A stretch of DNA of 64,000 nt. Origin: an uncultured Gemmatimonadota bacterium. GTDB taxonomy: Bacteria; Gemmatimonadota; Gemmatimonadetes; Gemmatimonadales; Gemmatimonadaceae. The stretch lies in contig CAMLIT010000007.1 of the NCBI GenBank assembly GCA_946480295.1, forward strand, positions 3,547-67,546, given 5' to 3'. Below are positions 1-64,000 of the stretch, in pieces. A program made the translations under genes and the position numbers. Within the stretch, counting starts at the first letter, position 1; every line of letters starts with the position of its first letter. Below the pieces are notes generated by a model. That model did no database searches and was not told the origin of the DNA. It saw only the letters and a program-made list of their open reading frames with translations.

Positions 1-1002
1 CGCCAGGCGGTGCACCAGGTGGTGCGCGAGGGCACCCCGGACTCGCACGCGGCCAAGGGGACGACGCCGACGATGGGCGGGCTGATCATCCTCACCTGCA
101 CGATCATCCCCGTCCTGCTCTGGGCGCGCTTCAGCCTCGCGCGCCCGTACGTCCTCGTCGCGCTCTTCGTGATGGTGTGGATGGGACTCATCGGCCTGCT
201 CGACGACTACCTGAAGCTCCGCCAGAAGCGGCGGGGCGAGAAGAATCGCGGGCTGGTGGAGCGCTACAAGCTGACGGGGCAGGTCGTGGTGGGGCTGGCG
301 CTCGGACTCTTCGTGTGGCTGCACCCGCTGTCGCCGAACCTGCCCGGCGCCTCGACCAGCCTCCCCTTCTTCAAGTATTATCTCGTCGTGCCGGCGGCGG
401 GCTTCGCCTGGCTCTACGTGCTGTTCACGACCTTCGTCCTCACCGGCACGAGCAACGCCGTGAACCTGACGGACGGGCTGGACGGCCTGGCGGCGGGGCT
501 CTCGGCGATCGCCTTCGGCACCTTCGCGGTGTTCGCGTACATCATCGGGCGCGTGGACTACAGCCGCTACATCGGGCTCTTCTATCTCGACGGCTCCGGC
601 GAGCTCGCCGTCTTCTGTCTCGCGCTCATGGGCGCGCTGATCGGGTTCCTCTGGTACAACGCGCACCCGGCGCAGGTGTTCATGGGGGACACGGGCTCGC
701 TCGCGCTCGGCGGCGCGCTCGGCACGGTGGCCATCCTCCTCAAGTCGGAGTTCGTGCTCGCCTTCGTCGGCGCGGTGTTCATCGCCGAGACGCTGTCGGT
801 GATGCTCCAGCGCTACGTCTTCAAGTACCGGCGCCGGCGCCATGGGCTGGAGTATGCACAGCAGCACCGGGTGTTCCTGCGAGCACCGCTGCACCATCAT
901 TTCGAGATGAAAGGCTGGGACGAGGCGCAGGTGGTCGTGCGCTTCTGGATCATCGGCGTCCTCTGCGCGTTCTTCGCGTTCGGCACCCTCAAGCTTCGGT
1001 GA
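1..1002 (+). CDS. mraY: MraY, phospho-N-acetylmuramoyl-pentapeptide transferase (5' end missing)
   Basis: This integral membrane enzyme moves phospho-MurNAc-pentapeptide from UDP to undecaprenyl phosphate, giving lipid I. The frame is open at base 1, so the GTG at base 10 is an internal Val and roughly 30 N-terminal residues are missing. Visible family motifs are KGTTPTMGG, the Asp pair in GLLDDYLKL, NLTDGLDGLA, FMGDTGSLALGG and the His-rich APLHHHFE near the end, plus several hydrophobic spans. It is the first gene of the visible murein/division cluster, and murD begins 7 bases after its stop. Confidence 0.96.
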   Translation, partial: RQAVHQVVREGTPDSHAAKGTTPTMGGLIILTCTIIPVLLWARFSLARPYVLVALFVMVWMGLIGLLDDYLKLRQKRRGEKNRGLVERYKLTGQVVVGLALGLFVWLHPLSPNLPGASTSLPFFKYYLVVPAAGFAWLYVLFTTFVLTGTSNAVNLTDGLDGLAAGLSAIAFGTFAVFAYIIGRVDYSRYIGLFYLDGSGELAVFCLALMGALIGFLWYNAHPAQVFMGDTGSLALGGALGTVAILLKSEFVLAFVGAVFIAETLSVMLQRYVFKYRRRRHGLEYAQQHRVFLRAPLHHHFEMKGWDEAQVVVRFWIIGVLCAFFAFGTLKLR

Positions 1003-1009
1003 GATCGTC

Positions 1010-2431
1010 ATGCGCGTATCCGAACCGGCGATGAAGCCCGTGTGGATGGGAGGGGAGGTGGCGGTGGTGGGGCTGGCGCGAAGCGGGCGCGCGGTGGCCA
1101 CGCTGCTCGCGCGCACCGGCTCGGAGGTGTACGCGTCCGACAGCGGCGCGTCGCCCGCGCTCGAGGAGGTCGCCGCCACGCTGCGCGCCGAGGGCGTGCA
1201 CGTGGACCTCGGCTCGCACGACCTCGACCGGATGCGCCGGGCGAAGCTCGTCGTCGTCAGTCCGGGTGTGCCGCCGACCGCGCCGCCGATCGCCGCCGCC
1301 CGCGCGGCGGGGATCGAGATCGTGAGCGAGGTGGAGATCGCGCTGCGCTTCCTGCCGCAGCTCCGCTACATCGCCATCACCGGCACGAACGGCAAGACGA
1401 CGACGACGGCGCTGACCGCGCACCTCCTCACGGCGCTCGGGCTGCGCGCGCAGGCGGCGGGGAACATCGGCATCCCCCTCTCGGAGGTCGCCCTCGATCC
1501 GTCTCCCGCGCCGTGGGTCGCGCTCGAGATCTCCTCCTTCCAGCTCCACGACACGCCGAGCATCGCGCCCGACGTCGGCGTGCTCACCAACCTCTCGGCG
1601 AATCATCTCGACCGCTACGCGAGCGTCGAGGAGTACTACGGCGACAAGGCGCTCCTCTTCCGGAACGCCACCGTGTCGTCCGACTGGGTGAGCAACGCCG
1701 ACGACGCCGACGTGCAGGCGATGGTCGCGCCGGTCGCGGGGCTGCAGGCGCACTTCTCCGTGCGCGACCGCGCCGACGCGTGGTACGACCGGGCGCGCGA
1801 GGGCCTCGTCGTCCTCGGCGTGCCGGTCATCCGCCGCGACGAGCTCCGGCTCCTCGGCGACCACAACGTGGCGAACGCGCTCGCCGCGTCGCTGGCCGTG
1901 GTGCTCGCCGACCCCGCGCACCGCGACCGCGACGCGCTGCGCCGCATCGCCGACGGCCTGCGCTCGTTTGGCGCCCTCGAGCACCGCATCGAGACGGTGG
2001 GCGTGGTGGACGGCGTCACCTGGATCAACGACTCGAAGTCGACGAACGTGGCGTCCACCCTCGTCGCGCTGCGCGGCATGCGCCAGCCGACCGTGGTGCT
2101 GCTCGGGGGCCGCCACAAGGGCGAGCCCTACACCGCGCTCGCCGAGGAGCTGCGCCGGACGGCGCGCCAGGTGATCGCCTACGGCGAGGCGGGGCCGCTC
2201 GTCGAGCGCGACCTCGACGGCGTGGTGCCGGTCGTGCGCCTCGGCTCCGACTTCGACGAGGTCTTCGACGCGGCGCGCCGCGCCGCGCGACCGGGCGACG
2301 CCGTGCTCCTCTCGCCGGCGTGCTCCAGCTACGACATGTTCGCCAACTACGAGCAGCGCGGCGCCGAGTTCAAGCGCCTCGTCCGCGCCGCGATGGCCGG
2401 CGACGGGGCGCGGGCGGGGGCGCGGGCGTGA
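1010..2431 (+). CDS. murD: MurD, UDP-MurNAc-L-alanine:D-glutamate ligase
   Basis: This cytoplasmic Mur ligase adds D-glutamate to UDP-MurNAc-L-Ala using ATP. At 473 aa it is a normal length for the family. The N-terminal Rossmann-like domain starts at AVVGLARSGRAVA. The ATP-binding loop ITGTNGKTTTT is near residue 124, NHLDRY follows in the central domain, and the C-terminal domain holds WINDSKSTN and LLGGRHKGE. An alternative ATG lies seven codons in (MKPVWMGG). The stop overlaps the GTG start of ftsW, which suggests translational coupling. Confidence 0.96.
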   Translation: MRVSEPAMKPVWMGGEVAVVGLARSGRAVATLLARTGSEVYASDSGASPALEEVAATLRAEGVHVDLGSHDLDRMRRAKLVVVSPGVPPTAPPIAAARAAGIEIVSEVEIALRFLPQLRYIAITGTNGKTTTTALTAHLLTALGLRAQAAGNIGIPLSEVALDPSPAPWVALEISSFQLHDTPSIAPDVGVLTNLSANHLDRYASVEEYYGDKALLFRNATVSSDWVSNADDADVQAMVAPVAGLQAHFSVRDRADAWYDRAREGLVVLGVPVIRRDELRLLGDHNVANALAASLAVVLADPAHRDRDALRRIADGLRSFGALEHRIETVGVVDGVTWINDSKSTNVASTLVALRGMRQPTVVLLGGRHKGEPYTALAEELRRTARQVIAYGEAGPLVERDLDGVVPVVRLGSDFDEVFDAARRAARPGDAVLLSPACSSYDMFANYEQRGAEFKRLVRAAMAGDGARAGARA

Positions 2432-3636
2432 CCTCGGCCTCGCTGCCGCTCCGCGGCACGCCGGCCCGGGTGCAGGGCGGCACGGGCGCGCGCGAGCGCT
2501 GGCGCATGGGGTCCGAGGCGCGCGGCCTCGTGCTCGTGAGCGCCGTGCTCATCGCCTTCGGGCTCGCCGTGCTGTACAGCGCCAGCGCCATCGTCGCGAT
2601 GAACGAGGGGCGGGGGAGCGCCTTCTACCTGCTGCGGCAGCTGAGCGGCGCGGCCGTCGGCGTCGTCGCCTTCGCCGTCGCCGCGAAGCTGGACGCCGAG
2701 CGCTGGCGCCGCTGGGCGTGGCCGCTCCTCTGGTTCACGCTCGTGACGATGCTGCTCTGCCTCGTCCTCCCCGACGCCATCGCGCCGCGCATCAACGGCT
2801 CGAAGCGCTTCCTCTTCGGGAGCTCGTTCCAGCCGTCGGAGTTCGGGAAGCTGGGCGTCATCGTCTGGGTCTCGATGCTGATCGTGAAGAAGGGCGACGG
2901 CCTGCACCGCCTGACGAAGGGGCTCGTCCCCTTCTTCGTCGTCATCGGGATCCTCGACATCCTCGCCGCGCTGGAGCCGGACCTCTCGGTCGCGATGCTC
3001 TACACGCTGCTCATGGCGCTGCTGCTGTTCGTGGGCGGCGCGCGCATGAGCCACTTCGTCGCGCTCGGCGCGCTGTCGATCCCGCTGCTCTGGCACAAGA
3101 TCGAGCGCGTCCAGTACGCGCTCCTGCGCCTGACGGTGTTCTTCGATCCGGGCTCCGCGCCGTCGAAGGTCAGCTACCAGCTCCAGCAGTCGCTCGTGGC
3201 CGTCGGCTCGGGCGGGCTCCTCGGCCGCGGCTTCGGCGAGGGGCTGCAGCAGTACGGCTTCCTGCCGTACCCCTACAGCGACTTCATCGCCAGCAACATC
3301 GGCGAGGAGTGGGGGTTCGTCGGCCTCGCCGGCGTCACGATCCTCTTCGGCGTGTACGCGCTGCTCGGGTTCCGCATCGCCCGTCGGGCGCGCTCGCCCT
3401 TCCTCCAGCTCCTCGCCGTCGGCCTCACCTTCGTCACCGTGCTCACGGCGTACCTGCACATCGGCGTCGTCGTCGGGCTGCTGCCGACGACGGGGCTGAC
3501 GCTGCCCTTCGTGAGCTACGGCCGCTCGAACCTCGTGCTGACGATGCTGTTCACGGGGATTCTCGTGAACATCGGCAGCGAGCGGGAGCGGGTGCTCGGG
3601 AGCACCGCGACCGATCCGCTCGCCGTGAAGCCGTGA
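2428..3636 (+). CDS. ftsW: FtsW, SEDS-family septal peptidoglycan glycosyltransferase
   Basis: This 402-aa polytopic membrane protein of the SEDS family polymerises lipid II at the division septum together with a class B PBP. About ten hydrophobic spans are visible. Family signatures are NGSKRFL followed by FQPSEFGKL, the Asp-containing ALEPDLSVA (SEDS catalytic region), GEEWGFVG, and LLPTTGLTLPFVSYGRSN near the C-terminus. The last of these reads SYGRSN where SYGGSS is common. The GTG at 2428 is chosen because it forms a GTGA overlap with the murD stop. A longer reading of the same frame through murD is rejected as a shadow. Confidence 0.94.
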   Translation: MTSASLPLRGTPARVQGGTGARERWRMGSEARGLVLVSAVLIAFGLAVLYSASAIVAMNEGRGSAFYLLRQLSGAAVGVVAFAVAAKLDAERWRRWAWPLLWFTLVTMLLCLVLPDAIAPRINGSKRFLFGSSFQPSEFGKLGVIVWVSMLIVKKGDGLHRLTKGLVPFFVVIGILDILAALEPDLSVAMLYTLLMALLLFVGGARMSHFVALGALSIPLLWHKIERVQYALLRLTVFFDPGSAPSKVSYQLQQSLVAVGSGGLLGRGFGEGLQQYGFLPYPYSDFIASNIGEEWGFVGLAGVTILFGVYALLGFRIARRARSPFLQLLAVGLTFVTVLTAYLHIGVVVGLLPTTGLTLPFVSYGRSNLVLTMLFTGILVNIGSERERVLGSTATDPLAVKP

Positions 3637-4745
3637 GAGTCGTCTTCGCCGGCGGCGGCACGGGCGGGCACCTCTATCCGGGGCTCGCGATCGCGCGCGC
3701 GCTCGTGCGCGCGCGCCCCGACGTGGAGCCGTTCTTCGTCGGCGCGCGCCGCGGCATCGAGCGCGACGTGCTGCCGACGACGGAATTCCCGCACGTCCTC
3801 CTGGACCTGCATCCGCTCTATCGGACGCGCCCGTGGGCGAACTGGCGCACCGTCGCGGGCGGTGCGTCGGCGTGGCGCCGCATCGGCGCGCTCGTCGCCG
3901 AGCAGCGGCCCGCCGTCGTCGTCGGCACGGGGGGCTATGCCGCCGGGGTGATGATGGCCTACGCCGTCGTCCACGGCATCCCGCTCGTGCAGCAGGCGGG
4001 GGACAGCTTCCCGGGGCTGACGGCGCGGCTCTTCAGCCGCTGGTCGCGGGAGATGTACCTCGCCTTCCCGGAGGCGGCGAGGCACCTGAAGGCGTCGGCG
4101 CCAGGCGCGCTGGTCGACACGGGCGCGCCGATCGAGCCGCCGCCCGAGCCGCGGCCGGAGCGCGCGGCGGCGCGCGCGCGCTGGGGCTTCCCCGCGACCG
4201 GCGGCCGCGTCCTGCTCATCTACGGCGGCAGCCAGGGCTCGCTCGCCATCAACCGCGTGGTGCGCGCGTGGATCGAGTGCGGCCTGCCGGAGGACCTGCA
4301 CGTCATCTGGGGCACGGGGAAGGGAACGTACGCGGAGTTCAAGGATCTCGACGGCGGGCGCGTGCGGGTGCGGGACTATCTCGCGCCGATCGCCGACGCC
4401 TACGCCGCCACGGACTTCGCGCTCACGCGCGCGGGCGCCATGACCACCTCGGAGCTGTTCGCGTGGGGGATCCCGCCGATCCTCGTGCCGCTGCCGACGG
4501 CCGCGGCCGATCACCAGACGGTGAACGCGCGCACCCTCGAGGCCGCGGGGGCGGCGATCCACGTGCCGCAGGCGATGCTCACCGTCGAGCGGCTGGATGC
4601 GACGGTACGCTCGCTGCTCGCCGAGCCCGCGCGGCTGGCGCAGCTCGCGGCGGCCGCGCGCGCGCGTGCGCGGCCGCACGCGGCGGAGACGATCGCGCAA
4701 CGCATCCTGCGCGTGATGGAGCGGTCCGTCGCGCGCGCGCCCTGA
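3633..4745 (+). CDS. murG: MurG, lipid II-forming GlcNAc transferase
   Basis: This GT28 family enzyme (370 aa) sits on the inner membrane face and transfers GlcNAc from UDP-GlcNAc to lipid I. The N-terminal motif FAGGGTGGHLYPGLAIA is diagnostic. GTGGYAAGVM, YGGSQGSLAINR, the acceptor/donor region ALTRAGAMTTSELF and LVPLPTAAADHQ with a following N follow in the expected order. The GTG start overlaps the ftsW stop by 4 bases. A 71-base gap with a -10-like box separates it from murC. Confidence 0.95.
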   Translation: MRVVFAGGGTGGHLYPGLAIARALVRARPDVEPFFVGARRGIERDVLPTTEFPHVLLDLHPLYRTRPWANWRTVAGGASAWRRIGALVAEQRPAVVVGTGGYAAGVMMAYAVVHGIPLVQQAGDSFPGLTARLFSRWSREMYLAFPEAARHLKASAPGALVDTGAPIEPPPEPRPERAAARARWGFPATGGRVLLIYGGSQGSLAINRVVRAWIECGLPEDLHVIWGTGKGTYAEFKDLDGGRVRVRDYLAPIADAYAATDFALTRAGAMTTSELFAWGIPPILVPLPTAAADHQTVNARTLEAAGAAIHVPQAMLTVERLDATVRSLLAEPARLAQLAAAARARARPHAAETIAQRILRVMERSVARAP

Positions 4746-4798
4746 CGCTGCGCGGCGACGCCTCGTCCGTGCCGGTGGCCCACCCGCGGGCCTCACCT

Positions 4799-4804
4799 TA
4801 TATT
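4799..4804 (+). promoter_or_regulatory. Putative -10 box upstream of murC
   Basis: TATATT lies within TTATATTGCC, 12 bases before the murC ATG, in the only real gap of the mur cluster. The same ten bases occur upstream of ftsZ at 8774-8783. No convincing -35 hexamer is visible. If it is used, the murC transcript would have a very short leader. Confidence 0.4.
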
Positions 4805-4816
4805 GCCGCACCCTCC

Positions 4817-6262
4817 ATGTCTCTTCTCGACAAAGACGACCCGCGCCCCGTTCACTTCGTCGGGATCGCCGGCGCGGGGATGAGCGCGCTCGCCGAGCTG
4901 TTCGTGCGGCGCGGCGTCCGCGTCACCGGCTGCGACGCGAATCCCGCCGACACCGCCGACCTCCAGCGCCTCGGCATCCGCGTCGAGCCCCACGACCCGG
5001 CGCACGTCGACGGCGCGCGCGCCCTCGTCGTGACCTCGGCCATGCCGAAGCAGCACCTGGAGCTCGAGCGCGCGCGCTCGCTCGGCATCCCGGTGATCCG
5101 CCGCGCCGAGGCGCTCGGCGAGGTGACGGCCGGCCGGGAGCTCGTCGGCATCGCCGGCACGCACGGCAAGACGACGACGACGGTGATGTCCGCTGAAGCG
5201 CTCGCCAGCGCCGGCCGCGACCCGACGGCGCTCGTCGGCGGCCGCGTCGCCGCCTGGGAGGGCAACCTGCGCCCCGGGAGCGACGCGCTGTACGTCGTCG
5301 AGTCCGACGAGTACGACCGCTCCTTCCTCGCGCTCACGCCCACCGTGGCCGTGGTGACGAACATCGAGGCCGACCACCTCGACATCTACCGCGACCTCGC
5401 CGACATCCGCGGTGCCTTCGCGCAGTTCGTCCAGCCCGCGCGCACGATCGTCCTCTGCGCCGACGACGTGGGCGCGGACTCGCTGCGCACGCCGACGGGG
5501 ACGGAGGTCATCCGCTACGCGATCGACGATGGCCAGGGGGGCGCGGCGCGCGACGCACGTGTGGTGGCCCGCGGCGTGACCGCCGTCTCCGGCGGGAGCG
5601 CGTTCGACGTCGTCTTCGACGACGAGCCGCTGGGGCGCGTGCAGCTCCAGGTCCCGGGGCTGCACAACGTGCGCAATGCGCTGGCCGCGATCTCGTCGGG
5701 GCTCGCGCTCGGGGCCACGGTGCCGCAGATGCGCGACGGGCTGGCCCGCTTCACCGGTGTGGCGCGGCGCTTCGACCGCGTCGGCGAGGAGCGCGGCGTG
5801 GTCGTGATCGACGACTACGCGCATCATCCGACGGAGATCGCGGCGACGCTCGCGACGGCACGCGGGCGCTATCCCGACCGGCGCATCGTCGCCGCCTTCC
5901 AGCCACACCTCTTCACGCGCACGCGCGACTTCGCGCGCGACTTCGGGCGATCGCTCGCCGCGGCGGACGCCGTGTACCTCACCGAGATCTATCCCGCGCG
6001 CGAGCAGCCGCTGCCCGGCGTGACCGCGTCGCTCGTCGCCGACGCGCTGGCCGATGCCGGCGGGCACCTCGCCTGGCGCGGCACCCGGGGCGACCTCGCC
6101 TACGCGCTCGCCGAGCACGTGCGCGCGGGCGACGTCGTGCTGACGCTGGGGGCGGGGGACATCACGAGGACGGGGCGGGAGCTGCTGGAGCGGCTGGCGG
6201 GAGGCGGGAGGCGGGAGGCGGGAGGCGTGGGGACGAGGGACGGGGGACGAGGGACGAAGTGA
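4817..6262 (+). CDS. murC: MurC, UDP-N-acetylmuramate:L-alanine ligase
   Basis: This 481-aa Mur ligase adds L-alanine to UDP-MurNAc. Motifs in order are HFVGIAGAGMSALAEL (nucleotide-binding N-terminus), GIAGTHGKTTTTVM (ATP loop), ESDEYDRSFL, NIEADHLDIY and DDYAHHPTEIAATL. The C-terminus ends in a low-complexity tail (RREAGG, RDGGRG) encoded by GGCGGGA and GGGACGA repeats, which is not part of the normal fold. The start is the ATG just after a -10-like box. The stop overlaps the GTG of ftsQ. Confidence 0.95.
   Translation: MSLLDKDDPRPVHFVGIAGAGMSALAELFVRRGVRVTGCDANPADTADLQRLGIRVEPHDPAHVDGARALVVTSAMPKQHLELERARSLGIPVIRRAEALGEVTAGRELVGIAGTHGKTTTTVMSAEALASAGRDPTALVGGRVAAWEGNLRPGSDALYVVESDEYDRSFLALTPTVAVVTNIEADHLDIYRDLADIRGAFAQFVQPARTIVLCADDVGADSLRTPTGTEVIRYAIDDGQGGAARDARVVARGVTAVSGGSAFDVVFDDEPLGRVQLQVPGLHNVRNALAAISSGLALGATVPQMRDGLARFTGVARRFDRVGEERGVVVIDDYAHHPTEIAATLATARGRYPDRRIVAAFQPHLFTRTRDFARDFGRSLAAADAVYLTEIYPAREQPLPGVTASLVADALADAGGHLAWRGTRGDLAYALAEHVRAGDVVLTLGAGDITRTGRELLERLAGGGRREAGGVGTRDGGRGTK
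6196..6223 (+). repeat. Tandem (GGCGGGA)x4 in the 3' end of murC
   Basis: Four perfect heptamers are followed by GGGACGA-type repeats up to about 6258. The inverse complement (TCCCGCC repeats) appears at 6408-6429 inside ftsQ, giving a long inverted repeat across the murC/ftsQ junction. Confidence 0.85.
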
Positions 6263-7098
6263 TCGACGCCGGGACGCCGCTGACGCCGGAGGAGCTGACT
6301 CCGCGCCACGAGGACGCGCCTGACGAGGGCGCGACGCCGGGGACCGGCGAGGGCACCTCCCGCTCGTCCCGCCGCGCGCCGCGCGGCACCCGCTCGTCGC
6401 GCGTCGCGCCTCCCGCCTCCCGCCTCCCGAAGGTCCTCCTCGCCGGCACGTCGCTGCTGCTCCTCCTCTCCAGCCCCCTCTGGGCGCCGCTCCTTCTGCG
6501 CCACCTCGCATTCTTCCGCCTCCGCCGGGTCGAGATCATCGGCGCCCACTTCGTGGCGCCCGCCGACATCCTGGCCCGGCTGCGGGTCGATACCACCGCG
6601 TCGGTGTGGGATCGCACCGCGCCGCTCGAGCGGCGGGTGGCCGCGCTGCCGGGGGTGCGCTCCGTGGAGATCCACCGGAAGCTCCCCGGGACGCTCGAAG
6701 TCGACATCGCCGAGCGGGTGCCGGTCGCCCTCGTGCCGACGCCGCAGGGGTTGCGCCCGTACGACGAGCGCGGCGTCGCCCTCCCCATCGATCCGGCGCG
6801 CACGCTGGTCGACGCCCCGATCGTGGAACGGCGCGACGTCGGCCTGCTCCGGCTGCTCGCCACGCTGCGGCAGGACGACCCGGCGCTGTACCAGCGCGTC
6901 AGCGAGGTACGCGAAGTCGGCGCCGATGAGCTACTCTTCGAATTCCTCCCGTCGGTGCCCGTTCGCGCGATGCGGGACGTGACCGCGCAGCGGCTCGCCG
7001 ACATCGAACCGGTGGAGAGCGATCTCGCCCGGCGTCGGCTCCGCCCCGCCGAGCTCGATCTTCGCTATCGTGACCAGGTGATCGCCAGAATAGAATGA
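6259..7098 (+). CDS. ftsQ: FtsQ/DivIB, POTRA-domain division protein
   Basis: This single-pass divisome protein (279 aa) links early and late division factors in the periplasm. It has an unusually long, Arg/Pro-rich cytoplasmic N-terminus of about 55 residues. A membrane helix (LLAGTSLLLLLSSPLWAPLLL) follows, then a POTRA domain (LRRVEIIGAHFVAPADI and LPGVRSVEIHRKLPGTLEV) and the FtsQ/DivIB domain. The position between murC and ftsA fits. The GTG start overlaps the murC stop. Part of the N-terminal tail is encoded by TCCCGCC repeats, so its length may vary between strains. Confidence 0.88.
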   Translation: MIDAGTPLTPEELTPRHEDAPDEGATPGTGEGTSRSSRRAPRGTRSSRVAPPASRLPKVLLAGTSLLLLLSSPLWAPLLLRHLAFFRLRRVEIIGAHFVAPADILARLRVDTTASVWDRTAPLERRVAALPGVRSVEIHRKLPGTLEVDIAERVPVALVPTPQGLRPYDERGVALPIDPARTLVDAPIVERRDVGLLRLLATLRQDDPALYQRVSEVREVGADELLFEFLPSVPVRAMRDVTAQRLADIEPVESDLARRRLRPAELDLRYRDQVIARIE

Positions 7099-7218
7099 GT
7101 GTTCCTCACTGCGGCGCTTCGCACCTCCGCTCGGAATTGCGCCGGGCAAATATCCCATGAGTGTTCCTCACTGCGGCGCTTCGCACCTCCGCTCGGAATT
7201 GCGCTGGGCAAATATCCC
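7095..7218 (+). repeat. Perfectly phased 62-bp tandem duplication between ftsQ and ftsA
   Basis: Two 62-base units (7095-7156 and 7157-7218) differ at one base (GCGCC versus GCGCT). Each begins with ATG and ends in GGGCAAATATCCC, so three ATGs occur 62 bases apart, the last being the ftsA start. The first unit overlaps the ftsQ stop. Because 62 is not a multiple of 3, the earlier ATGs are not all in the ftsA frame. Confidence 0.93.
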
Positions 7219-8478
7219 ATGAATCCGGAACGCCTCGTCGCGGGACTCGACATCGGGTCCGCGAAGACGACCGCCATCATCGCCGAAGTCGTCGGCGATC
7301 TCCCGAAGCATCCCACGATCAAGGTGCTCGGCGTCGGCCAGGCCCGCACCACGGGGATGCGCCGCGGCGTGGTCTCCGACATCGAGGAGACCACGCGCTC
7401 GATCCGCAAGGCGGTGCAGGACGCCGAGCGCATGGCCGGCGTCGAGGTCCAGGAGGTCTACGCCGGCATCGCGGGCGAGCACGTGCAGGCGATGACGAGC
7501 AAGGGGATCGTCGCCGTGAGCGGCGACGAGATCTCCAAGGCCGACGTCGACCGCGCCAACGAGGTCGCCCGCGCCCAGGCGATCCCGCAGGACCGCGAGC
7601 TCCTGCACGCGATCCCGCAGGAGTACACGGTGGACAAGGACACCGGCATCCGTGATCCGATCGGGATGAGCGGCACCCGGCTCGAGACCGAGATGTACCT
7701 GGTCACCATCGGCAGCTCGCCGGCGATCAACCTGCGCAAGTCGGTCGAGCGCGCCGGCTATCGCGTGCAGGAGCTCGTGCTGGAGCCGCTGGCGAGCGCG
7801 CTCGCCGTGCTGACGGAGGACGAGAAGGAGCTCGGCGTCGCGCTGGTCGAGATGGGGGCGGGGACGACCGACCTCGCGATCTTCCACGAGGGGAAGATCC
7901 GGCATCTCGGCACCGTCGCCTTCGGCGGCAACAACGTCACGAGCGACATCGTGCACGGTCTCGGCGTGACCCAGGCGGACGCCGAGCGGCTGAAGGAGCG
8001 CTACGGCTGCGCGTTCGAGCCGCTGGTGGATCCGTCGGACGTGATCCAGCTCCCGAGCACCGTCGCGCAGGGGGACCGCCAGATCCCGCGAGAGCTTCTC
8101 GCGCACATCATTCACCAGCGAATGGACGAGATCTTCGATCTCGTGCAGCGCGAGGTGGCGGCGGCGGGGTACGCGGGGCGGCTCAGCGCGGGCGTCGTGC
8201 TCACCGGGGGCGCGGCGGCGATGGAGGGCGTCGCGGAGCTGGCGAGCGATGTCTTCGGCACGGGGGTGCGCGTCGGCATGCCGGCGGAGAACCTCTCGGG
8301 GCTGAGCGACTCCGTCGAGGCGCCGCGCTTCGCGACGGTGTCGGGGCTCGCGCTGTATGGGGCGCACCGCGTGGCGCTCGGCGCGGCGGGCGCGGGGATC
8401 CGGCGGCTGAACCTGAGCGGCGGCCTGCTCGATCGCTCGGTGCAGCGGCTCAAGGTGTGGCTGCAGGACTTCTTCTGA
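7219..8478 (+). CDS. ftsA: FtsA, actin-like FtsZ membrane anchor
   Basis: This actin-fold ATPase (419 aa) tethers FtsZ to the membrane and recruits later division proteins. LVAGLDIGSAKTTAII is the phosphate-1 loop. The 1C SHS2 domain follows (VYAGIAGEHVQ), then VEMGAGTTDLAIF (phosphate 2) and VVLTGGAAAMEGV (adenosine motif). The C-terminal stretch QRLKVWLQDFF resembles the membrane-targeting amphipathic helix. The start at 7219 matches the usual FtsA N-terminus. An in-frame longer reading from 7099 is only the upstream 62-bp duplication being translated. Confidence 0.95.
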   Translation: MNPERLVAGLDIGSAKTTAIIAEVVGDLPKHPTIKVLGVGQARTTGMRRGVVSDIEETTRSIRKAVQDAERMAGVEVQEVYAGIAGEHVQAMTSKGIVAVSGDEISKADVDRANEVARAQAIPQDRELLHAIPQEYTVDKDTGIRDPIGMSGTRLETEMYLVTIGSSPAINLRKSVERAGYRVQELVLEPLASALAVLTEDEKELGVALVEMGAGTTDLAIFHEGKIRHLGTVAFGGNNVTSDIVHGLGVTQADAERLKERYGCAFEPLVDPSDVIQLPSTVAQGDRQIPRELLAHIIHQRMDEIFDLVQREVAAAGYAGRLSAGVVLTGGAAAMEGVAELASDVFGTGVRVGMPAENLSGLSDSVEAPRFATVSGLALYGAHRVALGAAGAGIRRLNLSGGLLDRSVQRLKVWLQDFF

Positions 8479-8900
8479 GCGGCGGGGCGCGCGAATACGT
8501 CACTCTGACCGAAGCCGCGATGCGCGCCGCGGCACGTGGGGCCGCGCGCGCCGTGACGCGCTCGACGGAGGACGGCGCGGTCGTTGCGGACGCTGAGGGC
8601 GTCGCCCGCGCATAAGTCGCTCGCGCGCGGGGGAATGCGTGCGCGGGAGGGCGCGCGCAGATCAAAAAGCTGCAGGATCACGAGCGCGTTGTGGAAAACT
8701 GCCGCGTCGTAACAGTGTGATTTCTCCGACGTTAACTCGTCAAAAGCGGGGGTAGTCCACACGCCCGAAAGCATTATATTGCCCGAGCGTTTTCCCGTGG
8801 CCCGTGCCGTCGGCGCGGATCCTCTCCACGGGAAACGTCTCGCTGTTCCGCCTCCCCGCAGTTCGTTCCCACCCCACGCAGCATCGGAGTGCCGTTCTCC
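8479..8900. other. ftsA-ftsZ intergenic region
   Basis: There is no supported gene in these 422 bases. The distal half is markedly more AT-rich than its surroundings and carries the TTATATTGCC box at 8774-8783. The leader is then about 100 bases long, with GGAG at 8886 placed 11 bases before the ftsZ ATG. This fits independent promotion of ftsZ. Confidence 0.6.
8775..8780 (+). promoter_or_regulatory. Putative -10 box of ftsZ
   Basis: TATATT sits within TTATATTGCC, identical over ten bases to the box upstream of murC. It lies in the AT-rich part of the intergenic region, about 120 bases before the ftsZ start. Confidence 0.45.
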
Positions 8901-10091
8901 ATGATCTTCGAGTTCGAAGAGAACGCGACCCAGAACGCCCGCATGAAAGTGGTGGGCGTCGGCGGTGGCGGCGGTAACGCCGTCAACCGGATGATCGACG
9001 AGCACCTCGAGGGTGTCGAGTTCATCTCGGTGAACACCGATGCGCAGGCCCTGCTGGCGTCGAAGTCCGGGGCCAAGATCCAGATCGGCAAGAAGCTGAC
9101 GCGCGGGCTCGGCGCCGGCGCCCGTCCGGAGATCGGGCGCCAGGCGATCGAGGAGAATCGCGACGAGGTCTCGCGCGCGCTCACCGGGGCCGATCTCGTC
9201 TTCATCACCTGCGGCATGGGTGGGGGGACGGGCACGGGCGCGGCGCCCGTGATCGCCGAGCTGGCGCGCGAGGCCGGCGCGCTCACCGTCGGCATCGTCA
9301 CCAAGCCGTTCCTCTTCGAGGGACGCAAGCGCATGCGCCAGGCGGAGCAGGGCATCTCGGACATGCGCAAGAACGTGGACACGATGATCGTCGTGCCGAA
9401 CGAGCGGCTCCTCGCCGTCGTCGGCAAGGGGATCCCGTTCCAGGACGCGCTGAAGAAGGCCGACGAGGTGCTCCTCCACGCGACGCAGGGCATCTCCTCC
9501 CTCATCAGCGTGACGGGGCTCGTGAACGTCGACTTCGCCGACGTGCGCACCGTGATGCAGAACGGGGGCTCGGCCCTCATGGGCACCGGCGTCGGACGCG
9601 GCGAGAACCGCGCGATGGAGGCCGCGCAGCAGGCCATCAGCTCCCCGCTGCTCGACAACATCTCCATCTCCGGCGCGATGGGCGTCCTCGTGAACATCAC
9701 CGGGGGCGCCGACCTCACCCTCGGCGAGGTCCACCAGATCAACGAGATCATCCACGACGCCGTCGGCGACGAGGCGGAGATCATCTTCGGCGCCGTCCAC
9801 GAGCCGGCGATGCAGGGCGAGATCCGCGTGACCGTCATCGCCACCGGCTTCGACAAGGCGCTCCAGCCCGGACTCACGACGACGACCGATACGGTCGCCA
9901 CCGCGCCGGCCGCGAAGGGCGCGCCCGTCATCCCCTTCCCGGGGAACCGCCCGTTACGCAGCACGCTCCCCGGGCGTCAGTCCCCGGGAGGCGACATCCC
10001 CCGCGCACCGCGTACGCCTCCGAGCGAGAAATCCTCGCAGGATCTCAGCGACATGGAGATCCCGACGTTCATTCGGAGGCAGATGGATTGA
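8901..10091 (+). CDS. ftsZ: FtsZ, tubulin-like division GTPase
   Basis: This GTPase (396 aa) forms the Z-ring. It shows the N-terminal [15 protein letters not shown], the tubulin signature [13 protein letters not shown], the T7-loop region NVDFADV, and a variable linker ending in the conserved C-terminal peptide EIPTFIRRQ that binds FtsA. ATG 8901 is preferred over GTG 8889 because GGAG at 8886-8889 is well placed for it. The stop overlaps a TTG start of the following envelope peptidase. Confidence 0.96.
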
Positions 10092-11368
10092 AGCCGGCAC
10101 TCGCACGCGTCGTCACGTACGGCATCGTCGCCGCCCTCGGGGCGGCCGCTCTGCGCTTCACACCGACGCTCCCCGAGCGGAAGCCGGTGGAGGCGCTCGT
10201 CGCTCAGCAGGGTGCCGTCAAGCCGCCGGTGGCGCCACCGTGGACGCAGCGCTTCGACACGCTCGCCCGCGGTGAGACGCTGACGGGCCTCCTCCATCGC
10301 GCCGGGGTGAACGACACCGAGGCGATGAAGGCGATCCGCGCCGCCTCGGTGATCGACGCGCGCCGCGTCCCCGCCGGGATGCCGGTGGAGTTCCGCACCG
10401 CCTCGGCGGCCGCCTCGCCCACCGAGATCATCTTCCATCTCGCCGTCGACCGGCTGCTGCACCTCACGCGCACCGCCGACGGCTGGAGCGCCACCGAGAA
10501 GCGGCTGCCCTGGAAGACCGACACCGTCGTCGTCTCGGGCACCATCCACTCGAACCTGTACGCCGCGATGGACTCGAGTGCGCAGGGCGTGCTCGGCGAC
10601 ACCGCGCGCCGCCAGCTCACCTGGACGCTGGCGGACATCTTCGAGTACAAGGTGGACATGAGCCGCGACCTCCAGGACGGGGACACCTTCCGCGTCCTGG
10701 CGGAGCGGCAGGTCGCGCCCAACGGCGCGATGCGGATCGGCAAGGTCCTCGCCGCCGCCTTCACCCTGTCCGGCTCCACCCTGAACGCGATCCGCTTCGC
10801 CAGCAAGACGGCGAGCGGCGACTACTTCGACGAGAACGGCAAGTCGCTGCGGGCCGCCTTCCTCCGCGTGCCGCTCCAGTTCCGCCGCATCTCCAGCGTC
10901 TTCGGCGGCCGCGAGCACCCGATCTTCGGGAAGTGGAAGATGCACAAGGGGATCGACTACGCCGCGGCGATCGGCACGCCGGTGCGCGCGATCGGCGACG
11001 GCACCGTCATCCGTGCCGGCTGGGGGACGGGCTTCGGCCGCGTGCTCGAGATCCGGCATCGCAACGGCTACGTCAGCCGCTACGGGCACCTGCACGGCTT
11101 CGCCAAGGGGATCCACGTCGGCACGCACGTGACCGAGGGCGAGACGGTGGCCTACGTCGGCATGACGGGGTGGGCGACCGGCCCGCACCTCCACTTCGAG
11201 GTGCTGGTGCACGGCGTGCAGCGCGATCCGCGCATCGCGCTGAAGAACGTCAGCGGCGACCCGGTGCCCGCGTCGGAGCGCGCCGCGTTCGGCGCCGTGC
11301 GCGACGTGCGCCTCGCCGCGCTCGACGCGCCGGCCACCTCCGGCACGGAGCGGCTCGCGTCCCGCTGA
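10088..11368 (+). CDS. M23-family murein peptidase with N-terminal LysM/OapA-like region
   Basis: This 426-aa envelope protein begins with an N-terminal membrane or signal segment ([15 protein letters not shown]). A middle domain with [16 protein letters not shown] looks like the LysM/OapA-type module of peptidoglycan hydrolases. The C-terminal lysostaphin-type M23 domain has the zinc ligands in [13 protein letters not shown] and HLHFEV. Placement after ftsZ suggests a role in septal or general wall remodelling, either as an enzyme or as an amidase activator, but that is inference. Translation probably starts at the TTG overlapping the ftsZ stop. Confidence 0.85.
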
Positions 11369-11412
11369 GTCCCGGGCGAGCAGGGGAGACGCGCGGGCGC
11401 TAGAATTCGCGC

Positions 11413-13212
11413 ATGTCTCCCTGGCTCGTCGCCATCGTCGTCGGGCTCGCGTTCGGCCTCCTCGAGTACGGGCGCGAGGCCCGCGCCCGGATCGGTGCGG
11501 CGGCGGCGGCGCTCCTGCGCGTCGCCGCCGTCGTCGTGCTCGTGGCGCTCATCCTCGACGCGCCGCTCGGCCGCGCGAAGCCGATCCCGCCCTGGGTCGC
11601 CCTCGACGCGAGCGCGAGCTGGTTGCGCGGCGGCGACACCGCGGCCTGGCGGCGCGCGCGCGCCGCGGTGCGCGACGCGCACCCGGATTCGCTCTTCCTC
11701 TTCGGCGCCGCGCTGCGCGCCGGCACGGCGGACACGCTGCCAAACGACGCGGCGAGCGTCGTGCGCCCCGTCGTCGAGCGCGCGCTCGGCCGCGGGCATC
11801 CCCTCGTCGTCGTCACCGACGGCGAGCTCGATGATCCCGAGGCGCTGCGGCTCCTCCCCACCGGCTCCCGGGTGGACGTCGTCGCGCACGCGGCGCAGCG
11901 CGACGCGGCGGTCGCCAGCCTCGAGGTGCCGCGGGCGATCGTGAGCGGGGACACGCTCGAGGCGCGGATCGGCGTGATCGCCGGCGGCGCGGGCGCCGGC
12001 CGCGGCACGCTGTCGCTGAGCCTCGACGACCGCCCGCTCGCGACGGTGCCCCTCGATTCCCTCGCCCCCGCCGCCGAGCGGACCGTGACCGTCCGCAGCC
12101 GGGTGGAGGCGCGGGAGGGGCACGCCGTGCTGCGCGCCGCCCTCGCCGTCCCCGGCGACGTCGAGCGGCGGAACGACACGCTCGCGGTGGGCATCGACGT
12201 CTCGCGCGCCGCCGGCGCCGTGTTCGTCTCCACCTCCCCGGACCTCGACGCTCGTTATGCGCTCGCCGTGCTGCGCGGCGCGCTGTCCATCCCGACGCGC
12301 GGCTTCTTCCGCGTCGCCCCCGGCATGTGGCGCGCCGACGGCTCGCTGGCCGCGGTCACGGAGGCCGACGTGCGCCAGGCGGTGCGCGACGCGCCCGTGG
12401 TGATCCTGCACGGTGACACGACCGTCTTCGGCGCGCCGCGCGCGCTGTCGGCCGCGCCGATGGCGCTCCTCGTTCCTCCCGCCACCGACGAGGGGGAATG
12501 GTACGCGACCTCGGCGCCCGCCTCGCCGCTCGCCCCTGCCCTCGCCGGCCTGCCGTGGGACAGCCTGCCGCCGATCGTCGTCGGCCCGGTGCCTCCGCGC
12601 GGCCAGTGGCAGGGGCTGCTCGCGCGCGAGGGACGCGACGGCGCCACCCGGGTGGTCCTGGCCGGCAGCGACGCGCCGCGGCGCGTGGTCGTGACCGCCT
12701 CCGGGCTCTGGCGCTGGCGCCAGCGCGGGGGAGCGGAGAGCGATGCGTTCACCACCCTGTGGGGTAGTATCTTCGACTGGCTGGCGGCCGAGCGCGCGGA
12801 CCGTCGCGCGGCGGTCCCCGACGAACGGGTGCTGCGGGCGGGCGAACCCGTGCGCTGGCGCCGGGGCTCCGCGGCCGATTCCGTGGCGGTGGTGACGCTG
12901 CGGCGGCGCGGGGCCCCGGCGCGCGTGGATACGCTGACGCTGCGCTTCCCCGCGGACGCCAGCGTCGTGGAAAGCCCGGCGCTGCCGCCGGGCGTCTACG
13001 ACGCGGCGATGCGCGGGGGCTTGGCCGTGCTGGCGGTGAACGTGTCGCGCGAGCTGCTGCCGCGCGCGCCGCGGGTGCAATCGGGCGCGGTCGGCGGCAC
13101 GCCACCCCTGGACACCGCGCCGCACCTGCGCGCGTTCTGGTGGCCGTACGCCCTGGTGATCCTGCTGCTGTGCGCGGAATGGGTTGTGCGACGGCGGAGG
13201 GGGATGCGGTGA
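11413..13212 (+). CDS. Membrane protein of unknown function with VWA/Bat-like layout
   Basis: This 599-aa protein has two hydrophobic spans at the N-terminus (MSPWLVAIVVGLAFGLLEYG and a second near residue 35-50) and one at the C-terminus (WPYALVILLLCAEWVV) followed by a basic tail. The large soluble part between them contains HPLVVVTDGELDDPEAL, which resembles a von Willebrand A-like fold, and then beta-rich regions. The layout is like BatA-type or amidotransferase-like membrane proteins, but I see no MIDAS DxSxS signature, so no function is assigned. It lies alone between the peptidase and ftsY. Confidence 0.7.
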   Translation: MSPWLVAIVVGLAFGLLEYGREARARIGAAAAALLRVAAVVVLVALILDAPLGRAKPIPPWVALDASASWLRGGDTAAWRRARAAVRDAHPDSLFLFGAALRAGTADTLPNDAASVVRPVVERALGRGHPLVVVTDGELDDPEALRLLPTGSRVDVVAHAAQRDAAVASLEVPRAIVSGDTLEARIGVIAGGAGAGRGTLSLSLDDRPLATVPLDSLAPAAERTVTVRSRVEAREGHAVLRAALAVPGDVERRNDTLAVGIDVSRAAGAVFVSTSPDLDARYALAVLRGALSIPTRGFFRVAPGMWRADGSLAAVTEADVRQAVRDAPVVILHGDTTVFGAPRALSAAPMALLVPPATDEGEWYATSAPASPLAPALAGLPWDSLPPIVVGPVPPRGQWQGLLAREGRDGATRVVLAGSDAPRRVVVTASGLWRWRQRGGAESDAFTTLWGSIFDWLAAERADRRAAVPDERVLRAGEPVRWRRGSAADSVAVVTLRRRGAPARVDTLTLRFPADASVVESPALPPGVYDAAMRGGLAVLAVNVSRELLPRAPRVQSGAVGGTPPLDTAPHLRAFWWPYALVILLLCAEWVVRRRRGMR

Positions 13213-13259
13213 ACGCGACGCTGTCCGGCGCCCGTGACTGGCAACTACGTAGTTGGTTC

Positions 13260-13320
13260 TTGGTCGTTGGTTCTTGGCCAACGCGTCCGGGGCCGGCCCG
13301 AGCGGCTCGCCAACGACCAA
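13260..13320. repeat. Inverted repeat before ftsY
   Basis: TTGGTCGTTGG (13260-13270) is mirrored perfectly by CCAACGACCAA (13310-13320) with a 39-base spacer, and related half-copies (GTTGGTTCTTGG and CCAACGACC) lie around it. The element fills most of the gap upstream of ftsY. It could be a terminator-like hairpin or an interspersed palindromic repeat. Confidence 0.7.
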
Positions 13321-13349
13321 CGACCATCGACCAATAACGACATTCGAGC

Positions 13350-14285
13350 ATGCCTCGCTTACTCCGAAAGACCGGCGACGTCCCCAGGCGCTCCCTCTGG
13401 CAGCGCATCAAGGACATCGCGCTCATGGACGTCGGCGTCATCGCGCGCGGCGGCGTCGAGGCGGGCTCGCTGGAGCAGCTCGAGCAGCTCCTGCTCGAAG
13501 CGGACTTCGGCGTACCCGTCACGCTCCGCCTCGTCGAGGAGGTCGAGCGGCGCGCCGCGCGCGGGCTCGTGCGCACCCAGGCCGACTTCCTCGGCGCGCT
13601 GCAGGAGGGGATCGACCAGGCGCTGCGCGCCGGGCGCAGCGACCCGGCGCTCTGCCTCGCGTCGAGCGGCCTCTCCGTCATCCTCGTCGTCGGCGTGAAC
13701 GGGGCCGGGAAGACGACGTTCATCGGCAAGCTCGCCGAGCGCTTCCGCGAGCAGAAGAAGAAGGTCGTCGTCGCGGCGGGTGACACCTTCCGCGCCGGCG
13801 CGATCGACCAGCTCCGCGTCTGGGCGGAGCGCACGGGCGCGCACTTCGTCGGCGCGAAGCAGGGCGCCGATCCCGGCGCCGTCGCCTTCGACGCCATCGA
13901 CGCGGCGCAGGCGCGCGGCGCCGACGTCCTGATCGTCGACACCGCCGGGCGGCTCCACACGAGCGAGAACCTCATGGAGGAGCTGAAGAAGGTCGCGCGC
14001 GTGATCGCCAAACGACTCCCCGGCGCGCCGCACGAGACGCTGCTCGTCCTCGACGGCACGATCGGCCAGAACGCGGTGGCGCAGGCGAAGACCTTCGCCG
14101 CGGCGGTGCCCGTCTCCGGCCTCGTCATGACGAAGCTCGACGGCACGGCGCGCGGCGGCATCGTCGTCGCCGTGCACGAGGCGCTCGATGTCCCCGTGAA
14201 GTTCCTCGGCGTGGGCGAGCAGAAGGACGACCTCGTGCCCTTCGACCCGGCGGAGTTCGCGCAGGAGCTCCTCAGCGAGGAGTGA
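13350..14285 (+). CDS. ftsY: FtsY, signal recognition particle receptor GTPase
   Basis: This 311-aa SRP receptor docks ribosome-SRP complexes at the inner membrane. The NG domain is complete: a helical N domain (ALMDVGVIARG, LEADFGVPVTLRL), G1 GVNGAGKTTFIGKLA, GDTFRAGAIDQL, G3 VDTAGRLHT and G4 MTKLDGTARGG. C-terminal FLGVGEQKDDLVPFDPAEFA is typical of FtsY rather than Ffh. The acidic A domain of proteobacterial FtsY is absent. recG starts at its stop. Confidence 0.95.
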   Translation: MPRLLRKTGDVPRRSLWQRIKDIALMDVGVIARGGVEAGSLEQLEQLLLEADFGVPVTLRLVEEVERRAARGLVRTQADFLGALQEGIDQALRAGRSDPALCLASSGLSVILVVGVNGAGKTTFIGKLAERFREQKKKVVVAAGDTFRAGAIDQLRVWAERTGAHFVGAKQGADPGAVAFDAIDAAQARGADVLIVDTAGRLHTSENLMEELKKVARVIAKRLPGAPHETLLVLDGTIGQNAVAQAKTFAAAVPVSGLVMTKLDGTARGGIVVAVHEALDVPVKFLGVGEQKDDLVPFDPAEFAQELLSEE

Positions 14286-16375
14286 TGCCCCAGGCCCGGA
14301 CCCAACCGCAGCGGCTCTTCCTCGACACCGGCGTCACCTACCTCAAGGGTGTGGGGCCGGCGCGCGCGGAGGCCCTGCGGCGGCTCGGCATCGTCACCGC
14401 GGGCGACCTGCTCTATCACATCCCGCATCGCTACGAGGACGCGAGCACCGTCTCGTCGATCGCCTCGCTCGAGCCGGGGATGCAGGGGACGGTCATCGGG
14501 CGCGTGATCTCCAAGGGGATCATCCCGACGCGAAAGGGGCTGCGCGTCTTCCAGGCGGTGCTGAAGGACGACAGCGGGATGATCGAGCTGTCGTGGCCCG
14601 GGCAGCCCTATCTCGACCGCTCGATCCAGAAGGGCGACCTCCTCCTCGTCACCGGCGCCTGCCGGTTCTTCCACGGGCGGCAGCTCCAGCCGCGCGAGTT
14701 CCTCAACCTCGGCGACGACGAGGACGGCACGGCGAGCGGCCGCGTGCTGTCGGTGTATCCGGCGACGGAGGGGCTGTCGTTCAAGGTGATCCGGTCGATC
14801 ATCGACACGCACCTCGACAGCCTGCTGCCGCTCGTGACCGAGTACCTGCCGGCCGACGTCGTCGCCGAGGCGGGGGTGCCGGAGATCCGCGAGGCGCTGC
14901 GGATGGTGCACCGGCCGGCGAGCCTCGGCGAGGCGCTGGAGGGGCGATCCCGGCTCGCGTTCGAGGAGCTCTTCTTCGTCCACGTGCTGCACCAGCGCGC
15001 CCGCTCCATCGCGCGCGAGCACCGGCGCGGCATCACCTTCGGCAACCGGCGCGACCTGACGTCGCGGCTGCGCGAGGCGCTGCCGTACCAGCTCACCGGG
15101 GCGCAGGTGCGCGCCCTCCGCGAGATCTTCGCCGACATGTGCAGCGACCGGCGAATGAACCGCATGCTGCAGGGCGACGTGGGCAGCGGAAAGACGATCG
15201 TCGCGCTCTTCGCGGCGCTGCTCGCGCTGGAGAACGGGTACCAGGCGGCGATCATGGTCCCGACGGAGCTCCTCGCCGAGCAGCACGCGCGGAGCATGGG
15301 CCGATTGCTCGCGCCGCTCGGCGTCGAGCCGGTGCTCCTCACCGGCAGCCTGCCGGCGAAGGAGCGGCGCGCGATCGGCGCGCGGCTCGCCTCGGAGGAG
15401 CCGGTGCTCGTCGTCGGGACGCACGCCCTCGTCCAGCAGGCCACCGAATTCGGCAAGCTGGGCTTCGTCGCGGTGGACGAGCAGCACCGCTTCGGCGTCG
15501 AGCAGCGCAAGGCGCTCGGGGCGAAGGGCGAGATGCCGGACGTGCTCCTCATGACGGCGACGCCCATCCCGCGGTCGCTGGCGCTCACGCTGTACGGGGA
15601 CCTCGATCTCAGCGTCCTCGACGAGCGCCCACCGGGCCGGCTGCCGGTGACGACGGCGCTGCGCCGCGAGGCGGCGCGCGAGCGCGTGCTGGCCTTCGTC
15701 GATCGCGAGGTCGAGAAGGGGCGGCAGGCGTACATCGTCTATCCGGTGATCGAGGAGTCCGAGAAGACGGACCTGAAGGCGGCGACGACGATGTTCGAGG
15801 CGCTGCGCGCGGGGCCGCTGCAGGGGCGCCGGCTCGCCCTCCTCCACGGCCGCATCCCCGCCGAGGAGCGGGACCGGACGATGCGCGCCTTCCGCGACGG
15901 CGAGGTGGACGTCCTCGTCGCGACGACGGTGATCGAGGTCGGCATCGACGTGCCTAACGCGACGGTGATGGTGATCGAGCACCCGGAGCGCTTCGGGCTG
16001 TCGCAGCTCCACCAGCTCCGCGGGCGCGTCGGCCGCGGCGGCGAGGCGTCGTACTGCATCCTCCTCGGCGACGTCGGGCCCGACGCCGGCGCCCGGCTCC
16101 AGGTGTTCTGCGGCACCGAGGACGGCTTCGAGATCGCGCGCGCCGACCTGCGGCTGCGCGGCATGGGGGACCTCTTCGGCGAGCGGCAGAGCGGGGTGCC
16201 GACCTTCCGCGTCGCCGACCCGCTGCGCGACGAGGAGCTCAACGAGCGCGCCGCGCGGGCCGCCGAGCGGCTCCTGGCGCGCGATCCCGCCCTCGATCGC
16301 CCCGAGCACGGCGCCCTGCGCCGCGTGCTCGGCGAGCGCTACGCCCGTTCGCTGGAGCTGTTCAGGGTCGGGTAG
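14285..16375 (+). CDS. recG: RecG, ATP-dependent DNA helicase (branch migration)
   Basis: This fork-remodelling helicase (696 aa) has a wedge/OB domain at the N-terminus. Motif I is QGDVGSGKTIVA and the DExH-type box reads VAVDEQHRFGVEQR. TATPIPRSLA follows, and the helicase C part has ATTVIEVGIDVPNA and QLRGRVGRGGEASYC. GTG 14282 just before the ATG is an alternative start. The 3' end overlaps the convergent lipoprotein gene by 14 bases. Confidence 0.95.
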   Translation: MPQARTQPQRLFLDTGVTYLKGVGPARAEALRRLGIVTAGDLLYHIPHRYEDASTVSSIASLEPGMQGTVIGRVISKGIIPTRKGLRVFQAVLKDDSGMIELSWPGQPYLDRSIQKGDLLLVTGACRFFHGRQLQPREFLNLGDDEDGTASGRVLSVYPATEGLSFKVIRSIIDTHLDSLLPLVTEYLPADVVAEAGVPEIREALRMVHRPASLGEALEGRSRLAFEELFFVHVLHQRARSIAREHRRGITFGNRRDLTSRLREALPYQLTGAQVRALREIFADMCSDRRMNRMLQGDVGSGKTIVALFAALLALENGYQAAIMVPTELLAEQHARSMGRLLAPLGVEPVLLTGSLPAKERRAIGARLASEEPVLVVGTHALVQQATEFGKLGFVAVDEQHRFGVEQRKALGAKGEMPDVLLMTATPIPRSLALTLYGDLDLSVLDERPPGRLPVTTALRREAARERVLAFVDREVEKGRQAYIVYPVIEESEKTDLKAATTMFEALRAGPLQGRRLALLHGRIPAEERDRTMRAFRDGEVDVLVATTVIEVGIDVPNATVMVIEHPERFGLSQLHQLRGRVGRGGEASYCILLGDVGPDAGARLQVFCGTEDGFEIARADLRLRGMGDLFGERQSGVPTFRVADPLRDEELNERAARAAERLLARDPALDRPEHGALRRVLGERYARSLELFRVG

Positions 16376-16922
16376 GCGTCGTCAGGCGCCGCTTGATGCG
16401 GTCCAGCTCATCGTTCGCCTTCGCCAGCGCGTCCTTGAGCCGCTGGATCTCGGCGTCGCGCGCCTTGTCCTCCGGCGCGGCGACCGTGTGCGCCTGGGCG
16501 GTCTGGGTCGCGGCGGCCGCCGCCGCCAGGCGCGTGGCCGCCTGCAGCTCCATCGCCACGCGCCGCAGCGCGCCGGCCTCCTCGTAGTGCGCCCGCGTCG
16601 GGCCGCCGGCGAGGTACTGGTCCAGCGCCGCGATCCCGCCGGACACCGACGCGCTCTGGTTCGCCGGGTCGAGGAGGAGCAGCGCGCGCCAGTACGCCGT
16701 CTCGGCCGCCTCCGGCGTGTCCGGATAGCGGCCGGCGAAGTCCGCCAGCAGCCGGTCGGCGTCCGCATAACGACCCTCGTCGACCGCCTTCTGCTCGGCG
16801 GCGAGCACGGTGGCGAAGTCGCGCTGCGGGGCGGGCTGCATGAACCGGGGCCGCGACAGGCAGCCCGAGGTCAGTGCGAGTGCCAGCGCGAGCGCGGCGG
16901 CGGGGCCGCTGGGCCGCCGCAT
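16362..16922 (-). CDS. Predicted lipoprotein with repeat region and C-terminal coiled coil
   Basis: The 186-aa product has a lipoprotein signal (ALALALALTSGC with Cys about 20 residues in). A TPR-like segment follows (EQKAVDEGRYADADRLLADFAGRYPDT region), then an Ala-rich helix, and the end is a predicted coiled coil (EIQRLKDALAKANDELDRI). The ATG overlaps the stop of the upstream histidine kinase gene (ATGA). The two are therefore probably co-expressed, and the lipoprotein may act in the same envelope response. The specific role is unknown. Confidence 0.75.
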   Translation of the reverse strand: MRRPSGPAAALALALALTSGCLSRPRFMQPAPQRDFATVLAAEQKAVDEGRYADADRLLADFAGRYPDTPEAAETAYWRALLLLDPANQSASVSGGIAALDQYLAGGPTRAHYEEAGALRRVAMELQAATRLAAAAAATQTAQAHTVAAPEDKARDAEIQRLKDALAKANDELDRIKRRLTTPTRP

Positions 16923-18409
16923 CAGACGCCCACCGGCGCCGGGCGCACCAGCGACGTGCGTCGCCCGGCGACGCGTCGCGGCATGCTGATCGTGAACGTG
17001 GTCCCCACTCCCGGTGTGCTCTCGCACTGGATGGTTCCTCTGTGCGCCTCGACGATCTGCTTCACGATCGCAAGCCCCAGGCCCGAGCCGGCGCTCTGCG
17101 ATGGCTGATTGCTCGCCTGATAGAACTTCTCGAACACGTGCGGCACCTGCTCCGACGGGATCCCGGCCCCGGTATCCCGCACCTCGATCTGCACGTCGTC
17201 GCCCACCGCGTCCACCGTCAGCTCCACCGTGCCGCCGCGCGGCGTGAACTTGAACGCGTTCGACAGCAGGTTCCCCAGCACCTCGCTCATCCGGTCGTGG
17301 TCCCACGACACCTGGTCCGGGATCCCCTCGCCCACGTTGAGCCGGAGGTCGACGCCGCGCTGGACGGCGAGCACGCCGAACGCGCGGTGCAGGTCGTCGA
17401 GGAACTCGCGGAGATCGAACGGGCGCGGCTCCAGCTTGCCCCCGCCCGCCTCGAACCGGCTCACGTCGAGGAGCTGCTTCACCAGGCGCGAGAGCGCCTG
17501 CATCTGGGTGTCGATCGTGTGCAGCACCTCCGCCTGCTTTGCCGACATCGGCCCGTAGATCCCCTCGCCGAGGAGCTGGACGTAGCCGAGCACGACGTTG
17601 ATCGGGGTCTTCAGCTCGTGCGAGGCGACGGAGACGAACTCGGCCTTGAGCTTGTCCAGCTCCTGGAGCTGCTTGGTCATCACCTCGAAGCTGCGGGCGA
17701 GCGTGCCGAACTCGTCCTTGCGGGACGTCAGGTCGGGGAGGCGCCAGGTGAGGTCCCCCTCGGCGATGGCCTGCATCCCGTTCTCGAGCCGGTGCACCGG
17801 TCGGCTGATCGTCCGCACCAGCCAGAGGGCGATGACCGCGCAGGCGGCGAGGGCGAGGACGAGGGCGACGAGCGCCGCTCGTTCGGCGGCGGAGAGCGCG
17901 GTCGCCGAGTGCTCGACGCGCACGCGCGTGCGCTCGCGGAGCTCTCGTTCGGCAACGAGGATCCCGGTCTCCACGCGCCCGAGCGCGGGCACGAGGTGCT
18001 GCTGCGAGATGGAATCGGCGCGGTCGCGCTGGTCGGCGACCGCCGCCAGGTACTCCGGCGTGACCCAGTTCGCGATCTCCTGCAGCGCGCCGCCGATGTC
18101 GCGCGCCGGCACGGCCAGCTTGTAGTGCGACAGCGAATCGGTGAGCATCGTCAGGTGCGTCACCTCGCGCGCCATGGCGTCGCGCGAGTTCACGTCGTGC
18201 ACGAAGAGGAGGGCCGTCTCCAGCCGCTGCACCTGGTTGAGGCTCTCGCGGATGTTGCCGAGGAGCAGGGACGCGGCGAACTCGCCCTCGCGGAGGGCCT
18301 GTGCATCCCGATGCAGCTGCTCGAGCGAATGCACGGCGAGCAGCAGCGGGGCGGCGAGCAGGACGACGATCGTGAGCAGCCCCAGGGCGAGCCGGGCGCG
18401 GAGGGTCAT
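16922..18409 (-). CDS. Membrane sensor histidine kinase (HAMP-HisKA-HATPase)
   Basis: This 495-aa sensor kinase has TM1 at about residues 8-26, a helical periplasmic sensor of about 150 residues, TM2 at 178-198, HAMP at about 199-252 and a HisKA box with the phospho-acceptor His264 in SVASHELKTPIN. The ATPase part has the N box NLLSNAFKFTPRGG, G1 DTGAGI and G2 GSGLGLAIV. No response regulator gene is adjacent, so its partner is elsewhere. The start MTLRARLALG is chosen because it directly precedes TM1; upstream in-frame sequence is intergenic. It is divergent from asnS. Confidence 0.88.
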   Translation of the reverse strand: MTLRARLALGLLTIVVLLAAPLLLAVHSLEQLHRDAQALREGEFAASLLLGNIRESLNQVQRLETALLFVHDVNSRDAMAREVTHLTMLTDSLSHYKLAVPARDIGGALQEIANWVTPEYLAAVADQRDRADSISQQHLVPALGRVETGILVAERELRERTRVRVEHSATALSAAERAALVALVLALAACAVIALWLVRTISRPVHRLENGMQAIAEGDLTWRLPDLTSRKDEFGTLARSFEVMTKQLQELDKLKAEFVSVASHELKTPINVVLGYVQLLGEGIYGPMSAKQAEVLHTIDTQMQALSRLVKQLLDVSRFEAGGGKLEPRPFDLREFLDDLHRAFGVLAVQRGVDLRLNVGEGIPDQVSWDHDRMSEVLGNLLSNAFKFTPRGGTVELTVDAVGDDVQIEVRDTGAGIPSEQVPHVFEKFYQASNQPSQSAGSGLGLAIVKQIVEAHRGTIQCESTPGVGTTFTISMPRRVAGRRTSLVRPAPVGV

Positions 18410-18599
18410 CTGAGCGATGAGGGTTCGATCGCGGTCCCGAGTTGCAAGGAAGGCGCCGTCGCGGACGCCTCGCCACGGGGGTACACATCGCCCCGGGGGC
18501 AATGTAGCGTTCGATCCGGCCGCCGATAGACTCGCGGCCGCCGCCCCGCCGGGCCGCTCCCGGTCCGGTCGGTGCGCCCCATCACGAGATCCGCACCAC

Positions 18600-19901
18600 A
18601 TGGCCGAACTTTCTCCGCGCATCGCCGAGCTTAGCCAGCACGTCGAGCAGATCGTGACCGTCCGCGGCTGGATCACGCACGTGCGCTCCTCGGGCAAGGT
18701 CGCCTTCGCCGTGATCCGCGACGGGACGGGGATCGTGCAGGCTGTCTTCGTGAAGACGGCGCTCCCGCCGGAGGTCTGGGAGCGCTTCGCCGAGCTGACG
18801 CTGGAGACCGCGGTGCTGGTGACGGGCCAGGTGCGCGCCGACGCGCGCTCGCCGGGCGGCTACGAGCTCGCCGTCACGAACCTGGTCGTCTTCGGCCCCA
18901 GTCCCCTCGACTACCCGATCCAGCCGAAGGAGCACGGGATCGACTTCCTGCTCGACAATCGCCACCTCTGGCTGCGCAGCAACCGCCAGCGGGCGATCTT
19001 CACGATCCGCAACGAGATCGAGCACGCGATCCAGGACTTCTTCTACGACCGCGGCTTCCTCCGCGTGGACACGCCGATCCTCACCGCGGCCATCGGCGAG
19101 CGGAGTGGCCTCTTCGAGACGGAGTACTTCGACGAGGGGAAGGCGTACCTCGCGCAGACCGGGCAGCTCTACGGCGAGGCGGCGGCCGCCGCCTTCGGGA
19201 AGATCTACACCTTCGGCCCCACCTTCCGCGCCGAGAAGTCGAAGACGCGGCGCCACCTCACGGAGTTCTGGATGATCGAGCCCGAGGTGGCGTGGTACGA
19301 CTCGAACGACAACATGCGCCTGCAGGAGGACTTCGTCTCCTTCCTCGTGCGGCGCTGCCTCGAGCGTCGTCAGGCGGAGCTGAAGGAGCTGGAGCGCGAC
19401 ACGTCGAAGCTGGAGGCGGTGAAGCCGCCCTTCCCGCGCATCGACTACGGCGACGCGGTGGCGCTCCTCCAGAAGAAGGGGAGCCAGGTCCAGTGGGGCG
19501 AGGACCTCGGCGCCGAGGACGAGGCGCTGATCGTCGCGGACTACGACACGCCGGTGTTCGTGACGAACTACCCGAAGGAGGCGAAGGCGTTCTACATGAA
19601 GGAGAACCCCGCCGATCCGCGGACGGTGCTCTGCGACGACTGCCTGGCGCCGGAGGGGTACGGGGAGATCATCGGCGGCTCGCAGCGCGAGGACGACTAC
19701 GAGAAGCTCGTCGGGCGGATCCGCGAGGAAGAGCTGCCGATGGACGCGTACGACTGGTACCTCGACCTGCGGCGCTACGGGACCTTCGTGCACTCGGGCT
19801 TCGGCCTCGGCCTGGAGCGCACGGTGGCGTGGATCTGCGGCCTGCCCCACATCCGCGAGGTGATCGCGTTCCCGCGGATGATGCATCGGCTGAAGCCGTA
19901 G
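18600..19901 (+). CDS. asnS: AsnS, asparaginyl-tRNA synthetase
   Basis: This class IIb synthetase (433 aa) charges tRNA-Asn. An N-terminal OB-fold anticodon domain (VTVRGWITHVRSSGKVAF) precedes the catalytic domain, which has motif 2 FRAEKSKTRRHLTEFWMIE and motif 3 GFGLGLERTVAWICGL. The ENPADPRTVLCDD insertion and overall size fit AsnRS better than AspRS. The ATG at 18600 gives the normal N-terminus; the open frame upstream overlaps the divergent kinase leader and is ignored. Confidence 0.92.
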   Translation: MAELSPRIAELSQHVEQIVTVRGWITHVRSSGKVAFAVIRDGTGIVQAVFVKTALPPEVWERFAELTLETAVLVTGQVRADARSPGGYELAVTNLVVFGPSPLDYPIQPKEHGIDFLLDNRHLWLRSNRQRAIFTIRNEIEHAIQDFFYDRGFLRVDTPILTAAIGERSGLFETEYFDEGKAYLAQTGQLYGEAAAAAFGKIYTFGPTFRAEKSKTRRHLTEFWMIEPEVAWYDSNDNMRLQEDFVSFLVRRCLERRQAELKELERDTSKLEAVKPPFPRIDYGDAVALLQKKGSQVQWGEDLGAEDEALIVADYDTPVFVTNYPKEAKAFYMKENPADPRTVLCDDCLAPEGYGEIIGGSQREDDYEKLVGRIREEELPMDAYDWYLDLRRYGTFVHSGFGLGLERTVAWICGLPHIREVIAFPRMMHRLKP

Positions 19902-19903
19902 CG

Positions 19904-19920
19904 GGCGCGCGAAGCGCGCC
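19904..19920 (+). terminator. GC hairpin after asnS
   Basis: GGCGCGC, loop GAA, GCGCGCC begins three bases after the asnS stop. It has no following U-tract, like the other candidate terminators here. Confidence 0.55.
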
Positions 19921-20035
19921 GCCATCCGCTCTGCGCCGTCCGCTTTCCGCGTTCGCTCAGGATGGCTCAGAGCGAGTTCGCAGGCTTGCGGACGGCGGAA
20001 AGCGGAAAGCGGAAAGCGTCTCGTGGGTGCCGCCG

Positions 20036-20830
20036 TCAGCCCGCCTTGTCCTCCCCCTCCTTCACCTCATCCCAGATCGCATCCAGCTCCTCGAGGCTCG
20101 CCTCGCCCACCTTCAACCCGCGCTCCTTCGCCAGCCGCTCGATCTCCCCGAACCGCCGCGCGAACTTCACGTTGGCCCTGTCCAGCGCGAGCGCGGGGTG
20201 CACGCCGGTCTTGCGGCACAGGTTGACCACCGCGAACAGCAGGTCCCCGAGCTCCTCCTCCAGCGCCGCGTGCTCGGCGTCGTACACCGGCGCGTGGCCG
20301 CGGTCCGCGAGCGACGGATGCTTCGCCAGCTCGTCGCGCACCTCCTGGACCTCCTCATCCACCTTCGCCAGCGGCCCCGCCGCGTCGGGCCAGTCGAAGC
20401 CCACGCCGGCGGCGCGGTCCTGCAGGCGGAAGGCGCGGTGCAGGGCGGGGAGATCGGCGGGGAGGCCGTCCACGATGCTCGCGCGCCGCTTCGCCTTCAT
20501 CCGCTCCCACGGCTGCTTCGCCCCCTCGCCGTACAGGTGCGGGTGCCGCCCCTTCATCTTCGTGATGAAGGTCTCGGCGACGTCGTGAAGGTCGAACGCG
20601 CCGCGCTCCTCCGCGACGACGGAGTGGAAGAGAACCTGCAGCAGAAGGTCGCCGAGCTCCTCGCGCAGCATGCGGTCGTCGCCGCTGCGGATCGCGTCGT
20701 CCACCTCGTAGGCTTCCTCGATCAGGTATGGGCGCAGCGACTCGTGCGTCTGCGCGGCATCCCACTCGCATCGCGCGCGCAGATCGCGCATGAGCGAGAG
20801 CGTATCTTCAAGCGACGGTTTGTCTTGCAT
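20036..20830 (-). CDS. mazG: MazG, nucleoside triphosphate pyrophosphohydrolase
   Basis: This all-alpha NTP pyrophosphatase (264 aa) hydrolyses NTPs to NMP and PPi for pool cleaning or stringent control. Two MazG repeats are visible: EEAYEVDDAIRSGD with REELGDLLLQVLFHS, and DEEVQEVRDELAKH with EEELGDLLFAVVNLCR. The acidic EExxE and ExxD metal ligands are present in both. GAGGAGG is well placed before the ATG. The gene is divergent from alr across 47 bases. Confidence 0.92.
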   Translation of the reverse strand: MQDKPSLEDTLSLMRDLRARCEWDAAQTHESLRPYLIEEAYEVDDAIRSGDDRMLREELGDLLLQVLFHSVVAEERGAFDLHDVAETFITKMKGRHPHLYGEGAKQPWERMKAKRRASIVDGLPADLPALHRAFRLQDRAAGVGFDWPDAAGPLAKVDEEVQEVRDELAKHPSLADRGHAPVYDAEHAALEEELGDLLFAVVNLCRKTGVHPALALDRANVKFARRFGEIERLAKERGLKVGEASLEELDAIWDEVKEGEDKAG

Positions 20831-20847
20831 AGCCTCCTCGGGTCCGG

Positions 20848-20853
20848 TATACT
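20848..20853 (+). promoter_or_regulatory. Putative -10 box of alr (mazG-alr divergent region)
   Basis: TATACT lies 25 bases before the alr ATG within a 47-base divergent gap. The opposite strand offers AGTATA for mazG, so the two promoters may share this core. Confidence 0.4.
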
Positions 20854-20877
20854 ACCCGCCCTGCGAACGATGCGTCA

Positions 20878-21954
20878 ATGCAGAGCCTGATGTCGCGCGC
20901 CTGGGTCGAAGTGGACCTCGGCGCGCTGGTGCGAAATGGCCGTCGCGTGCGCGACCGCGCCGGCGTGCCGCTGCTCCCGATGGTGAAGGCGGACGCGTAT
21001 GGTCTGGGCGCGGTCCGCGTCACGCATGCGCTCGAGGCGCTCGAGCCCTGGGGCTACGGCGTGGCGACGGTCGACGAAGGGGAAGAACTGCGCCGCGCCG
21101 GCATCGTGCGTCCGATCGTCGTCTTCACGCCGCTGCTGCTCGACGATCTCGACGCCGCGCGCGACGCGCGCCTGACGCCGACGCTCGGGCGGCGCGCCGA
21201 GATCGAGCACTGGCGCGCGACGGGGCTGCCGTGGCAGCTCGCCATCGACACCGGCATGAATCGCGCGGGCATTCCCTGGGACGAGGTGGACTCGCTGCAC
21301 GACCTGCTCGCCGCCGTGCCCCCCGAGGGCGCGTTCACGCACCTGCACTCCGCCGAGCTGGACGACGGCTCGCGCGAGCTCCAGGAGGAGCGCTTCGCCG
21401 CCGCGGTCGCGCGGCTGCCCGCGCGGCCGTCGCTGCTGCACGTGGAGAACAGTCCCGGGGTCGAGGCCAGCGGGCCGTCGCGCTGGGATCTCGCCCGCCC
21501 GGGGGTGTTCCTCTACGGCGTCGGCACCGACCGCCCGGAGATCGCGCCCGAGCCGGTGGCGGCGGTGCGCGCGCGCGTCGTCGACCTGCGCACCGTAGCC
21601 GACGGCGAGACGGTGAGCTACGACGCGACCTGGCGCGCGGACGGCCCGCGGCGCATCGCCACGCTCGCCATCGGCTACGCCGACGGCTACCGGCGCGCGT
21701 TGAGCAACCGCGGCACGGTCCTCCTCAACGGGCGCTGCGCGCCCATCGCCGGCCTCGTGACGATGGACATGACGATGGTGGACGTGACCGATGTGCCATG
21801 CGAGCTGGGCGACGTCGCCACCCTCGTCGGGAGCGACGACGCGCAGCGGCTCGAGCTCGTGGATGTCGCGCGCGCGGGCGACGTCTCGCCATACGAGCTC
21901 CTCACCGGGCTGCGGTGCCGGCTGCGGCGCCGCTATCTCGGAGACGCGACATGA
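20878..21954 (+). CDS. alr: Alr, alanine racemase
   Basis: This PLP enzyme (358 aa) makes D-alanine for peptidoglycan. The PLP lysine is in PMVKADAYGLGA near the N-terminus. AIDTGMNRAGI, VENSPG and the catalytic Tyr region GETVSYDATWRADGPR are visible, as is the conserved AIGYADGYRRALSN. ATG 20890 (MSRAWVEVDL) is an equally good start. The stop overlaps the deoB ATG. Confidence 0.93.
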   Translation: MQSLMSRAWVEVDLGALVRNGRRVRDRAGVPLLPMVKADAYGLGAVRVTHALEALEPWGYGVATVDEGEELRRAGIVRPIVVFTPLLLDDLDAARDARLTPTLGRRAEIEHWRATGLPWQLAIDTGMNRAGIPWDEVDSLHDLLAAVPPEGAFTHLHSAELDDGSRELQEERFAAAVARLPARPSLLHVENSPGVEASGPSRWDLARPGVFLYGVGTDRPEIAPEPVAAVRARVVDLRTVADGETVSYDATWRADGPRRIATLAIGYADGYRRALSNRGTVLLNGRCAPIAGLVTMDMTMVDVTDVPCELGDVATLVGSDDAQRLELVDVARAGDVSPYELLTGLRCRLRRRYLGDAT

Positions 21955-23120
21955 AGCGCGCGGCGATCGTCGTCCTCGACGGCGTGGGCATCGGCGCGGC
22001 GCCCGACGCGGCCGCGTACGGAGACGTCGGCAGCGACACGCTCGGCAACCTCTCGCGCGCGGTCGGCGGGCTCGAGCTGCCGAACCTCGAGCGCGCCGGG
22101 CTCGGGAACATCGCCCCGCTCGCCGGCGTGCGCCCCGCGAACCCCGCCGGGGGCGCCTGGGGGATCATGCAGCCCTGTTCGGCGGGGAAGGACAGCACCA
22201 CCGGCCACTGGGAGATCGCCGGCGTGCACCTCGCGCGCCCCTTTCCCACCTATCCGCACGGCTTCCCGCCGGAGATCGTCGACGAGTTCGCGCGGCGCAC
22301 CGGTCGGGGCGTCATCGGCAACGTGGTGGGGAGCGGCACGGCGATCATCGACGAGTACGGCCCCGAGCACGAGCGCACCGGCCGCTGGATCCTCTACACC
22401 TCCGCGGACTCGGTCTTCCAGGTGGCGGCGCACGAGGGGGTGATCCCGCTCGAGGAGCTCTATCGCGGGTGCGAGATCGCGCGCGCGATGCTCGTGCCGC
22501 CGCATAACGTGTCGCGCGTCATCGCGCGTCCGTTCGTCGGCTCGCCGGGCGCGTACGAGCGCACGGCGCATCGCCGCGACTTCTCCATCGCGCCCCCGGC
22601 GGAGACGCTGGTGGACGCCCTCGCGGCGGCCGGCGTCCCGCGTACCGGGGTGGGGAAGGTGGACGATCTCTTCGCCGGCCGGAGCATCCAGTCCCGGCAC
22701 ACGGCGGGGAACGCGGAGGGGATCCGCGCCATCGACGAGTGGCTCGGAACGGCGCCCAGTGGGTTGCTCTTCGCCAACCTTGTAGATTTCGACCAGTTGT
22801 ACGGGCACCGGAACGATGTTCCGGGGTTCTACCGGGCGCTGCGGGAGTTCGATGCCGCACTGCCGACGCTGCTCTCTCACCTGCGCGAGGACGATCTGCT
22901 CTTCATCACGGCCGACCACGGGAACGATCCGACGACGCCGTCCACCGACCACGCGCGGGAGTGCGTCCCGTTGCTCGTGCTCGGTCGGCGCGTGCGGCCC
23001 GTGGACCTTGGCCGGCGCGCGACCTTCTCCGACCTCGGGGCCACGGCCGCGGAGTGGCTCGACGTGGACTTCCGCGGGCGCGGCACCTCGTTCCTGGCGC
23101 GCGCGGTGGGGGACGCATGA
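21951..23120 (+). CDS. deoB: DeoB, phosphopentomutase
   Basis: This alkaline-phosphatase-superfamily mutase (389 aa) converts (deoxy)ribose 1-phosphate and 5-phosphate in nucleoside salvage. Metal-binding and phospho-Thr regions are visible: VVLDGVGIGAAPDAA, GKDSTTGHWEIAG, NLVDFDQLYGHRND and FITADHGNDPTTPSTDH. It overlaps alr upstream and cdd downstream as ATGA. The latter pairing makes a nucleoside salvage unit. Confidence 0.94.
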   Translation: MKRAAIVVLDGVGIGAAPDAAAYGDVGSDTLGNLSRAVGGLELPNLERAGLGNIAPLAGVRPANPAGGAWGIMQPCSAGKDSTTGHWEIAGVHLARPFPTYPHGFPPEIVDEFARRTGRGVIGNVVGSGTAIIDEYGPEHERTGRWILYTSADSVFQVAAHEGVIPLEELYRGCEIARAMLVPPHNVSRVIARPFVGSPGAYERTAHRRDFSIAPPAETLVDALAAAGVPRTGVGKVDDLFAGRSIQSRHTAGNAEGIRAIDEWLGTAPSGLLFANLVDFDQLYGHRNDVPGFYRALREFDAALPTLLSHLREDDLLFITADHGNDPTTPSTDHARECVPLLVLGRRVRPVDLGRRATFSDLGATAAEWLDVDFRGRGTSFLARAVGDA

Positions 23121-23575
23121 CGAGCGGCCTGCCGCAGGAAGTGCAGGCGGCGCGCGGCGCCCCGGAACCAGCCGAGCGCACGCTGCGGATCCTGCGCGAG
23201 CGCGCGCTGGCGGCGATGGAGCGCGCGTACGCGCCGTACTCCCGCTTCCGCGTGGGCGCGGCGCTCCTCGGCACCGACGGCACCGTGACGGAAGGGTGCA
23301 ACGTGGAGAACGCGTCCTTCCCGGCCGGCATCTGCGCCGAGCGCGGCGCCCTCGCCGCGGCCGTCGCGCGCGGCATCCGCTCGTTCGAGGCGCTCACGAT
23401 CGCCACCGAGGCCGACGAGCCGGCGCCGCCCTGCGGCGTCTGTCGCCAGGCGCTCATCGAGTTCGCGCCGCACCTCCTGGTCGTCAGCATCACGCGCGAC
23501 GGCGGCGAGGCCCGCTGGACGCTCGACGAGCTGCTGCCCAAGGCATTCACCCCGCACTCCCTGGACCGGCGATGA
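23117..23575 (+). CDS. cdd: Cdd, cytidine deaminase
   Basis: This zinc-dependent deaminase (152 aa) converts (deoxy)cytidine to (deoxy)uridine. It carries YAPYSRFRVGAALLG, GCNVENASFPAGICAERGAL with the catalytic Glu, and PCGVCRQALIEF with the zinc cysteines. It is a homotetrameric-type short Cdd. The start overlaps the deoB stop, and deoB and cdd share a salvage pathway. Confidence 0.94.
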   Translation: MTSGLPQEVQAARGAPEPAERTLRILRERALAAMERAYAPYSRFRVGAALLGTDGTVTEGCNVENASFPAGICAERGALAAAVARGIRSFEALTIATEADEPAPPCGVCRQALIEFAPHLLVVSITRDGGEARWTLDELLPKAFTPHSLDRR

Positions 23576-23581
23576 ACCGGA

Positions 23582-24871
23582 TTGTTCGTGTTGCATAGAC
23601 GCCTTGCCGTGCTTGGCGCCGCGGCGTTCGCCGTGGCGGTCGTCGCCGGCTGCAGCGAGAAGATCGAGGCGGGCGCGGCCTGTCCGCAGCTCTGCCCCTC
23701 CAACGAAGTGGTCCTCCAGGACACGACGATCGACGCCGTGGTCGTGGATACCACCGTGCCCGGCTTCCCGCCGATCGGGGAGGAGACCTACCTGCTCCTC
23801 GCGAACCGCGGCGATACGCTCGACACGCGGGTCATCGTGCGCTACGACTCGCTGCCGTCCACCTACCGGAGCAGCACGGCCACGGCGGACAGCACGATCC
23901 GCATGGTGGACAGTGCGGCAATCAGCATCGTCGTCGACACGCTTCACGGCAAGGCCACGGCGCCGGTGACGATCGAGGCCTACGACGTGGGCGACACGAC
24001 GACCGCGGACACCGTCGCGTCGCAGATCCTCGCGTACTTCACTCCCGACCGGCTGCTCGGGTCGCGGACCTTCGCGCCGGAGTCGATCGTCGAGTCGATC
24101 TCCGTGCCCATCTCGAACGACAGCGTGCTCGCGAAGATCACCCGCGGCCGCCCGCTGCGCGTCGGCTTCCGCCTGCACAGCACGTCGTCCCAGGCGGTGC
24201 GCCTGTACAGCTCGGGCGTGGCGTCGGGAAGCATGGACCTGCGATTCCGCGTCGCCACCGACACGACGGTGCCAGCGGTGACCGTCTCGCCGCGGTCGCT
24301 CACGCCCTCCAACCCGAACCTCGCCTTCCTGCGCTCGGCGCTCGGCGATTTCGTGCTCGTCGCGAAGGGGCCGCCGCTCCCGCCGGCGGGGACGTTCGCC
24401 GTCGGCGGCATGCCCAGCGCGCGGACGTACATCCGCTTCGACATCCCGCGGAGCATCCTCGACTCGACGCGGATCGTGCGCGCGACGCTCCTCCTCACCG
24501 AGGTGCCGAACGCGGCGAGTCCAGCGGGCAAGGACAGCATGTACGTGCAGCCGCTGCCGCTGATCGCCGGCCGCGCCGTCACCGACATCGGCCAGGCGCT
24601 GCGCCTCGCCTCCGCGCCCGGCACCTACGGGCTCGATTCGACGCTCGTGTTCCCCAACGACACGGGGCTCAAGCGCATCCAGCTCGTCCCGCTCGTCCAG
24701 CGCTGGGCGGCGACGCCGAGCGACTCGGCGCCGCGCGCGCTCGGCCTGCGCGCGAACACCGAGGGCGCGACGGGCGCGCAGGTGCTGTTCTACTCGACCG
24801 CGGCGCCGGCGGACGTCCGGCCGCGCCTGCGGCTGACGTACGTCCCCCACGTGACCTTCGGTCTTCCGTGA
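23582..24871 (+). CDS. Secreted lipoprotein of unknown function, DNRLRE-like C-terminal half
   Basis: This 429-aa product has a lipobox (AVAVVAGC) after a short basic N-terminus and a mature protein rich in Thr, Ser and Asp. The C-terminal part shows the layout of DNRLRE/carbohydrate-surface-type beta domains: TYIRFDIPRSILDSTRIVRA, LLLTEV, VQRW and a final RPRLRLTYV strand. No catalytic motif is seen. The start is a TTG (or GTG 23588). It overlaps the following beta-barrel gene, suggesting co-expression of two outer-membrane proteins. Confidence 0.7.
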   Translation: MFVLHRRLAVLGAAAFAVAVVAGCSEKIEAGAACPQLCPSNEVVLQDTTIDAVVVDTTVPGFPPIGEETYLLLANRGDTLDTRVIVRYDSLPSTYRSSTATADSTIRMVDSAAISIVVDTLHGKATAPVTIEAYDVGDTTTADTVASQILAYFTPDRLLGSRTFAPESIVESISVPISNDSVLAKITRGRPLRVGFRLHSTSSQAVRLYSSGVASGSMDLRFRVATDTTVPAVTVSPRSLTPSNPNLAFLRSALGDFVLVAKGPPLPPAGTFAVGGMPSARTYIRFDIPRSILDSTRIVRATLLLTEVPNAASPAGKDSMYVQPLPLIAGRAVTDIGQALRLASAPGTYGLDSTLVFPNDTGLKRIQLVPLVQRWAATPSDSAPRALGLRANTEGATGAQVLFYSTAAPADVRPRLRLTYVPHVTFGLP

Positions 24872-26043
24872 TGCCGATGATGATCTCCTCCGTCATCCGG
24901 CGCCGGGCCGGAGTCGCACGCCGCATGGCCCTCGCCACCGTGGCCGCGGTCCTCTTCGCCGCCCGCCCGGCGGCCGCGCAGGGCAACCTCAGCACCCACG
25001 GCCTCGGCTACCCGCCGGGGCAGCTCAGCACGCGCTCCCTCGGCGCGGGCGGCGCGATGGGCGAGGTCGATCCGAACTCGCCGATCAACCCCGCGGCGCT
25101 CATCGACTTCGGCACGACCACGCTCTTCTTCCAGATCGAGCCCGAGTATCGCACCGTCACCACCTCCGGCACCGCGGAGCGCACCACGACGGCGCGTTAT
25201 CCCCTCGTCCTCGCCGCCTTCCCGATGGGGCAGAAGTGGATGGTCGGCCTCTCGGCCTCCACCTTCCTCGACGCCACCTGGATGACCACGGCGCCGACGA
25301 GCCAGGTCGTCGGCACCGACACGATCGGCGGCACGATCATGAACCGCGTCGACGGCGCGATCAACGACCTGAGCGCGGGCCTCGCCTACAACCCCAGCGC
25401 CTGGCTGCGGCTCGGCGCCGGGCTGCACGTGTACAGCGGGAGCCATCGCGACTCCGTCGAGCGCGTCTTTCCCGACAGCTCGGTGTTCTCGACGTTCGGC
25501 GAGCAGCGCACGGTGAGCTACACCGGCGGCGCGCTCTCCGCCGGCGCCGAGTTCCTCGTGCCGCGGCAGCTCATCCTCGCCGCCTCGTACCGTTACGGCG
25601 CCACCCTGCGGAAGAGCGCGGGCGACACGGCGCTCGGCCACGCCCGCATCCCCGACCGCTTCGGCGCGTCGATCGCCTACATCGGCATCCTCGGCACCAC
25701 CATCGCCGCGCGCACCTCGCTCGAGAAGTGGTCCGCGCTCGGCACCCTCGGCGGCGAACGGGCGACCGACGCCTGGGACTCGAGCATCGGCGCCGACATC
25801 GCCGGGCCGCGCTTCGCCAATCGCGCGCTGATGTTGCGCGCCGGCGCGCGCTGGCGCACGCTTCCCTTCGCGGCGGACGGGCACAAGGTCACGGAGCGGA
25901 GCCTCAGCGGTGGCCTCGGGACCCTCCTCGCCAATGGCCGCGCGAGCGTGGACCTCGCGGCCATCCGCGCGATGCGCGATGCCGGCGTGGGCATCGGCGA
26001 GCGCGCCTGGATCCTCAGCATCGGGCTCACCGTCCGCCCCTGA
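24868..26043 (+). CDS. Outer-membrane beta-barrel protein (FadL/PorV-like)
   Basis: This 391-aa protein has a cleavable signal peptide ending AARPAAAQG. The early SPINPAALIDFG matches the NPA motif of FadL/PorV-type barrels, and alternating amphipathic strands follow to a hydrophobic C-terminal strand (AWILSIGLTVRP). Its substrate is unknown. GTG 24868 overlaps the upstream stop; ATG 24871 is an alternative. It overlaps the lipoprotein gene and is 7 bases before the next gene. Confidence 0.72.
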   Translation: MMPMMISSVIRRRAGVARRMALATVAAVLFAARPAAAQGNLSTHGLGYPPGQLSTRSLGAGGAMGEVDPNSPINPAALIDFGTTTLFFQIEPEYRTVTTSGTAERTTTARYPLVLAAFPMGQKWMVGLSASTFLDATWMTTAPTSQVVGTDTIGGTIMNRVDGAINDLSAGLAYNPSAWLRLGAGLHVYSGSHRDSVERVFPDSSVFSTFGEQRTVSYTGGALSAGAEFLVPRQLILAASYRYGATLRKSAGDTALGHARIPDRFGASIAYIGILGTTIAARTSLEKWSALGTLGGERATDAWDSSIGADIAGPRFANRALMLRAGARWRTLPFAADGHKVTERSLSGGLGTLLANGRASVDLAAIRAMRDAGVGIGERAWILSIGLTVRP

Positions 26044-26050
26044 GTCGTTC

Positions 26051-27250
26051 GTGGAGAACAGCGCCCTCCCGGCCGACGCGCCGCTGATCCTCGTCGCCGA
26101 CGACGTCCAGGCGAACGTGGAGCTGCTGTTCGACCAGCTCCACGTCCTCGGCTTCCGCGCCGTCGCCGCGAAGGACGGGCCGGAGGCGCTGCAGAAGTGC
26201 TACGACTGCCGGCCGGACCTCTGCATCCTCGACGTCTCGATGCCCGCGGGCGACCTCGGCGTCGACGACCGCTCCACCGGCTTCGAGGTCTGCCGCCGCA
26301 TCAAGCGCGACCCGCGCACGCGGAGCATCCCCGTCATCTTCGTCACGGCGCTCAACGACACCACCGACCGCGTGAAGGCGATCGAGGCGGGGGGCGACGA
26401 CTTCCTCACGAAGCCGCACAACCGGCTGGTGCTGGGCGCGCGCGTGCGCAGCCTCCTCAAGCTGAAGGCGGCGACCGACGCCCTGGAGCAGAGCCTGCGC
26501 AAGCAGCGCGAGCTCGAGAAGCTGCGCGACGACCTGATGAAGATGATCGTGCACGACCTCAAGTCGCCGCTCACCTCCGTGCTCGCGACGATGGAGATGC
26601 TCCTCGACGGCGACTTCGGCGCGCTCGTCGAGGCGCAGCGCAAGGCGCTCGCCGACGCCGAGGGGAAGGCGGAGGACCTGCTCGCCCTCATCAACGACCT
26701 GCTGGAGGTCTCGCGCCTCGAGGAAGCGGAGCTCACGCTCGACCTCCAGCCGATCGCGCCGGCGGCGTTCCTCACCGAGATCGTGCACGAGTGGGCGCTC
26801 CGATTCCAGCAGGAGGGCGCCGTGGCCACGGTGGAGGTGCCTGACGATGCGCCGGTGTTCGAGGCCGACAAGGCGCTGCTCAAGCGCGTCGTCGCCAACC
26901 TCCTCCAGAACGCGCTGACGCACTCGCCGTCGGCGGTGCGGCTGCACCTCAGCGCGCGGCGGAACGGCGACGGGATCCTCTTCACCGTCGCCGACAACGG
27001 CCCCGGGATCCCGCCGGAGTACCACGAGGTCATCTTCCGCAAGTTCGAGCGCGTGAAGACGTCGATCGCGCCGCGCACGCGCAGCTCGGGGCTCGGCCTC
27101 GCCTTCTGCAAGCTCGTCGTGGATGCCCATGGCGGCCGGATCTGGGTGCAGAGCGCCGAGGGGCAGGGAAGCGCGTTCCACATCGCGCTGCCGCTCAAGC
27201 CGGCGGCACGCGTCGTCAAGGTCAGCTCGGGCGGGCCCGTACCGGTGTGA
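26051..27250 (+). CDS. Response regulator-histidine kinase hybrid (REC-HisKA-HATPase), soluble
   Basis: This 399-aa cytoplasmic hybrid has a receiver domain at the N-terminus (ADDVQANVELLF, phospho-Asp61 in ILDVSMP, TKPHN). A coiled linker follows, then HisKA with His168 in MIVHDLKSPLTSVLA and HATPase boxes NLLQNALTHSP, DNGPGIP and SSGLGLAFCKLV. The receiver carries an insert (GDLGVDDRSTG) after the phospho-Asp. The GTG start is 7 bases after the barrel gene. The input signal and output partner are not evident. Confidence 0.85.
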   Translation: MENSALPADAPLILVADDVQANVELLFDQLHVLGFRAVAAKDGPEALQKCYDCRPDLCILDVSMPAGDLGVDDRSTGFEVCRRIKRDPRTRSIPVIFVTALNDTTDRVKAIEAGGDDFLTKPHNRLVLGARVRSLLKLKAATDALEQSLRKQRELEKLRDDLMKMIVHDLKSPLTSVLATMEMLLDGDFGALVEAQRKALADAEGKAEDLLALINDLLEVSRLEEAELTLDLQPIAPAAFLTEIVHEWALRFQQEGAVATVEVPDDAPVFEADKALLKRVVANLLQNALTHSPSAVRLHLSARRNGDGILFTVADNGPGIPPEYHEVIFRKFERVKTSIAPRTRSSGLGLAFCKLVVDAHGGRIWVQSAEGQGSAFHIALPLKPAARVVKVSSGGPVPV

Positions 27251-28545
27251 GAATCTTCCTGCAGACCTTCGGCTGCCGCGCGAACCACTACGACACGGAG
27301 ATGGTGCGCGCCATGGTCGAGGGCGCGGGACATACCGTCGTCGCGTCCGCGGCCGACGCCGACGTCGCGGTCTTCAACAGCTGCGCGGTGACCGCCGAGG
27401 CGGTGCGCGACCTGCGCAAGTCCGTGCGCCGCGCCGCGCGGCTGCAGCCGGAGCTGCGCAGCATCGTGATGGGCTGCGCGCCGGGGCTGCCGCGGGATCA
27501 GGGCGACGGCGGCGCGCTCGGTGGGCTGCCCGGCGTCGTCGGCCTCGTCCCGGGCGCCGACCTCCCGGCGCTCGCCCAGGCGCTCGACCTCGCGCCCGAC
27601 GCCGTGATCGCACGCGCGGCCGCGCAGACGACCACCCGCGCCCTCCTCCGCATCCAGGACGGCTGCGACGAGCACTGCACCTTCTGCGCGACGCGCCTCG
27701 CCCGCGGCGCGAACCGCAGCCGGCCGGCGGCGGACCTCGTCGCCGAGGCGGAGCGCCTGGCCGAGCGACATCCCGAGATCGTCCTCACCGGGATCCACAT
27801 CGGCTCGTATGGCACCGACATGGGCGGCTCGCTCGGCGCGCTGCTCGAGACGCTCGTCAGGCGCGTCCCCGGCGTGCGCTTCCGCCTGTCGTCGCTCGAG
27901 GCGACGGAGGTGGACGACCGCCTCTTCGACCTCCTGACCGGCGAGCCGGCGCGCGTCTGCCCGTACCTCCACGCGCCCCTCCAGTCGGGGAGCGACCGCC
28001 TGCTGCGGCGCATGGGGCGGCACTGGTACACGGCCGCGCGCTACGCCGCCGCGGTCGAGCGGCTCGTCGCGGCGCGCCCGGCGTTCGGCCTCGGCGCCGA
28101 CGTCATCACCGGATTCCCGGGCGAGACGGACGAGGATCACGCGCGCACCGTGGCGCTCGTCGAGCGGCTGCCGTTCACGTATCTCCACGTCTTCCCCTTC
28201 TCGCCGCGCCCCGGCACCGCCGCCGAGCGCCTCGACGGCGACGTGCCGGCGAACGTCTCCCACGCACGCGCGGCGGAGCTCCGGGCGATCGGCGCGCGGA
28301 AGGCGGCGGCCTATCGGGCGCGGCGCGGCGGGGGCGGGGATCGACTGGATCACCGGGCCGACGTGGTCGCGATCGGGGCGCGCGGCGGTGCGGAGGCGCC
28401 GGGCGCGGCGGGACGGGGGGCGCGCGAAGGGCTCACCGAGGATTATCTTTCCGTCTCGCTGCCGGCGTCCCAACTGCCTCGCGGGGCACGCCTTACGGCG
28501 GAGCTGGTACTGCAGGACGGCGAGCTGGTCGCCCTCCCGATCTGA
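27247..28545 (+). CDS. mtaB: MtaB-type tRNA t6A37 methylthiotransferase
   Basis: This radical SAM methylthiotransferase (432 aa) converts t6A37 to ms2t6A37. The N-terminal UPF0004 cluster cysteines are in TFGCRANHYDTE, FNSCAVTAEA and VMGCAPG. The radical SAM triad is CDEHCTFCATR and a TRAM-like tail is present. The FGCR..NHYDTE variant and lack of the MiaB-type YGCQMN place it in the MtaB branch. The GTG start overlaps the upstream stop. An ortholog-like miaB follows directly. Confidence 0.85.
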   Translation: MRIFLQTFGCRANHYDTEMVRAMVEGAGHTVVASAADADVAVFNSCAVTAEAVRDLRKSVRRAARLQPELRSIVMGCAPGLPRDQGDGGALGGLPGVVGLVPGADLPALAQALDLAPDAVIARAAAQTTTRALLRIQDGCDEHCTFCATRLARGANRSRPAADLVAEAERLAERHPEIVLTGIHIGSYGTDMGGSLGALLETLVRRVPGVRFRLSSLEATEVDDRLFDLLTGEPARVCPYLHAPLQSGSDRLLRRMGRHWYTAARYAAAVERLVAARPAFGLGADVITGFPGETDEDHARTVALVERLPFTYLHVFPFSPRPGTAAERLDGDVPANVSHARAAELRAIGARKAAAYRARRGGGGDRLDHRADVVAIGARGGAEAPGAAGRGAREGLTEDYLSVSLPASQLPRGARLTAELVLQDGELVALPI

Positions 28546-28630
28546 TCCGAGCGGTCGCGGCGAACGCCGGTCGATCGCGGCACCTTGGCCGTCGCACACC
28601 GCGCTGCCCGTCTCCACCCATCAGGCTCCG

Positions 28631-29959
28631 ATGCCCACCGTCTACGTCGAAACCTACGGCTGCCAGATGAACGTCAGCGACTCCGAGCTCATGCTCGGCA
28701 AGCTCGCCGACGAGGGGTACGAGGCGGTGGACCAGCCGGACGGCGCGGACGTGATCATCGTCAACACCTGCGCGATCCGCGATCACGCCGAGCAGCGGGT
28801 CATCGGCCGGCTGGGCGAGCTGAAGCGGTTCATGAAGCCGGACTCCGTGCTCGGCGTCGCCGGGTGCATGGCGCAGCGGCTCGGCCCGCAGCTCCTCGAG
28901 AAGGCGAAGCACGTCAGCCTCGTCGTCGGCCCCGACGGCTATCGCGCCCTCCCCGCGCTCGTCGAGGGCGCGCGGCGCGGCGAGCGGTCGATCGCCACCA
29001 GCTTCGACCTCGAGGAGCACTACGAGGACTTCCAGCCCAAGCGCTTCGACCGGGTGAAGGCGTGGATCCCGGTGCAGCGCGGCTGCGACTACCGCTGCAC
29101 GTACTGCATCGTGCCGTACACCCGCGGGTCGGAGCGCAGCCGTCGCCTCGCCGACGTGGTGCGCGAGGTGGAGCAGGTCGTGGCCGACGGGATGACCGAG
29201 GTCGTCCTCCTTGGGCAGACGGTCAACTCGTACGACGACGGCGAGCACGATTTCGCCGACCTGCTGCGCGCGGTCGGCAGCGTGCCGGGCATTCGCCGCG
29301 TGCGCTACACGAGCCCGCACCCGAACGACTTCACCGATCGCGTGATCCGCGCCCTCGCCGAGGTGCCGACGGTGTGCGAGCACGTGCACCTGCCGATGCA
29401 GTCCGGCTCGACGCGCACGCTCAAGCGCATGCTGCGCCGCTACACGCGCGAGAGCTATCTCGAGTGCGTCGATCGGCTGCGCGCCGCGATCCCCGGCCTC
29501 TCGCTCACGACGGACATCATCGTCGGCTTCCCGGGCGAGACGGAGGAGGACTTCGAGGAGACGCTGAGCGCCGTGCGCGCCGTCGGCTTCTCCGACGCCT
29601 TCACCTTCATCTTCTCGCCGCGCGACGGCACCCCGGCGACGCGCCTCCCGGCCGAGCTGCAGGTGCCGGAGGACGTGGCGAGCGAGCGGATGCAGCGCCT
29701 GGTGGAGACGGTGCGCGGGATCGCCCGCGAGCAGAATCTCGGCCTCCTCGGCCGGCGCCACGAGGTGCTCGTGGAGAAGGCGGCACGCCGCGGCGGCGAC
29801 CTGCTCCAGGCGCGGACGCGCGACTTCAAGACGGTGCTCCTGCCTGGCGACGAGTCGATGATCGGTCGCTACTTCACCGTCGAGCTGACCGGCACGACCG
29901 GCTCCACCTTCACCGGCGCCATCGTCCGCGAACGGCAGGCGCTCCCGCTCGCCGGATGA
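28631..29959 (+). CDS. miaB: MiaB, tRNA i6A37 methylthiotransferase
   Basis: This radical SAM enzyme (442 aa) makes ms2i6A37. It has VETYGCQMNVSDSELM, NTCAIRDHAEQRV and GCMAQR for the first cluster, CDYRCTYCIVPYTRGSERSR for the SAM cluster, and a C-terminal TRAM domain (RRHEVLVEKAARRGG onward). Its start is chosen at the conserved MPTVYVETYGC. Its stop overlaps the next small gene. Confidence 0.93.
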   Translation: MPTVYVETYGCQMNVSDSELMLGKLADEGYEAVDQPDGADVIIVNTCAIRDHAEQRVIGRLGELKRFMKPDSVLGVAGCMAQRLGPQLLEKAKHVSLVVGPDGYRALPALVEGARRGERSIATSFDLEEHYEDFQPKRFDRVKAWIPVQRGCDYRCTYCIVPYTRGSERSRRLADVVREVEQVVADGMTEVVLLGQTVNSYDDGEHDFADLLRAVGSVPGIRRVRYTSPHPNDFTDRVIRALAEVPTVCEHVHLPMQSGSTRTLKRMLRRYTRESYLECVDRLRAAIPGLSLTTDIIVGFPGETEEDFEETLSAVRAVGFSDAFTFIFSPRDGTPATRLPAELQVPEDVASERMQRLVETVRGIAREQNLGLLGRRHEVLVEKAARRGGDLLQARTRDFKTVLLPGDESMIGRYFTVELTGTTGSTFTGAIVRERQALPLAG

Positions 29960-30246
29960 AGAACCTCGTCGAGGACGCGGTGCGGGAGCTGCACGCGGAG
30001 CTCCTCGTCCGGCATCCGGGGTTCTGCGCCTGTCAGCGGTGCAAGGATGACGTCCTGGCGCTGGTCATGAACCACACTCGTCCGCGCTACGCCACGTCCT
30101 CGCGCGGCTTCGCGCTGGCCAGCCTCGACGTCCGCGGCGAGCAGACGCGCGCCGAGCTGCTGGCGCGCGTCCTCGAGGCGATGCGCGTCGTCGCGCAGAG
30201 CCCGCGGCACACGCCGCCCTCCGGCACTCCGTCGGCCGGCGCGTAG
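29956..30246 (+). CDS. Late-competence ComFB-family protein
   Basis: This 96-aa protein begins NLVEDAVRELHAELL and continues CACQRCKDDVLALVMNHTRPRY, the layout of ComFB-family proteins (Cys pair then an Asp-rich helix and a PxY segment). In cyanobacteria and Bacillus, relatives are linked to competence and c-di-nucleotide signalling. Its position directly before comEC supports a competence link. The ATG overlaps the miaB stop. Confidence 0.7.
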   Translation: MKNLVEDAVRELHAELLVRHPGFCACQRCKDDVLALVMNHTRPRYATSSRGFALASLDVRGEQTRAELLARVLEAMRVVAQSPRHTPPSGTPSAGA

Positions 30247-30282
30247 GCGCGGGGCGGGCGTGGCGCTTCGCGTCGCCACCCG

Positions 30283-32271
30283 ATGCCCCTCGTCGCCGCC
30301 GCCGTCCTCTCCTACGCCGCCGGTCTCCTCGCCGGCTTCGCCGGCGCCCTCCCCGGCGCGCTGGCCCTCGCCGTCGCGACGGGCGTCCTCGTCCTCGCGC
30401 GGCGCGCCCGCGCGCTCGGCGGGCTCGCGCTCTCGTTTGGCGCCGGAGCGCTCGTCGGCACCGCGCACGCCGCCGAATCGCGCGCCTGTGCCGCGCGGCT
30501 GATCGCCGGGCATGCCTGGGAGGTCGTCCTCGCGGCGCCCGCGGCCCCGGGCGCATTCGTCCCCGGCCGCGCGCGCGCGTGCGACGCGAGCATCGCGCTG
30601 AGCGTCGAGCGCGGCCGCGCGCCGCCCGGCGCCACGGTGCTCGCGCGCGGGACCGTGGTCCCCTCGCTCCGCGGCCTCCTCGTCGACCACGCGACCGTGC
30701 GTCTCCTCGCGCCTCCCGGACCGCTCGACCGCTGGCGCGCGCATGCCGGCGCGACGGTGGACACCCTCTTCGGCGCGGACGCGCCCCTCGTGCGCGCCCT
30801 CCTCGTGGCCGACACCCGCCAGCTCTCCCCCGAGATCCGCGACCGCTACGCCGCCGCGGGGCTCGCGCACATGCTCTCCATCTCCGGGCTGCACGTCGGG
30901 ATCATCGCCTTCGCGCTCGATCTCTTCCTCCGCCTCCTCCGCCTCCCGCGCCGCATCGTGACCGGGGCGACGATCGGCATCATCGGCGTCTACGTCGCCG
31001 CGATCGGCGCGCCGCCGCCGGCCGTACGCTCGGCGGTGATGCTCGCCATGCTCGAGCTCTCCCGGTTCCTTCAGCGCCCCACCTCGCCCTGGGCGGTGCT
31101 CGCCATCGGGGCGTTCGGTCCCGTGCTGTCGCCGGCGACGGTCCTGGACCTCGGCTACCAGTTGAGCGTCGCCGGCGTCGCCGCGCTGATCGCCGCGTCG
31201 CGGCTGGCGAAGCGCGTCCTCCCGCGCGACTGGATCGGCTGGCGACGCGACCTCGCGCGGGGCATCCTCGCCTCGGCGCTCGCGACGCTCGTCTCCGCGC
31301 CCCTCGTCGCCTGGACCTTCGGGCGCGTGAGCGTCGTCGGGCCGCTCACGAACCTCGCCGCCGATCCGGTGATGGCGCTCGCCCAACCGATGCTCTTCGC
31401 CACCCTGGTGCTCGCGCCGTTCCCCGCCGTGGCCCACTGGATCGCCGATGCGGCGCACCCGCTCCTCGTCGCCTTCGACGCCATCGCCGCGTGGGGCGCG
31501 GCGATCCCCTTCGCGCGCCTCGAGCTCGCGCCGACGCTGCCGGGGGCGATCCTTGGCGGCGCGTTCTCGACGGCCCTCGTGGTGGCGTGCGTGAGCCGGT
31601 GGCCGGGACGCGCGCTCGTCGCGGCGGGGGGCGCGCTGGCGCTGGTCGCGTGGCTGCCGCTCGTGCCGGCCGGCAGCGGGATGACCGAGCTGCACATGCT
31701 CGACGTCGGGCAGGGCGACGCGATCGCCGTGCGGACGCCGCACGGCAGCTGGATCCTCGTGGATGCGGGGCGTGCCTGGCGGGGCGGCGACGAGGGCCGC
31801 GCCGTCGTCGTGCCGTACCTCGCGCGCCGCGGCGGGGCGCTCGCGCTCTTCATCCTGTCGCACCCCCACACCGATCACGTGGGCGGCGCGGCGACGGTCA
31901 TCAGGGCGCTGCACCCGCGGCAGTATCTCGATGCAGCGTTCGTCCTGCCCACGGACAGCTATCGGGCCTCCCTCGTCGCGGCGCGGGTCGAGGGTACCGC
32001 GTGGCGACGCGTGCACCCGGGCGATTCGACGGTGGTGGACGGCGTCTCCCTGACCTTTCTCGCCCCCGATTCCGCGTGGGTGGCCGCCCAGACGGACGCG
32101 AACGAGGCGAGCGCGATCGTGCTGCTTCGGGTCGGGCGGGTGCGCTTCCTCCTGGTGGGGGATGCGGATGCGGCGGAGGAGGGATGGGTGCTCGCGGGTG
32201 GGGCCGAGCGGCTGCGGGCGGACGTGCTGAAGGTGGGGCACCACGGCCGCCGCACCTTGTTGTCAACCTAG
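30283..32271 (+). pseudogene. comEC: comEC/rec2 DNA-uptake channel, 3' end lost
   Basis: ComEC is the inner-membrane channel for transforming DNA. The 662 codons here contain the competence-domain helices (SISGLHVGIIAFALDL) and a C-terminal metallo-beta-lactamase-like domain (MLDVGQGDAIAVRTP, LSHPHTDHVGG, LLVGDADAAEE). The last recognisable motif is LKVGHHG. Intact ComEC continues after HHG for roughly 80-100 residues, but here the frame ends eight codons later (RRTLLST then stop) and the DNA becomes AT-rich. The most likely cause is insertion of the accessory element; the missing 3' piece is not seen in the window. Confidence 0.85.
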
Positions 32272-32375
32272 TATGTAACTCTCTTGTGTGACAACGTGTT
32301 AACTTCTTAGCGCTTGTCGAGACTGTGCCAAAACCACCGGCAAAAAGCGGCAAAACCGGCCTATGTTGGCACAGT
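32257..32375. other. Candidate attachment-site region at the comEC break
   Basis: Immediately after the last comEC-like codons the DNA turns AT-rich and carries stacked repeats. TTGTCA (32260-32265) faces TGACAA (32289-32294), and ACTGTGCCAA (32322-32331) faces TTGGCACAGT (32366-32375). Between the latter, CGGCAAAA occurs twice. Such paired arms are typical of recombinase core and arm sites. No direct-repeat partner can be shown because the right end of the element is outside the window. Confidence 0.5.
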
Positions 32376-32380
32376 TGCTG

Positions 32381-32857
32381 TCACAGTGGTAAGTCGCGCT
32401 TCATAGCCTCCCATGGTATACGGCGGGGCGGCGTAGGGTTGCTGTTCAGACGCTGCGCGCCCGCAGGGCTGCACGTTCGCCGCCCGCTGCATCGTCTCGT
32501 GGTCCATGAGCCCGCGCTGCCACTCTTGGCGAAGCACGGCGCGGGGCGCGGCGCGCATCTTGGCCTGCTCGCCCGTTCGTAGCCGCGCGCGCGGAGCCGC
32601 TTGGAGAGCGCCGCCGTGTACTCGTAGCGGAGCGGCCAAGGGGCAGGTCCGGGCCGTGGCGCGGCCGTCGGTGACGAGGCGCGCGAGGACGTCGAGCGCC
32701 TGCTCCGTGGTGCGACGGGAGCCGCGCCAAGGCGTTGGTCAAGGTACACGTGCACGGGCCGCACGGCGGCCTCGTAGAGCGATGAGGCCGGCGCCAATGG
32801 GGGCGGTGCCAGCGGCCCAACGATCTCGCCCGTGAGGACCGGGGCAGCGTCCGTCAC
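32381..32857 (-). pseudogene. Decayed gene at the left edge of the island
   Basis: The ATG overlaps the stop of the DUF4393-like gene (ATGA), so this was once the downstream gene of an operon. The first 45 codons look coding (SLYEAAVRPVHVYLDQRLG). After that, coding-like stretches jump between frames (RTTEQALDVLARLVTDGRA; then LRYEYTAALSKRLRARGYE; then LRQEWQRGLMDHETMQ), implying several frameshifts. No family is recognised. Its position next to the comEC break suggests erosion of the element's end. Confidence 0.4.
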
Positions 32858-33537
32858 GCTGCCTGCGGCCAGGCCAGCGTACGGCAGGCGCTGAGGAACG
32901 CGTCGCCGAGATCGGTCAGCAGATACGCGGTGTCGGCGCCGATGCCGGGCTTCCTGTTCAGTAAGTCGGACTGCCGGGCGATGAGGGAGAAGGCCTCTAG
33001 GATCATCGCCGCGTCGAAGTAGTCGAGCAGCAAGTCCGTACCACCGCCGACGTAATCCACGGCCCCCTTCAGGGGAATGCGGAATCCGGCCCCGGTCCGG
33101 ATCCCCGCCTCCTGCAGCGTGCCGATGGTGTCGAGCAGTTGCGCGGCGGCCGGCGTGAGCTCCGCGAGCATGCGCGGGAAGAGCGGCGGGATGGCGTCGG
33201 GATTTGCGGTCGCGTTCGCGAGGAGCGCCGCCCAGCGTTCCTGCATCGAGGGCTCGTCCTCGACGCTCGCGCCGTCCAGAATCGGGGCGAGGAGGCGGAG
33301 CGGCACGGGCCGGGGCTCGAGCCCGGCCGCGGCGCTTATCTCCGCCGCGCGGTTCAGCGTCGACGTGGCGTTCTCCTCCCGGCGCGCCTTCACGTTCCCG
33401 AGCGCCTCGGCGACCGTGCCGCCCAGCGCGCCCCCGATGCGCTTGAAGAACTCCTCACCGCCGGCGGTGAGGCCGATGGCCTTCGCGGTGCGCTCAAGGG
33501 CCACGGCGGCGGCGAGGATGGTGCCGGGTTCGGGCAT
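32854..33537 (-). CDS. DUF4393 / Abi-alpha-like protein
   Basis: This 227-aa protein starts MPEPGTILAAAVALERTAKA, then has a segment (GGALGGTVAEALGNVKARR) leading into VPLRLLAPILDGASVEDE and MQERWAALLANAT. That arrangement is typical of DUF4393 proteins, some of which are called Abi-alpha after abortive-infection loci. The C-terminal half looks like a winged-helix region (LTPAAAQLLDTIGTLQ). A defence role is suggested by family and context only. In-frame sequence upstream of MPEPG lacks coding character. Confidence 0.6.
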   Translation of the reverse strand: MPEPGTILAAAVALERTAKAIGLTAGGEEFFKRIGGALGGTVAEALGNVKARREENATSTLNRAAEISAAAGLEPRPVPLRLLAPILDGASVEDEPSMQERWAALLANATANPDAIPPLFPRMLAELTPAAAQLLDTIGTLQEAGIRTGAGFRIPLKGAVDYVGGGTDLLLDYFDAAMILEAFSLIARQSDLLNRKPGIGADTAYLLTDLGDAFLSACRTLAWPQAA

Positions 33538-33810
33538 GGTCGAGATCGGGCTGCGTGTCGCTGGTGATCTTTGGGAATCGCCATTCTCATAGACAATCGG
33601 CAACCGAAGATCGGGAGGCTGCTTCCGCCTGTCCAGCCCAGCGCCATGGCGGCCGGCGTGCCTGCAATCCCTCAACTCTCCTTCCCATCGGAGAAGAGAC
33701 CGTTCGCCCACGTTGGCGGCCATCCGCCGGCCGGGTGGAGGCCCACCACCCTTCGGCACTGGCGGTCGTCTTCTCCCTAGCCCCTGTATGCGGTCCTCGC
33801 CCAGCGCCTC

Positions 33811-34374
33811 TCAGGTCGTTGCCCGCCCCGCGTGGTCGGTCCGGCGCTGGGCACCCACGCAGGTGAGGAGTGGTAGTGCGGCGCGGAGGCCCGCGAGTGA
33901 GAAGGTGTAGGTCGTCACCGACTGGTTTCGCGGGTTCGCCACCTCGATGCGTACCTCTGGGACCTTCAGCATCTCGGCGGTGAACGCTGGCACTCGGTCC
34001 GGCCGCAGGTATGCCAGCCGAAACCCGCGCTGCTGCTGGACCAGCCAGTCCGTCGCGGCCGCGGGGGCCGCCATACTGTCGGTGGCGTACCGGATCGCGA
34101 CGGCGGGCGGCGCCCCCGCAGCGGCGTCGCCGCTCAAGCCCACCAGCACTGCCAGCCCGTTCTCGAGGCACCAGAAGCCGAGCATGCCGTTCTGCTTGTC
34201 GTCGAAGGTGGAGAGGCTGGGCCGGCGGACCTGCGTCAGGGGATCCGCATCGTACGTCAGCATCATCGCCCCGATGGTTCGCGGGGCCGGCCGTGCCGCA
34301 GTGCGTGGCGGCGCTTGGGTGCAGCCGAGCGCCGCGAGTGCGAGCACGGCGATAATGAGAGAACGAAGGGGCAT
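33811..34374 (-). CDS. Predicted lipoprotein, unknown function
   Basis: This 187-aa product has a short signal peptide and a lipobox ending at Cys18 (VLALAALGC). The mature part has PSLSTFDDKQNGMLGFWCLE and a beta-rich C-terminus. No family is recognised. Two further secretory-type hypothetical genes occur nearby, a common cargo of genomic islands. The start is the ATG at the signal peptide. Confidence 0.55.
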   Translation of the reverse strand: MPLRSLIIAVLALAALGCTQAPPRTAARPAPRTIGAMMLTYDADPLTQVRRPSLSTFDDKQNGMLGFWCLENGLAVLVGLSGDAAAGAPPAVAIRYATDSMAAPAAATDWLVQQQRGFRLAYLRPDRVPAFTAEMLKVPEVRIEVANPRNQSVTTYTFSLAGLRAALPLLTCVGAQRRTDHAGRATT

Positions 34375-34443
34375 CGGGGATCGGATTCCGGCAGGCGAGG
34401 AGTGAACTGCTCTTCGGGAGCTACTCGAGAACGGGCGCCTCGG

Positions 34444-34968
34444 TCAGCGGCGTCGATGACGAATCGGGTGCGCCGGATGCGGAATGCCTCGTCTCTGAAG
34501 CAGCGCATGGAACGCCCGCGTGATCTCATTGGGCGGGTACTCGACACTTCCGTCCGGCGCGACGTTCTCCCCGAACGCGGACGAGCAGATGGGCTCCGTG
34601 CCCGCGCTCGTCACCGTGTCTTTGGCGATCAGCACCGTCATCCAGTGGCTCCCGTCGAGCATCCGGTCGTAAGCGAAGAAGCGGAAGTAGCTGCCCGGGA
34701 CCGTGTCCCGGACGGTGAACTCGGCCGGGGTGACATGGTCCTCGAGCGCATCCGCGATCTGCTGGCGGCACGCCCGATTCGGATCCTCGACGTCGAGGCG
34801 CTGCTCTTCTGCCACGGCGACTCGCTCCTCGTGGGTGTGCCACCACTTCCCGACCGCCTGGAAGACGCCGACCACGGCGATGATGAGGGCGAGTCCCAGC
34901 AGGCAGCCACACCCGGTCGTGCCGAGACTCTCAGTGTCTTCGGGGGAGAGGATCGTGATCAAACGCAT
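34444..34968 (-). CDS. Small membrane protein, unknown function
   Basis: The 174-aa product has one transmembrane span (LLGLALIIAVVGVFQAVGKWW) near residues 22-42, preceded by a Gly/Cys stretch (GTTGCGC). The soluble domain has CRQQIADALEDHVTPAEF and a Cys in EPICSSAF. A GTG five codons upstream is an alternative start. It lies upstream of the lipoprotein gene on the same strand, 69 bases apart, so both may be co-transcribed. Confidence 0.5.
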   Translation of the reverse strand: MRLITILSPEDTESLGTTGCGCLLGLALIIAVVGVFQAVGKWWHTHEERVAVAEEQRLDVEDPNRACRQQIADALEDHVTPAEFTVRDTVPGSYFRFFAYDRMLDGSHWMTVLIAKDTVTSAGTEPICSSAFGENVAPDGSVEYPPNEITRAFHALLQRRGIPHPAHPIRHRRR

Positions 34969-35324
34969 CGGCACCGCAGTCACGTGAGAGTCACGCGGAG
35001 AAAGCGCAAGCGGCGAGGCGGGGCGCCGCTGTCGTCAGTTCCGTGGTGATGCTACTCCACTGGCGTTCGGCGCGCCACCCCGAGGGAGCGGAGCCGAGCG
35101 GCTCGTTATGCGAAGCCGGCGTCTTCGGCTACGCGTGGATGCTGATCTTTCGTGCCGCGTTTGCCATCGTGCTCGCTTGACGAGGGAGCACGGTCTGGCA
35201 GATTGGCGATCATCGGCCGGGGCCGACAGAGAATGACGGTACCGACCCGGCACGTCTGGCCCGCGTCCCCGCACGCGATCCTTGGATTAACGGCGCCGCC
35301 CATCCCTGAGGTGGAGGAGAACCG
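34969..35324. other. Intergenic region before the Mrr-like gene
   Basis: I see no convincing gene in these 356 bases. The last 20 bases contain a strong purine-rich ribosome binding site (GGTGGAGGAGA) for the plus-strand nuclease gene. A divergent promoter pair is expected here, but no clear -35/-10 pair stands out. Confidence 0.5.
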
Positions 35325-36254
35325 ATGCCTCTTTCGCTCGCGCGCGCACACGCCGTCGCGGAACTCGCGGAGCACCTTGTGGCGTACCTACCCGGCACGC
35401 CTCACCCGCACGCCCACGCCGCCATCTCGTTCGAAGGGGTGGCGCGCCGCTTGGGGCTCGAGCGGTACTGGTCGGGCGGGAGTAAGCGGCCCGCGGTGAC
35501 CCAGCTCCTCACGCTGACCCTAGAGCACGAGCCGAAGCGGTTCTGCACGCTCGTACGCGACGTCGTTCAGCAGGGCATCAGCTATCGCCGGCACAAGCAG
35601 GCCCCGCTGACACGCGCGGACATCGCTGCGCTCAACGGCCTCGTTGAGCGCGTGGGATTCCGGATCAAGGAACTGCACGCGCCCGACTTCCTCGCCGACC
35701 TCCCGCTCGGGCCGCCCAGCGGGCCCCAGATGGCGACGTCTCGCGGCGCCACGATGGCGCAGCTCAACGCACTCCAGGGGTCTCTGACGGCTTTGGCGCG
35801 ACTCGCACCCAGTCCTCGCGGCTTCGCGTTCGAGCGGCTGCTCAACGAACTTTTCGACCTTTTCGGGCTGGCTCCTCGCGGCTCGTTTCGCCTCCGCGGC
35901 GAACAGATCGACGGGAGCTTCTCGTTGGAGGGCCAGACCTACTTGCTCGAGGCTAAGTGGACGGGCGAGAAGGTGGGTGAGGCGCCCCTATTGGTGCTCG
36001 CGGGGAAGGTCGCCGGTAAGGCGCAGTGGGCCCGGGGAATGTTCGTAAGCCTCGCTGGCTTCACCGCAGAGGGGCTCGACGCCTTCGGCCGCGGCAAGAA
36101 CACGAATCTGGTGTGCATGGATGGCCTTGACCTGCACACGGTGCTGACGGGCAAAGCGAGCCTCCCCGACCTGGTTGCGGCCAAGGCACGGCGTGCTGTC
36201 GAAGAAGGGACCGCCTTCGTTTCGGTGCGCACTCTCTTCCCAGATGTGATCTGA
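35325..36254 (+). CDS. Mrr-like PD-(D/E)XK restriction endonuclease
   Basis: This 309-aa protein has an N-terminal helical domain (about residues 1-130) and a C-terminal Mrr-type nuclease. ERLLNELFDLFGL gives the helix with Glu170. The catalytic triad is Asp196 (EQIDGSF) and Glu209-x-Lys211 (LLEAKW). GMFVSLAGFTAEGLDAF is a typical Mrr-family segment. Such enzymes are type IV, cutting methylated or modified foreign DNA, although that specificity is inferred. It stands alone, with an excellent ribosome binding site. Confidence 0.75.
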   Translation: MPLSLARAHAVAELAEHLVAYLPGTPHPHAHAAISFEGVARRLGLERYWSGGSKRPAVTQLLTLTLEHEPKRFCTLVRDVVQQGISYRRHKQAPLTRADIAALNGLVERVGFRIKELHAPDFLADLPLGPPSGPQMATSRGATMAQLNALQGSLTALARLAPSPRGFAFERLLNELFDLFGLAPRGSFRLRGEQIDGSFSLEGQTYLLEAKWTGEKVGEAPLLVLAGKVAGKAQWARGMFVSLAGFTAEGLDAFGRGKNTNLVCMDGLDLHTVLTGKASLPDLVAAKARRAVEEGTAFVSVRTLFPDVI

Positions 36255-36448
36255 TCGCGCGCGCCATGCCCGCGGTCGTCCTTCGCGCTGCGCTTCCCGG
36301 GACCAGCCGCGCTCCACGTTCCACTCCCGCAATCGTAAGAGCTTGCTCATGCGGGTCGGCCTGTGCAGCATTCGTCAGGCACTCCCGGGCGCGGACGAGG
36401 CCTCGCCGCGCCCCGTTGGGCGTCGGCCGCACTTCAGCTCCACTCCTC

Positions 36449-36901
36449 ATGCCAGCTGTCCCCACCATCCTACTCGTCGAAGATCACCCAGCGGTACGAT
36501 CGGCCGTGCGGGCGATGCTCGAGCGCGAAGGCTATCACGTTCTCGAAACGGGTGATGCGTTGGAGGCGATCCACCTTGTCCAGCAAGGCGAGCACGCCAT
36601 CGACGTCGCCGTTGTGGATGCCGTCCTGCCCGCGCCGGGGAGTCCAGCGGTACTCGATGCACTGCGCCACCGAACCACGCCGGGGCGCCTCATTCTCATG
36701 TCCGCCTACGACCGATCGGCGCTGCAACGCCGCGCCGACGTCGCCGCCCTGCTGAGTGTCGATGGCCTCCTCTTCCTCGAAAAGCCGTTCAGCCTGCGTG
36801 CGCTCAGCGCGGCGATCGCCGAGTTGCTCGCCATACGAGAGGATCGGGTACACCTCGTGACGTCGGGCGAGTGGCGGACTCCGGACGGGTCCTCGCTGTA
36901 G
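36449..36901 (+). CDS. Stand-alone CheY-like response regulator
   Basis: The 150-aa single receiver domain has the acidic pocket Glu11-Asp12 (LLVEDHP), phospho-acceptor Asp57 (AVVDAVLP), the conserved MSAYD switch region and Lys in FLEKPFSLRAL. No output domain is present. There is no adjacent kinase in the island, so it may be driven by a host kinase such as the hybrids in the core part of the window. The start at 36449 removes a long Arg-rich non-coding extension. Confidence 0.75.
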   Translation: MPAVPTILLVEDHPAVRSAVRAMLEREGYHVLETGDALEAIHLVQQGEHAIDVAVVDAVLPAPGSPAVLDALRHRTTPGRLILMSAYDRSALQRRADVAALLSVDGLLFLEKPFSLRALSAAIAELLAIREDRVHLVTSGEWRTPDGSSL

Positions 36902-37607
36902 CCGCATGTCTCCGCTCGCCTCGCCCTAGGGGCCCCTCAGCGCGCCCCGCAGCTGCTCTCGGTTTTGCGGTCGTCGAAGGGCGCCGGCGGCCGGGCCGTG
37001 GGCCCGACGTCATTCAGAGCGAGTTCGCCAAGATCATCAGCAACCCGCCCTGCCGGATGGACTGCCACTCCGGCACTGCATCGGACTGGTTTCCACACCT
37101 CCCAAGGTGCAGCCCCGGGATGCCGTCCTGCCGATCGAAGGTCTGGGAGCGCTGGCGCTGATCGCGCTGGATCGAGCCGCTGGGAGGATTCGGATTCTAC
37201 CGATGGAGTTGTCCGGCCAGCCGGGGCGCGGAAATGCGAACGTCGGTACAATCTGGCCCCGTCGAGAATCGGGGTGCTGAAGCTCTACGCCAAACGACCC
37301 TGCGACTCCCCACCCGCACCGAGCCACCCGAGACCGCAGCACAGACCTTGTTGGACAGGAAGCGTTCGCGTTGTAGTATGGCGATAGGCAGCATCGCCAC
37401 GCGCTATACACCCTCATTCCCGAGGGAGCTGCCTTGCCGGGCAACGAGCCTGCTCGGCAAAAAAACCGCCGCGGTGAGGGCCGCGGCGGGCAAGGCCGGC
37501 GGATGAGGGTCCGCCGTTTTGTACACAACCTTGGTAGGCGAGAACCTACGCGGCGGCTGAGGGCCGTCAAGGCTCCGCGTAGGATCGCCCAGGAGACCCA
37601 TACTCCG
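36902..37607. other. 706-base region without a supported gene
   Basis: Open frames here are Arg/Pro-rich and have no start signals. One short stretch near 37240-37300 reads RYNLAPSR in frame, reminiscent of the SRAP-family RYNIAPT motif, but nothing around it supports a gene. A terminator-like hairpin facing the minus strand lies at 37459-37489. The region may be decayed island DNA. Confidence 0.45.
37459..37489 (-). terminator. Intrinsic terminator read on the minus strand
   Basis: A perfect 9-bp stem (CCGCCGCGG / CCGCGGCGG, loop of 6) is flanked on its left by seven A residues. On the minus strand this is a stem followed by seven U. It is the only candidate in the window with a U-tract. 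No intact minus-strand gene ends just upstream of it. Confidence 0.6.
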
Positions 37608-38309
37608 ATGGACCCGTTTAAGAAGATCCGCGTCCACCCGCGGATGAGCGCGCCCTTGATGGGGCGGTACTTGGTAGCGCGCGCCCCCGATCGCGAAGGC
37701 ATCCTTCGCGACGCGAAGTTCCCGCGGACGTTCAAGCCGGTGCACTACCGCCAAGCCGAGGACGCCATTCGGCGCGCCCTCCTACACGGCGGCGACGTGC
37801 CGCAGCACTTGGCAGAAGGCCAGCAGCGCATCCTCGCCACACCGCCCGCGGCGAAGCACGCTTTCCGGGTGCAGAGCGACAACCTAGATGCCGTACGGCG
37901 ATTCACCCTCCTCTACCCGGTGCTGCCGTTGCGTGGCGTGGTCGCCCTGCCCGCGCCGCGCTTGCCCCACGTCATGCTCGAGGGCGTGACAATCTCCGTC
38001 CACGCCAGCGTACTGCTGGCGCGGCGCGCGCGCCGCGGGGTGCAGCACGGCGGCCTGGTGCTCGGGTTCGGAAGAGAGCATCCGCTCGACGCGACGAGCG
38101 GGCGGGCCGTCGCTGAACTCCTTCGCGTAGGCCTTGAGCGCGCGGGGATCGAAAATGTGCGCCCGGAGCTCTGCCTGGTCGTGGATGTGCCGACCGGCGC
38201 CCAGTTCACGGCCCCGATCCGCGGCCGCCGAGTCCAGCGCGAGCTTGACGCGGCCTGCCGCGAAATCGCCGGTAGGTGGCCGCTCGTGCAGGATACGCGG
38301 GCCGCGTAG
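37608..38309 (+). CDS. Unknown protein upstream of the restriction-modification pair
   Basis: This 233-aa protein starts MDPFKKIRVHPRM. It has a hydrophobic-basic core (LLYPVLPLRGVVALPAPRL), then HGGLVLGFGREHPLDATSGRA and CLVVDVPTGAQFTAP. The last two resemble the strand-helix layout of hypothetical proteins in mobile elements that may be degenerate PD-(D/E)XK folds, but catalytic residues are not clear. It precedes the methylase by about 250 bases with a hairpin between. I do not assign a function. Confidence 0.55.
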   Translation: MDPFKKIRVHPRMSAPLMGRYLVARAPDREGILRDAKFPRTFKPVHYRQAEDAIRRALLHGGDVPQHLAEGQQRILATPPAAKHAFRVQSDNLDAVRRFTLLYPVLPLRGVVALPAPRLPHVMLEGVTISVHASVLLARRARRGVQHGGLVLGFGREHPLDATSGRAVAELLRVGLERAGIENVRPELCLVVDVPTGAQFTAPIRGRRVQRELDAACREIAGRWPLVQDTRAA

Positions 38310-38331
38310 CGGGCCCGCTGGACACGGATGC

Positions 38332-38361
38332 GCGCGCCCCGGGGGCTACCCCGGGGCGCGC
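38332..38361 (+). terminator. Perfect 13-bp GC hairpin after the unknown gene
   Basis: GCGCGCCCCGGGG at 38332-38344 and CCCCGGGGCGCGC at 38349-38361 form a 13-bp stem with loop GCTA, 22 bases after the stop. No U-tract is present; the stem is symmetrical and could act on both strands. Confidence 0.6.
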
Positions 38362-38560
38362 CTCGTTCAGGTAACGGAGCCCCCGTGATCGGAACGAGCA
38401 GATGCTCGAGCCGAACGCGGCGGCGATGGCGCCCCCGCCGGTGCTCGTCGGAGGAACCGCCACCCCGGGCTGCTGCATTGCGGTCCCACGCCGCGGTGAC
38501 CATCGTTCGCGAGTGACGGTTAGCCGGCACCCTCCTCCGATGTAGCCCAAAACGACGACT

Positions 38561-39703
38561 GTGACAGTTCTCCGCCCTCATCTCACCGCCTTGGCCGCGC
38601 GCACAGCGGCCAGCGACGCCCGCCCCGCCTTTGTCCGCGCGACAGGCGCACCCGAGCCCACCATCCCGGCACAGGCGGCGATCTACCCCGAGTTTCGATA
38701 CATGGGGAGCAAGCACCGCCTGCTCGCTTGGCTGCACGGGGTCTTCGCGAAGCTCGAATTCGAGACGGCGGAGGACCCCTTCGCGGGCGCTGGGAGCGTC
38801 GCCTACCTGCTCAAGGCCATGGGCAAGCGCGTGCGCGCGTCAGACTTCCTCGCCTTCCCAACGACGATCACCACTGCTTTGGTCGAGAACTCGCACGAGA
38901 CCGTGAGTGAACGACTCGTGGATCGCCTGCTGCGCCCGAGTGCCGCGCACTCGGATTTCATCCAGCGGACCTTCGCCGGCATCTTCTTCACGCCCGCTGA
39001 TCTCCGGCTGCTGGACACGGTGTGGGGCAACCTCGGCGCGGTGCGGGGCCGGCATCAGCGCGCGCTTGTCCTGACCGCCCTCATTCGCGCCTGCATGAAG
39101 CGACAGCCGCGCGGCGTGTTCACAGTCGCCAACCGAAACGGTGAGGCACGCTACGACGACGGCCGCCGCGATCTGCGCCTATCGCTCGCGGATCACTTCG
39201 TCGAACAAGTTGCGCAGCTCAATGAGGTCGTCTTCGATAACTGCCGCCGGCACAGCGTCGCCCGGCGCGACGCCTTCGCGCCGGATCGGCGGAAGCCAGC
39301 GGACCTCGTCTATCTCGACCCGCCGTACGTGCCACGCGCCGATGACAACTGCTACGTCAAGCGCTACCACTTCCTCGAAGGTCTCGCGACCTACTGGCAA
39401 GGGGTCCAGATTCTCGAATCAAGCAGGGTCAAGAAGATCGCGAAGCCTTACACGCCGTTCAGCTATCGTGCGGACGCGCTCGACGCGTTCGATCGGCTCT
39501 TCCAGAAGTACCGCCGGAGCACGATCGTGCTCTCGTACTCCGACAACGGCTTCCCCGATCGGAGCGTCCTCGGTGAGCTGCTAGGGCGATACAAGCGCGC
39601 GGTGACGGTGCACGAACGGGCGCATCGCTACCACTTCGGTACGCACGCGGGCGTGGGGCGCGCCGAGACCATGGAGTACGTCCTCGTGGGAACCGACTCG
39701 TAG
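38561..39703 (+). CDS. Type II adenine-specific DNA methyltransferase (D12/Dam class)
   Basis: This 380-aa N6-adenine methylase of the alpha (D12) class has the SAM-binding motif at about residues 74-79 (FAGAGS) after FRYMGSKHRLLAWL, and catalytic DPPY at 253-256 (LVYLDPPYV). It would protect the host recognition site. The first 40 residues (ALAARTAASDARP region) look disordered, so a later start is possible. The endonuclease gene follows after 10 bases, giving a classic methylase-first restriction-modification operon. Confidence 0.85.
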   Translation: MTVLRPHLTALAARTAASDARPAFVRATGAPEPTIPAQAAIYPEFRYMGSKHRLLAWLHGVFAKLEFETAEDPFAGAGSVAYLLKAMGKRVRASDFLAFPTTITTALVENSHETVSERLVDRLLRPSAAHSDFIQRTFAGIFFTPADLRLLDTVWGNLGAVRGRHQRALVLTALIRACMKRQPRGVFTVANRNGEARYDDGRRDLRLSLADHFVEQVAQLNEVVFDNCRRHSVARRDAFAPDRRKPADLVYLDPPYVPRADDNCYVKRYHFLEGLATYWQGVQILESSRVKKIAKPYTPFSYRADALDAFDRLFQKYRRSTIVLSYSDNGFPDRSVLGELLGRYKRAVTVHERAHRYHFGTHAGVGRAETMEYVLVGTDS

Positions 39704-39713
39704 CCCGGGCGCG

Positions 39714-40556
39714 ATGAAACCGATCAAGCAGCAGCTGGAGGTCATCACCGAATCGCTGACAGCCATGGATGCCGCGTGGCAGGACGACACCGCCCTTCGC
39801 ATCATCGAGCGGCTAAAGGCCATCCCGACCAAAGAGGCGTTCAGCGCGGATGACGTTCGAGCCCTTCTCCAGGATCACTTCGACGATGCGCTGACGGTCT
39901 GCCGGCTATTCCTCGATCTCTCGAAGGACCAGTTCCAGACGCAATTGGATAGTGTGCTCGGATCGGGCGGCTCTGGCGTGAAGCGATTCAAGGCGAATGA
40001 GGACGCGTACATCGCGGCGCTCGCGAGTCTTGGACTGCTTGATCGCATGATGGAGGTCGTGAACACGCCTCTCCGATGGTCAGATCTCCTCGTCGAGCGG
40101 CTGAAGGGTGGACGCGGTCGGGCGATCAGCGGCCAGCGGCGCGGCCGCTCCCTCGAGGATTTCGTGGAGACGCAGGTCGCTGCCGTATTTGGCGAAGGCA
40201 AGTACGTCCCGCGCTGCTCGTTCGTCGGCAAGGACGGCATCTCGACCGCGAAGTGCGATTTCGCGATCCCCACGAAGGAGGCCCCGAGCATCGTCATCGA
40301 GGCAAAGGGATACGGCGCGACCGGCAGCAAGCAGACCGACGTGCTCGGCGATCTCGGCACCATCGTGAATGTCAAGCGCAACGACACGACGTTGCTGTTC
40401 GTCACCGACGGCCTGACATGGCGCCGTCGCAGCAATGACCTGAAGAAGATCGTCGCGATGCAGAACAGCGGCGAGATCACGCGCATCTACACCCGGACGA
40501 TGGCGGACGAGATGCTCGCGGACCTGCACCAACTCAAGGCGGAGTACGGCCTGTAG
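39714..40556 (+). CDS. Type II restriction endonuclease (PD-(D/E)XK)
   Basis: This 280-aa nuclease has an N-terminal helical half that probably mediates DNA recognition. The C-terminal catalytic core has Asp182 (AKCDFAIP) and Glu196-x-Lys198 (VIEAKGY), followed by GATGSKQTDVLGDL. That last segment recurs in type II enzymes paired with Dam-type methylases. The recognition sequence cannot be read from the protein. It is expressed with the upstream methylase and followed by a GC hairpin. Confidence 0.8.
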   Translation: MKPIKQQLEVITESLTAMDAAWQDDTALRIIERLKAIPTKEAFSADDVRALLQDHFDDALTVCRLFLDLSKDQFQTQLDSVLGSGGSGVKRFKANEDAYIAALASLGLLDRMMEVVNTPLRWSDLLVERLKGGRGRAISGQRRGRSLEDFVETQVAAVFGEGKYVPRCSFVGKDGISTAKCDFAIPTKEAPSIVIEAKGYGATGSKQTDVLGDLGTIVNVKRNDTTLLFVTDGLTWRRRSNDLKKIVAMQNSGEITRIYTRTMADEMLADLHQLKAEYGL

Positions 40557-40563
40557 GCGGGCA

Positions 40564-40587
40564 GCGGCGCCAGCTACTCGGCGCCGC
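40564..40587 (+). terminator. GC hairpin after the restriction operon
   Basis: GCGGCGCC (40564-40571) pairs with GGCGCCGC (40580-40587) across an 8-base loop, beginning 7 bases after the endonuclease stop. There is no U-tract. Confidence 0.5.
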
Positions 40588-40906
40588 CCGGCGCGGATCT
40601 GGCGCTCCTCTACGGCCGGAGGGTCTCGGTGAGGGCGTGGCCGGTGCTTGCCGAAGACGATCCACTGATTCGCCCCGAAGAGCGGCCAGGGAACTGGCCG
40701 CGAGCGCCGCACCCCGATAATTCACGCCGACGGCCGACAGCCGGTCGCACCCACTCCGCAACACCGAGATCCCGGCCTGGTACACCGAACCGGGGCACCG
40801 CCGCATCCCCACCGGCCGAGGCGACCCCATTCCGCGGTGTCGAAGGCGATGAACTCAGGGGCCTAATCTGCGTGAGCGTGGACGCCCTCCCCGAGCAGCT
40901 CAAGGC
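40588..40906. other. Intergenic region after the restriction operon
   Basis: No supported gene. Near 40830-40906 frame 3 reads VEGDELRGLICVSVDALPEQLKAW, which looks coding and could be an upstream part of the next gene separated by a frameshift. This is uncertain. Confidence 0.35.
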
Positions 40907-41722
40907 TTGGCGAGGACATGCCGCTCACGCGCACGGCGTCGACTGGCCGGAGTCGCCGCACGTATCGACGCCGCGCTCGACACGCTGGCGCGGTGGGCGG
41001 AAGGCACCGCCCTCCGGGTCGCGGCATGGCGATTTCGTTCGCGCATGGTCGCCACTCACCGTCGTCACTGGGCGGCGCTTCGATGGTTCGTGGAGAACCC
41101 ATTGCCGCTACCGGCGGGCGGTCCGGCGGTGCTGGTGGGCGAGGCAGCGTGCATCTCACTCCAGGGGCTCGAACCATGGCTGCGCATCGTCGGCCTTCTG
41201 CTTGACCTGCGGTACCCCAAGAAGCCACTCAACCAGGTTCGCCGCTTTCCCACGCGCGGCGGCCTGCAACGGCGGTTTCATATCCCGCGGGCCTCGACAT
41301 ACCCGCTCTCGGATCTCGACCGCGCGGACGCTCTGGCAGCGCTCTTGGCGACGCTCCACGTGCCGCGCGCCAACACGCTCATCGCCGCCGGACGCCGGGT
41401 GCTCGGTCGTGTAATGCGCGACGCCGACTACCTCGAGAGCTTCCTCGGCGATCGACTCGGAGGCCATCGCGGCGCGCGCCGAGCCGTGGTCGTCGCCCTC
41501 GGCTTGCTGGGTCGCGCGGTGGCAGACGAACTCGCGATTGTGGACCGATCGGACCCGGACGACACTGCGGCATGGACGCTCTCCACCGTACTCGCGCTCG
41601 GCGACGGAGCCGCGGCTCCAATCCGAGCTGCGGATCGGCGCGCTCAACGGCCGGCACGGCAGGTCACGAATACAGCACTCACGCGCCTTGGCCGCGGTCA
41701 CCTCTACTCGGTGATCGGCTAA
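40907..41722 (+). CDS. Hypothetical protein
   Basis: The frame gives 271 aa with a TTG start; the true start could be anywhere to about 40970. The middle looks clearly coding: HWAALRWFVENPLPLPAG, LEPWLRIVGLLLDLRYPKKP, then helical LDRADALAALLATLHVP and GRVMRDADYLESFLGDRLGG. It is largely alpha-helical and soluble. No family is recognised and there is no co-oriented neighbour within 300 bases. Confidence 0.5.
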   Translation: MARTCRSRARRRLAGVAARIDAALDTLARWAEGTALRVAAWRFRSRMVATHRRHWAALRWFVENPLPLPAGGPAVLVGEAACISLQGLEPWLRIVGLLLDLRYPKKPLNQVRRFPTRGGLQRRFHIPRASTYPLSDLDRADALAALLATLHVPRANTLIAAGRRVLGRVMRDADYLESFLGDRLGGHRGARRAVVVALGLLGRAVADELAIVDRSDPDDTAAWTLSTVLALGDGAAAPIRAADRRAQRPARQVTNTALTRLGRGHLYSVIG

Positions 41723-41758
41723 ACGAGCCGTAGTGCGCGTTGGCGTGCGCGATCGGTG

Positions 41759-41819
41759 GGTATTCCCTCGCCCATGTTTTGACGGAATACCTGGCAGGTA
41801 TTCCCGTTTGAGGAATACC
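41759..41819. repeat. Four alternating GGTATTCC/GGAATACC half-sites
   Basis: GGTATTCC at 41759-41766 and 41797-41804 and GGAATACC at 41784-41791 and 41812-41819 alternate. The middle pair forms a perfect 8-bp hairpin around TGGCA. They occupy the convergent gap between a plus-strand and a minus-strand gene. They could be a bidirectional terminator or binding sites for a dimeric protein. The half-site resembles the start of the 22-bp dispersed repeat near 51 kb. Confidence 0.8.
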
Positions 41820-41892
41820 CGCAGTGAGGTATCTGCCTTCGCTCAGCCAGCGACTTAGGCGCCGCGTCGCAGCCGGGGGTCCCACCCGACGA

Positions 41893-42348
41893 TCACGGCC
41901 GCGTAACGACCGACGCGCGCACCACGGTATCACGGCGGACCATGCCCGTATCCCGATCGGTGACGAACCGGCGGGCAAGTCCGGCCAACTCCTGACAAGT
42001 CACGTGATACCGAAAGTGATGACGCGTTTGATCGCCGTACCAGAAGCTGACGGTGTCCGTCGCCGGATCGAACCGCACGTCTTTGAGCGGCACGGCTGGC
42101 GGGATCTCACCCCGTGCATCAACCACAAACCCTCGCAGGCTGTCGCCGCGCACGACGAAGCTGAACTGGACGCCTGAGGCATCTCCCGTCTCGCCGCTAT
42201 CGACATCAATCGCGCCGTAAGCGACCGCGCCGCTCTCCGGGGCGAAGCAGGACATCTGCGGAACTCTCGCGAGTTCCTTCTGGGAGGACTGGCAACCGTC
42301 TGCCGCGAATGCCGTGATGAGGAGGCAGAGGAGGCTTGCGTTGCTCAT
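41893..42348 (-). CDS. Predicted secreted protein, unknown function
   Basis: This 151-aa product has a short N-terminal hydrophobic segment (LLCLLITAFAADGC) that may be a lipoprotein signal with a non-ideal lipobox. The mature part is beta-rich (VQFSFVVRGDSLRGFVVDA, VSFWYGDQTRHHF) with Cys residues. No family is recognised. It lies 84 bases downstream of another small minus-strand gene. Confidence 0.5.
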   Translation of the reverse strand: MSNASLLCLLITAFAADGCQSSQKELARVPQMSCFAPESGAVAYGAIDVDSGETGDASGVQFSFVVRGDSLRGFVVDARGEIPPAVPLKDVRFDPATDTVSFWYGDQTRHHFRYHVTCQELAGLARRFVTDRDTGMVRRDTVVRASVVTRP

Positions 42349-42432
42349 TCGAGGTCCGTGTTGCGGTCTACTGCTCGAGCGAAGCTGGGAGGTCGGCCGA
42401 TCACGCTGTTACGAGTTGCAGATCCACCCACG

Positions 42433-42942
42433 TCAAGCCACAGATCGCGAAGCCTTCGCGGCCGCATCCGTCACCGTGGCCCCAGCGTTCGCGTCCGGCT
42501 GCGTGGAGTCACGATCGGGGCGAGGGATGGAGCGCTCGACGGCGAGCACTGGCGCGTGCGACTCTCGCAGTTGCACGAACAGCGTCACGGCGTCCGGGCG
42601 CGCGAAGCTCAGCTCCGTAACGTGGATAGAGTCGGTAGGCACGAGCGCGCCTGCGGGGTCGCGCAATTCGAGCTCCCCCTCGAGCGCCGCCAGCTCCTGC
42701 AGCGCGCGGTGGCCGTCGGCAACGCGGGCTTCCGCGGCGAGCCGCGCCTCCTCCGTCATGCACCAGCCTCGCGCCAAGTTCTCGGCGTTCTGCTCCCCCG
42801 CTTCTGCGCGGCGGAAACACGGCGCGAGCACCTGAGGGTAGCCGGGCATGAGCGCGGCCGGCGCGACGTCGAGCGTCCTATCCCCGCTCTCGACATCGAC
42901 GGCGACAAGCGGTACGCCGTTGTGCGTGACGGTACAGCGCAT
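42433..42942 (-). CDS. Hypothetical protein
   Basis: The 169-aa product starts MRCTVTHNGVPLVAVDVESG. It is rich in Ala and acidic residues, with a helical middle (EEARLAAEARVADGHRALQEL) and a final beta-like half (VTELSFARPDAVTLFVQLRES). I do not recognise it. It is probably co-transcribed with the secreted protein gene downstream. Confidence 0.45.
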   Translation of the reverse strand: MRCTVTHNGVPLVAVDVESGDRTLDVAPAALMPGYPQVLAPCFRRAEAGEQNAENLARGWCMTEEARLAAEARVADGHRALQELAALEGELELRDPAGALVPTDSIHVTELSFARPDAVTLFVQLRESHAPVLAVERSIPRPDRDSTQPDANAGATVTDAAAKASRSVA

Positions 42943-43008
42943 GAGTACAAGCTACATCGGAGCCAGGTCGCGGTCTAACTCTTCTTGTGCAGGAGGGGAG
43001 AGGGCTGA

Positions 43009-43296
43009 GCACACCGGTGCTCGTCGACGAGTTCGCGCTCCTACCGTTTCCATCCGGCGCATGACTCCGATGTCTTCGTCTGGGTCGTCGAGTTCGCGTC
43101 CCCGCGCGCCGCGGGTCGCTTCTCCCACATCGTCCAACGGCGCATTCGAGACGGATCCGCCTCCTGCCGGTCACGAGATGTCCAGATTGGCTCGGTAGAG
43201 GATCCGCTGCGGCAGGCGGATGAGGCGCGGGAGCGCCTGGCCGCGCGGCTAGAGGATGCTGGTCGAGAGCGCAGTGATTCGATGATGGAGGAGTGA
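43009..43296 (+). pseudogene. Coding-like frame without a start codon
   Basis: Frame 1 is open from 43009 to the TGA at 43294-43296. It reads as a plausible protein (DSDVFVWVVEFASPRAAGRF, then LRQADEARERLAARLEDAG) but has no ATG, GTG or TTG before its extreme end. In another frame, GTG 43018 starts LVDEFALLPFPSGA and stops, just where frame 1 becomes coding-like; a purine-rich GGAGGGGAGAGG lies upstream. A single frameshift near 43060-43066 would join the two. The stop overlaps the GTG of the next small gene. Confidence 0.35.
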
Positions 43297-43490
43297 CGCC
43301 GCGGGACGATTATCCAGGCATGCTCACTTCAGAAGACGCCCGTTTGATACGTGTACTCGCCTGGCTTGAGTGCCGCGCCGACGAGCACGCGCGTGCGGCC
43401 GCGCAGTGCCGTCGGCTCGCAGAGATCCTCCGCACGGCCACCGTGGCGCGGGTAGGAAGCCATCAGCCAGAACTGCCTCAGGAGCAATAG
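43293..43490 (+). CDS. Small helical protein, paralogue of the one at 52757-53149
   Basis: The 65-aa protein contains RVLAWLECRADEHARAAAQCRRLAEIL in frame. The same arrangement (RVLAWLE, then AAQCRRL about 11 residues later) is seen in the minus-strand gene at 52757-53149, so this is a small family within the island. The GTG start forms a GTGA overlap with the preceding broken frame; ATG 43320 is an alternative. Function unknown. Confidence 0.45.
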   Translation: MTPRDDYPGMLTSEDARLIRVLAWLECRADEHARAAAQCRRLAEILRTATVARVGSHQPELPQEQ

Positions 43491-43613
43491 CCGACAGGGC
43501 CGCCGTGGCCTCGCCTGTTGCCCGGAGACACGAGCCTGGCCTCCTGTGCAACTTCCGATGACATAGAGGGTTGCGATGGTGTCCTCGACCTAGCTTCGGC
43601 GCGCCTTCGGGTG

Positions 43614-43619
43614 TATATT
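43614..43619 (+). promoter_or_regulatory. Possible -10 box of the CBASS operon
   Basis: TATATT within GTGTATATTCAG lies 90 bases before the CD-NTase ATG, in a gap on the coding strand. It matches the boxes before murC and ftsZ; no clear -35. Confidence 0.3.
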
Positions 43620-43708
43620 CAGGCCACTGTTCCGGCTGGAGCCGGGACTCGGCCAGACCGCGCCGGGCCGAGCCGCTGCACACGCAACGCGCGGCTCCGA
43701 GGTGCTCC

Positions 43709-44848
43709 ATGGCCGCTCCCTATCTTGCCACGCCGAACGCGGATCTCGACTACCTGCTCGCGCAGGCCGCGCGTGCGCTGCAGCTCACGCCGGAGCAGTA
43801 CGCGCTCGCCGTCCAGCACTACGAGGCTGTGGCAAGGTGGCTCGGGGCCGACGGCAGTCCGCTCGCGCCGTTCAAACCATGGATCTACCCGCAGGGGTCG
43901 ATGGCCCTGGAGACAACGGTGCGCCCCCGCCTGCGCGACGAGTACGACCTCGATCTCGTGTGCCAGATGCTCTTCACGGGCATGGCAGCGCTCGAGCTCT
44001 ATAACACGGTGTACGCGCGGCTCAGGGACAACAGAATCTACGCGCCGATGCTCGAGAAGAAGAACCGGTGCGTGCGGCTCAATTACGCCCACAACTTTCA
44101 TCTCGACATCATCCCGGCGGAGCCGGACCGCGCCCGTGGCGGCACGGCGATCGTCGTGCCGGATCGCTCGCTCCGAGACTGGACGCCGAGCAACCCGCGG
44201 GGCTACGTGGCCTGGTTCACGGACCGCTCCCGCGTCACGCTCGCGGAGCTTCGGAAGAAGGTCGACCCCGTCCCGCAACCCACGCCAGCAGACGAGAAGC
44301 CGGCGCTCACGATCGCCGTCCAGCTGATCAAGCGGCGCCGGGACATGTTGTGCGACGAGGACACGGCGCCGCGCTCGATCGTGCTCACGACGCTCGCCGG
44401 CGAATACTACCACGGCACCGACTGCGTGCTTACGGCGATGATGCAGATCGTGGCAGGCATCCAGCAGCGCATCCGCGATGCGCGCCCGGGGCGCATCACC
44501 GTCTGCAATCCGACGAACGTCGACGAGAAGTTCTGCGAGTCGTTCGACGCGCCCGGGCGGTACGCCGCCTTCAAGTGGTTCATCGACCAGCTCGAACAGG
44601 ACCTCGCCCGGATCGCCGCGGCGCAGGGGATTCCCGCGCTGCAGCGAGTGCTTGCCGACACCTTCGGCGAGGAGCCGGTCACAAAGGCGGTGCGGTTGTA
44701 CGGCGAGCTGCTGAAGGCCCAACGCGATGCCCGCAGTCTGACATTTTCCGGTGCGGCCGGCGGCGGGCTGTCGATCATCACGCCGATGCGTGGAATCACC
44801 CGCGATGTCCCGTCCAACCGCTACTTCGGTGGCGAGGATGGGGAGTAA
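43709..44848 (+). CDS. CD-NTase (cGAS/DncV-like nucleotidyltransferase) of a CBASS system
   Basis: This 379-aa enzyme makes a cyclic oligonucleotide alarm signal after phage infection. The Pol-beta-type active site is complete: Gly63-Ser64 in YPQGSMALE, Asp80-x-Asp82 in EYDLDLVCQ, and the third acid Asp133 in HLDIIP. A helical C-terminal domain follows. The C-terminus reads NRYFGGEDGE, and its last codons overlap the ATG of the E2 gene. CapV-type phospholipase effectors usually respond to cyclic GMP-AMP, so 3',3'-cGAMP is the likely product (inference). Confidence 0.9.
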   Translation: MAAPYLATPNADLDYLLAQAARALQLTPEQYALAVQHYEAVARWLGADGSPLAPFKPWIYPQGSMALETTVRPRLRDEYDLDLVCQMLFTGMAALELYNTVYARLRDNRIYAPMLEKKNRCVRLNYAHNFHLDIIPAEPDRARGGTAIVVPDRSLRDWTPSNPRGYVAWFTDRSRVTLAELRKKVDPVPQPTPADEKPALTIAVQLIKRRRDMLCDEDTAPRSIVLTTLAGEYYHGTDCVLTAMMQIVAGIQQRIRDARPGRITVCNPTNVDEKFCESFDAPGRYAAFKWFIDQLEQDLARIAAAQGIPALQRVLADTFGEEPVTKAVRLYGELLKAQRDARSLTFSGAAGGGLSIITPMRGITRDVPSNRYFGGEDGE

Positions 44849-45326
44849 TCGCCACTTCATCCGCGCGCGTCGTCTGAGCCTCGGGCAGCAGCGCGCGCAG
44901 ATGATGGCGGTGTGGCCTGGGCTCGAGACGCGAATGGAGAACGGCATGCTCGTCGTACGAGGTACCGTGCAGCCCTCGCCGATCACGCGGGCGTACCGCA
45001 TTCGCGTGACGTACGCGGATCGCGGCGTGCCGAAAGCCTTCGTGATCGCGCCGGATCTCGTGCGGCGATCCGCCGATCCGGACACGCCGATCCCGCACAC
45101 CTACGGCGCCCTGTCGCTGGGCAAGGAGCGGCCGTGCCTCTACGACCCGGCGGCCGGGGAGTGGACATCGGCCATGCCCATCGCGACGACCATCATGCCG
45201 TGGCTGCTGTCGTGGCTCGTGGATTACGAGCTCTGGTTCGCGACGGGAGAGTGGCTCGGCGGCGGCGTCACTCACGCGACACCGAAGCGTCCTGACGAGC
45301 CGCCACCCGGTGAATCCGCGGCATGA
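44838..45326 (+). CDS. E2-like ubiquitin-conjugation-fold protein of short type II CBASS
   Basis: The 162-aa protein has the compact layout of the stand-alone E2 proteins of short type II CBASS: beta strands RAYRIRVTYADRGVPKAFV, then IPHTYG (His87), PCLYDP with the presumed catalytic Cys100, EWTSAMPIATTIMPW and DYELWFATGEWLGGG. In this CBASS class the E2 is reported to act on the CD-NTase C-terminus and to modulate its activity. No E1 or JAB partner is present. The start overlaps the CD-NTase by 11 bases and the end overlaps the patatin gene by 4. Confidence 0.8.
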   Translation: MGSNRHFIRARRLSLGQQRAQMMAVWPGLETRMENGMLVVRGTVQPSPITRAYRIRVTYADRGVPKAFVIAPDLVRRSADPDTPIPHTYGALSLGKERPCLYDPAAGEWTSAMPIATTIMPWLLSWLVDYELWFATGEWLGGGVTHATPKRPDEPPPGESAA

Positions 45327-46264
45327 CCTTTCGCATCCTGAGCCTCGACGGCGGCGGTGTGCGAGGTGCGTACTCGGCCGCCGTCCTGACGGAGATTGAG
45401 GAGAGCAGCGGGAAGCACGTCGCCGATCACTTCGACTTGATTGCCGGCACGTCGACGGGCGGCATCATCGCGATCGGCCTCGGACTAGGTCTCAGCGCCC
45501 GCCAGATCCTCGAGTTCTACAAGCAGCACGGGCCGACCATCTTCCCGTCGACGGGCGCACACGTGCGCGCCTGGGCATCCTTACGTCGGTGGGTCGGGCC
45601 GAAGTTCGATGCAGCCGCCCTGGATGCCGCGCTCACCGAAGTCTTCGGCGATCGCCTCCTCGGCGAATCGAAGTGCCGGCTCGTGATCCCGTCCTATGAT
45701 GCCGTCGCCGGCGACGTGCACCTGTTCAAGACACGCCATGATTCGCGGGTGCTTCGAGATCACACCCGTCGCGCCGCGGAGGTAGCCCGTGCGACGAGCG
45801 CGGCTCCGACGTATCTGCCGCTCTTCCCGAGTTCCTGGGGCCAGGCGTTCCTGGACGGGGGCGTGTGGGCGAACTGTCCCTCAACGGTTGCGATACTCGA
45901 GGCCACCGGCGTACTGGGCGTCCCAGTAGAGGAGATTCACCTCCTCAGCATCGGCACGGCGACCAGCGCCTTCTCGATCAGTCGCCGGTCCGCGGGCGGT
46001 GGGTTAGTACACTATCGGACTGCCGTCATCGACCTGCTGCAGCAGGCGCCCGCCGCTGGAGCGTGGGCGCAAACAAAGCTGCTGCTGGGCGATCGGCAGC
46101 ACCGCATCGACTCCATCGTCGCCCCGAAGCGTTTCGCGCTCGATGATGCCCGGCGTGTCGACGAACTAATCGCCCTCGGGGTTCGTGACGGGCGTCATCA
46201 CGCGACAGCCGTCGTTGCGCGATTCATGGCGACCGTAGCCGAACGGTTCGTTCCGTTGCCGTAA
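45323..46264 (+). CDS. capV: CapV, patatin-like phospholipase effector of CBASS
   Basis: This 313-aa patatin-family lipase degrades the inner membrane when activated by the CBASS nucleotide, causing cell death. Visible are the oxyanion loop LDGGGVRGAYS, the nucleophile Ser44 in GTSTGG, and the dyad Asp178 in FLDGGVWANCPS. Size and motif order match CapV. The ATG overlaps the E2 stop (ATGA), so all three genes form one coupled operon. An 8-bp hairpin follows the stop. Confidence 0.88.
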   Translation: MTFRILSLDGGGVRGAYSAAVLTEIEESSGKHVADHFDLIAGTSTGGIIAIGLGLGLSARQILEFYKQHGPTIFPSTGAHVRAWASLRRWVGPKFDAAALDAALTEVFGDRLLGESKCRLVIPSYDAVAGDVHLFKTRHDSRVLRDHTRRAAEVARATSAAPTYLPLFPSSWGQAFLDGGVWANCPSTVAILEATGVLGVPVEEIHLLSIGTATSAFSISRRSAGGGLVHYRTAVIDLLQQAPAAGAWAQTKLLLGDRQHRIDSIVAPKRFALDDARRVDELIALGVRDGRHHATAVVARFMATVAERFVPLP

Positions 46265-46272
46265 GTGTCCTG

Positions 46273-46294
46273 GCGCTCCGCGTGAACGGAGCGC
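46273..46294 (+). terminator. GC hairpin after capV
   Basis: GCGCTCCG and CGGAGCGC form a perfect 8-bp stem with a 6-base loop, starting 9 bases after the capV stop. No U-tract. Confidence 0.5.
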
Positions 46295-47000
46295 GGATAT
46301 GCGAGGCTCTCGGTCACGAACGACCAGCGGGGGGCGACGCCCTCCGCCGACGGCGGGTTTCTCATCTTTTGTAGAGTTTCTCACCTCGTTTTCACTTCGT
46401 CACGGCATGCTTCGGAAGATCGGGGAGCTTGGGCGCGCTGGACTGGCAGGCCGTGGCGAGGGTGGCCGCCGTGTATAGCGCAACGAGCGGGAGCGCGGCG
46501 TGAACGGGCCGTCGCGTACGGATAGACAGAGAGAGCACGAGGGTGACTCGGGGTGAGCAGCGGAGGGCGTCGCCGGCGAAAGCGCGGGATCGCAGCTTAC
46601 GCGGCGGACCGGGGTAGCGGGAGGCATTGATGACATCACCGCCGGAGCGGTCGGTGCCCTTCGTGGTCTTCCTGCCATGTGCTTGCGCCTGGCCGCGCAC
46701 CTCGTCCCCGTGTTGCATGCCGCCTGCCTTCTGAAGCGCCAGCGTGTTCCTGCTCCTCGCCGGCCCGTCCTGGCTGCAGCTGCCGCGTGAGTGCCCGGGC
46801 CGCGGCGGTCGGCATCAACACCGCCGGCTGCCGACGGTCGTCCACGGACCGTGCCGGAGAGGCGGACCTTCACGCTCGATATACTGCGCGCGGAGCTCGG
46901 CTGATGAGATCGAGTGCTGTGCTTGACCGCGGATCGCCAGCACCGCCAGGGTCACCGTATAGGCCAATCCGGCCGACGATCCACCCTCGCCGACTCTCCC
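46295..47000. other. Region between CBASS and the recombinase locus
   Basis: There is no intact gene in about 700 bases. On the minus strand a stretch around 46620-46740 reads ALQKAGGMQHGDEVRG and KTTKGTDRSGGDVINAS, which looks coding. Its likely upstream part (MPTAAARALTRQLQPG, near 46800) is in another frame and no start fits. I read this as a frameshifted small gene. Confidence 0.4.
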
Positions 47001-47387
47001 ATGCCAGCCGCCGTCGCCCAACCCTCCGAATCCAGCGCGAATCCCGACGAGCGCATCGACGCCATAACCGCCGCCGCCCTGCAGGGACTCCCGCTATCAT
47101 CGTTCAACGCGGCGCGACGGCAGATGCAGCTCGTTCGCGCCCGCGCGACCGGGCGCCTAATCCCGTATCCAGACCTCTCGCACGACGAACTCGGGAACCC
47201 GCTCACTGCCGAGGAACGCCGACGTCGGGAGGTGGCGTTCGATGCCGTGAACATCCTCGTCGTCCCGGAATGGGGCGGCATCAAGTTCCCGCGCTCCACC
47301 TGGACCTACTCTCGCCTCCTCTGCGAGGCAATTCGCGATCAGCACGTCGTCGCACTCGAGCGGCCGGCGTGGATGCCCCGCGAATGA
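47001..47387 (+). CDS. Small protein upstream of the large recombinase
   Basis: The 128-aa protein is soluble. It has a disordered N-terminus and a conserved-looking core (ITAAALQGLPLSSFNAARRQ, LTAEERRRREVAFDAVNILV, WTYSRLLCEAIRDQHV). No family is recognised. It ends inside the left arm of a nested palindrome and is followed 372 bases later by the recombinase gene on the same strand, so a role as accessory or directionality factor is possible but unproven. Confidence 0.55.
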   Translation: MPAAVAQPSESSANPDERIDAITAAALQGLPLSSFNAARRQMQLVRARATGRLIPYPDLSHDELGNPLTAEERRRREVAFDAVNILVVPEWGGIKFPRSTWTYSRLLCEAIRDQHVVALERPAWMPRE

Positions 47388-47511
47388 CAGAGCGGTCGCA
47401 GCATGCCATCCCGGGCAGCACGCGATTGCCAGAACCGCCCCGGAGCTTGGCCTGTTCGGCCCCTCGGAGGCGGTTCTGGCATTCCGAAGAGAGCGGCGGC
47501 TCTGTCATTCG
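47381..47511. repeat. Nested 131-bp palindrome upstream of the large recombinase
   Basis: The outer arms CGAATGACAGAGC (47381-47393) and GCTCTGTCATTCG (47499-47511) match over 13 bp. The inner arms TGCCAGAACCGCC (47427-47439) and GGCGGTTCTGGCA (47469-47481) also match over 13 bp, with a 29-base centre. The left outer arm includes the stop of the small partner gene. Two perfect concentric inverted repeats suggest a structured recombination or regulatory site. Confidence 0.92.
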
Positions 47512-47679
47512 GCGTAGTCGGCGCGATTGGCGTGACTGGCCGCAACGGCGAAAAACACAGGACTTGGGCTCTTGCTGCGGGCCTCGATGCGCCGCCTGTC
47601 TTTCGGTCACGGGCCCTCGCGAGATGAGGGCAAACGAACAATGGCCAGAATGAGCGGCATCAGCGACGTCGGTGGGAAT

Positions 47680-47694
47680 GGCGGTTGAACCGCC
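47680..47694. promoter_or_regulatory. Perfect GGCGGTT-G-AACCGCC palindrome before the recombinase gene
   Basis: This 15-bp palindrome lies 66 bases upstream of the recombinase ATG. Its half-site GGCGGTT also forms the core of the inner palindrome arms at 47433-47439 and 47469-47475, so the same protein may bind all four. It could be an operator or a recombinase arm site. Confidence 0.5.
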
Positions 47695-47759
47695 GTAAAC
47701 CGGTCGGAGCCGCTGGGCCAGTATGCTGATCGTGACCCGAATGCCAGAGGTGCCATCGC

Positions 47760-50651
47760 ATGTGTCCCAAGCGGCTTCCCGACGACTTCTACGCGCGGCT
47801 TCTCGCCGACGCCGATGCCTTTACGCGTGACCGCGTGCTCCGCGACGGCCGGTTCTTCCGCAACGAGCTGTCCTCGTATCTTGCCGAACAGCATGGGGCG
47901 GAGGGGCAGGCACGCATCGGGCCGTCGGTGCTCGATCGACTCTTGCGGGACCTCGATACTGAGCACCTCGGTGCGCACGAGGGGTACAGCCGTCAGGTGC
48001 CCCGGATACGGCCTGCGACGCTCGCCGACCTCGTCGCGCTTGCGCGTGATAGCGTGGACTCGGGGCACCGGCCGCCCAAGGGCCGCCGTGCGACGCGCGA
48101 AGTCCCGGCGCTCTCGCCGACGCAGCTCCCGAACGTGCTGACTGCAGCCGCGGAAGTGGCGGAGATGGTGACCGGGGACCGCACCAACCACGCTGGCGTT
48201 GGCCCGGAGAACTTCGAATGGATCAGCACCGCGGGGGAGCTGGGGCAGGGAGAGTGGACGCTTGTTGGGCGTATCGAGGCGTACTCCGACTTGACCGCGG
48301 AACGAGACTACGCCGTGCGAAGGAGGGAGGGTGAGCCCGCGTGGCATCCCGACATGAATGCGTCCCGGCGCAAGGCGCATGCAGCGGGTGTGCGCATCCT
48401 GCTCGACCTGGGTGCGACAAAGGGGCGGCTCGCTCGCGGGGACTCACTCGAGACCTTCGCGAATGCCACACGCCGCGCCGCGGAGTGGCAGTCGTTCTGC
48501 GAATCGTGGCAGGAGCGGCTCGTCGCCGATATTGGCAAGAGCGTGCGGAAGATCGAGCAGGGCATCAAGACCCTCGCGCTGTACGCGACCCGCCAGGGAG
48601 CACTGTCGCCCGAGCAGACCGATTGGGCCGCAGTTCGCGATGCTATCGAGGCCGACGCCGAGCGCGTCGAGCACCCGATCACGAATGATGTCCGTACCTG
48701 GGCGGCGTACGCCTATCGCGCGCTCCGCGAGCGCGCGCTCATCCACGGACCCGAGTGGCCGCGACGCGACCGCTTGCGCATGTCACTCGTGCACACGCGG
48801 TTCTTACCCGCCTCCACGACGAGCGGCGACTTCTCGGCCTGGCTCGATGACGACGGCCATCACCCGACCGCACTCTGTGCGATGCTCAGCGAGTGGTTCG
48901 AGTGGGCAACTCTCCCCGACGATCTCCTCGAGCAGGAACATCGGCGTGGGAGACTCCCGCTCCGCGCTTGGCCGAATGCCTCGCCGGAGCAGCAACTGCG
49001 CGCTGCTCGTGACGAGTCGTTGTTCCGGCTCGACAAGGCGACGCTCAAGGGACGCATCGAGCTATTCAACCTCGCTGCCGGGTACGCGGCTCGGCACTGC
49101 GGCACCGACTTCACCGATGATCCAGACTGCGATCTCGCGCTCGTCGATCCAGACGCGCTGCAGGCGCACATCCGGCTCCGGCACCCGGGAAGAGCGGACG
49201 TGAAGGATCAACTGATGGCGGCCGTCGGCTGGGCCTTGGCGACGCTCGCCAGCCCGTTCCTCGAAGGGAGGGCGCTGCTACAGCGCGCCCAGGCGATGGC
49301 GAGCGGCGATGTCTCGCGCGCTGAGCAGCTCCAGGGCAAGGCCGATCGGCTGAAGGCGCATTCACTTCGGGTCAAGGTCGTTGCCGCGCGTGCTACGCCG
49401 GCCAAACGCAAGCGCGATGCTGACGGCGAGGACCTGACCCGGAGAGAGATCCAGCGGATCTGGAAACTCTGGACGGCCGACGGCGTCTCCGGCTGGCACA
49501 AGCTCGGCCTCATGCGCGATGCGATGGTCGCCGACATCGAGCGCCTGGGCGCACGGTGCGATGCGCGCGCGCGTGACGCCGGGATCCTCTCTCTCTCACT
49601 GCGTGAGCAGCTCGCGTCGATTCGTGACGGGTTCTTCCGCCCAACGATGACGTGGGCAGTGCTGGTGCGCGATGCGGTGATCATAACGCTGCTCTGGAAG
49701 GTGCCCCTGCGCGAGCGGAACATCGTGGGCCTGACCTTCGATCACCTGAAGTGCTCCCCGAGCGGCGCTGTGCAGCTGGAGTTCTCGGCTGACGACATGA
49801 AGGCCGATCGTCCGTTCGAACCGCCGGTTCTTCTGGAAGCCGAGCTCGCGGATCCGCACGCCATCGCCATGGTGATCCCCGACCTCTGGCAGCTGTACCT
49901 CGCGCCAGGGGGTGCACGCGATGAGGTCCTGCGCCTCACCCGTGATCCCGGCGTTATCGTACGCGAGTGGACGACCGTCAGCGACATCAAGGTGAACGGC
50001 CGAATGCTGCGTCAGACGACGAGGCACTCCCGTGTGCTCGCTGCGTTCGGGGAGTCGGGGCCCGGCCCCGGAGACGAGGATCGGCCGCTTCGCGCGGGAG
50101 ACGTGTGCCCATCGCGCTTTGTGTTCCCCGCGGTCGCGCGCAAGGGCGGGAGCCGCGGCGTTACACTCGCAGAGCGGGTACGCGCGGAGCTGGCTTACGA
50201 CAGCGACGCATTCGCCCAGCAGTTCAAGAGCCGACTCCGCGAGTACGCGGACACCATGGGAATCGACGCCGACGCGTTGGGCGCGATCTTCGGCGCACTT
50301 GCGCCACACGTCGTGAGGCTCTTGTTCGGCAGCCATCACAGCGACCCGGATCGGTGGCCTGATGCGATCGGGCTCGATGCGGCCAGCAACCTGTTGCACC
50401 ACGCCTCCACGGACATCACGCGTCGACGCTATGCGGCCAAGAACGAACGACAGACGAGCGCGGTAAGCCGGCGCACCGGCCGGACGATCGTGTCCGAGCC
50501 GGTAGAGGAGGCCGAGTCCGGACAGGGCAACTACGCCGACGAAATGGCCAGGGCGGCGGAACTGTACCAACGGGGCGTCTACACACCGGACGAGTTCCGG
50601 GCTGTGAAGGCCGCCATCGGCACCAAGTACGCCGTCGCCGCGGCGGCGTAG
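47760..50651 (+). CDS. Very large tyrosine recombinase (963 aa)
   Basis: The catalytic domain lies in the last third. Box I is LRERNIVGLTFDHL with Arg651, box II is APHVVRLLF with His850-x-x-Arg853, then LLHHASTDITRRRY with His881 and the nucleophile Tyr891. The 640-residue N-terminal part is helical and unlike the short SAM-like domain of phage integrases. The C-terminal tail (AAELYQRGVYTPDEFRAVKAAI) resembles a SHOCT motif. The protein is about three times the usual integrase length. It presumably moves this element or a sub-element; a 128-aa partner and palindromes lie upstream. Confidence 0.8.
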   Translation: MCPKRLPDDFYARLLADADAFTRDRVLRDGRFFRNELSSYLAEQHGAEGQARIGPSVLDRLLRDLDTEHLGAHEGYSRQVPRIRPATLADLVALARDSVDSGHRPPKGRRATREVPALSPTQLPNVLTAAAEVAEMVTGDRTNHAGVGPENFEWISTAGELGQGEWTLVGRIEAYSDLTAERDYAVRRREGEPAWHPDMNASRRKAHAAGVRILLDLGATKGRLARGDSLETFANATRRAAEWQSFCESWQERLVADIGKSVRKIEQGIKTLALYATRQGALSPEQTDWAAVRDAIEADAERVEHPITNDVRTWAAYAYRALRERALIHGPEWPRRDRLRMSLVHTRFLPASTTSGDFSAWLDDDGHHPTALCAMLSEWFEWATLPDDLLEQEHRRGRLPLRAWPNASPEQQLRAARDESLFRLDKATLKGRIELFNLAAGYAARHCGTDFTDDPDCDLALVDPDALQAHIRLRHPGRADVKDQLMAAVGWALATLASPFLEGRALLQRAQAMASGDVSRAEQLQGKADRLKAHSLRVKVVAARATPAKRKRDADGEDLTRREIQRIWKLWTADGVSGWHKLGLMRDAMVADIERLGARCDARARDAGILSLSLREQLASIRDGFFRPTMTWAVLVRDAVIITLLWKVPLRERNIVGLTFDHLKCSPSGAVQLEFSADDMKADRPFEPPVLLEAELADPHAIAMVIPDLWQLYLAPGGARDEVLRLTRDPGVIVREWTTVSDIKVNGRMLRQTTRHSRVLAAFGESGPGPGDEDRPLRAGDVCPSRFVFPAVARKGGSRGVTLAERVRAELAYDSDAFAQQFKSRLREYADTMGIDADALGAIFGALAPHVVRLLFGSHHSDPDRWPDAIGLDAASNLLHHASTDITRRRYAAKNERQTSAVSRRTGRTIVSEPVEEAESGQGNYADEMARAAELYQRGVYTPDEFRAVKAAIGTKYAVAAAA

Positions 50652-50757
50652 GATCGAGCCGCTGCGGGTAGCCGTGAGAGATCGGCGCGGTTCGATCAGG
50701 CTGTGCCCTTGTACCGATGGACTGAAACAAGCGACCGAATTGTGAAACAGGCGAGGT

Positions 50758-50779
50758 GGGATATTCGCTTCGTTCAACC
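50758..50779 (+). repeat. 22-bp dispersed repeat, copy 1
   Basis: The plus strand shows GGGATATTCGC followed directly by the core TTCGTTCAACC. It differs from copies 3 and 4 (read on the minus strand) at one position each. Confidence 0.9.
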
Positions 50780-50871
50780 TGTGTCGCCCGTTCTCCGATG
50801 CCGCGGAGTCGTGCGTCACTGGCGCACCACGGGCGAGCCCGACGGGCGAAGCCCGGCCCGTGACGCCCGAA

Positions 50872-50893
50872 TGGGGTATTCACTTCATTCAAC
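50872..50893 (+). repeat. 22-bp dispersed repeat, copy 2
   Basis: Same orientation as copy 1, three mismatches (GGGGTATTCAC then TTCATTCAACC). It ends 44 bases before the stop of the zinc-ribbon gene. Confidence 0.85.
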
Positions 50894-50937
50894 CTCTGCG
50901 GCGGCAACGATGACGCGTCCCATCGGCGGGCTGGATG

Positions 50938-51351
50938 CTACGGTGAGGGGTATCGGCTCCGCAGACGTGTCCACCCGATCTCACGAACGGCGCGGGCACA
51001 TGGCTCGCACAGCGTCCGGACGTATTCGGCGTCGTGGTCGGTGCGGCCCGGAGCACCACACGCCTCGCAGGTCGTGCTCGTGGCCACAACCACGGCGTTG
51101 ATGCTTGAGATCGTATCGTCCGCTACGTCAGGCGGCAGTTCGAGGCCGACATCCAGTTCGCCCCACTTCGGCTCGCAATCCCAGACGCGACCGCCCGCCC
51201 CGGTGACCACGAGAAAGAGCTGGCGGACAGCTGGGTGCCACCCCGGTGGGCACGTGGCGAGGGCGTGGGCGAGCGTACAAGGGCTGGTCGCGCGCACACC
51301 GGACGTCTGGCGCGTGAACAGTTCACGCGCTGGGTGGAGTGGCATTTCCAT
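50938..51351 (-). CDS. Hypothetical protein with C-terminal zinc-ribbon
   Basis: The 137-aa protein has GWHPAVRQLFLVV, then a CEPKWGELDVGLELP segment, then a four-cysteine ribbon (TTCEACGAPGR and TLCEPCARA). Similar small proteins with this order occur widely in islands and phages with no known role. The ATG at 51351 is preferred; the frame is open to 51435 but then runs through a 22-bp repeat copy. The gene is bracketed by mirrored repeat copies 2 and 3. Confidence 0.6.
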   Translation of the reverse strand: MEMPLHPARELFTRQTSGVRATSPCTLAHALATCPPGWHPAVRQLFLVVTGAGGRVWDCEPKWGELDVGLELPPDVADDTISSINAVVVATSTTCEACGAPGRTDHDAEYVRTLCEPCARAVREIGWTRLRSRYPSP

Positions 51352-51374
51352 GATCCTGCGAGATACCGGTGGCG

Positions 51375-51396
51375 GGTTGAACGAAGCGAATACCCC
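51375..51396 (-). repeat. 22-bp dispersed repeat, copy 3
   Basis: This copy is inverted relative to copies 1 and 2, about 24 bases upstream of the zinc-ribbon gene start. Together with copy 2 it brackets that gene as an inverted pair. Confidence 0.9.
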
Positions 51397-51402
51397 ACCC
51401 GC

Positions 51403-51861
51403 AAGAACGACTTCGAGTTCGACGTGTACGTCCAAGGCCAGTACAGGCTCCCAGTGCCCTTCGAGGAGCTGGCGGCGTTTGCTGAGCGGACCGGGGCACT
51501 ACGTATCGCGGTCAAGGAGCATCTGCTGCTCCTGAAGGCGGAGGCCGCCCGACTCCGGACGGGGGGTAAGAGAGCGAAGGATAGGCGGGACGTGGCCCGC
51601 CTGTTGATCCTCCTGTCCGATGCGCGGCCAGACCTCGTCGCCCACTTGATGACCGAGGAGATCTGGGCGGAAATTCACTCGATCGACCACCAGACGATGC
51701 TGGAGCTCACCGGCGGCAACTCCCACGAGGCAAGCAGGCTGCTGAGGGAGGTCCGCCACCACCGAACGCTGCTACGCCAACCGCCGACCCAGTCTATCTC
51801 ATCCCCACGCCCGCCGTCACCACCGCCCTCCCAGACGGGGCCGAGCGGTGGGAGCCGCTAG
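51403..51861 (+). pseudogene. 5'-truncated gene, possibly nucleotidyltransferase-like
   Basis: From just after repeat copy 3 the plus strand reads convincing protein: DFEFDVYVQGQYRLPVPFEE, then VKEHLLLLKAEAAR, KDRRDVARLLILLSD and EASRLLREVRHHRTLLRQ. The KEHLLLLK..KDRRDVARLL layout resembles the C-terminal part of AbiEii-type or MNT-like nucleotidyltransferases. There is no sensible start; the frame upstream is antisense to the zinc-ribbon gene. The last 30 codons turn Pro/Ser-rich and look out of frame. It is probably a remnant cut by arrival of the repeat-flanked unit. Confidence 0.45.
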
Positions 51862-51890
51862 CGCACGGGATCCTGCTGCGGGCGACCGGA

Positions 51891-52112
51891 GTGCCGACTC
51901 CGCCGATCTACGTGTACTCGGGAACGGGCGCTAGCCACCGGAACGTAGTCCGACCTGGCCCGCAGCGCACCTATGTGGTTGACGTACGCGGCCATGAGGA
52001 TGACCCGTGGCACGTCGTGCGCGTGCTCGCGTACGGATTCTTCGATCTGGCGTACCGCGAAACGATCCGCTACCAGCGGGCCCACGTCTGGCGGACAGCG
52101 CGGACGAGGTAG
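51891..52112 (+). CDS. Small hypothetical protein, N-terminus uncertain
   Basis: The 73-aa frame starts at GTG. Coding character continues upstream without a start (TADPVYLIPTPAVTTALPDG from about 51783), overlapping the end of the preceding remnant in another frame. Visible core: PPIYVYSGTGASHRNVVRPG and HVVRVLAYGFFDLAYRE. It could be the displaced C-terminal part of the same broken gene or a separate gene. Function unknown. Confidence 0.35.
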   Translation: MPTPPIYVYSGTGASHRNVVRPGPQRTYVVDVRGHEDDPWHVVRVLAYGFFDLAYRETIRYQRAHVWRTARTR

Positions 52113-52182
52113 ACACAAAGCCGATCGGAGCGACGAGGAGACGGCCCGACAAACGCGGTTCCGTATTGCCCGTCGAGGAGCC

Positions 52183-52794
52183 ATGACCACGAAGCGATAC
52201 CTGTCCGACACGCACCTGCTGCACGACAACATCATCCACCACTGCGCCCGCCCATTCCGGTCGACGCGCGAGATGGACGAGGCGCTCGTGCTCGCGATGC
52301 TGGAGGCAGAGGAGGATGGCGCGCACCTCTACCATCTGGGCGACCTCACATCAAAGCCGGAGGCCGCCGTGGCACTCTACGGCGGGCTATACCATCCGGA
52401 GCGCCACACGCTCATCGCCGGGAACCATGACCGGGTGGGCAGCCCGCGGCTTGAGGCCCGCGCCGCCTACAGCGCGTACGCCGGGTCGATTGTCGGCACC
52501 GAGGCCACGTGGCAGGAAAATGTGTTGCTGGTTGAGGATGAACTCGATGGCCGACCGGTCCGACTCCTCCTCAGCCACGCTCCACAGCCAGACCCTCGGG
52601 GCGCTGACTTGAACCTCTACGGCCACTGCCACAACAACAATCTGCGCTATCCGGAGCGATTCGCGGCGGAGTACCCGTAGCTCGCCCCCGGCTCCGAGCG
52701 GCACCTGAACGTCTCCGTCGAGCTGTTGGGCTACCGCCCCGTTTCGCTGGAGGAACTCATGACGCGAGTTCGGGCGGGCGAAGCCTTCGTGTGA
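52183..52794 (+). pseudogene. Calcineurin-like metallophosphoesterase with in-frame amber stop
   Basis: The frame encodes a small phosphoesterase of the phage/island type: YLSDTHLLHDNIIHH, YHLGDLTSKPE, AGNHDRVG, LLSHAPQPD and NLYGHCHNN cover the metal-binding motifs. TAG at 52678-52680 ends it after 165 codons. The same frame then continues with the family's normal C-terminus (HLNVSVELLGYRPVSLEEL) to a TGA at 52792-52794. Only the C-terminal strand region is lost, so a shortened protein might still fold. Confidence 0.75.
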
Positions 52795-53149
52795 GCGCCG
52801 TTGGCGAGGTTGAACGAAGCAAATATCCCACACAGGTGAGAAGGCGCGGACGTGGTACCCGTGCTGGAAGACCGTCGCGCTCTACGCAGCCGCTGCATCC
52901 GAGGGCCATGGGGACCGGAGATCGCAACCGCCGACCGCCGTCGCCCGGCGGTGGGGCCACCGGAACAGGCGCCCGACGGGCGTGAGCCGCCACAGCCGCC
53001 CCTCGTCCACTGAGGAGCCGGCCGAGCCGGCGGCACTGCGCGGCTTGAGCCTCGTAGCCGGCGGGGCGACGCTCCAGCCACGCGAGTACGCGCGCGAGCT
53101 TGACGGGATCGGTGGTTCGTCCATGGCCGCACGATGAGCGGTAGGCCAC
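52757..53149 (-). CDS. Small helical protein, paralogue of the one at 43293-43490
   Basis: The coding-like part is the N-terminal third (PVKLARVLAWLERRPAGYEA then QAAQCRRLGRLL), matching the 43.3-kb protein. The rest is Arg/Pro-rich and runs through a repeat copy, so the natural end may have been lost. The start is GTG or a nearby codon. Confidence 0.4.
   Translation of the reverse strand: MAYRSSCGHGRTTDPVKLARVLAWLERRPAGYEAQAAQCRRLGRLLSGRGAAVAAHARRAPVPVAPPPGDGGRRLRSPVPMALGCSGCVERDGLPARVPRPRLLTCVGYLLRSTSPTALTRRLRPPELAS
52808..52829 (-). repeat. 22-bp dispersed repeat, copy 4
   Basis: Inverted relative to copies 1 and 2, 14 bases after the ancestral stop of the phosphoesterase frame. It shares GCAAATATCCCA with the duplicated unit before ftsA. 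Confidence 0.9.
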
Positions 53150-53261
53150 GGGGTCGCGGCATTAAGTCATTGCCGCCCGCATCGTCGGGCCGCCTGGTCG
53201 GGCGCGCGAACGCCGACGGTGCCCTTCACCCAGGCGATGGCATTCGGCGACCGTTTGATCG

Positions 53262-53960
53262 TCAGCTGGTGCTCCAGTCGGTCCTAAGCGGCACCGCGGA
53301 AGTCGACGACGTGAAGAACTCATCCGATGCGTGGCTGCCGCCAAGCAGCGCGTGCACGCGCGGGCGCCAGTCGTCCGCACGCCAGCCCCGCGTGGCAGGG
53401 TGGTCAATCCGGACTACGCGCACTGGTCGCCCGTCCTGACGATAGTAGGTGCGCTCGAGCCAATGTCCCGCGACTTCCAACCCGGCGCGCTCCACGTCGC
53501 CAACGGGCGGGGCCGGCAGGTGGTCCCACACTCCCTGTCCACAGACGATGGCGATGTCCGGCTGCATGATCTCGAGCAACGGCAGGAACGCACGTCGGGC
53601 GTCGGCCCACATCGCCGGCGTCGGGCGGGTGTGGTGGTCATCCCCGACGATCTCCTGCACCAGATTCGCGAAGGCCACTCGGCCCCAGAAGCTCCGCAGC
53701 TCCGTCTCGCTCACCCGTGCTCCCGTCGACACCAGCGACGCCACCTTCGAGAAGAACGGGCTGCGCCGGAAATGATGCGCCCGGCGCTCGCTGACGCTCG
53801 AGAACACGTGATCTCGCACGACCCCCTGCGTGTAGTCGGCGGGTTGAGGACCGCGAGCGTCGTAATGCGACTCACCGATGATGCTCAGCCGCGGCCTGGT
53901 GAGCTCGTATTCCGTGCCGCGCCACGGCGCCATCCGAACCGGATCACTCGACGTCTGCAT
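53262..53960 (-). CDS. Uracil-DNA-glycosylase-superfamily-like protein
   Basis: The 232-aa protein starts MQTSSDPVRMAPWRG. It has the UDG-fold layout: LSIIGESHYDARGP where family enzymes have a GxDPY-type loop, FFSKVASLV, WGRVAFANLVQEIVGDDHH, MQPDIAIVCGQGVWDHLP, and IDHPATRGW near the end where the HPS/HPA loop sits. The catalytic identity is uncertain and it may not act on uracil. The start overlaps the end of a small upstream gene by 17 bases, so the two form a unit. Confidence 0.6.
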   Translation of the reverse strand: MQTSSDPVRMAPWRGTEYELTRPRLSIIGESHYDARGPQPADYTQGVVRDHVFSSVSERRAHHFRRSPFFSKVASLVSTGARVSETELRSFWGRVAFANLVQEIVGDDHHTRPTPAMWADARRAFLPLLEIMQPDIAIVCGQGVWDHLPAPPVGDVERAGLEVAGHWLERTYYRQDGRPVRVVRIDHPATRGWRADDWRPRVHALLGGSHASDEFFTSSTSAVPLRTDWSTS

Positions 53961-54189
53961 GCGACACCTCCTGAAGCCGAAATCCGGTCTGCCCATCATC
54001 GACCAGCAGCACGAACAACGGGCCATCTAGCGCATCGAGCATCTGCCGGGCAACGGCGTGTAGCAGCACGGCACCTTCGCTGATGCGCTCCACGCACACG
54101 GCATCGCCCGTGGTGAGATCGTCCGCCGTGTGGATGATGTCGTGCGCGTTCGGATACACGAACGCCGTGGAATTGCGTGTTCTCGTCAT
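53944..54189 (-). CDS. Small partner of the UDG-like protein
   Basis: The 81-aa acidic protein (MTRTRNSTAFVYPNAHDIIH, then DAVCVERISEGAVLLHAVAR and DGPLFVLLVDDGQTGF) overlaps the UDG-like gene by 17 bases. Size and coupling suggest a regulatory or binding partner. No family is recognised. Confidence 0.5.
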   Translation of the reverse strand: MTRTRNSTAFVYPNAHDIIHTADDLTTGDAVCVERISEGAVLLHAVARQMLDALDGPLFVLLVDDGQTGFRLQEVSHADVE

Positions 54190-54815
54190 GCGGTCTCCGC
54201 ATTGGGTCTGCCGGGCAGTACCGTGAACCCGATGCTAATCAGACAGGAGTGCCGCCGCCGCGGTGCGGCTCGCCAAACCGAGGGGGCGTACCACGACGTG
54301 TCGTAGACGTCGCCGACGGTGAACGACGGGTGCGGCATGCGGCGGCTGAAGCCGCCGTCTTGAACCCGTTCTTCCGCCACAGGAGCGCCGCGCAGCGGCC
54401 GAGAAACTTCTTGTTCCGATCATCCCGCATCGCGTTCGGATCCGACGCCCGCAGGTTCGTCTCGGCGAGCTCGATTGCCCCGAGGGTCCCGGGGATGCCA
54501 GCCAGTGCGGCGGTGCGAAGGCGCGTGAGCATCGTCGGATCGCTGAACGCCTCGAAAATGGGCCGCCCCTCGCCTTGGGCGTAGGACTGCTCGGACGCGG
54601 GGAGGTCGTGATCTCGACGCAGCTGCATCTCGTGCGCAACGGCGAGCATGTGCTGCTGTACGCCGATCGCGGGCCCCCTCTGTGGCAGACACGCCGAGCG
54701 CATCACGCGACGCATCCACGACGTGCTCGCGACGTCTGGCGTGGAGTACACCCTGCCATCCGTAGAAGGCCACCTGCCCTGACGTGTCGAACGCTCGGCC
54801 GAGCTGGAGTGGCAT
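54186..54815 (-). pseudogene. Frameshifted gene
   Basis: Coding character changes frame twice. The start region reads MPLQLGRAFDTSGQVAFYGW; the middle reads GPAIGVQQHMLAVAHEMQLR, GEGRPIFEAFSDPTMLTRL and DDRNKKFLGRCAALLWRKNG in a second frame. The end reads SFTVGDVYDTSWYAPSVW in a third. Each piece looks like real protein and they follow in order. I cannot name a family. Sequencing error is an alternative to true decay. Confidence 0.4.
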
Positions 54816-54841
54816 GCAACTGCATCGGAAGCCAGTCCGGC

Positions 54842-55789
54842 CTACTCATCCGGTGTCGGTACGTTCTGCAGCGCATTCAGGGCCACAAGCCGCATCGCCT
54901 CGTCTGAGCAACTGAACAGGGGCGCCAGCCAATCGGGTTGAAGGTCGGGTGCGCGAGCCTGAATCGAGTCAGCGACCCATCCATGGAGCGCCTGCAGATC
55001 ATCGCCGTGGTACGTCGCGTGCCACGCCGGGTATCGGTCGGCAATCATGCGCACTTCCTCGGCTTCCGGCGCGAGCGCAGCCCTCGCGAGCATGTGCAGC
55101 GTGCCGATCGCCGCGTCGGGGGGGCAGATACGGGCGTACCTGGGCGACAGCAAAGCCTGTAGCAGCACATCTCGAAGCGCGATCCGACAGCCTTCGCTTA
55201 CGCGATCGTTCAACACGAGCCAATGTGCCATGTGGTACTCCGCGTCGCCTCGGAGCAGCATAGGAATGAGGGCAGGCTCTCGCCAGTGTGCGTACGAAGC
55301 GAGCGCGCGCCGTAGGTACGGGCTGTCGAAGGACAGCAGATCTCGGAGCGCTGCGGGATCGCGGCAGTCGTTCACCCACTCGGCGAGAGTATCCGCCCGC
55401 TCTGTGACAGGGCCCGGCAAGGACGACTTGCACATCCAGCCAGGCGCGCGCGTCGCGACATCGAGAAAACGCGTCCAGAGGCGGCCATGCGTGTTCGCAT
55501 CGCGTAGAGCACGCATGACAAGGCCGGCACTGATGTCCCAATACAGGTCGCGCGAGAGCGTCGAGCGCAGGAGCGCGATGACCACGGCTTGGTCGGGGTG
55601 CGTCCCCCAGTAGAAGAGCCGTCCGGTACTGCCACGCTCGGTGTCACGTTCAAGGTCTTCGAGCGCGCGCTTCCCCGCGCCGTCGGCCGGGGCCCCGGGC
55701 CATTTCAGGGAGTACGGCGGGTCGGCCAAACGAAGCGGGAGGTCGAGCGCCTCGAGCTCGTAGTCCGTGGTGTCGTCGTAAGGTGTCAT
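54842..55789 (-). CDS. Unknown helical-repeat protein, helicase operon gene 3
   Basis: The 315-aa protein starts MTPYDDTTDYELEALDLP. It is helix-rich with short repeat-like units (LRDLLSFDSPYLRRALASYA; CRIALRDVLLQALLSPRY; GTLHMLARAALAPEAEEV), suggesting a HEAT-like solenoid. Its last 33 residues (LQPDWLAPLFSCSDEAMRLV onward) resemble the end of the small protein at 58188-58574. It follows the helicase by 26 bases on the same strand. Confidence 0.6.
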   Translation of the reverse strand: MTPYDDTTDYELEALDLPLRLADPPYSLKWPGAPADGAGKRALEDLERDTERGSTGRLFYWGTHPDQAVVIALLRSTLSRDLYWDISAGLVMRALRDANTHGRLWTRFLDVATRAPGWMCKSSLPGPVTERADTLAEWVNDCRDPAALRDLLSFDSPYLRRALASYAHWREPALIPMLLRGDAEYHMAHWLVLNDRVSEGCRIALRDVLLQALLSPRYARICPPDAAIGTLHMLARAALAPEAEEVRMIADRYPAWHATYHGDDLQALHGWVADSIQARAPDLQPDWLAPLFSCSDEAMRLVALNALQNVPTPDE

Positions 55790-55815
55790 GTGGGATAGAC
55801 GAAGGTGGATTCGTT

Positions 55816-58080
55816 TCAGTGACTCTCGACGGAGTCCGACGACCAACGCTTGGGCTGAGCTGGCAGCGAAGCACGAACGGCGCAATGCTCACGAATCTGC
55901 CGGAGCTTGTCGGCGCGGTCGCGCACTTGGGAGGCCACGTCGATGGCGCCGCAGCCCTCGAGCTGGTCGAGGATCGAGAGGAGCAGGGGCCGCGGGTGCA
56001 GAGGCTCGAGCTGGGCACGAAGTCCCGCGACATCGGCGCACACGATGAGCGTGTTTCGAGCGCGCGTCAGGGAGACCAGGAGGAGTCTCGAGCCTTCGTC
56101 CGACCAGCGGGAGACCCTCATCCACTCGTAAACGGGGATCCCTCGCCCCTCGACCAGATCGAGCAGCACCACGTCGGCTTCCTGCGCCTGATACGTATGC
56201 GCGGTGCCGGCGCGCGCAGGAGTGCGCGGGAAGTGGCGCGCGAGCATCCGGGCGTGGAGGCGCGCCTGCGCGACGTACGGCGAGATGATGGCGAGGGATC
56301 CCCGGCCGGGCCCTACGACACGATGCTCGTGGAGCAGCGTTACCAGCCCGCGTACGGTCGCGCCGTGCATCTTGTTGATGCGCGAGCCGCCCGGGGCGTA
56401 CTCCGCCAGTGGTCCGAGGTCGCTCGTATCTGCGAGGTACGCCCCGTGATGGCTGCGCGACGGCCGAGAGAACGGGAGGGGCGGCACCGCTAACCGCGCC
56501 CGAGCGACGGCGGGATCGGTCTCGAAGCTCCCTCCGTAAGCGGGAGCAACAAGCGCTGCGATCTCAGGGTGCATGCGGCGGTTGGGCCCGATCCGCACAA
56601 CATGGTCGGCGAGATGAAGCGACCCGTCCGAATGCTCCAAGACCCCGTCGCTCGTCGCGAAGGCATCGCGCGCGAGCCACTGCGCTGAGAGCGGCGTGTC
56701 CGCACACACCACCGCAGGGAGCTGACGAGGGTCGCCGAGGAACCACACCCGCTCGCGCGCTAACGTGGCGAGGCAGTACGCGAGTGCTGCCGGCAGCATG
56801 CTGGCCTCGTCGATGACCACCACGTCCCAGCCGCTGTCGCGGATCGCATGTCGCATCAGGGCCGTGTGGGCAGTGGCGCCGAGCACCTCGCACGTTCGCA
56901 CGAGCTCGTCCTCGAGATGGGCCTCGGAGCGCGCCCGCGCCGCTTCAAAGCGGCGCGCCCGCTCACGCGCTACCGACTCGGCGCGCGCGGCGTAGCGCTC
57001 AAGGACGCGGATCCGGCGCAGAAGCTCGAGGCGCTCTTCATGGTGGTCCTGCGGAAGGATCGTGAGCAGCACGCGCAATTCGTCCAACTCGTCCAACCGC
57101 TCCTCTATGCGGACCGCGCTGTCAACGGCGCGGCGCATCTGCTCGGCTCGCACGCGCGCGGCGACGCTGCTGCTCTCCGCCCACTCACCGTACCGCTCCC
57201 GAAATGCAGGCGTGATGTTGCGCCCGACCCGGAGCAGCGCGCCCAGACGCCGGTCGCCGTGTCGAGACAGCCGGTCGACCATGCGGCCGATCGCCTCGTC
57301 GACCGCCGCGTTGCTCGGCGCGGCCACGAGCACCCGCGGCCGGCGCACGGCACCTCCACCATGAGTCGCCGGCGCGCATGCCGCCTGCATCAGCCACTCG
57401 ATTCCGGCCACGGCGGTCGAAGTCTTGCCCGTTCCGGCTGGACCGAGGGCCGCCGAGAGTGAGCGCGTGGCGAGCGCATGAACCGCCGCGAGCTGCGCCT
57501 CGTTCGGCTCATCTGGCCACCGCCCGGGCCACAGGCGGGCGAACGACTCCGGGATGTCGCCACCGATCGGCGTGTCGGGGACGAAGAGCGCGCTCGCACG
57601 CTCCGGCTGGCCGAGGAAGCGCAGCGCGACGTCGGCGTTGAACGACCGAAGTCCAGCGCTGATCCCGCGGAGAATCTCCTGCGCGAAGATGAGCGGCACG
57701 CTATCTGGCGGGACGAGTCGACCACCTGCGAGCATCGTGGGGCCGAGGTCGACCGGGATGGCGAGGCGGAGAACTCTGCCTCCGTCGGGCAGAACGACGG
57801 CGCCATAGGTCGATGGCATGGCACCGGGACGCGCGGCCGGGACGAAGCGCATCGACTGGTCGGGATGGAGGCGGCTCGGGTGTGGCATCGCGAATTCGTA
57901 AACCGTTCCCGATCCCGATCCAGCGCCCGCGTCGTCAGGCATCCGTCGACCGGCCGGCAGCGGGATGGGGTCCCGGTGCTCCGCCCGCATCTCGTGATCC
58001 AGCGCCGCGCACATGGCCTCGTGCGTGCGCGCGAGCGCTTGCTGGACATCTGTCGGCAGGGCATTCAGCCTGACGTGCAC
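55816..58080 (-). CDS. SF1 DNA/RNA helicase (UPF1-like, AAA_11/AAA_12)
   Basis: This 754-aa helicase has an N-terminal region of about 200 residues of unknown fold, then Walker A at 213-220 (GPAGTGKT). A long helical insertion follows. Walker B is VVIDEASMLP, with WFLGDPRQLPAV (motif III), LAIISPYVAQARL, TYQAQEADVVLLDLVEG (motif V) and LVSLTRARNTLIVCAD (motif VI). This is the UPF1/Dna2-like class. No nuclease domain is seen. It sits between two proteins that share a C-terminal signature, an arrangement I do not recognise from known defence systems. The start is GTG. Confidence 0.85.
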   Translation of the reverse strand: MHVRLNALPTDVQQALARTHEAMCAALDHEMRAEHRDPIPLPAGRRMPDDAGAGSGSGTVYEFAMPHPSRLHPDQSMRFVPAARPGAMPSTYGAVVLPDGGRVLRLAIPVDLGPTMLAGGRLVPPDSVPLIFAQEILRGISAGLRSFNADVALRFLGQPERASALFVPDTPIGGDIPESFARLWPGRWPDEPNEAQLAAVHALATRSLSAALGPAGTGKTSTAVAGIEWLMQAACAPATHGGGAVRRPRVLVAAPSNAAVDEAIGRMVDRLSRHGDRRLGALLRVGRNITPAFRERYGEWAESSSVAARVRAEQMRRAVDSAVRIEERLDELDELRVLLTILPQDHHEERLELLRRIRVLERYAARAESVARERARRFEAARARSEAHLEDELVRTCEVLGATAHTALMRHAIRDSGWDVVVIDEASMLPAALAYCLATLARERVWFLGDPRQLPAVVCADTPLSAQWLARDAFATSDGVLEHSDGSLHLADHVVRIGPNRRMHPEIAALVAPAYGGSFETDPAVARARLAVPPLPFSRPSRSHHGAYLADTSDLGPLAEYAPGGSRINKMHGATVRGLVTLLHEHRVVGPGRGSLAIISPYVAQARLHARMLARHFPRTPARAGTAHTYQAQEADVVLLDLVEGRGIPVYEWMRVSRWSDEGSRLLLVSLTRARNTLIVCADVAGLRAQLEPLHPRPLLLSILDQLEGCGAIDVASQVRDRADKLRQIREHCAVRASLPAQPKRWSSDSVESH

Positions 58081-58187
58081 GACCGCCTCCTGGCGAGTGG
58101 TGCGTCAGGCTACCCGGCTCCCCACTGCAAACCAGAAATACCGCTGGTGACCGGTGCGTGCAGGTTCGGCAATTCCCGCGACGAGTC

Positions 58188-58574
58188 CTACGCCGCGGGG
58201 GCGGGCCAGCGCGATACGAGTTCGAGGCCTGCCTCGCGAATGTCGTCCCGCGTGGACGAGAACATCGGCGCCAGGTCTGCAGGTTCGAGCCGCGAGAGCT
58301 GCTCAGCCGTGCCATAGCGCAGGATGGCGTCGAGCATCGCGTACAGGGGGCCGAGCGCCCCTTCGGCTGTGAGGCGTCTGACGGTCGGCCGGACCAATGC
58401 CGCGAGTTCTGTCGGCGGGAGCTGCAGGGCGACGCGCCCCGCCAAGTTCCAGATCGCCTGGAACTCGTCGAATTCCGGCTCCGATGCCTCTAGCAGGCGC
58501 TCCACGTCCGTGGGATGGATCGGTGCGCGGAGTCGTACACGGCTGGCGTGGGGCTGGGACGTGAGATGGCGCAT
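58188..58574 (-). CDS. Small helical protein, helicase operon gene 1
   Basis: The 128-aa helix-rich protein starts MRHLTSQPHASRVRL. Its end (LEPADLAPMFSSTRDDIREA onward) matches the end of the protein at 54842-55789 at the positions Lx2-Px2-LAP-x-FS and in spacing to the terminus. It lies 107 bases upstream of the helicase on the same strand. Function unknown; it is possibly a short paralogue or immunity/adaptor partner of the solenoid protein. Confidence 0.55.
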   Translation of the reverse strand: MRHLTSQPHASRVRLRAPIHPTDVERLLEASEPEFDEFQAIWNLAGRVALQLPPTELAALVRPTVRRLTAEGALGPLYAMLDAILRYGTAEQLSRLEPADLAPMFSSTRDDIREAGLELVSRWPAPAA

Positions 58575-58683
58575 GGTCAGGGACCGGGTTGGTGATGGAG
58601 GCAGAGTTCTCGCGTCGACTCGACCTCGTACGACAGCGTGGCGGCGCAGGAGGAGCGCCGACAAGTCCCGTCGGCAGGCAGGG

Positions 58684-60030
58684 TCACGGAGCCAGCACGG
58701 GATCCATCGGGGGCGGCAGCCGGCCGGGGAGGAACCTCGGGTCAAAGAGATCCAGCAGCAGCGAGACCGCGGGGGGCGGAGTGGGCGAGGGATCCCCGGG
58801 GCACGGCTCCCAGGTGCGGCCGGTGAACACTTCTGCGGCTGCCGCTGCGACGCCGAGCAATCCCCCCCGTTCCGCAGCCTCGAGCAGGTGCGCCATCGCT
58901 CCTAAGCGCTTGGCGAGGGCCATATAGACCGGCCTCGGGATGACCGCGACGAGTTCCTCGGTCCCCGCAGCTTCGGGCGTGACCGGCGCGTCCCCGAACG
59001 CGCGGCGGAGCCCCGCGAGACCGGTCACGAGTCGTACCCGGAGAATGGCGTGGGTGTACTCCTGCCAGAGCACGCGGTCGCGGGCATCGCCAAGCGCAGC
59101 GCTCGCGGCGATCTGCCAGGGGTTGCGACGCCCGTGCGCGACCTCGCCATCGCACGCACCGTCCGGCCCACCGCTGTCTCGGAAATCCCTCGCCGCGTCG
59201 GAGCTGAGGCCGAGCTTCACGAGGTACTCTCCGCGCGCGCACGGCTTGAGGTGCGTGCCGTGCGCTTCGTCGGGCAGGTACGCGGCGATGTCCTTCATCG
59301 CGACGCCGTTCTCGACCAGGGCTCGGGTGAGGCATGAGGCCCATCGTTCCGAGAGCCGTGCTCGGGCGAGGGCAGCCGCTTCCTCGTCGCGCCGCTCACT
59401 CACCACGAAAAGGAGCACGTGAAGGTGCGGGTGCCAGCCCCGTGGACCGTGGGTGACATCGAAGCCGCGCACCGTGTGAGCGATACCCAGGCGAGCCGCG
59501 ATCCGGAGCCACGGGCTCCCATGCGTCAGCAGGTGCCACGCCCGGAGGAGGACCGTCACGAGCAGGCGCAGATCGTCGTTGCGATGGTGCCTGATCGTGA
59601 GGGTCAGCAACCCCAGCTCACCACCCGCCTCGCGCCAGTGGGAGGTCGCGTGAGTGATTTGCCGGCTCGCTTCGGAGCGCCGGGACGACGCGCATTCCGG
59701 GCAGGAGTGGGGGCTCTTGCACCTGACCGGCCCCCGGACCTGCGCGCGGCGCTGTCCGTCCTGCTCGCGAACGCGAATCTCGGCGTGATCGGCCGACGGT
59801 GCGCCGACGCGTTCACCAGGGCGTCGGTGCTTGATCATGTACCCGCACTTGCTGGCCGACCGGGTCGTGATCGTTCGCAGAGCGTCGCGCATGCGCTGCA
59901 GGTCGCGGATCGGGGGGTGGTCTGGCTCGGGGGGGTAACGACTCTCCTGTTCTTCCCCAAGGGGGAGAACCGTGAGAGTAGGGGCCCGCCGATGCGACTG
60001 ATCGTCGGCGGCGCGAGCGCGGGGTGACAC
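58684..60030 (-). CDS. Rolling-circle-type replication initiator (HUH Rep)
   Basis: This 448-aa Rep-like endonuclease has a CKSPHSCPECASSRR Cys cluster around residues 104-116, motif 1 LLTLTIRHH near 141-149, the HUH metal site GWHPHLHVLLF with His202 and His204, and motif 3 EYLVKLG with the presumed nicking Tyr269. A Pro-rich tail ends the protein. Such proteins start rolling-circle replication of small plasmids and some integrative elements. The GTG at 60030 is the longest start; Met47 is an alternative. It heads the minus-strand block. Confidence 0.75.
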   Translation of the reverse strand: MSPRARAADDQSHRRAPTLTVLPLGEEQESRYPPEPDHPPIRDLQRMRDALRTITTRSASKCGYMIKHRRPGERVGAPSADHAEIRVREQDGQRRAQVRGPVRCKSPHSCPECASSRRSEASRQITHATSHWREAGGELGLLTLTIRHHRNDDLRLLVTVLLRAWHLLTHGSPWLRIAARLGIAHTVRGFDVTHGPRGWHPHLHVLLFVVSERRDEEAAALARARLSERWASCLTRALVENGVAMKDIAAYLPDEAHGTHLKPCARGEYLVKLGLSSDAARDFRDSGGPDGACDGEVAHGRRNPWQIAASAALGDARDRVLWQEYTHAILRVRLVTGLAGLRRAFGDAPVTPEAAGTEELVAVIPRPVYMALAKRLGAMAHLLEAAERGGLLGVAAAAAEVFTGRTWEPCPGDPSPTPPPAVSLLLDLFDPRFLPGRLPPPMDPVLAP

Positions 60031-60655
60031 GGTGGGGGCCTGGGCTGGGGAAGCCCGGGCGGCCGGATCCGCGGCACGGCGGGCACCGCGCGGAAGCGCG
60101 GCACACCGCAGGGGAGTGGAGCAGTAGGGCAGCTGTCAAGCGCACGCTCGGGAGTGTGTGTTCAAGCCACTGGCTGATACGCGACTGACGCAGTACATGT
60201 CGGGTTGGGCTTGACGCCGGCCCTGCTGCTCAGAAGGCACCGCGCTAAAGCACCTGTTGTGGCACGAATTGGAGGCAGCTGCGGCAGTGTCCATGTAGTG
60301 CGCGCAACGCTCACGTCTCGCGCTCGCGACGCGCCTCATCCTCGAAGACCACTGCTTCGGTCCACCGCGAGCCTGCGCCTAACGTCTCATGCCCAGGCAT
60401 CGGTTGCCGCCCGCGAGCCAAGCCACTCGCGTGCTCCGGGCTTCGCATCTATCAGCATCGCGAGAGGCTTCTGCTTGAGAGATGCTTCAGGAAAGTCATA
60501 ACCGCTGTTGCTGAGGCGGGACAGAGCTGCGACTTCCGAATTCCCCAGCGCCGCATCCGTGTGCGCGGGAGAGTCGCACGCCTTCTGGCTATCTGCCGTG
60601 AAATGGTTAGAATCTCGATGTATCCCGTCCCCCGTCATGCCCAGCCCATCACTCC
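60031..60655. other. Divergent region between rep and qatA
   Basis: These 625 bases have no supported gene and hold the promoters of the minus-strand rep block and the plus-strand qat operon. The part near 60560-60655 is AT-richer. A replication origin for the Rep would be expected near here or in the rep gene, but I cannot point to a nick-site hairpin. Confidence 0.45.
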
Positions 60656-62416
60656 ATGTGGCGCGATAGCGAGAGCGATCAAGATTTCCTCAACTTCACG
60701 GAAGTTGCCGAGCAGGTGGCGACGCTCGTCACCACGCCAGATCTCCTGCCAATCTCGGTCGGAGTCTTCGGTGGGTGGGGGACCGGGAAGTCGACCGTCC
60801 TTCGTTTGGTTGAGGCGCAACTTCCATCAGGAGAGGGAAACGCGGTCCTGCTGGTGAAGTTCGACGCGTGGCTGTACCAGGGCTTCGACGACGCGCGAGC
60901 AGCGCTCATGGAGGTGGTCTCGTCGGCCCTGCTGAGGCAGGCGGAGAAGGAGAAGACGTTTCTTGAGAAGGCCAAGGAGTTCGCGGGGCGCGTGAACTAC
61001 TTCCGCGGTCTGGGCATGATCGCGGACTTTGGAGTGGGAATGGCGTTCGGGATTCCGCCGGGATTGCTCACGCGCGCCGGAACCTTTCTCGGCTCGGCAG
61101 TTGCCGGAACCGTGTCGCAGGAACAGGTCGCGCACGTCAAGGATGACGCGATCGAGGTTGGAAGGGAGTTTAGGGCGCTGCTCAAACCGGGTGAGAAGCG
61201 GTCGCCGCCGCAGGAGATTGACGCCTTCCGTCGGCAGTTCGGCGAATTACTCGATGGCCTCGCCGTCACCCTCGTGCTCTTCATAGACAACCTCGATCGC
61301 TGTCTTCCGGATGCGGCCATCGGAACCCTCGAGGCAGTGCGCCTGTTCCTGTTCATGCCTCGCACAGCGTTCGTAATTGCCGCTGACGAGGGAATGATCC
61401 GGCACTCGGTCGCGAAGCACTTCGGCGACCCAGAGACTTCACACGTCCGCGACTACCTCGATAAGGTGATCCAGGTCCCGCTCCGCGTGCCGCAGGTCGG
61501 GACTGAGGACCTCCGCGCGTACATGTACTCGTTGCTCGTCGGTCGCGCCGCCCCGGAGGCACTGACCGCAACCCAGAGCCGCCTCATGAGCGCGCTCCAA
61601 GGCGCGTGGACGGGAGACACATTCGACCGGAGCGAGATTGCGGCGCTGGCTGGCGACCCTCCGGGACTCCTAGACGACTTGGCTGTAGCCGACCGGCTCG
61701 CGCTGGTGCTCGCTGCGGCTCCGAATGTGATGGGGAACCCGCGCATCGTAAAGCGGCTCCTGAATGCCGTATTCCTTCGCAGGCGCCTAGCCCAGCGCCG
61801 GAAGATGAACGTGGACCTCGCTACGCTTGCTAAGCTTGCGGTGTTCGAGCGGTGCACCGACGAAGCCGCGACGCGCGTGTTGTATCGGCTCGTGATGGCT
61901 GGGGATAACGCATCGGCCTATCTCCTCCCGCAGCACAAGCTGGATGGAACGACGCCGGAGATGCCGGGCGAGTGGAAGAAGCACGAAGCGTTCATCGAGC
62001 AGTGGCGGGCGATGGAGCCATTATTCGCGGAGGATGTCGACCTCCGGCCAGCGGTCTTCCTGAGCCGTGATGTTATGGCGCCCGCCCGTCCGCGAGCGGG
62101 GCTTAGCGAGGCCGTGGCGACGGCGGTGGCCGGCCTCCTCACCGTGACGAGCGTGAATTCGCCAGTCGGTAGGCAGATCGTCGAGGCGCTCGGTCCCGGC
62201 GACCGTGCGCTCGTTATGGAGCACCTGATCGACGCGATGCGGACGGCCGACTGGTCGCAATCGGTTGCGGGCATCCACGGCGCGCTACTCCTTGCCAAGA
62301 TGGAACCTGCGACTCGAGGCGGCCTCGCCGCATTCCTCGGCACGGTACCGAAGGATGGCATGGAGAAAGGCACGCGATACCTGCTGAAACAGTCCAAGCT
62401 GATCCAGGATCTGTAG
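60656..62416 (+). CDS. qatA: QatA, KAP-family P-loop NTPase of the Qatuor defence system
   Basis: This 586-aa KAP NTPase begins SDQDFLNFTEVAEQVATLV and has Walker A at about 39-47 (GGWGTGKST). A hydrophobic hairpin (IADFGVGMAFGIPPGLL to SAVAGTVS) is inserted between Walker A and B, as in KAP proteins. Walker B is LVLFIDNLDRCLPD (Asp211, Asp214), and VIAADEGMIRHSV follows. Identity as QatA rests on its direct neighbours: a QatB-like protein 10 bases on and a QueC-like QatC after that. Confidence 0.85.
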   Translation: MWRDSESDQDFLNFTEVAEQVATLVTTPDLLPISVGVFGGWGTGKSTVLRLVEAQLPSGEGNAVLLVKFDAWLYQGFDDARAALMEVVSSALLRQAEKEKTFLEKAKEFAGRVNYFRGLGMIADFGVGMAFGIPPGLLTRAGTFLGSAVAGTVSQEQVAHVKDDAIEVGREFRALLKPGEKRSPPQEIDAFRRQFGELLDGLAVTLVLFIDNLDRCLPDAAIGTLEAVRLFLFMPRTAFVIAADEGMIRHSVAKHFGDPETSHVRDYLDKVIQVPLRVPQVGTEDLRAYMYSLLVGRAAPEALTATQSRLMSALQGAWTGDTFDRSEIAALAGDPPGLLDDLAVADRLALVLAAAPNVMGNPRIVKRLLNAVFLRRRLAQRRKMNVDLATLAKLAVFERCTDEAATRVLYRLVMAGDNASAYLLPQHKLDGTTPEMPGEWKKHEAFIEQWRAMEPLFAEDVDLRPAVFLSRDVMAPARPRAGLSEAVATAVAGLLTVTSVNSPVGRQIVEALGPGDRALVMEHLIDAMRTADWSQSVAGIHGALLLAKMEPATRGGLAAFLGTVPKDGMEKGTRYLLKQSKLIQDL

Positions 62417-62425
62417 GGGACTGCC

Positions 62426-63253
62426 ATGGGGACTTCACAGTCGAAAAGAGATGCACGCCCCGGGGCATTACTCGTCCCGCCGTGGGCGGATGGGGACCCC
62501 GCTCAGCGCGACTCAGGCGGCGAAGCGGTGGACGATTCGGCCGCGGACAGTCCGTCTGTGCCGGGGCAGGATCCCGTGCCCCTCGCGGCACCTCCACGCC
62601 GGTACGGCGCGTTTCGAGCCGCGCTGGGAAGATTCGCGTCCAGCGGAGATCGTGGTGAAGCCCGACGGGCGCTCGGGCACTGGGTTCGCACGTCGCGCGG
62701 CGGATCGGCCAGCTCAACGCGGAGCCTCGGACGCGCAACGCGTTCTGGTGCTGCGGCCTTGGCTGGACTGGCGCGGGCCGTATCTGGCGCGCCGCCCATC
62801 GACGGGGCCATGGACGTGCGGAGCCTTGCGGGGCTGCCAGCCGACATCGCGATCGCGCGTATCGTTGATGCGTTCTGCCCGCCCGGCATCCTCGACGAGG
62901 AGCTGGCTCGGCTGGCTGTGGACGAGGCGCTGGCGCGCGCTCTCGGCGGCGCGGACACTTTTGACCCGGCCGCACTCGACGCGAACGCCATTCGGATCGC
63001 GACACTGACGTTCGCGGCGGAACTTGTCTTTGTATCCGTGATGGGTGATGGCGGCCAGGCGCTCGCGGCGGCGCCGAGTGTCTCAGCGGCGGCGCACCGT
63101 GAGAACGAAGTGCGTGCGCTCGTGCGGGAGGTCGCAGATGTCGTCGGTACGCCCATCCTGGTAGCCAACGGCGCGGTCCTCACGAACGCCGGCATGACCG
63201 CGCTCGTCATCCGGCTCGTCGCAGCCGTGCAGGAGGAGATGAGCACATGGTAA
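62426..63253 (+). CDS. qatB: QatB-like protein
   Basis: The 275-aa protein begins MGTSQSKRD and LVPPWADGD, matching the GTSxS...LVPPW opening of QatB proteins, which have no assigned enzymatic function. A Pro/Ala-rich linker is followed by a helical C-terminal domain (IARIVDAFCPPGILDEELARL; ATLTFAAELVFVSVMGDG; AGMTALVIRLVAAVQEEM). It lies 10 bases after qatA, which supports operon membership. Confidence 0.75.
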   Translation: MGTSQSKRDARPGALLVPPWADGDPAQRDSGGEAVDDSAADSPSVPGQDPVPLAAPPRRYGAFRAALGRFASSGDRGEARRALGHWVRTSRGGSASSTRSLGRATRSGAAALAGLARAVSGAPPIDGAMDVRSLAGLPADIAIARIVDAFCPPGILDEELARLAVDEALARALGGADTFDPAALDANAIRIATLTFAAELVFVSVMGDGGQALAAAPSVSAAAHRENEVRALVREVADVVGTPILVANGAVLTNAGMTALVIRLVAAVQEEMSTW

Positions 63254-63302
63254 GATCGAGGGCATACCGACACGGAACGATGGTGCTGCGGGGGGACGTC
63301 AC

Positions 63303-64000
63303 TTGGCACCGGAGACCCAAAGCCTCTCGAATGTGGAGCATGATCTCGTGAAGCGGGTGCTCGCGTCGCGCGTTGTCGAACGCGCCGCCGATGCTCGCGC
63401 GCAGGGTCATCTCGGGATCGCGCTCTTCCACGTAGGGCAGCCGGAGCTCGCCGGCGTGGGAGCTCAGCTGCTTGACGCGGTCCAGGTGCTGCCGGCGACG
63501 CCGTCCGTCGCGGCCTGGGACTTCCTCGCGTTCGCGCTCGCTGTCATTGCCACAGACCGCTTTGTTGTGCGCGCGGATGGCGCTGACGGTTGGACCCGAG
63601 TGATCGCACTCGACGTTGACCTCCACGACCCCGACCCATGGACTGCTGAGGCGGACGAGTTGGCAGCCGTCCTGCGGTTTCTGACCGGCGACATCTGGAA
63701 CCTACGCTTCTCCGGGGGCGGTGCTGCGCCGCCCGTCCTTTGTCCCCGTAAGACGGACCGTGACTGCGCCTGCCTATTCTCGGGAGGGCTAGATAGCCTA
63801 ATCGGTGCCGTCGACTTACTGGCTGACGGGCGCCGGCCCCTGCTCGTCAGCCAGGCGTCGCCAAAAGAGGGGTCGATCCAATCGGTGCTCGCTGCCGACA
63901 TCGGTCTCGCCGCTCACCGGTTCGACGGACGCGCCCGCGAGCGACACACGCCGCCGTATGAGCCGTCCTCGCGTGCGCGGTCGCTTCTGTTCATCGCATA
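63303..64000 (+). CDS. qatC: QatC, QueC-like PP-loop enzyme (3' end beyond window)
   Basis: A frame open to the end of the window encodes LVKRVLASRVVERAADARAQ, then NLRFSGGG and ACLFSGGLDSLIGAVDLL. The SGGxDS PP-loop ATP-pyrophosphatase signature places it with QueC-like enzymes, as in QatC. No ATG or GTG is available upstream in frame; TTG 63303 follows a GGGGGGA ribosome binding site by 6 bases and is taken as start. It is 49 bases after qatB. A TatD-like qatD would be expected next, outside the window. Confidence 0.8.
   Translation, partial: MAPETQSLSNVEHDLVKRVLASRVVERAADARAQGHLGIALFHVGQPELAGVGAQLLDAVQVLPATPSVAAWDFLAFALAVIATDRFVVRADGADGWTRVIALDVDLHDPDPWTAEADELAAVLRFLTGDIWNLRFSGGGAAPPVLCPRKTDRDCACLFSGGLDSLIGAVDLLADGRRPLLVSQASPKEGSIQSVLAADIGLAAHRFDGRARERHTPPYEPSSRARSLLFIA

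What the first reader, a model, noticed from the sequence alone, without database searches (positions are those of the whole stretch)
54842..58574. Unrecognised three-gene unit: SF1 helicase flanked by two proteins sharing a C-terminal signature
On the minus strand a 128-aa protein, a 754-aa UPF1-like helicase and a 315-aa solenoid-like protein follow each other closely. The small and the large flanking proteins end alike (LxPxxLAPxFS, then about 22 residues). The helicase has a long N-terminal region and no nuclease. I know no described defence system with this layout, and it sits between CBASS and Qat.
Basis: partly seen in the sequence, partly recalled or inferred. Interest (0 to 1): 0.75.

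Follow-up and report, generated by a model that had tools for sequence, protein, structure and literature searches.

The report
UPF1-like helicase with two helical neighbours
The three genes are really there, next to a plasmid/phage-type replication gene in a defence-rich island, but only the helicase was found to have close relatives, so the trio is at best a local, untested candidate and not a recognised or demonstrably conserved system.

Summary
On the minus strand lie a 128-aa protein (58574-58188), a 754-aa SF1 helicase (58080-55816) and a 315-aa protein (55789-54842). The two flanking proteins end alike (last 37 residues: 0 of 5000 shuffles score as high, tail chosen after it was seen). 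The helicase looks like an ordinary, intact UPF1-like enzyme: its "long N-terminal region" is most likely the usual stalk and 1B barrel (model pLDDT 90; alignment to UPF1 spans residues 12-720). It belongs to a tight family: four relatives at 58-59% identity, then 33% or less. In the same protein collection the search found no relative of the 128-aa protein and one partial relative of the 315-aa protein, on a contig of another length than those of the four helicases. A conserved trio is therefore not detected, though a fast-evolving one is not excluded; the relatives' neighbourhoods could not be read. Most likely this is an accessory, probably defensive, helicase locus on a mobile island, with lineage-specific helical partners. 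Function is untested.

The parts
58188..58574 (-). p128: 128-aa orphan protein ending in LEPADLAPMFS + 22 aa; only non-significant matches to designed helical/armadillo repeats
   Evidence: only itself among 139 candidates, E <= 0.1; best PDB E 0.036
55816..58080 (-). 754-aa UPF1-like SF1 helicase: helix 10-33 (stalk), strands 39-123 (1B barrel), RecA1 from about 193, long helical hairpin 303-383 before motif II, RecA2; SF1 motifs intact
   Evidence: (AAA_11 102.3 bits, AAA_12 46.8 bits)
54842..55789 (-). p315: 315-aa protein, all-helical in a low-confidence model, possibly an alpha-solenoid, ending in LQPDWLAPLFS + 22 aa
   Evidence: (pLDDT 53.5; best stretch about 140-230)
58684..60030 (-). 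HUH replication initiator (Rep_1) directly upstream, same strand; HUH residues and active-site tyrosine kept
   Evidence: (PF01446 40.8 bits, cut-off 33.2)

Best explanation
A mobile, defence-rich island carries a UPF1-like SF1B helicase from a small subfamily. It most likely acts as an ATP-driven 5'-to-3' translocase on single-stranded RNA or DNA in an accessory, probably anti-phage, role. The two flanking proteins are lineage-specific, probably helical, and plausibly dock on the helicase, for instance on its long helical-hairpin insertion, through their shared C-terminal module; they would act as sensor or scaffold, since neither carries a recognised nuclease. Shown: helicase family and motifs, confident predicted fold, the shared tail, the island setting, no detected conservation of the trio. 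Inferred: co-transcription, physical interaction, polarity (from the family), defence.
Confidence: 0.42

Rival explanations
1. The helicase works alone as an accessory gene of the island. The two flanking genes are unrelated lineage-specific ORFs, and their common ending is one helical-repeat unit, possibly a partial duplication of one gene.
For: Only the helicase was found conserved. The helicase has its own AGGAGG upstream. P0002, the relative of the 315-aa protein, also carries the motif near its C-terminus, so the motif is not tied to this helicase locus. In L001 a distant relative (866 aa) stands near recombinase-like genes (by eye) without any p128, p315 or Rep match.
Against: Two proteins with the same ending on either side of one gene, same strand, tight spacing.
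Confidence: 0.3
2. Rep, p128, helicase and p315 form a replication/mobility module of an integrated rolling-circle element. The HUH Rep nicks and stays on the 5' end, and the SF1B helicase moves 5'-to-3' on the displaced strand, as in Helitrons or TraI-type relaxases (analogy recalled).
For: Intact Rep_1 protein with HUH residues and tyrosine, 109 bp upstream, same strand. Its relatives are in small plasmids (20 of 27 records listed, 1.8-24 kb) and in virus contigs of 4.8-11.6 kb with one of 49 kb; the two I read hold a P-loop ATPase gene near Rep, filamentous-phage-like by eye (L014, L018).
Against: None of the 20 Rep-relative loci encodes a UPF1-like helicase by tblastn or profile at E 0.01 (L041 holds only 16 kb of its 49-kb contig). 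None of the 20 listed plasmid records (of 27) with a Rep relative is among the 3 plasmid records with a helicase match. These Rep relatives are distant (23-36%). The repeat scan of 44-64 kb shows no evident borders around this block; borders were not searched for otherwise.
Confidence: 0.15
3. The helicase is the CnuH- or MkoA-like core of a known defence class (CoCoNuT type II/III or Mokosh) in degenerate or minimal form.
For: PADLOC MkoA 116.2 bits over helicase residues 195-689. Helical insertion and stalk/barrel as described for CnuH.
Against: No kinase, PLD, McrB-type GTPase, McrC-type protein or HEPN/Vsr nuclease by Pfam in the 12 chosen proteins between 47.7 and 63.3 kb.
Confidence: 0.08

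Closest known systems
UPF1/IGHMBP2/Sen1-type SF1B helicases (Pfam AAA_11 + AAA_12)
   Same: Domains, motifs and predicted fold
   Different: Long helical hairpin (303-383) before motif II; NCBIfam IGHMBP2-family model TIGR00376 scores 67.8 bits against a cut-off of 348.9
CnuH helicase of CoCoNuT type II/III systems (PMC11090510)
   Same: UPF1-like core, OB/stalk region, helical insertion after Walker A, a gene directly downstream
   Different: No CnuB/McrB GTPase, CnuC or wHTH-nuclease partner recognised among the proteins scanned; no SmpB-like or RNase-like N-terminal domain seen in the model; no sequence comparison with CnuH was made
Mokosh (MkoA/MkoB)
   Same: Helicase core matches PADLOC MkoA
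   Different: No PLD nuclease and no kinase domain in the helicase or the neighbours scanned by Pfam
Rep_1 rolling-circle initiators of plasmids and filamentous phages
   Same: The upstream gene is an intact member
   Different: None of the 20 virus-contig relatives examined carries a UPF1-like helicase

Membership tests
UPF1-like SF1B helicase | AAA_11 and AAA_12 domains above curated cut-offs | tested here: met
   102.3 vs 27 and 46.8 vs 27 bits
UPF1-like SF1B helicase | Conserved Walker A, DE, GDxxQL, RMHP and motif VI residues | tested here: met
   all kept in the 5-sequence family; Walker A, E425, GD/QL and R502 invariant and R673 nearly so in 43 sequences
UPF1-like SF1B helicase | Stalk plus 1B barrel ahead of RecA1 | tested here: met
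   predicted only: helix 10-33 and strands 39-123 in a pLDDT 90 model; alignments to UPF1/IGHMBP2 begin at residues 7-13 (first and last aligned residues only)
UPF1-like SF1B helicase | 5'-to-3' translocation on ssRNA/ssDNA | not testable with these tools
   needs biochemistry
CoCoNuT type II/III | McrB-type GTPase (CnuB) and CnuC encoded alongside | tested here: not met
   no such Pfam match in the 12 chosen proteins in 47.7-63.3 kb; other ORFs there were not scanned
CoCoNuT type II/III | Downstream CnuE: wHTH fused to nuclease | tested here: inconclusive
   p315 has no Pfam match over cut-off and a weak all-helical model
Mokosh | PLD-like nuclease domain (PF13918 per PMC10952713, passage) | tested here: not met
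   no PLD match in the helicase or in the neighbours scanned
Mokosh | MkoA-type helicase core | tested here: met
   PDLC03920, 3.7e-34, helicase region only
Conserved three-gene system | Co-occurrence of all three genes in other genomes | tested here: inconclusive
   Not detected: longest contigs of helicase relatives P0004-P0007 are 30875, 41344, 45037 and 53871; of p315's only relative 138161; p128 none. Neighbourhoods themselves could not be read.
Rep_1 HUH initiator (upstream gene) | HUH motif and catalytic tyrosine | tested here: met
   H202, H204, Y269 invariant in 7 sequences; PF01446 over cut-off

The most novel reading that the evidence does not exclude
An HUH Rep, a separate UPF1-like helicase and two helical adaptor proteins that share a docking tail form one machine: either a bacterial Rep-plus-own-helicase mobile element with Helitron-like logic, or a nuclease-free, CnuH-like defence complex in which two adaptors bind the helicase through the same C-terminal module.
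Probability: 0.12. Interest if true: 0.65.

Novelty: new member of a known kind. Interest (0 to 1): 0.3.

Why it matters
If the trio acts together it would add a nuclease-free helicase-adaptor design to the CnuH-type UPF1-like helicases, which PMC11090510 describes as typically encoded with a downstream effector, generally a nuclease. If Rep and helicase act together it would be a bacterial rolling-circle element that brings its own SF1B helicase.

Tried and rejected
Whole-genome context: no genome is held for the window, so neither organism nor genome-wide paralogues could be settled. I guess Gemmatimonadota from gene order and GC, but no call supports it. Chloroflexota sample: 7 of 400 genomes with distant matches at E <= 1e-30; no p315, p128, P0002 or Rep match at E 0.05 in those 7 loci. 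Viral contigs: no confirmed relative of helicase, p315 or p128. Phage records: no match for Rep or helicase. Plasmids: 3 distant helicase matches, none for P0002, none for the 963-aa protein. Rfam over the window: nothing. PDB by sequence: nothing significant for p315/P0002, p128 or Rep. A HEPN-type RNase in p315 was considered because R57 and H64 are shared with P0002; rejected for lack of any profile match and because the stretch reads as a helical repeat (by eye). An integron-like reading of the repeats was considered; the conserved part lies on the wrong side of a GTTRRRY-like core, so it was not pursued (by eye).

Literature: the layout does not appear in the listings I saw of searches (3 papers; 7; 10 of 315; 5; 2; 10 of 15). 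With the PADLOC, NCBIfam and PHROGs scans, that is all that 'undescribed' rests on. Search 98 concerned integrons only.

Full report
Observation. The three ORFs exist exactly where stated. p128 runs 58574-58188, the helicase 58080-55816, p315 55789-54842, all on the minus strand, with 107 and 26 nt between them. GC3 is 0.76-0.81 and there are no internal stops. The codon-position filter passes all three (in longer-start versions) but also passes antisense ORFs, among them 57478-58317 on the plus strand, so it is weak evidence; the helicase is secured by its relatives, p128 mainly by its tail. In some searches p128 was given without its first methionine (127 aa).

The shared ending. The two flanking proteins end LEPADLAPMFS and LQPDWLAPLFS, each followed by 22 residues. 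BLASTP of the pair gives 11 of 31 identities, E 0.003 for a single comparison. Against shuffled sequences the full-length local score of 50 is reached by 21 of 2000 (p315 shuffled) and 34 of 2000 (p128 shuffled); the last 37 residues of each, aligned locally, by 0 of 5000, but that stretch was picked after the match was known. The only other relative found for p315, P0002, carries IQPADLAPLLKDSD 50 residues from its own C-terminus. A profile of the p315 and P0002 segments ranks p128 next after p315 itself among 4799 six-frame pieces, with weak E 0.027. The regular expression finds the motif among those pieces in p128, p315 and one unrelated ORF in the left half of the window, there 306 residues from the C-end. 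Against this: in the smaller controls, 5 of 300 shuffles for p128-p315 is no better than 6 of 300 for p128 against the 963-aa protein (score 53) and not far from 13 of 300 against the UDG-like protein, and p128 scores 51 against two helicases of the protein list; p128 against P0002 is reached by 29 of 1000. It is the tail, at the same place in both proteins, and not the overall score that carries the case. It reads like one unit of a HEAT/ARM-type repeat (by eye), which would make it a common structural motif rather than a private tag.

How far it is conserved. In a search of 5.8 billion proteins the helicase has itself plus four close relatives (58-59%; sources lgn and jgi, unnamed) and then a gap to 24-33% (95 hits at E <= 0.001, itself included; 7995 candidates scored, the list being cut there). 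p315 has itself plus P0002 (35% over 34% of the query; 7998 candidates scored). p128 has only itself (139 candidates, E <= 0.1). The longest contigs of the four close helicases are 30875, 41344, 45037 and 53871 bases and that of P0002 is 138161; the three window proteins are all listed on a contig of 17991. So no common contig is indicated. If p128 and p315 accompanied those helicases at anything like 58% identity they should have been found; faster divergence, small-gene annotation gaps and the word-based search leave room for doubt.

A 448-aa Rep_1 protein lies 109 bp upstream on the same strand (PF01446 40.8 bits, cut-off 33.2). HUH residues H202/H204 and Y269 are invariant in 7 aligned Reps. 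Relatives are in 27 plasmid records (20 listed, 1.8-24 kb) and in IMG/VR contigs (7 loci; 20, contigs of 4.8-11.6 kb and one of 49 kb); the two I read hold a P-loop ATPase gene near Rep as in filamentous phages (L014, L018; label by eye). None of the 20 loci has a UPF1-like helicase by tblastn or by profile. The Rep-helicase adjacency is therefore not a general trait of such Reps; whether it is of this helicase family is open, because no protein search was left for Rep.

Setting. The island starts after the comEC-like gene that ends at 32271: four core genes have GC3 0.94-0.97, eleven island genes 0.74-0.86 (the wider list is). It holds an Abi_alpha protein, a type II methyltransferase and DpnII-like endonuclease, a CD-NTase + E2 + phospholipase CBASS, a 963-aa protein with tyrosine-recombinase-like motifs (by eye; no Pfam match at E <= 10), and QatA/QatB (QatA is under NCBIfam's own cut-off, 383.7 of 600).

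Mechanism. I commit, at 0.42, to an accessory, probably defensive, SF1B translocase with lineage-specific helical partners that dock through the common tail. Shown: family, motifs, tail, setting; predicted: fold. Inferred: operon, complex, polarity, defence. Rivals: a stand-alone helicase with unrelated neighbours (0.30), a Rep-linked replication module (0.15), a reduced CoCoNuT/Mokosh relative (0.08). Of the finding's own refutation tests, 'no conserved co-occurrence' is met only as far as these tools reach, which is why interest is low; 'clear match to a known system' is not met.

Papers: PMC11090510, passages and the whole of section 9; PMC10952713, PMC11291487, PMC6668415 and PMC5714925, passages only; all others, listings only.

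Noticed in passing
50762-50779 (-), 50877-50894 (-), 51375-51392 (+), 52808-52825 (+): Four copies of a repeat, GGTTGAACGAAGCGAATA with up to 2 mismatches (expected 0.01 by chance), in both orientations between short ORFs just downstream of the 963-aa putative recombinase; possible recombination sites or a dispersed repeat. No exact match in viral contigs.
   Followed up: partly
47760-50651 (+): 963-aa protein without Pfam, PADLOC, PHROGs or NCBIfam match; C-terminus reads as a tyrosine recombinase (HxxR ... LLHHAS ... RRYA, by eye). No plasmid match.
   Followed up: partly
53262-54026 (-): 254-aa protein, sub-threshold UDG-superfamily match, with relatives (33-37% in the 20 rows listed) in 105 plasmid records, mainly Escherichia, Klebsiella and Salmonella, annotated hypothetical in the rows listed.
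   Followed up: partly
32300-64000: GC3 falls from 0.94-0.97 in four core genes to 0.74-0.86 in eleven genes after the comEC-like gene: the right half of the window looks like a foreign, defence-rich island.
   Followed up: partly
43571-46264 (+): CBASS with CD-NTase, E2-like protein and phospholipase effector.
   Followed up: no
38561-40556 (+): Type II restriction-modification pair: D12-class methyltransferase and DpnII-like endonuclease.
   Followed up: no
51973-52680 (+): Metallophosphoesterase-like protein matching a phage PHROG family (phrog_547), between two of the repeats.
   Followed up: no
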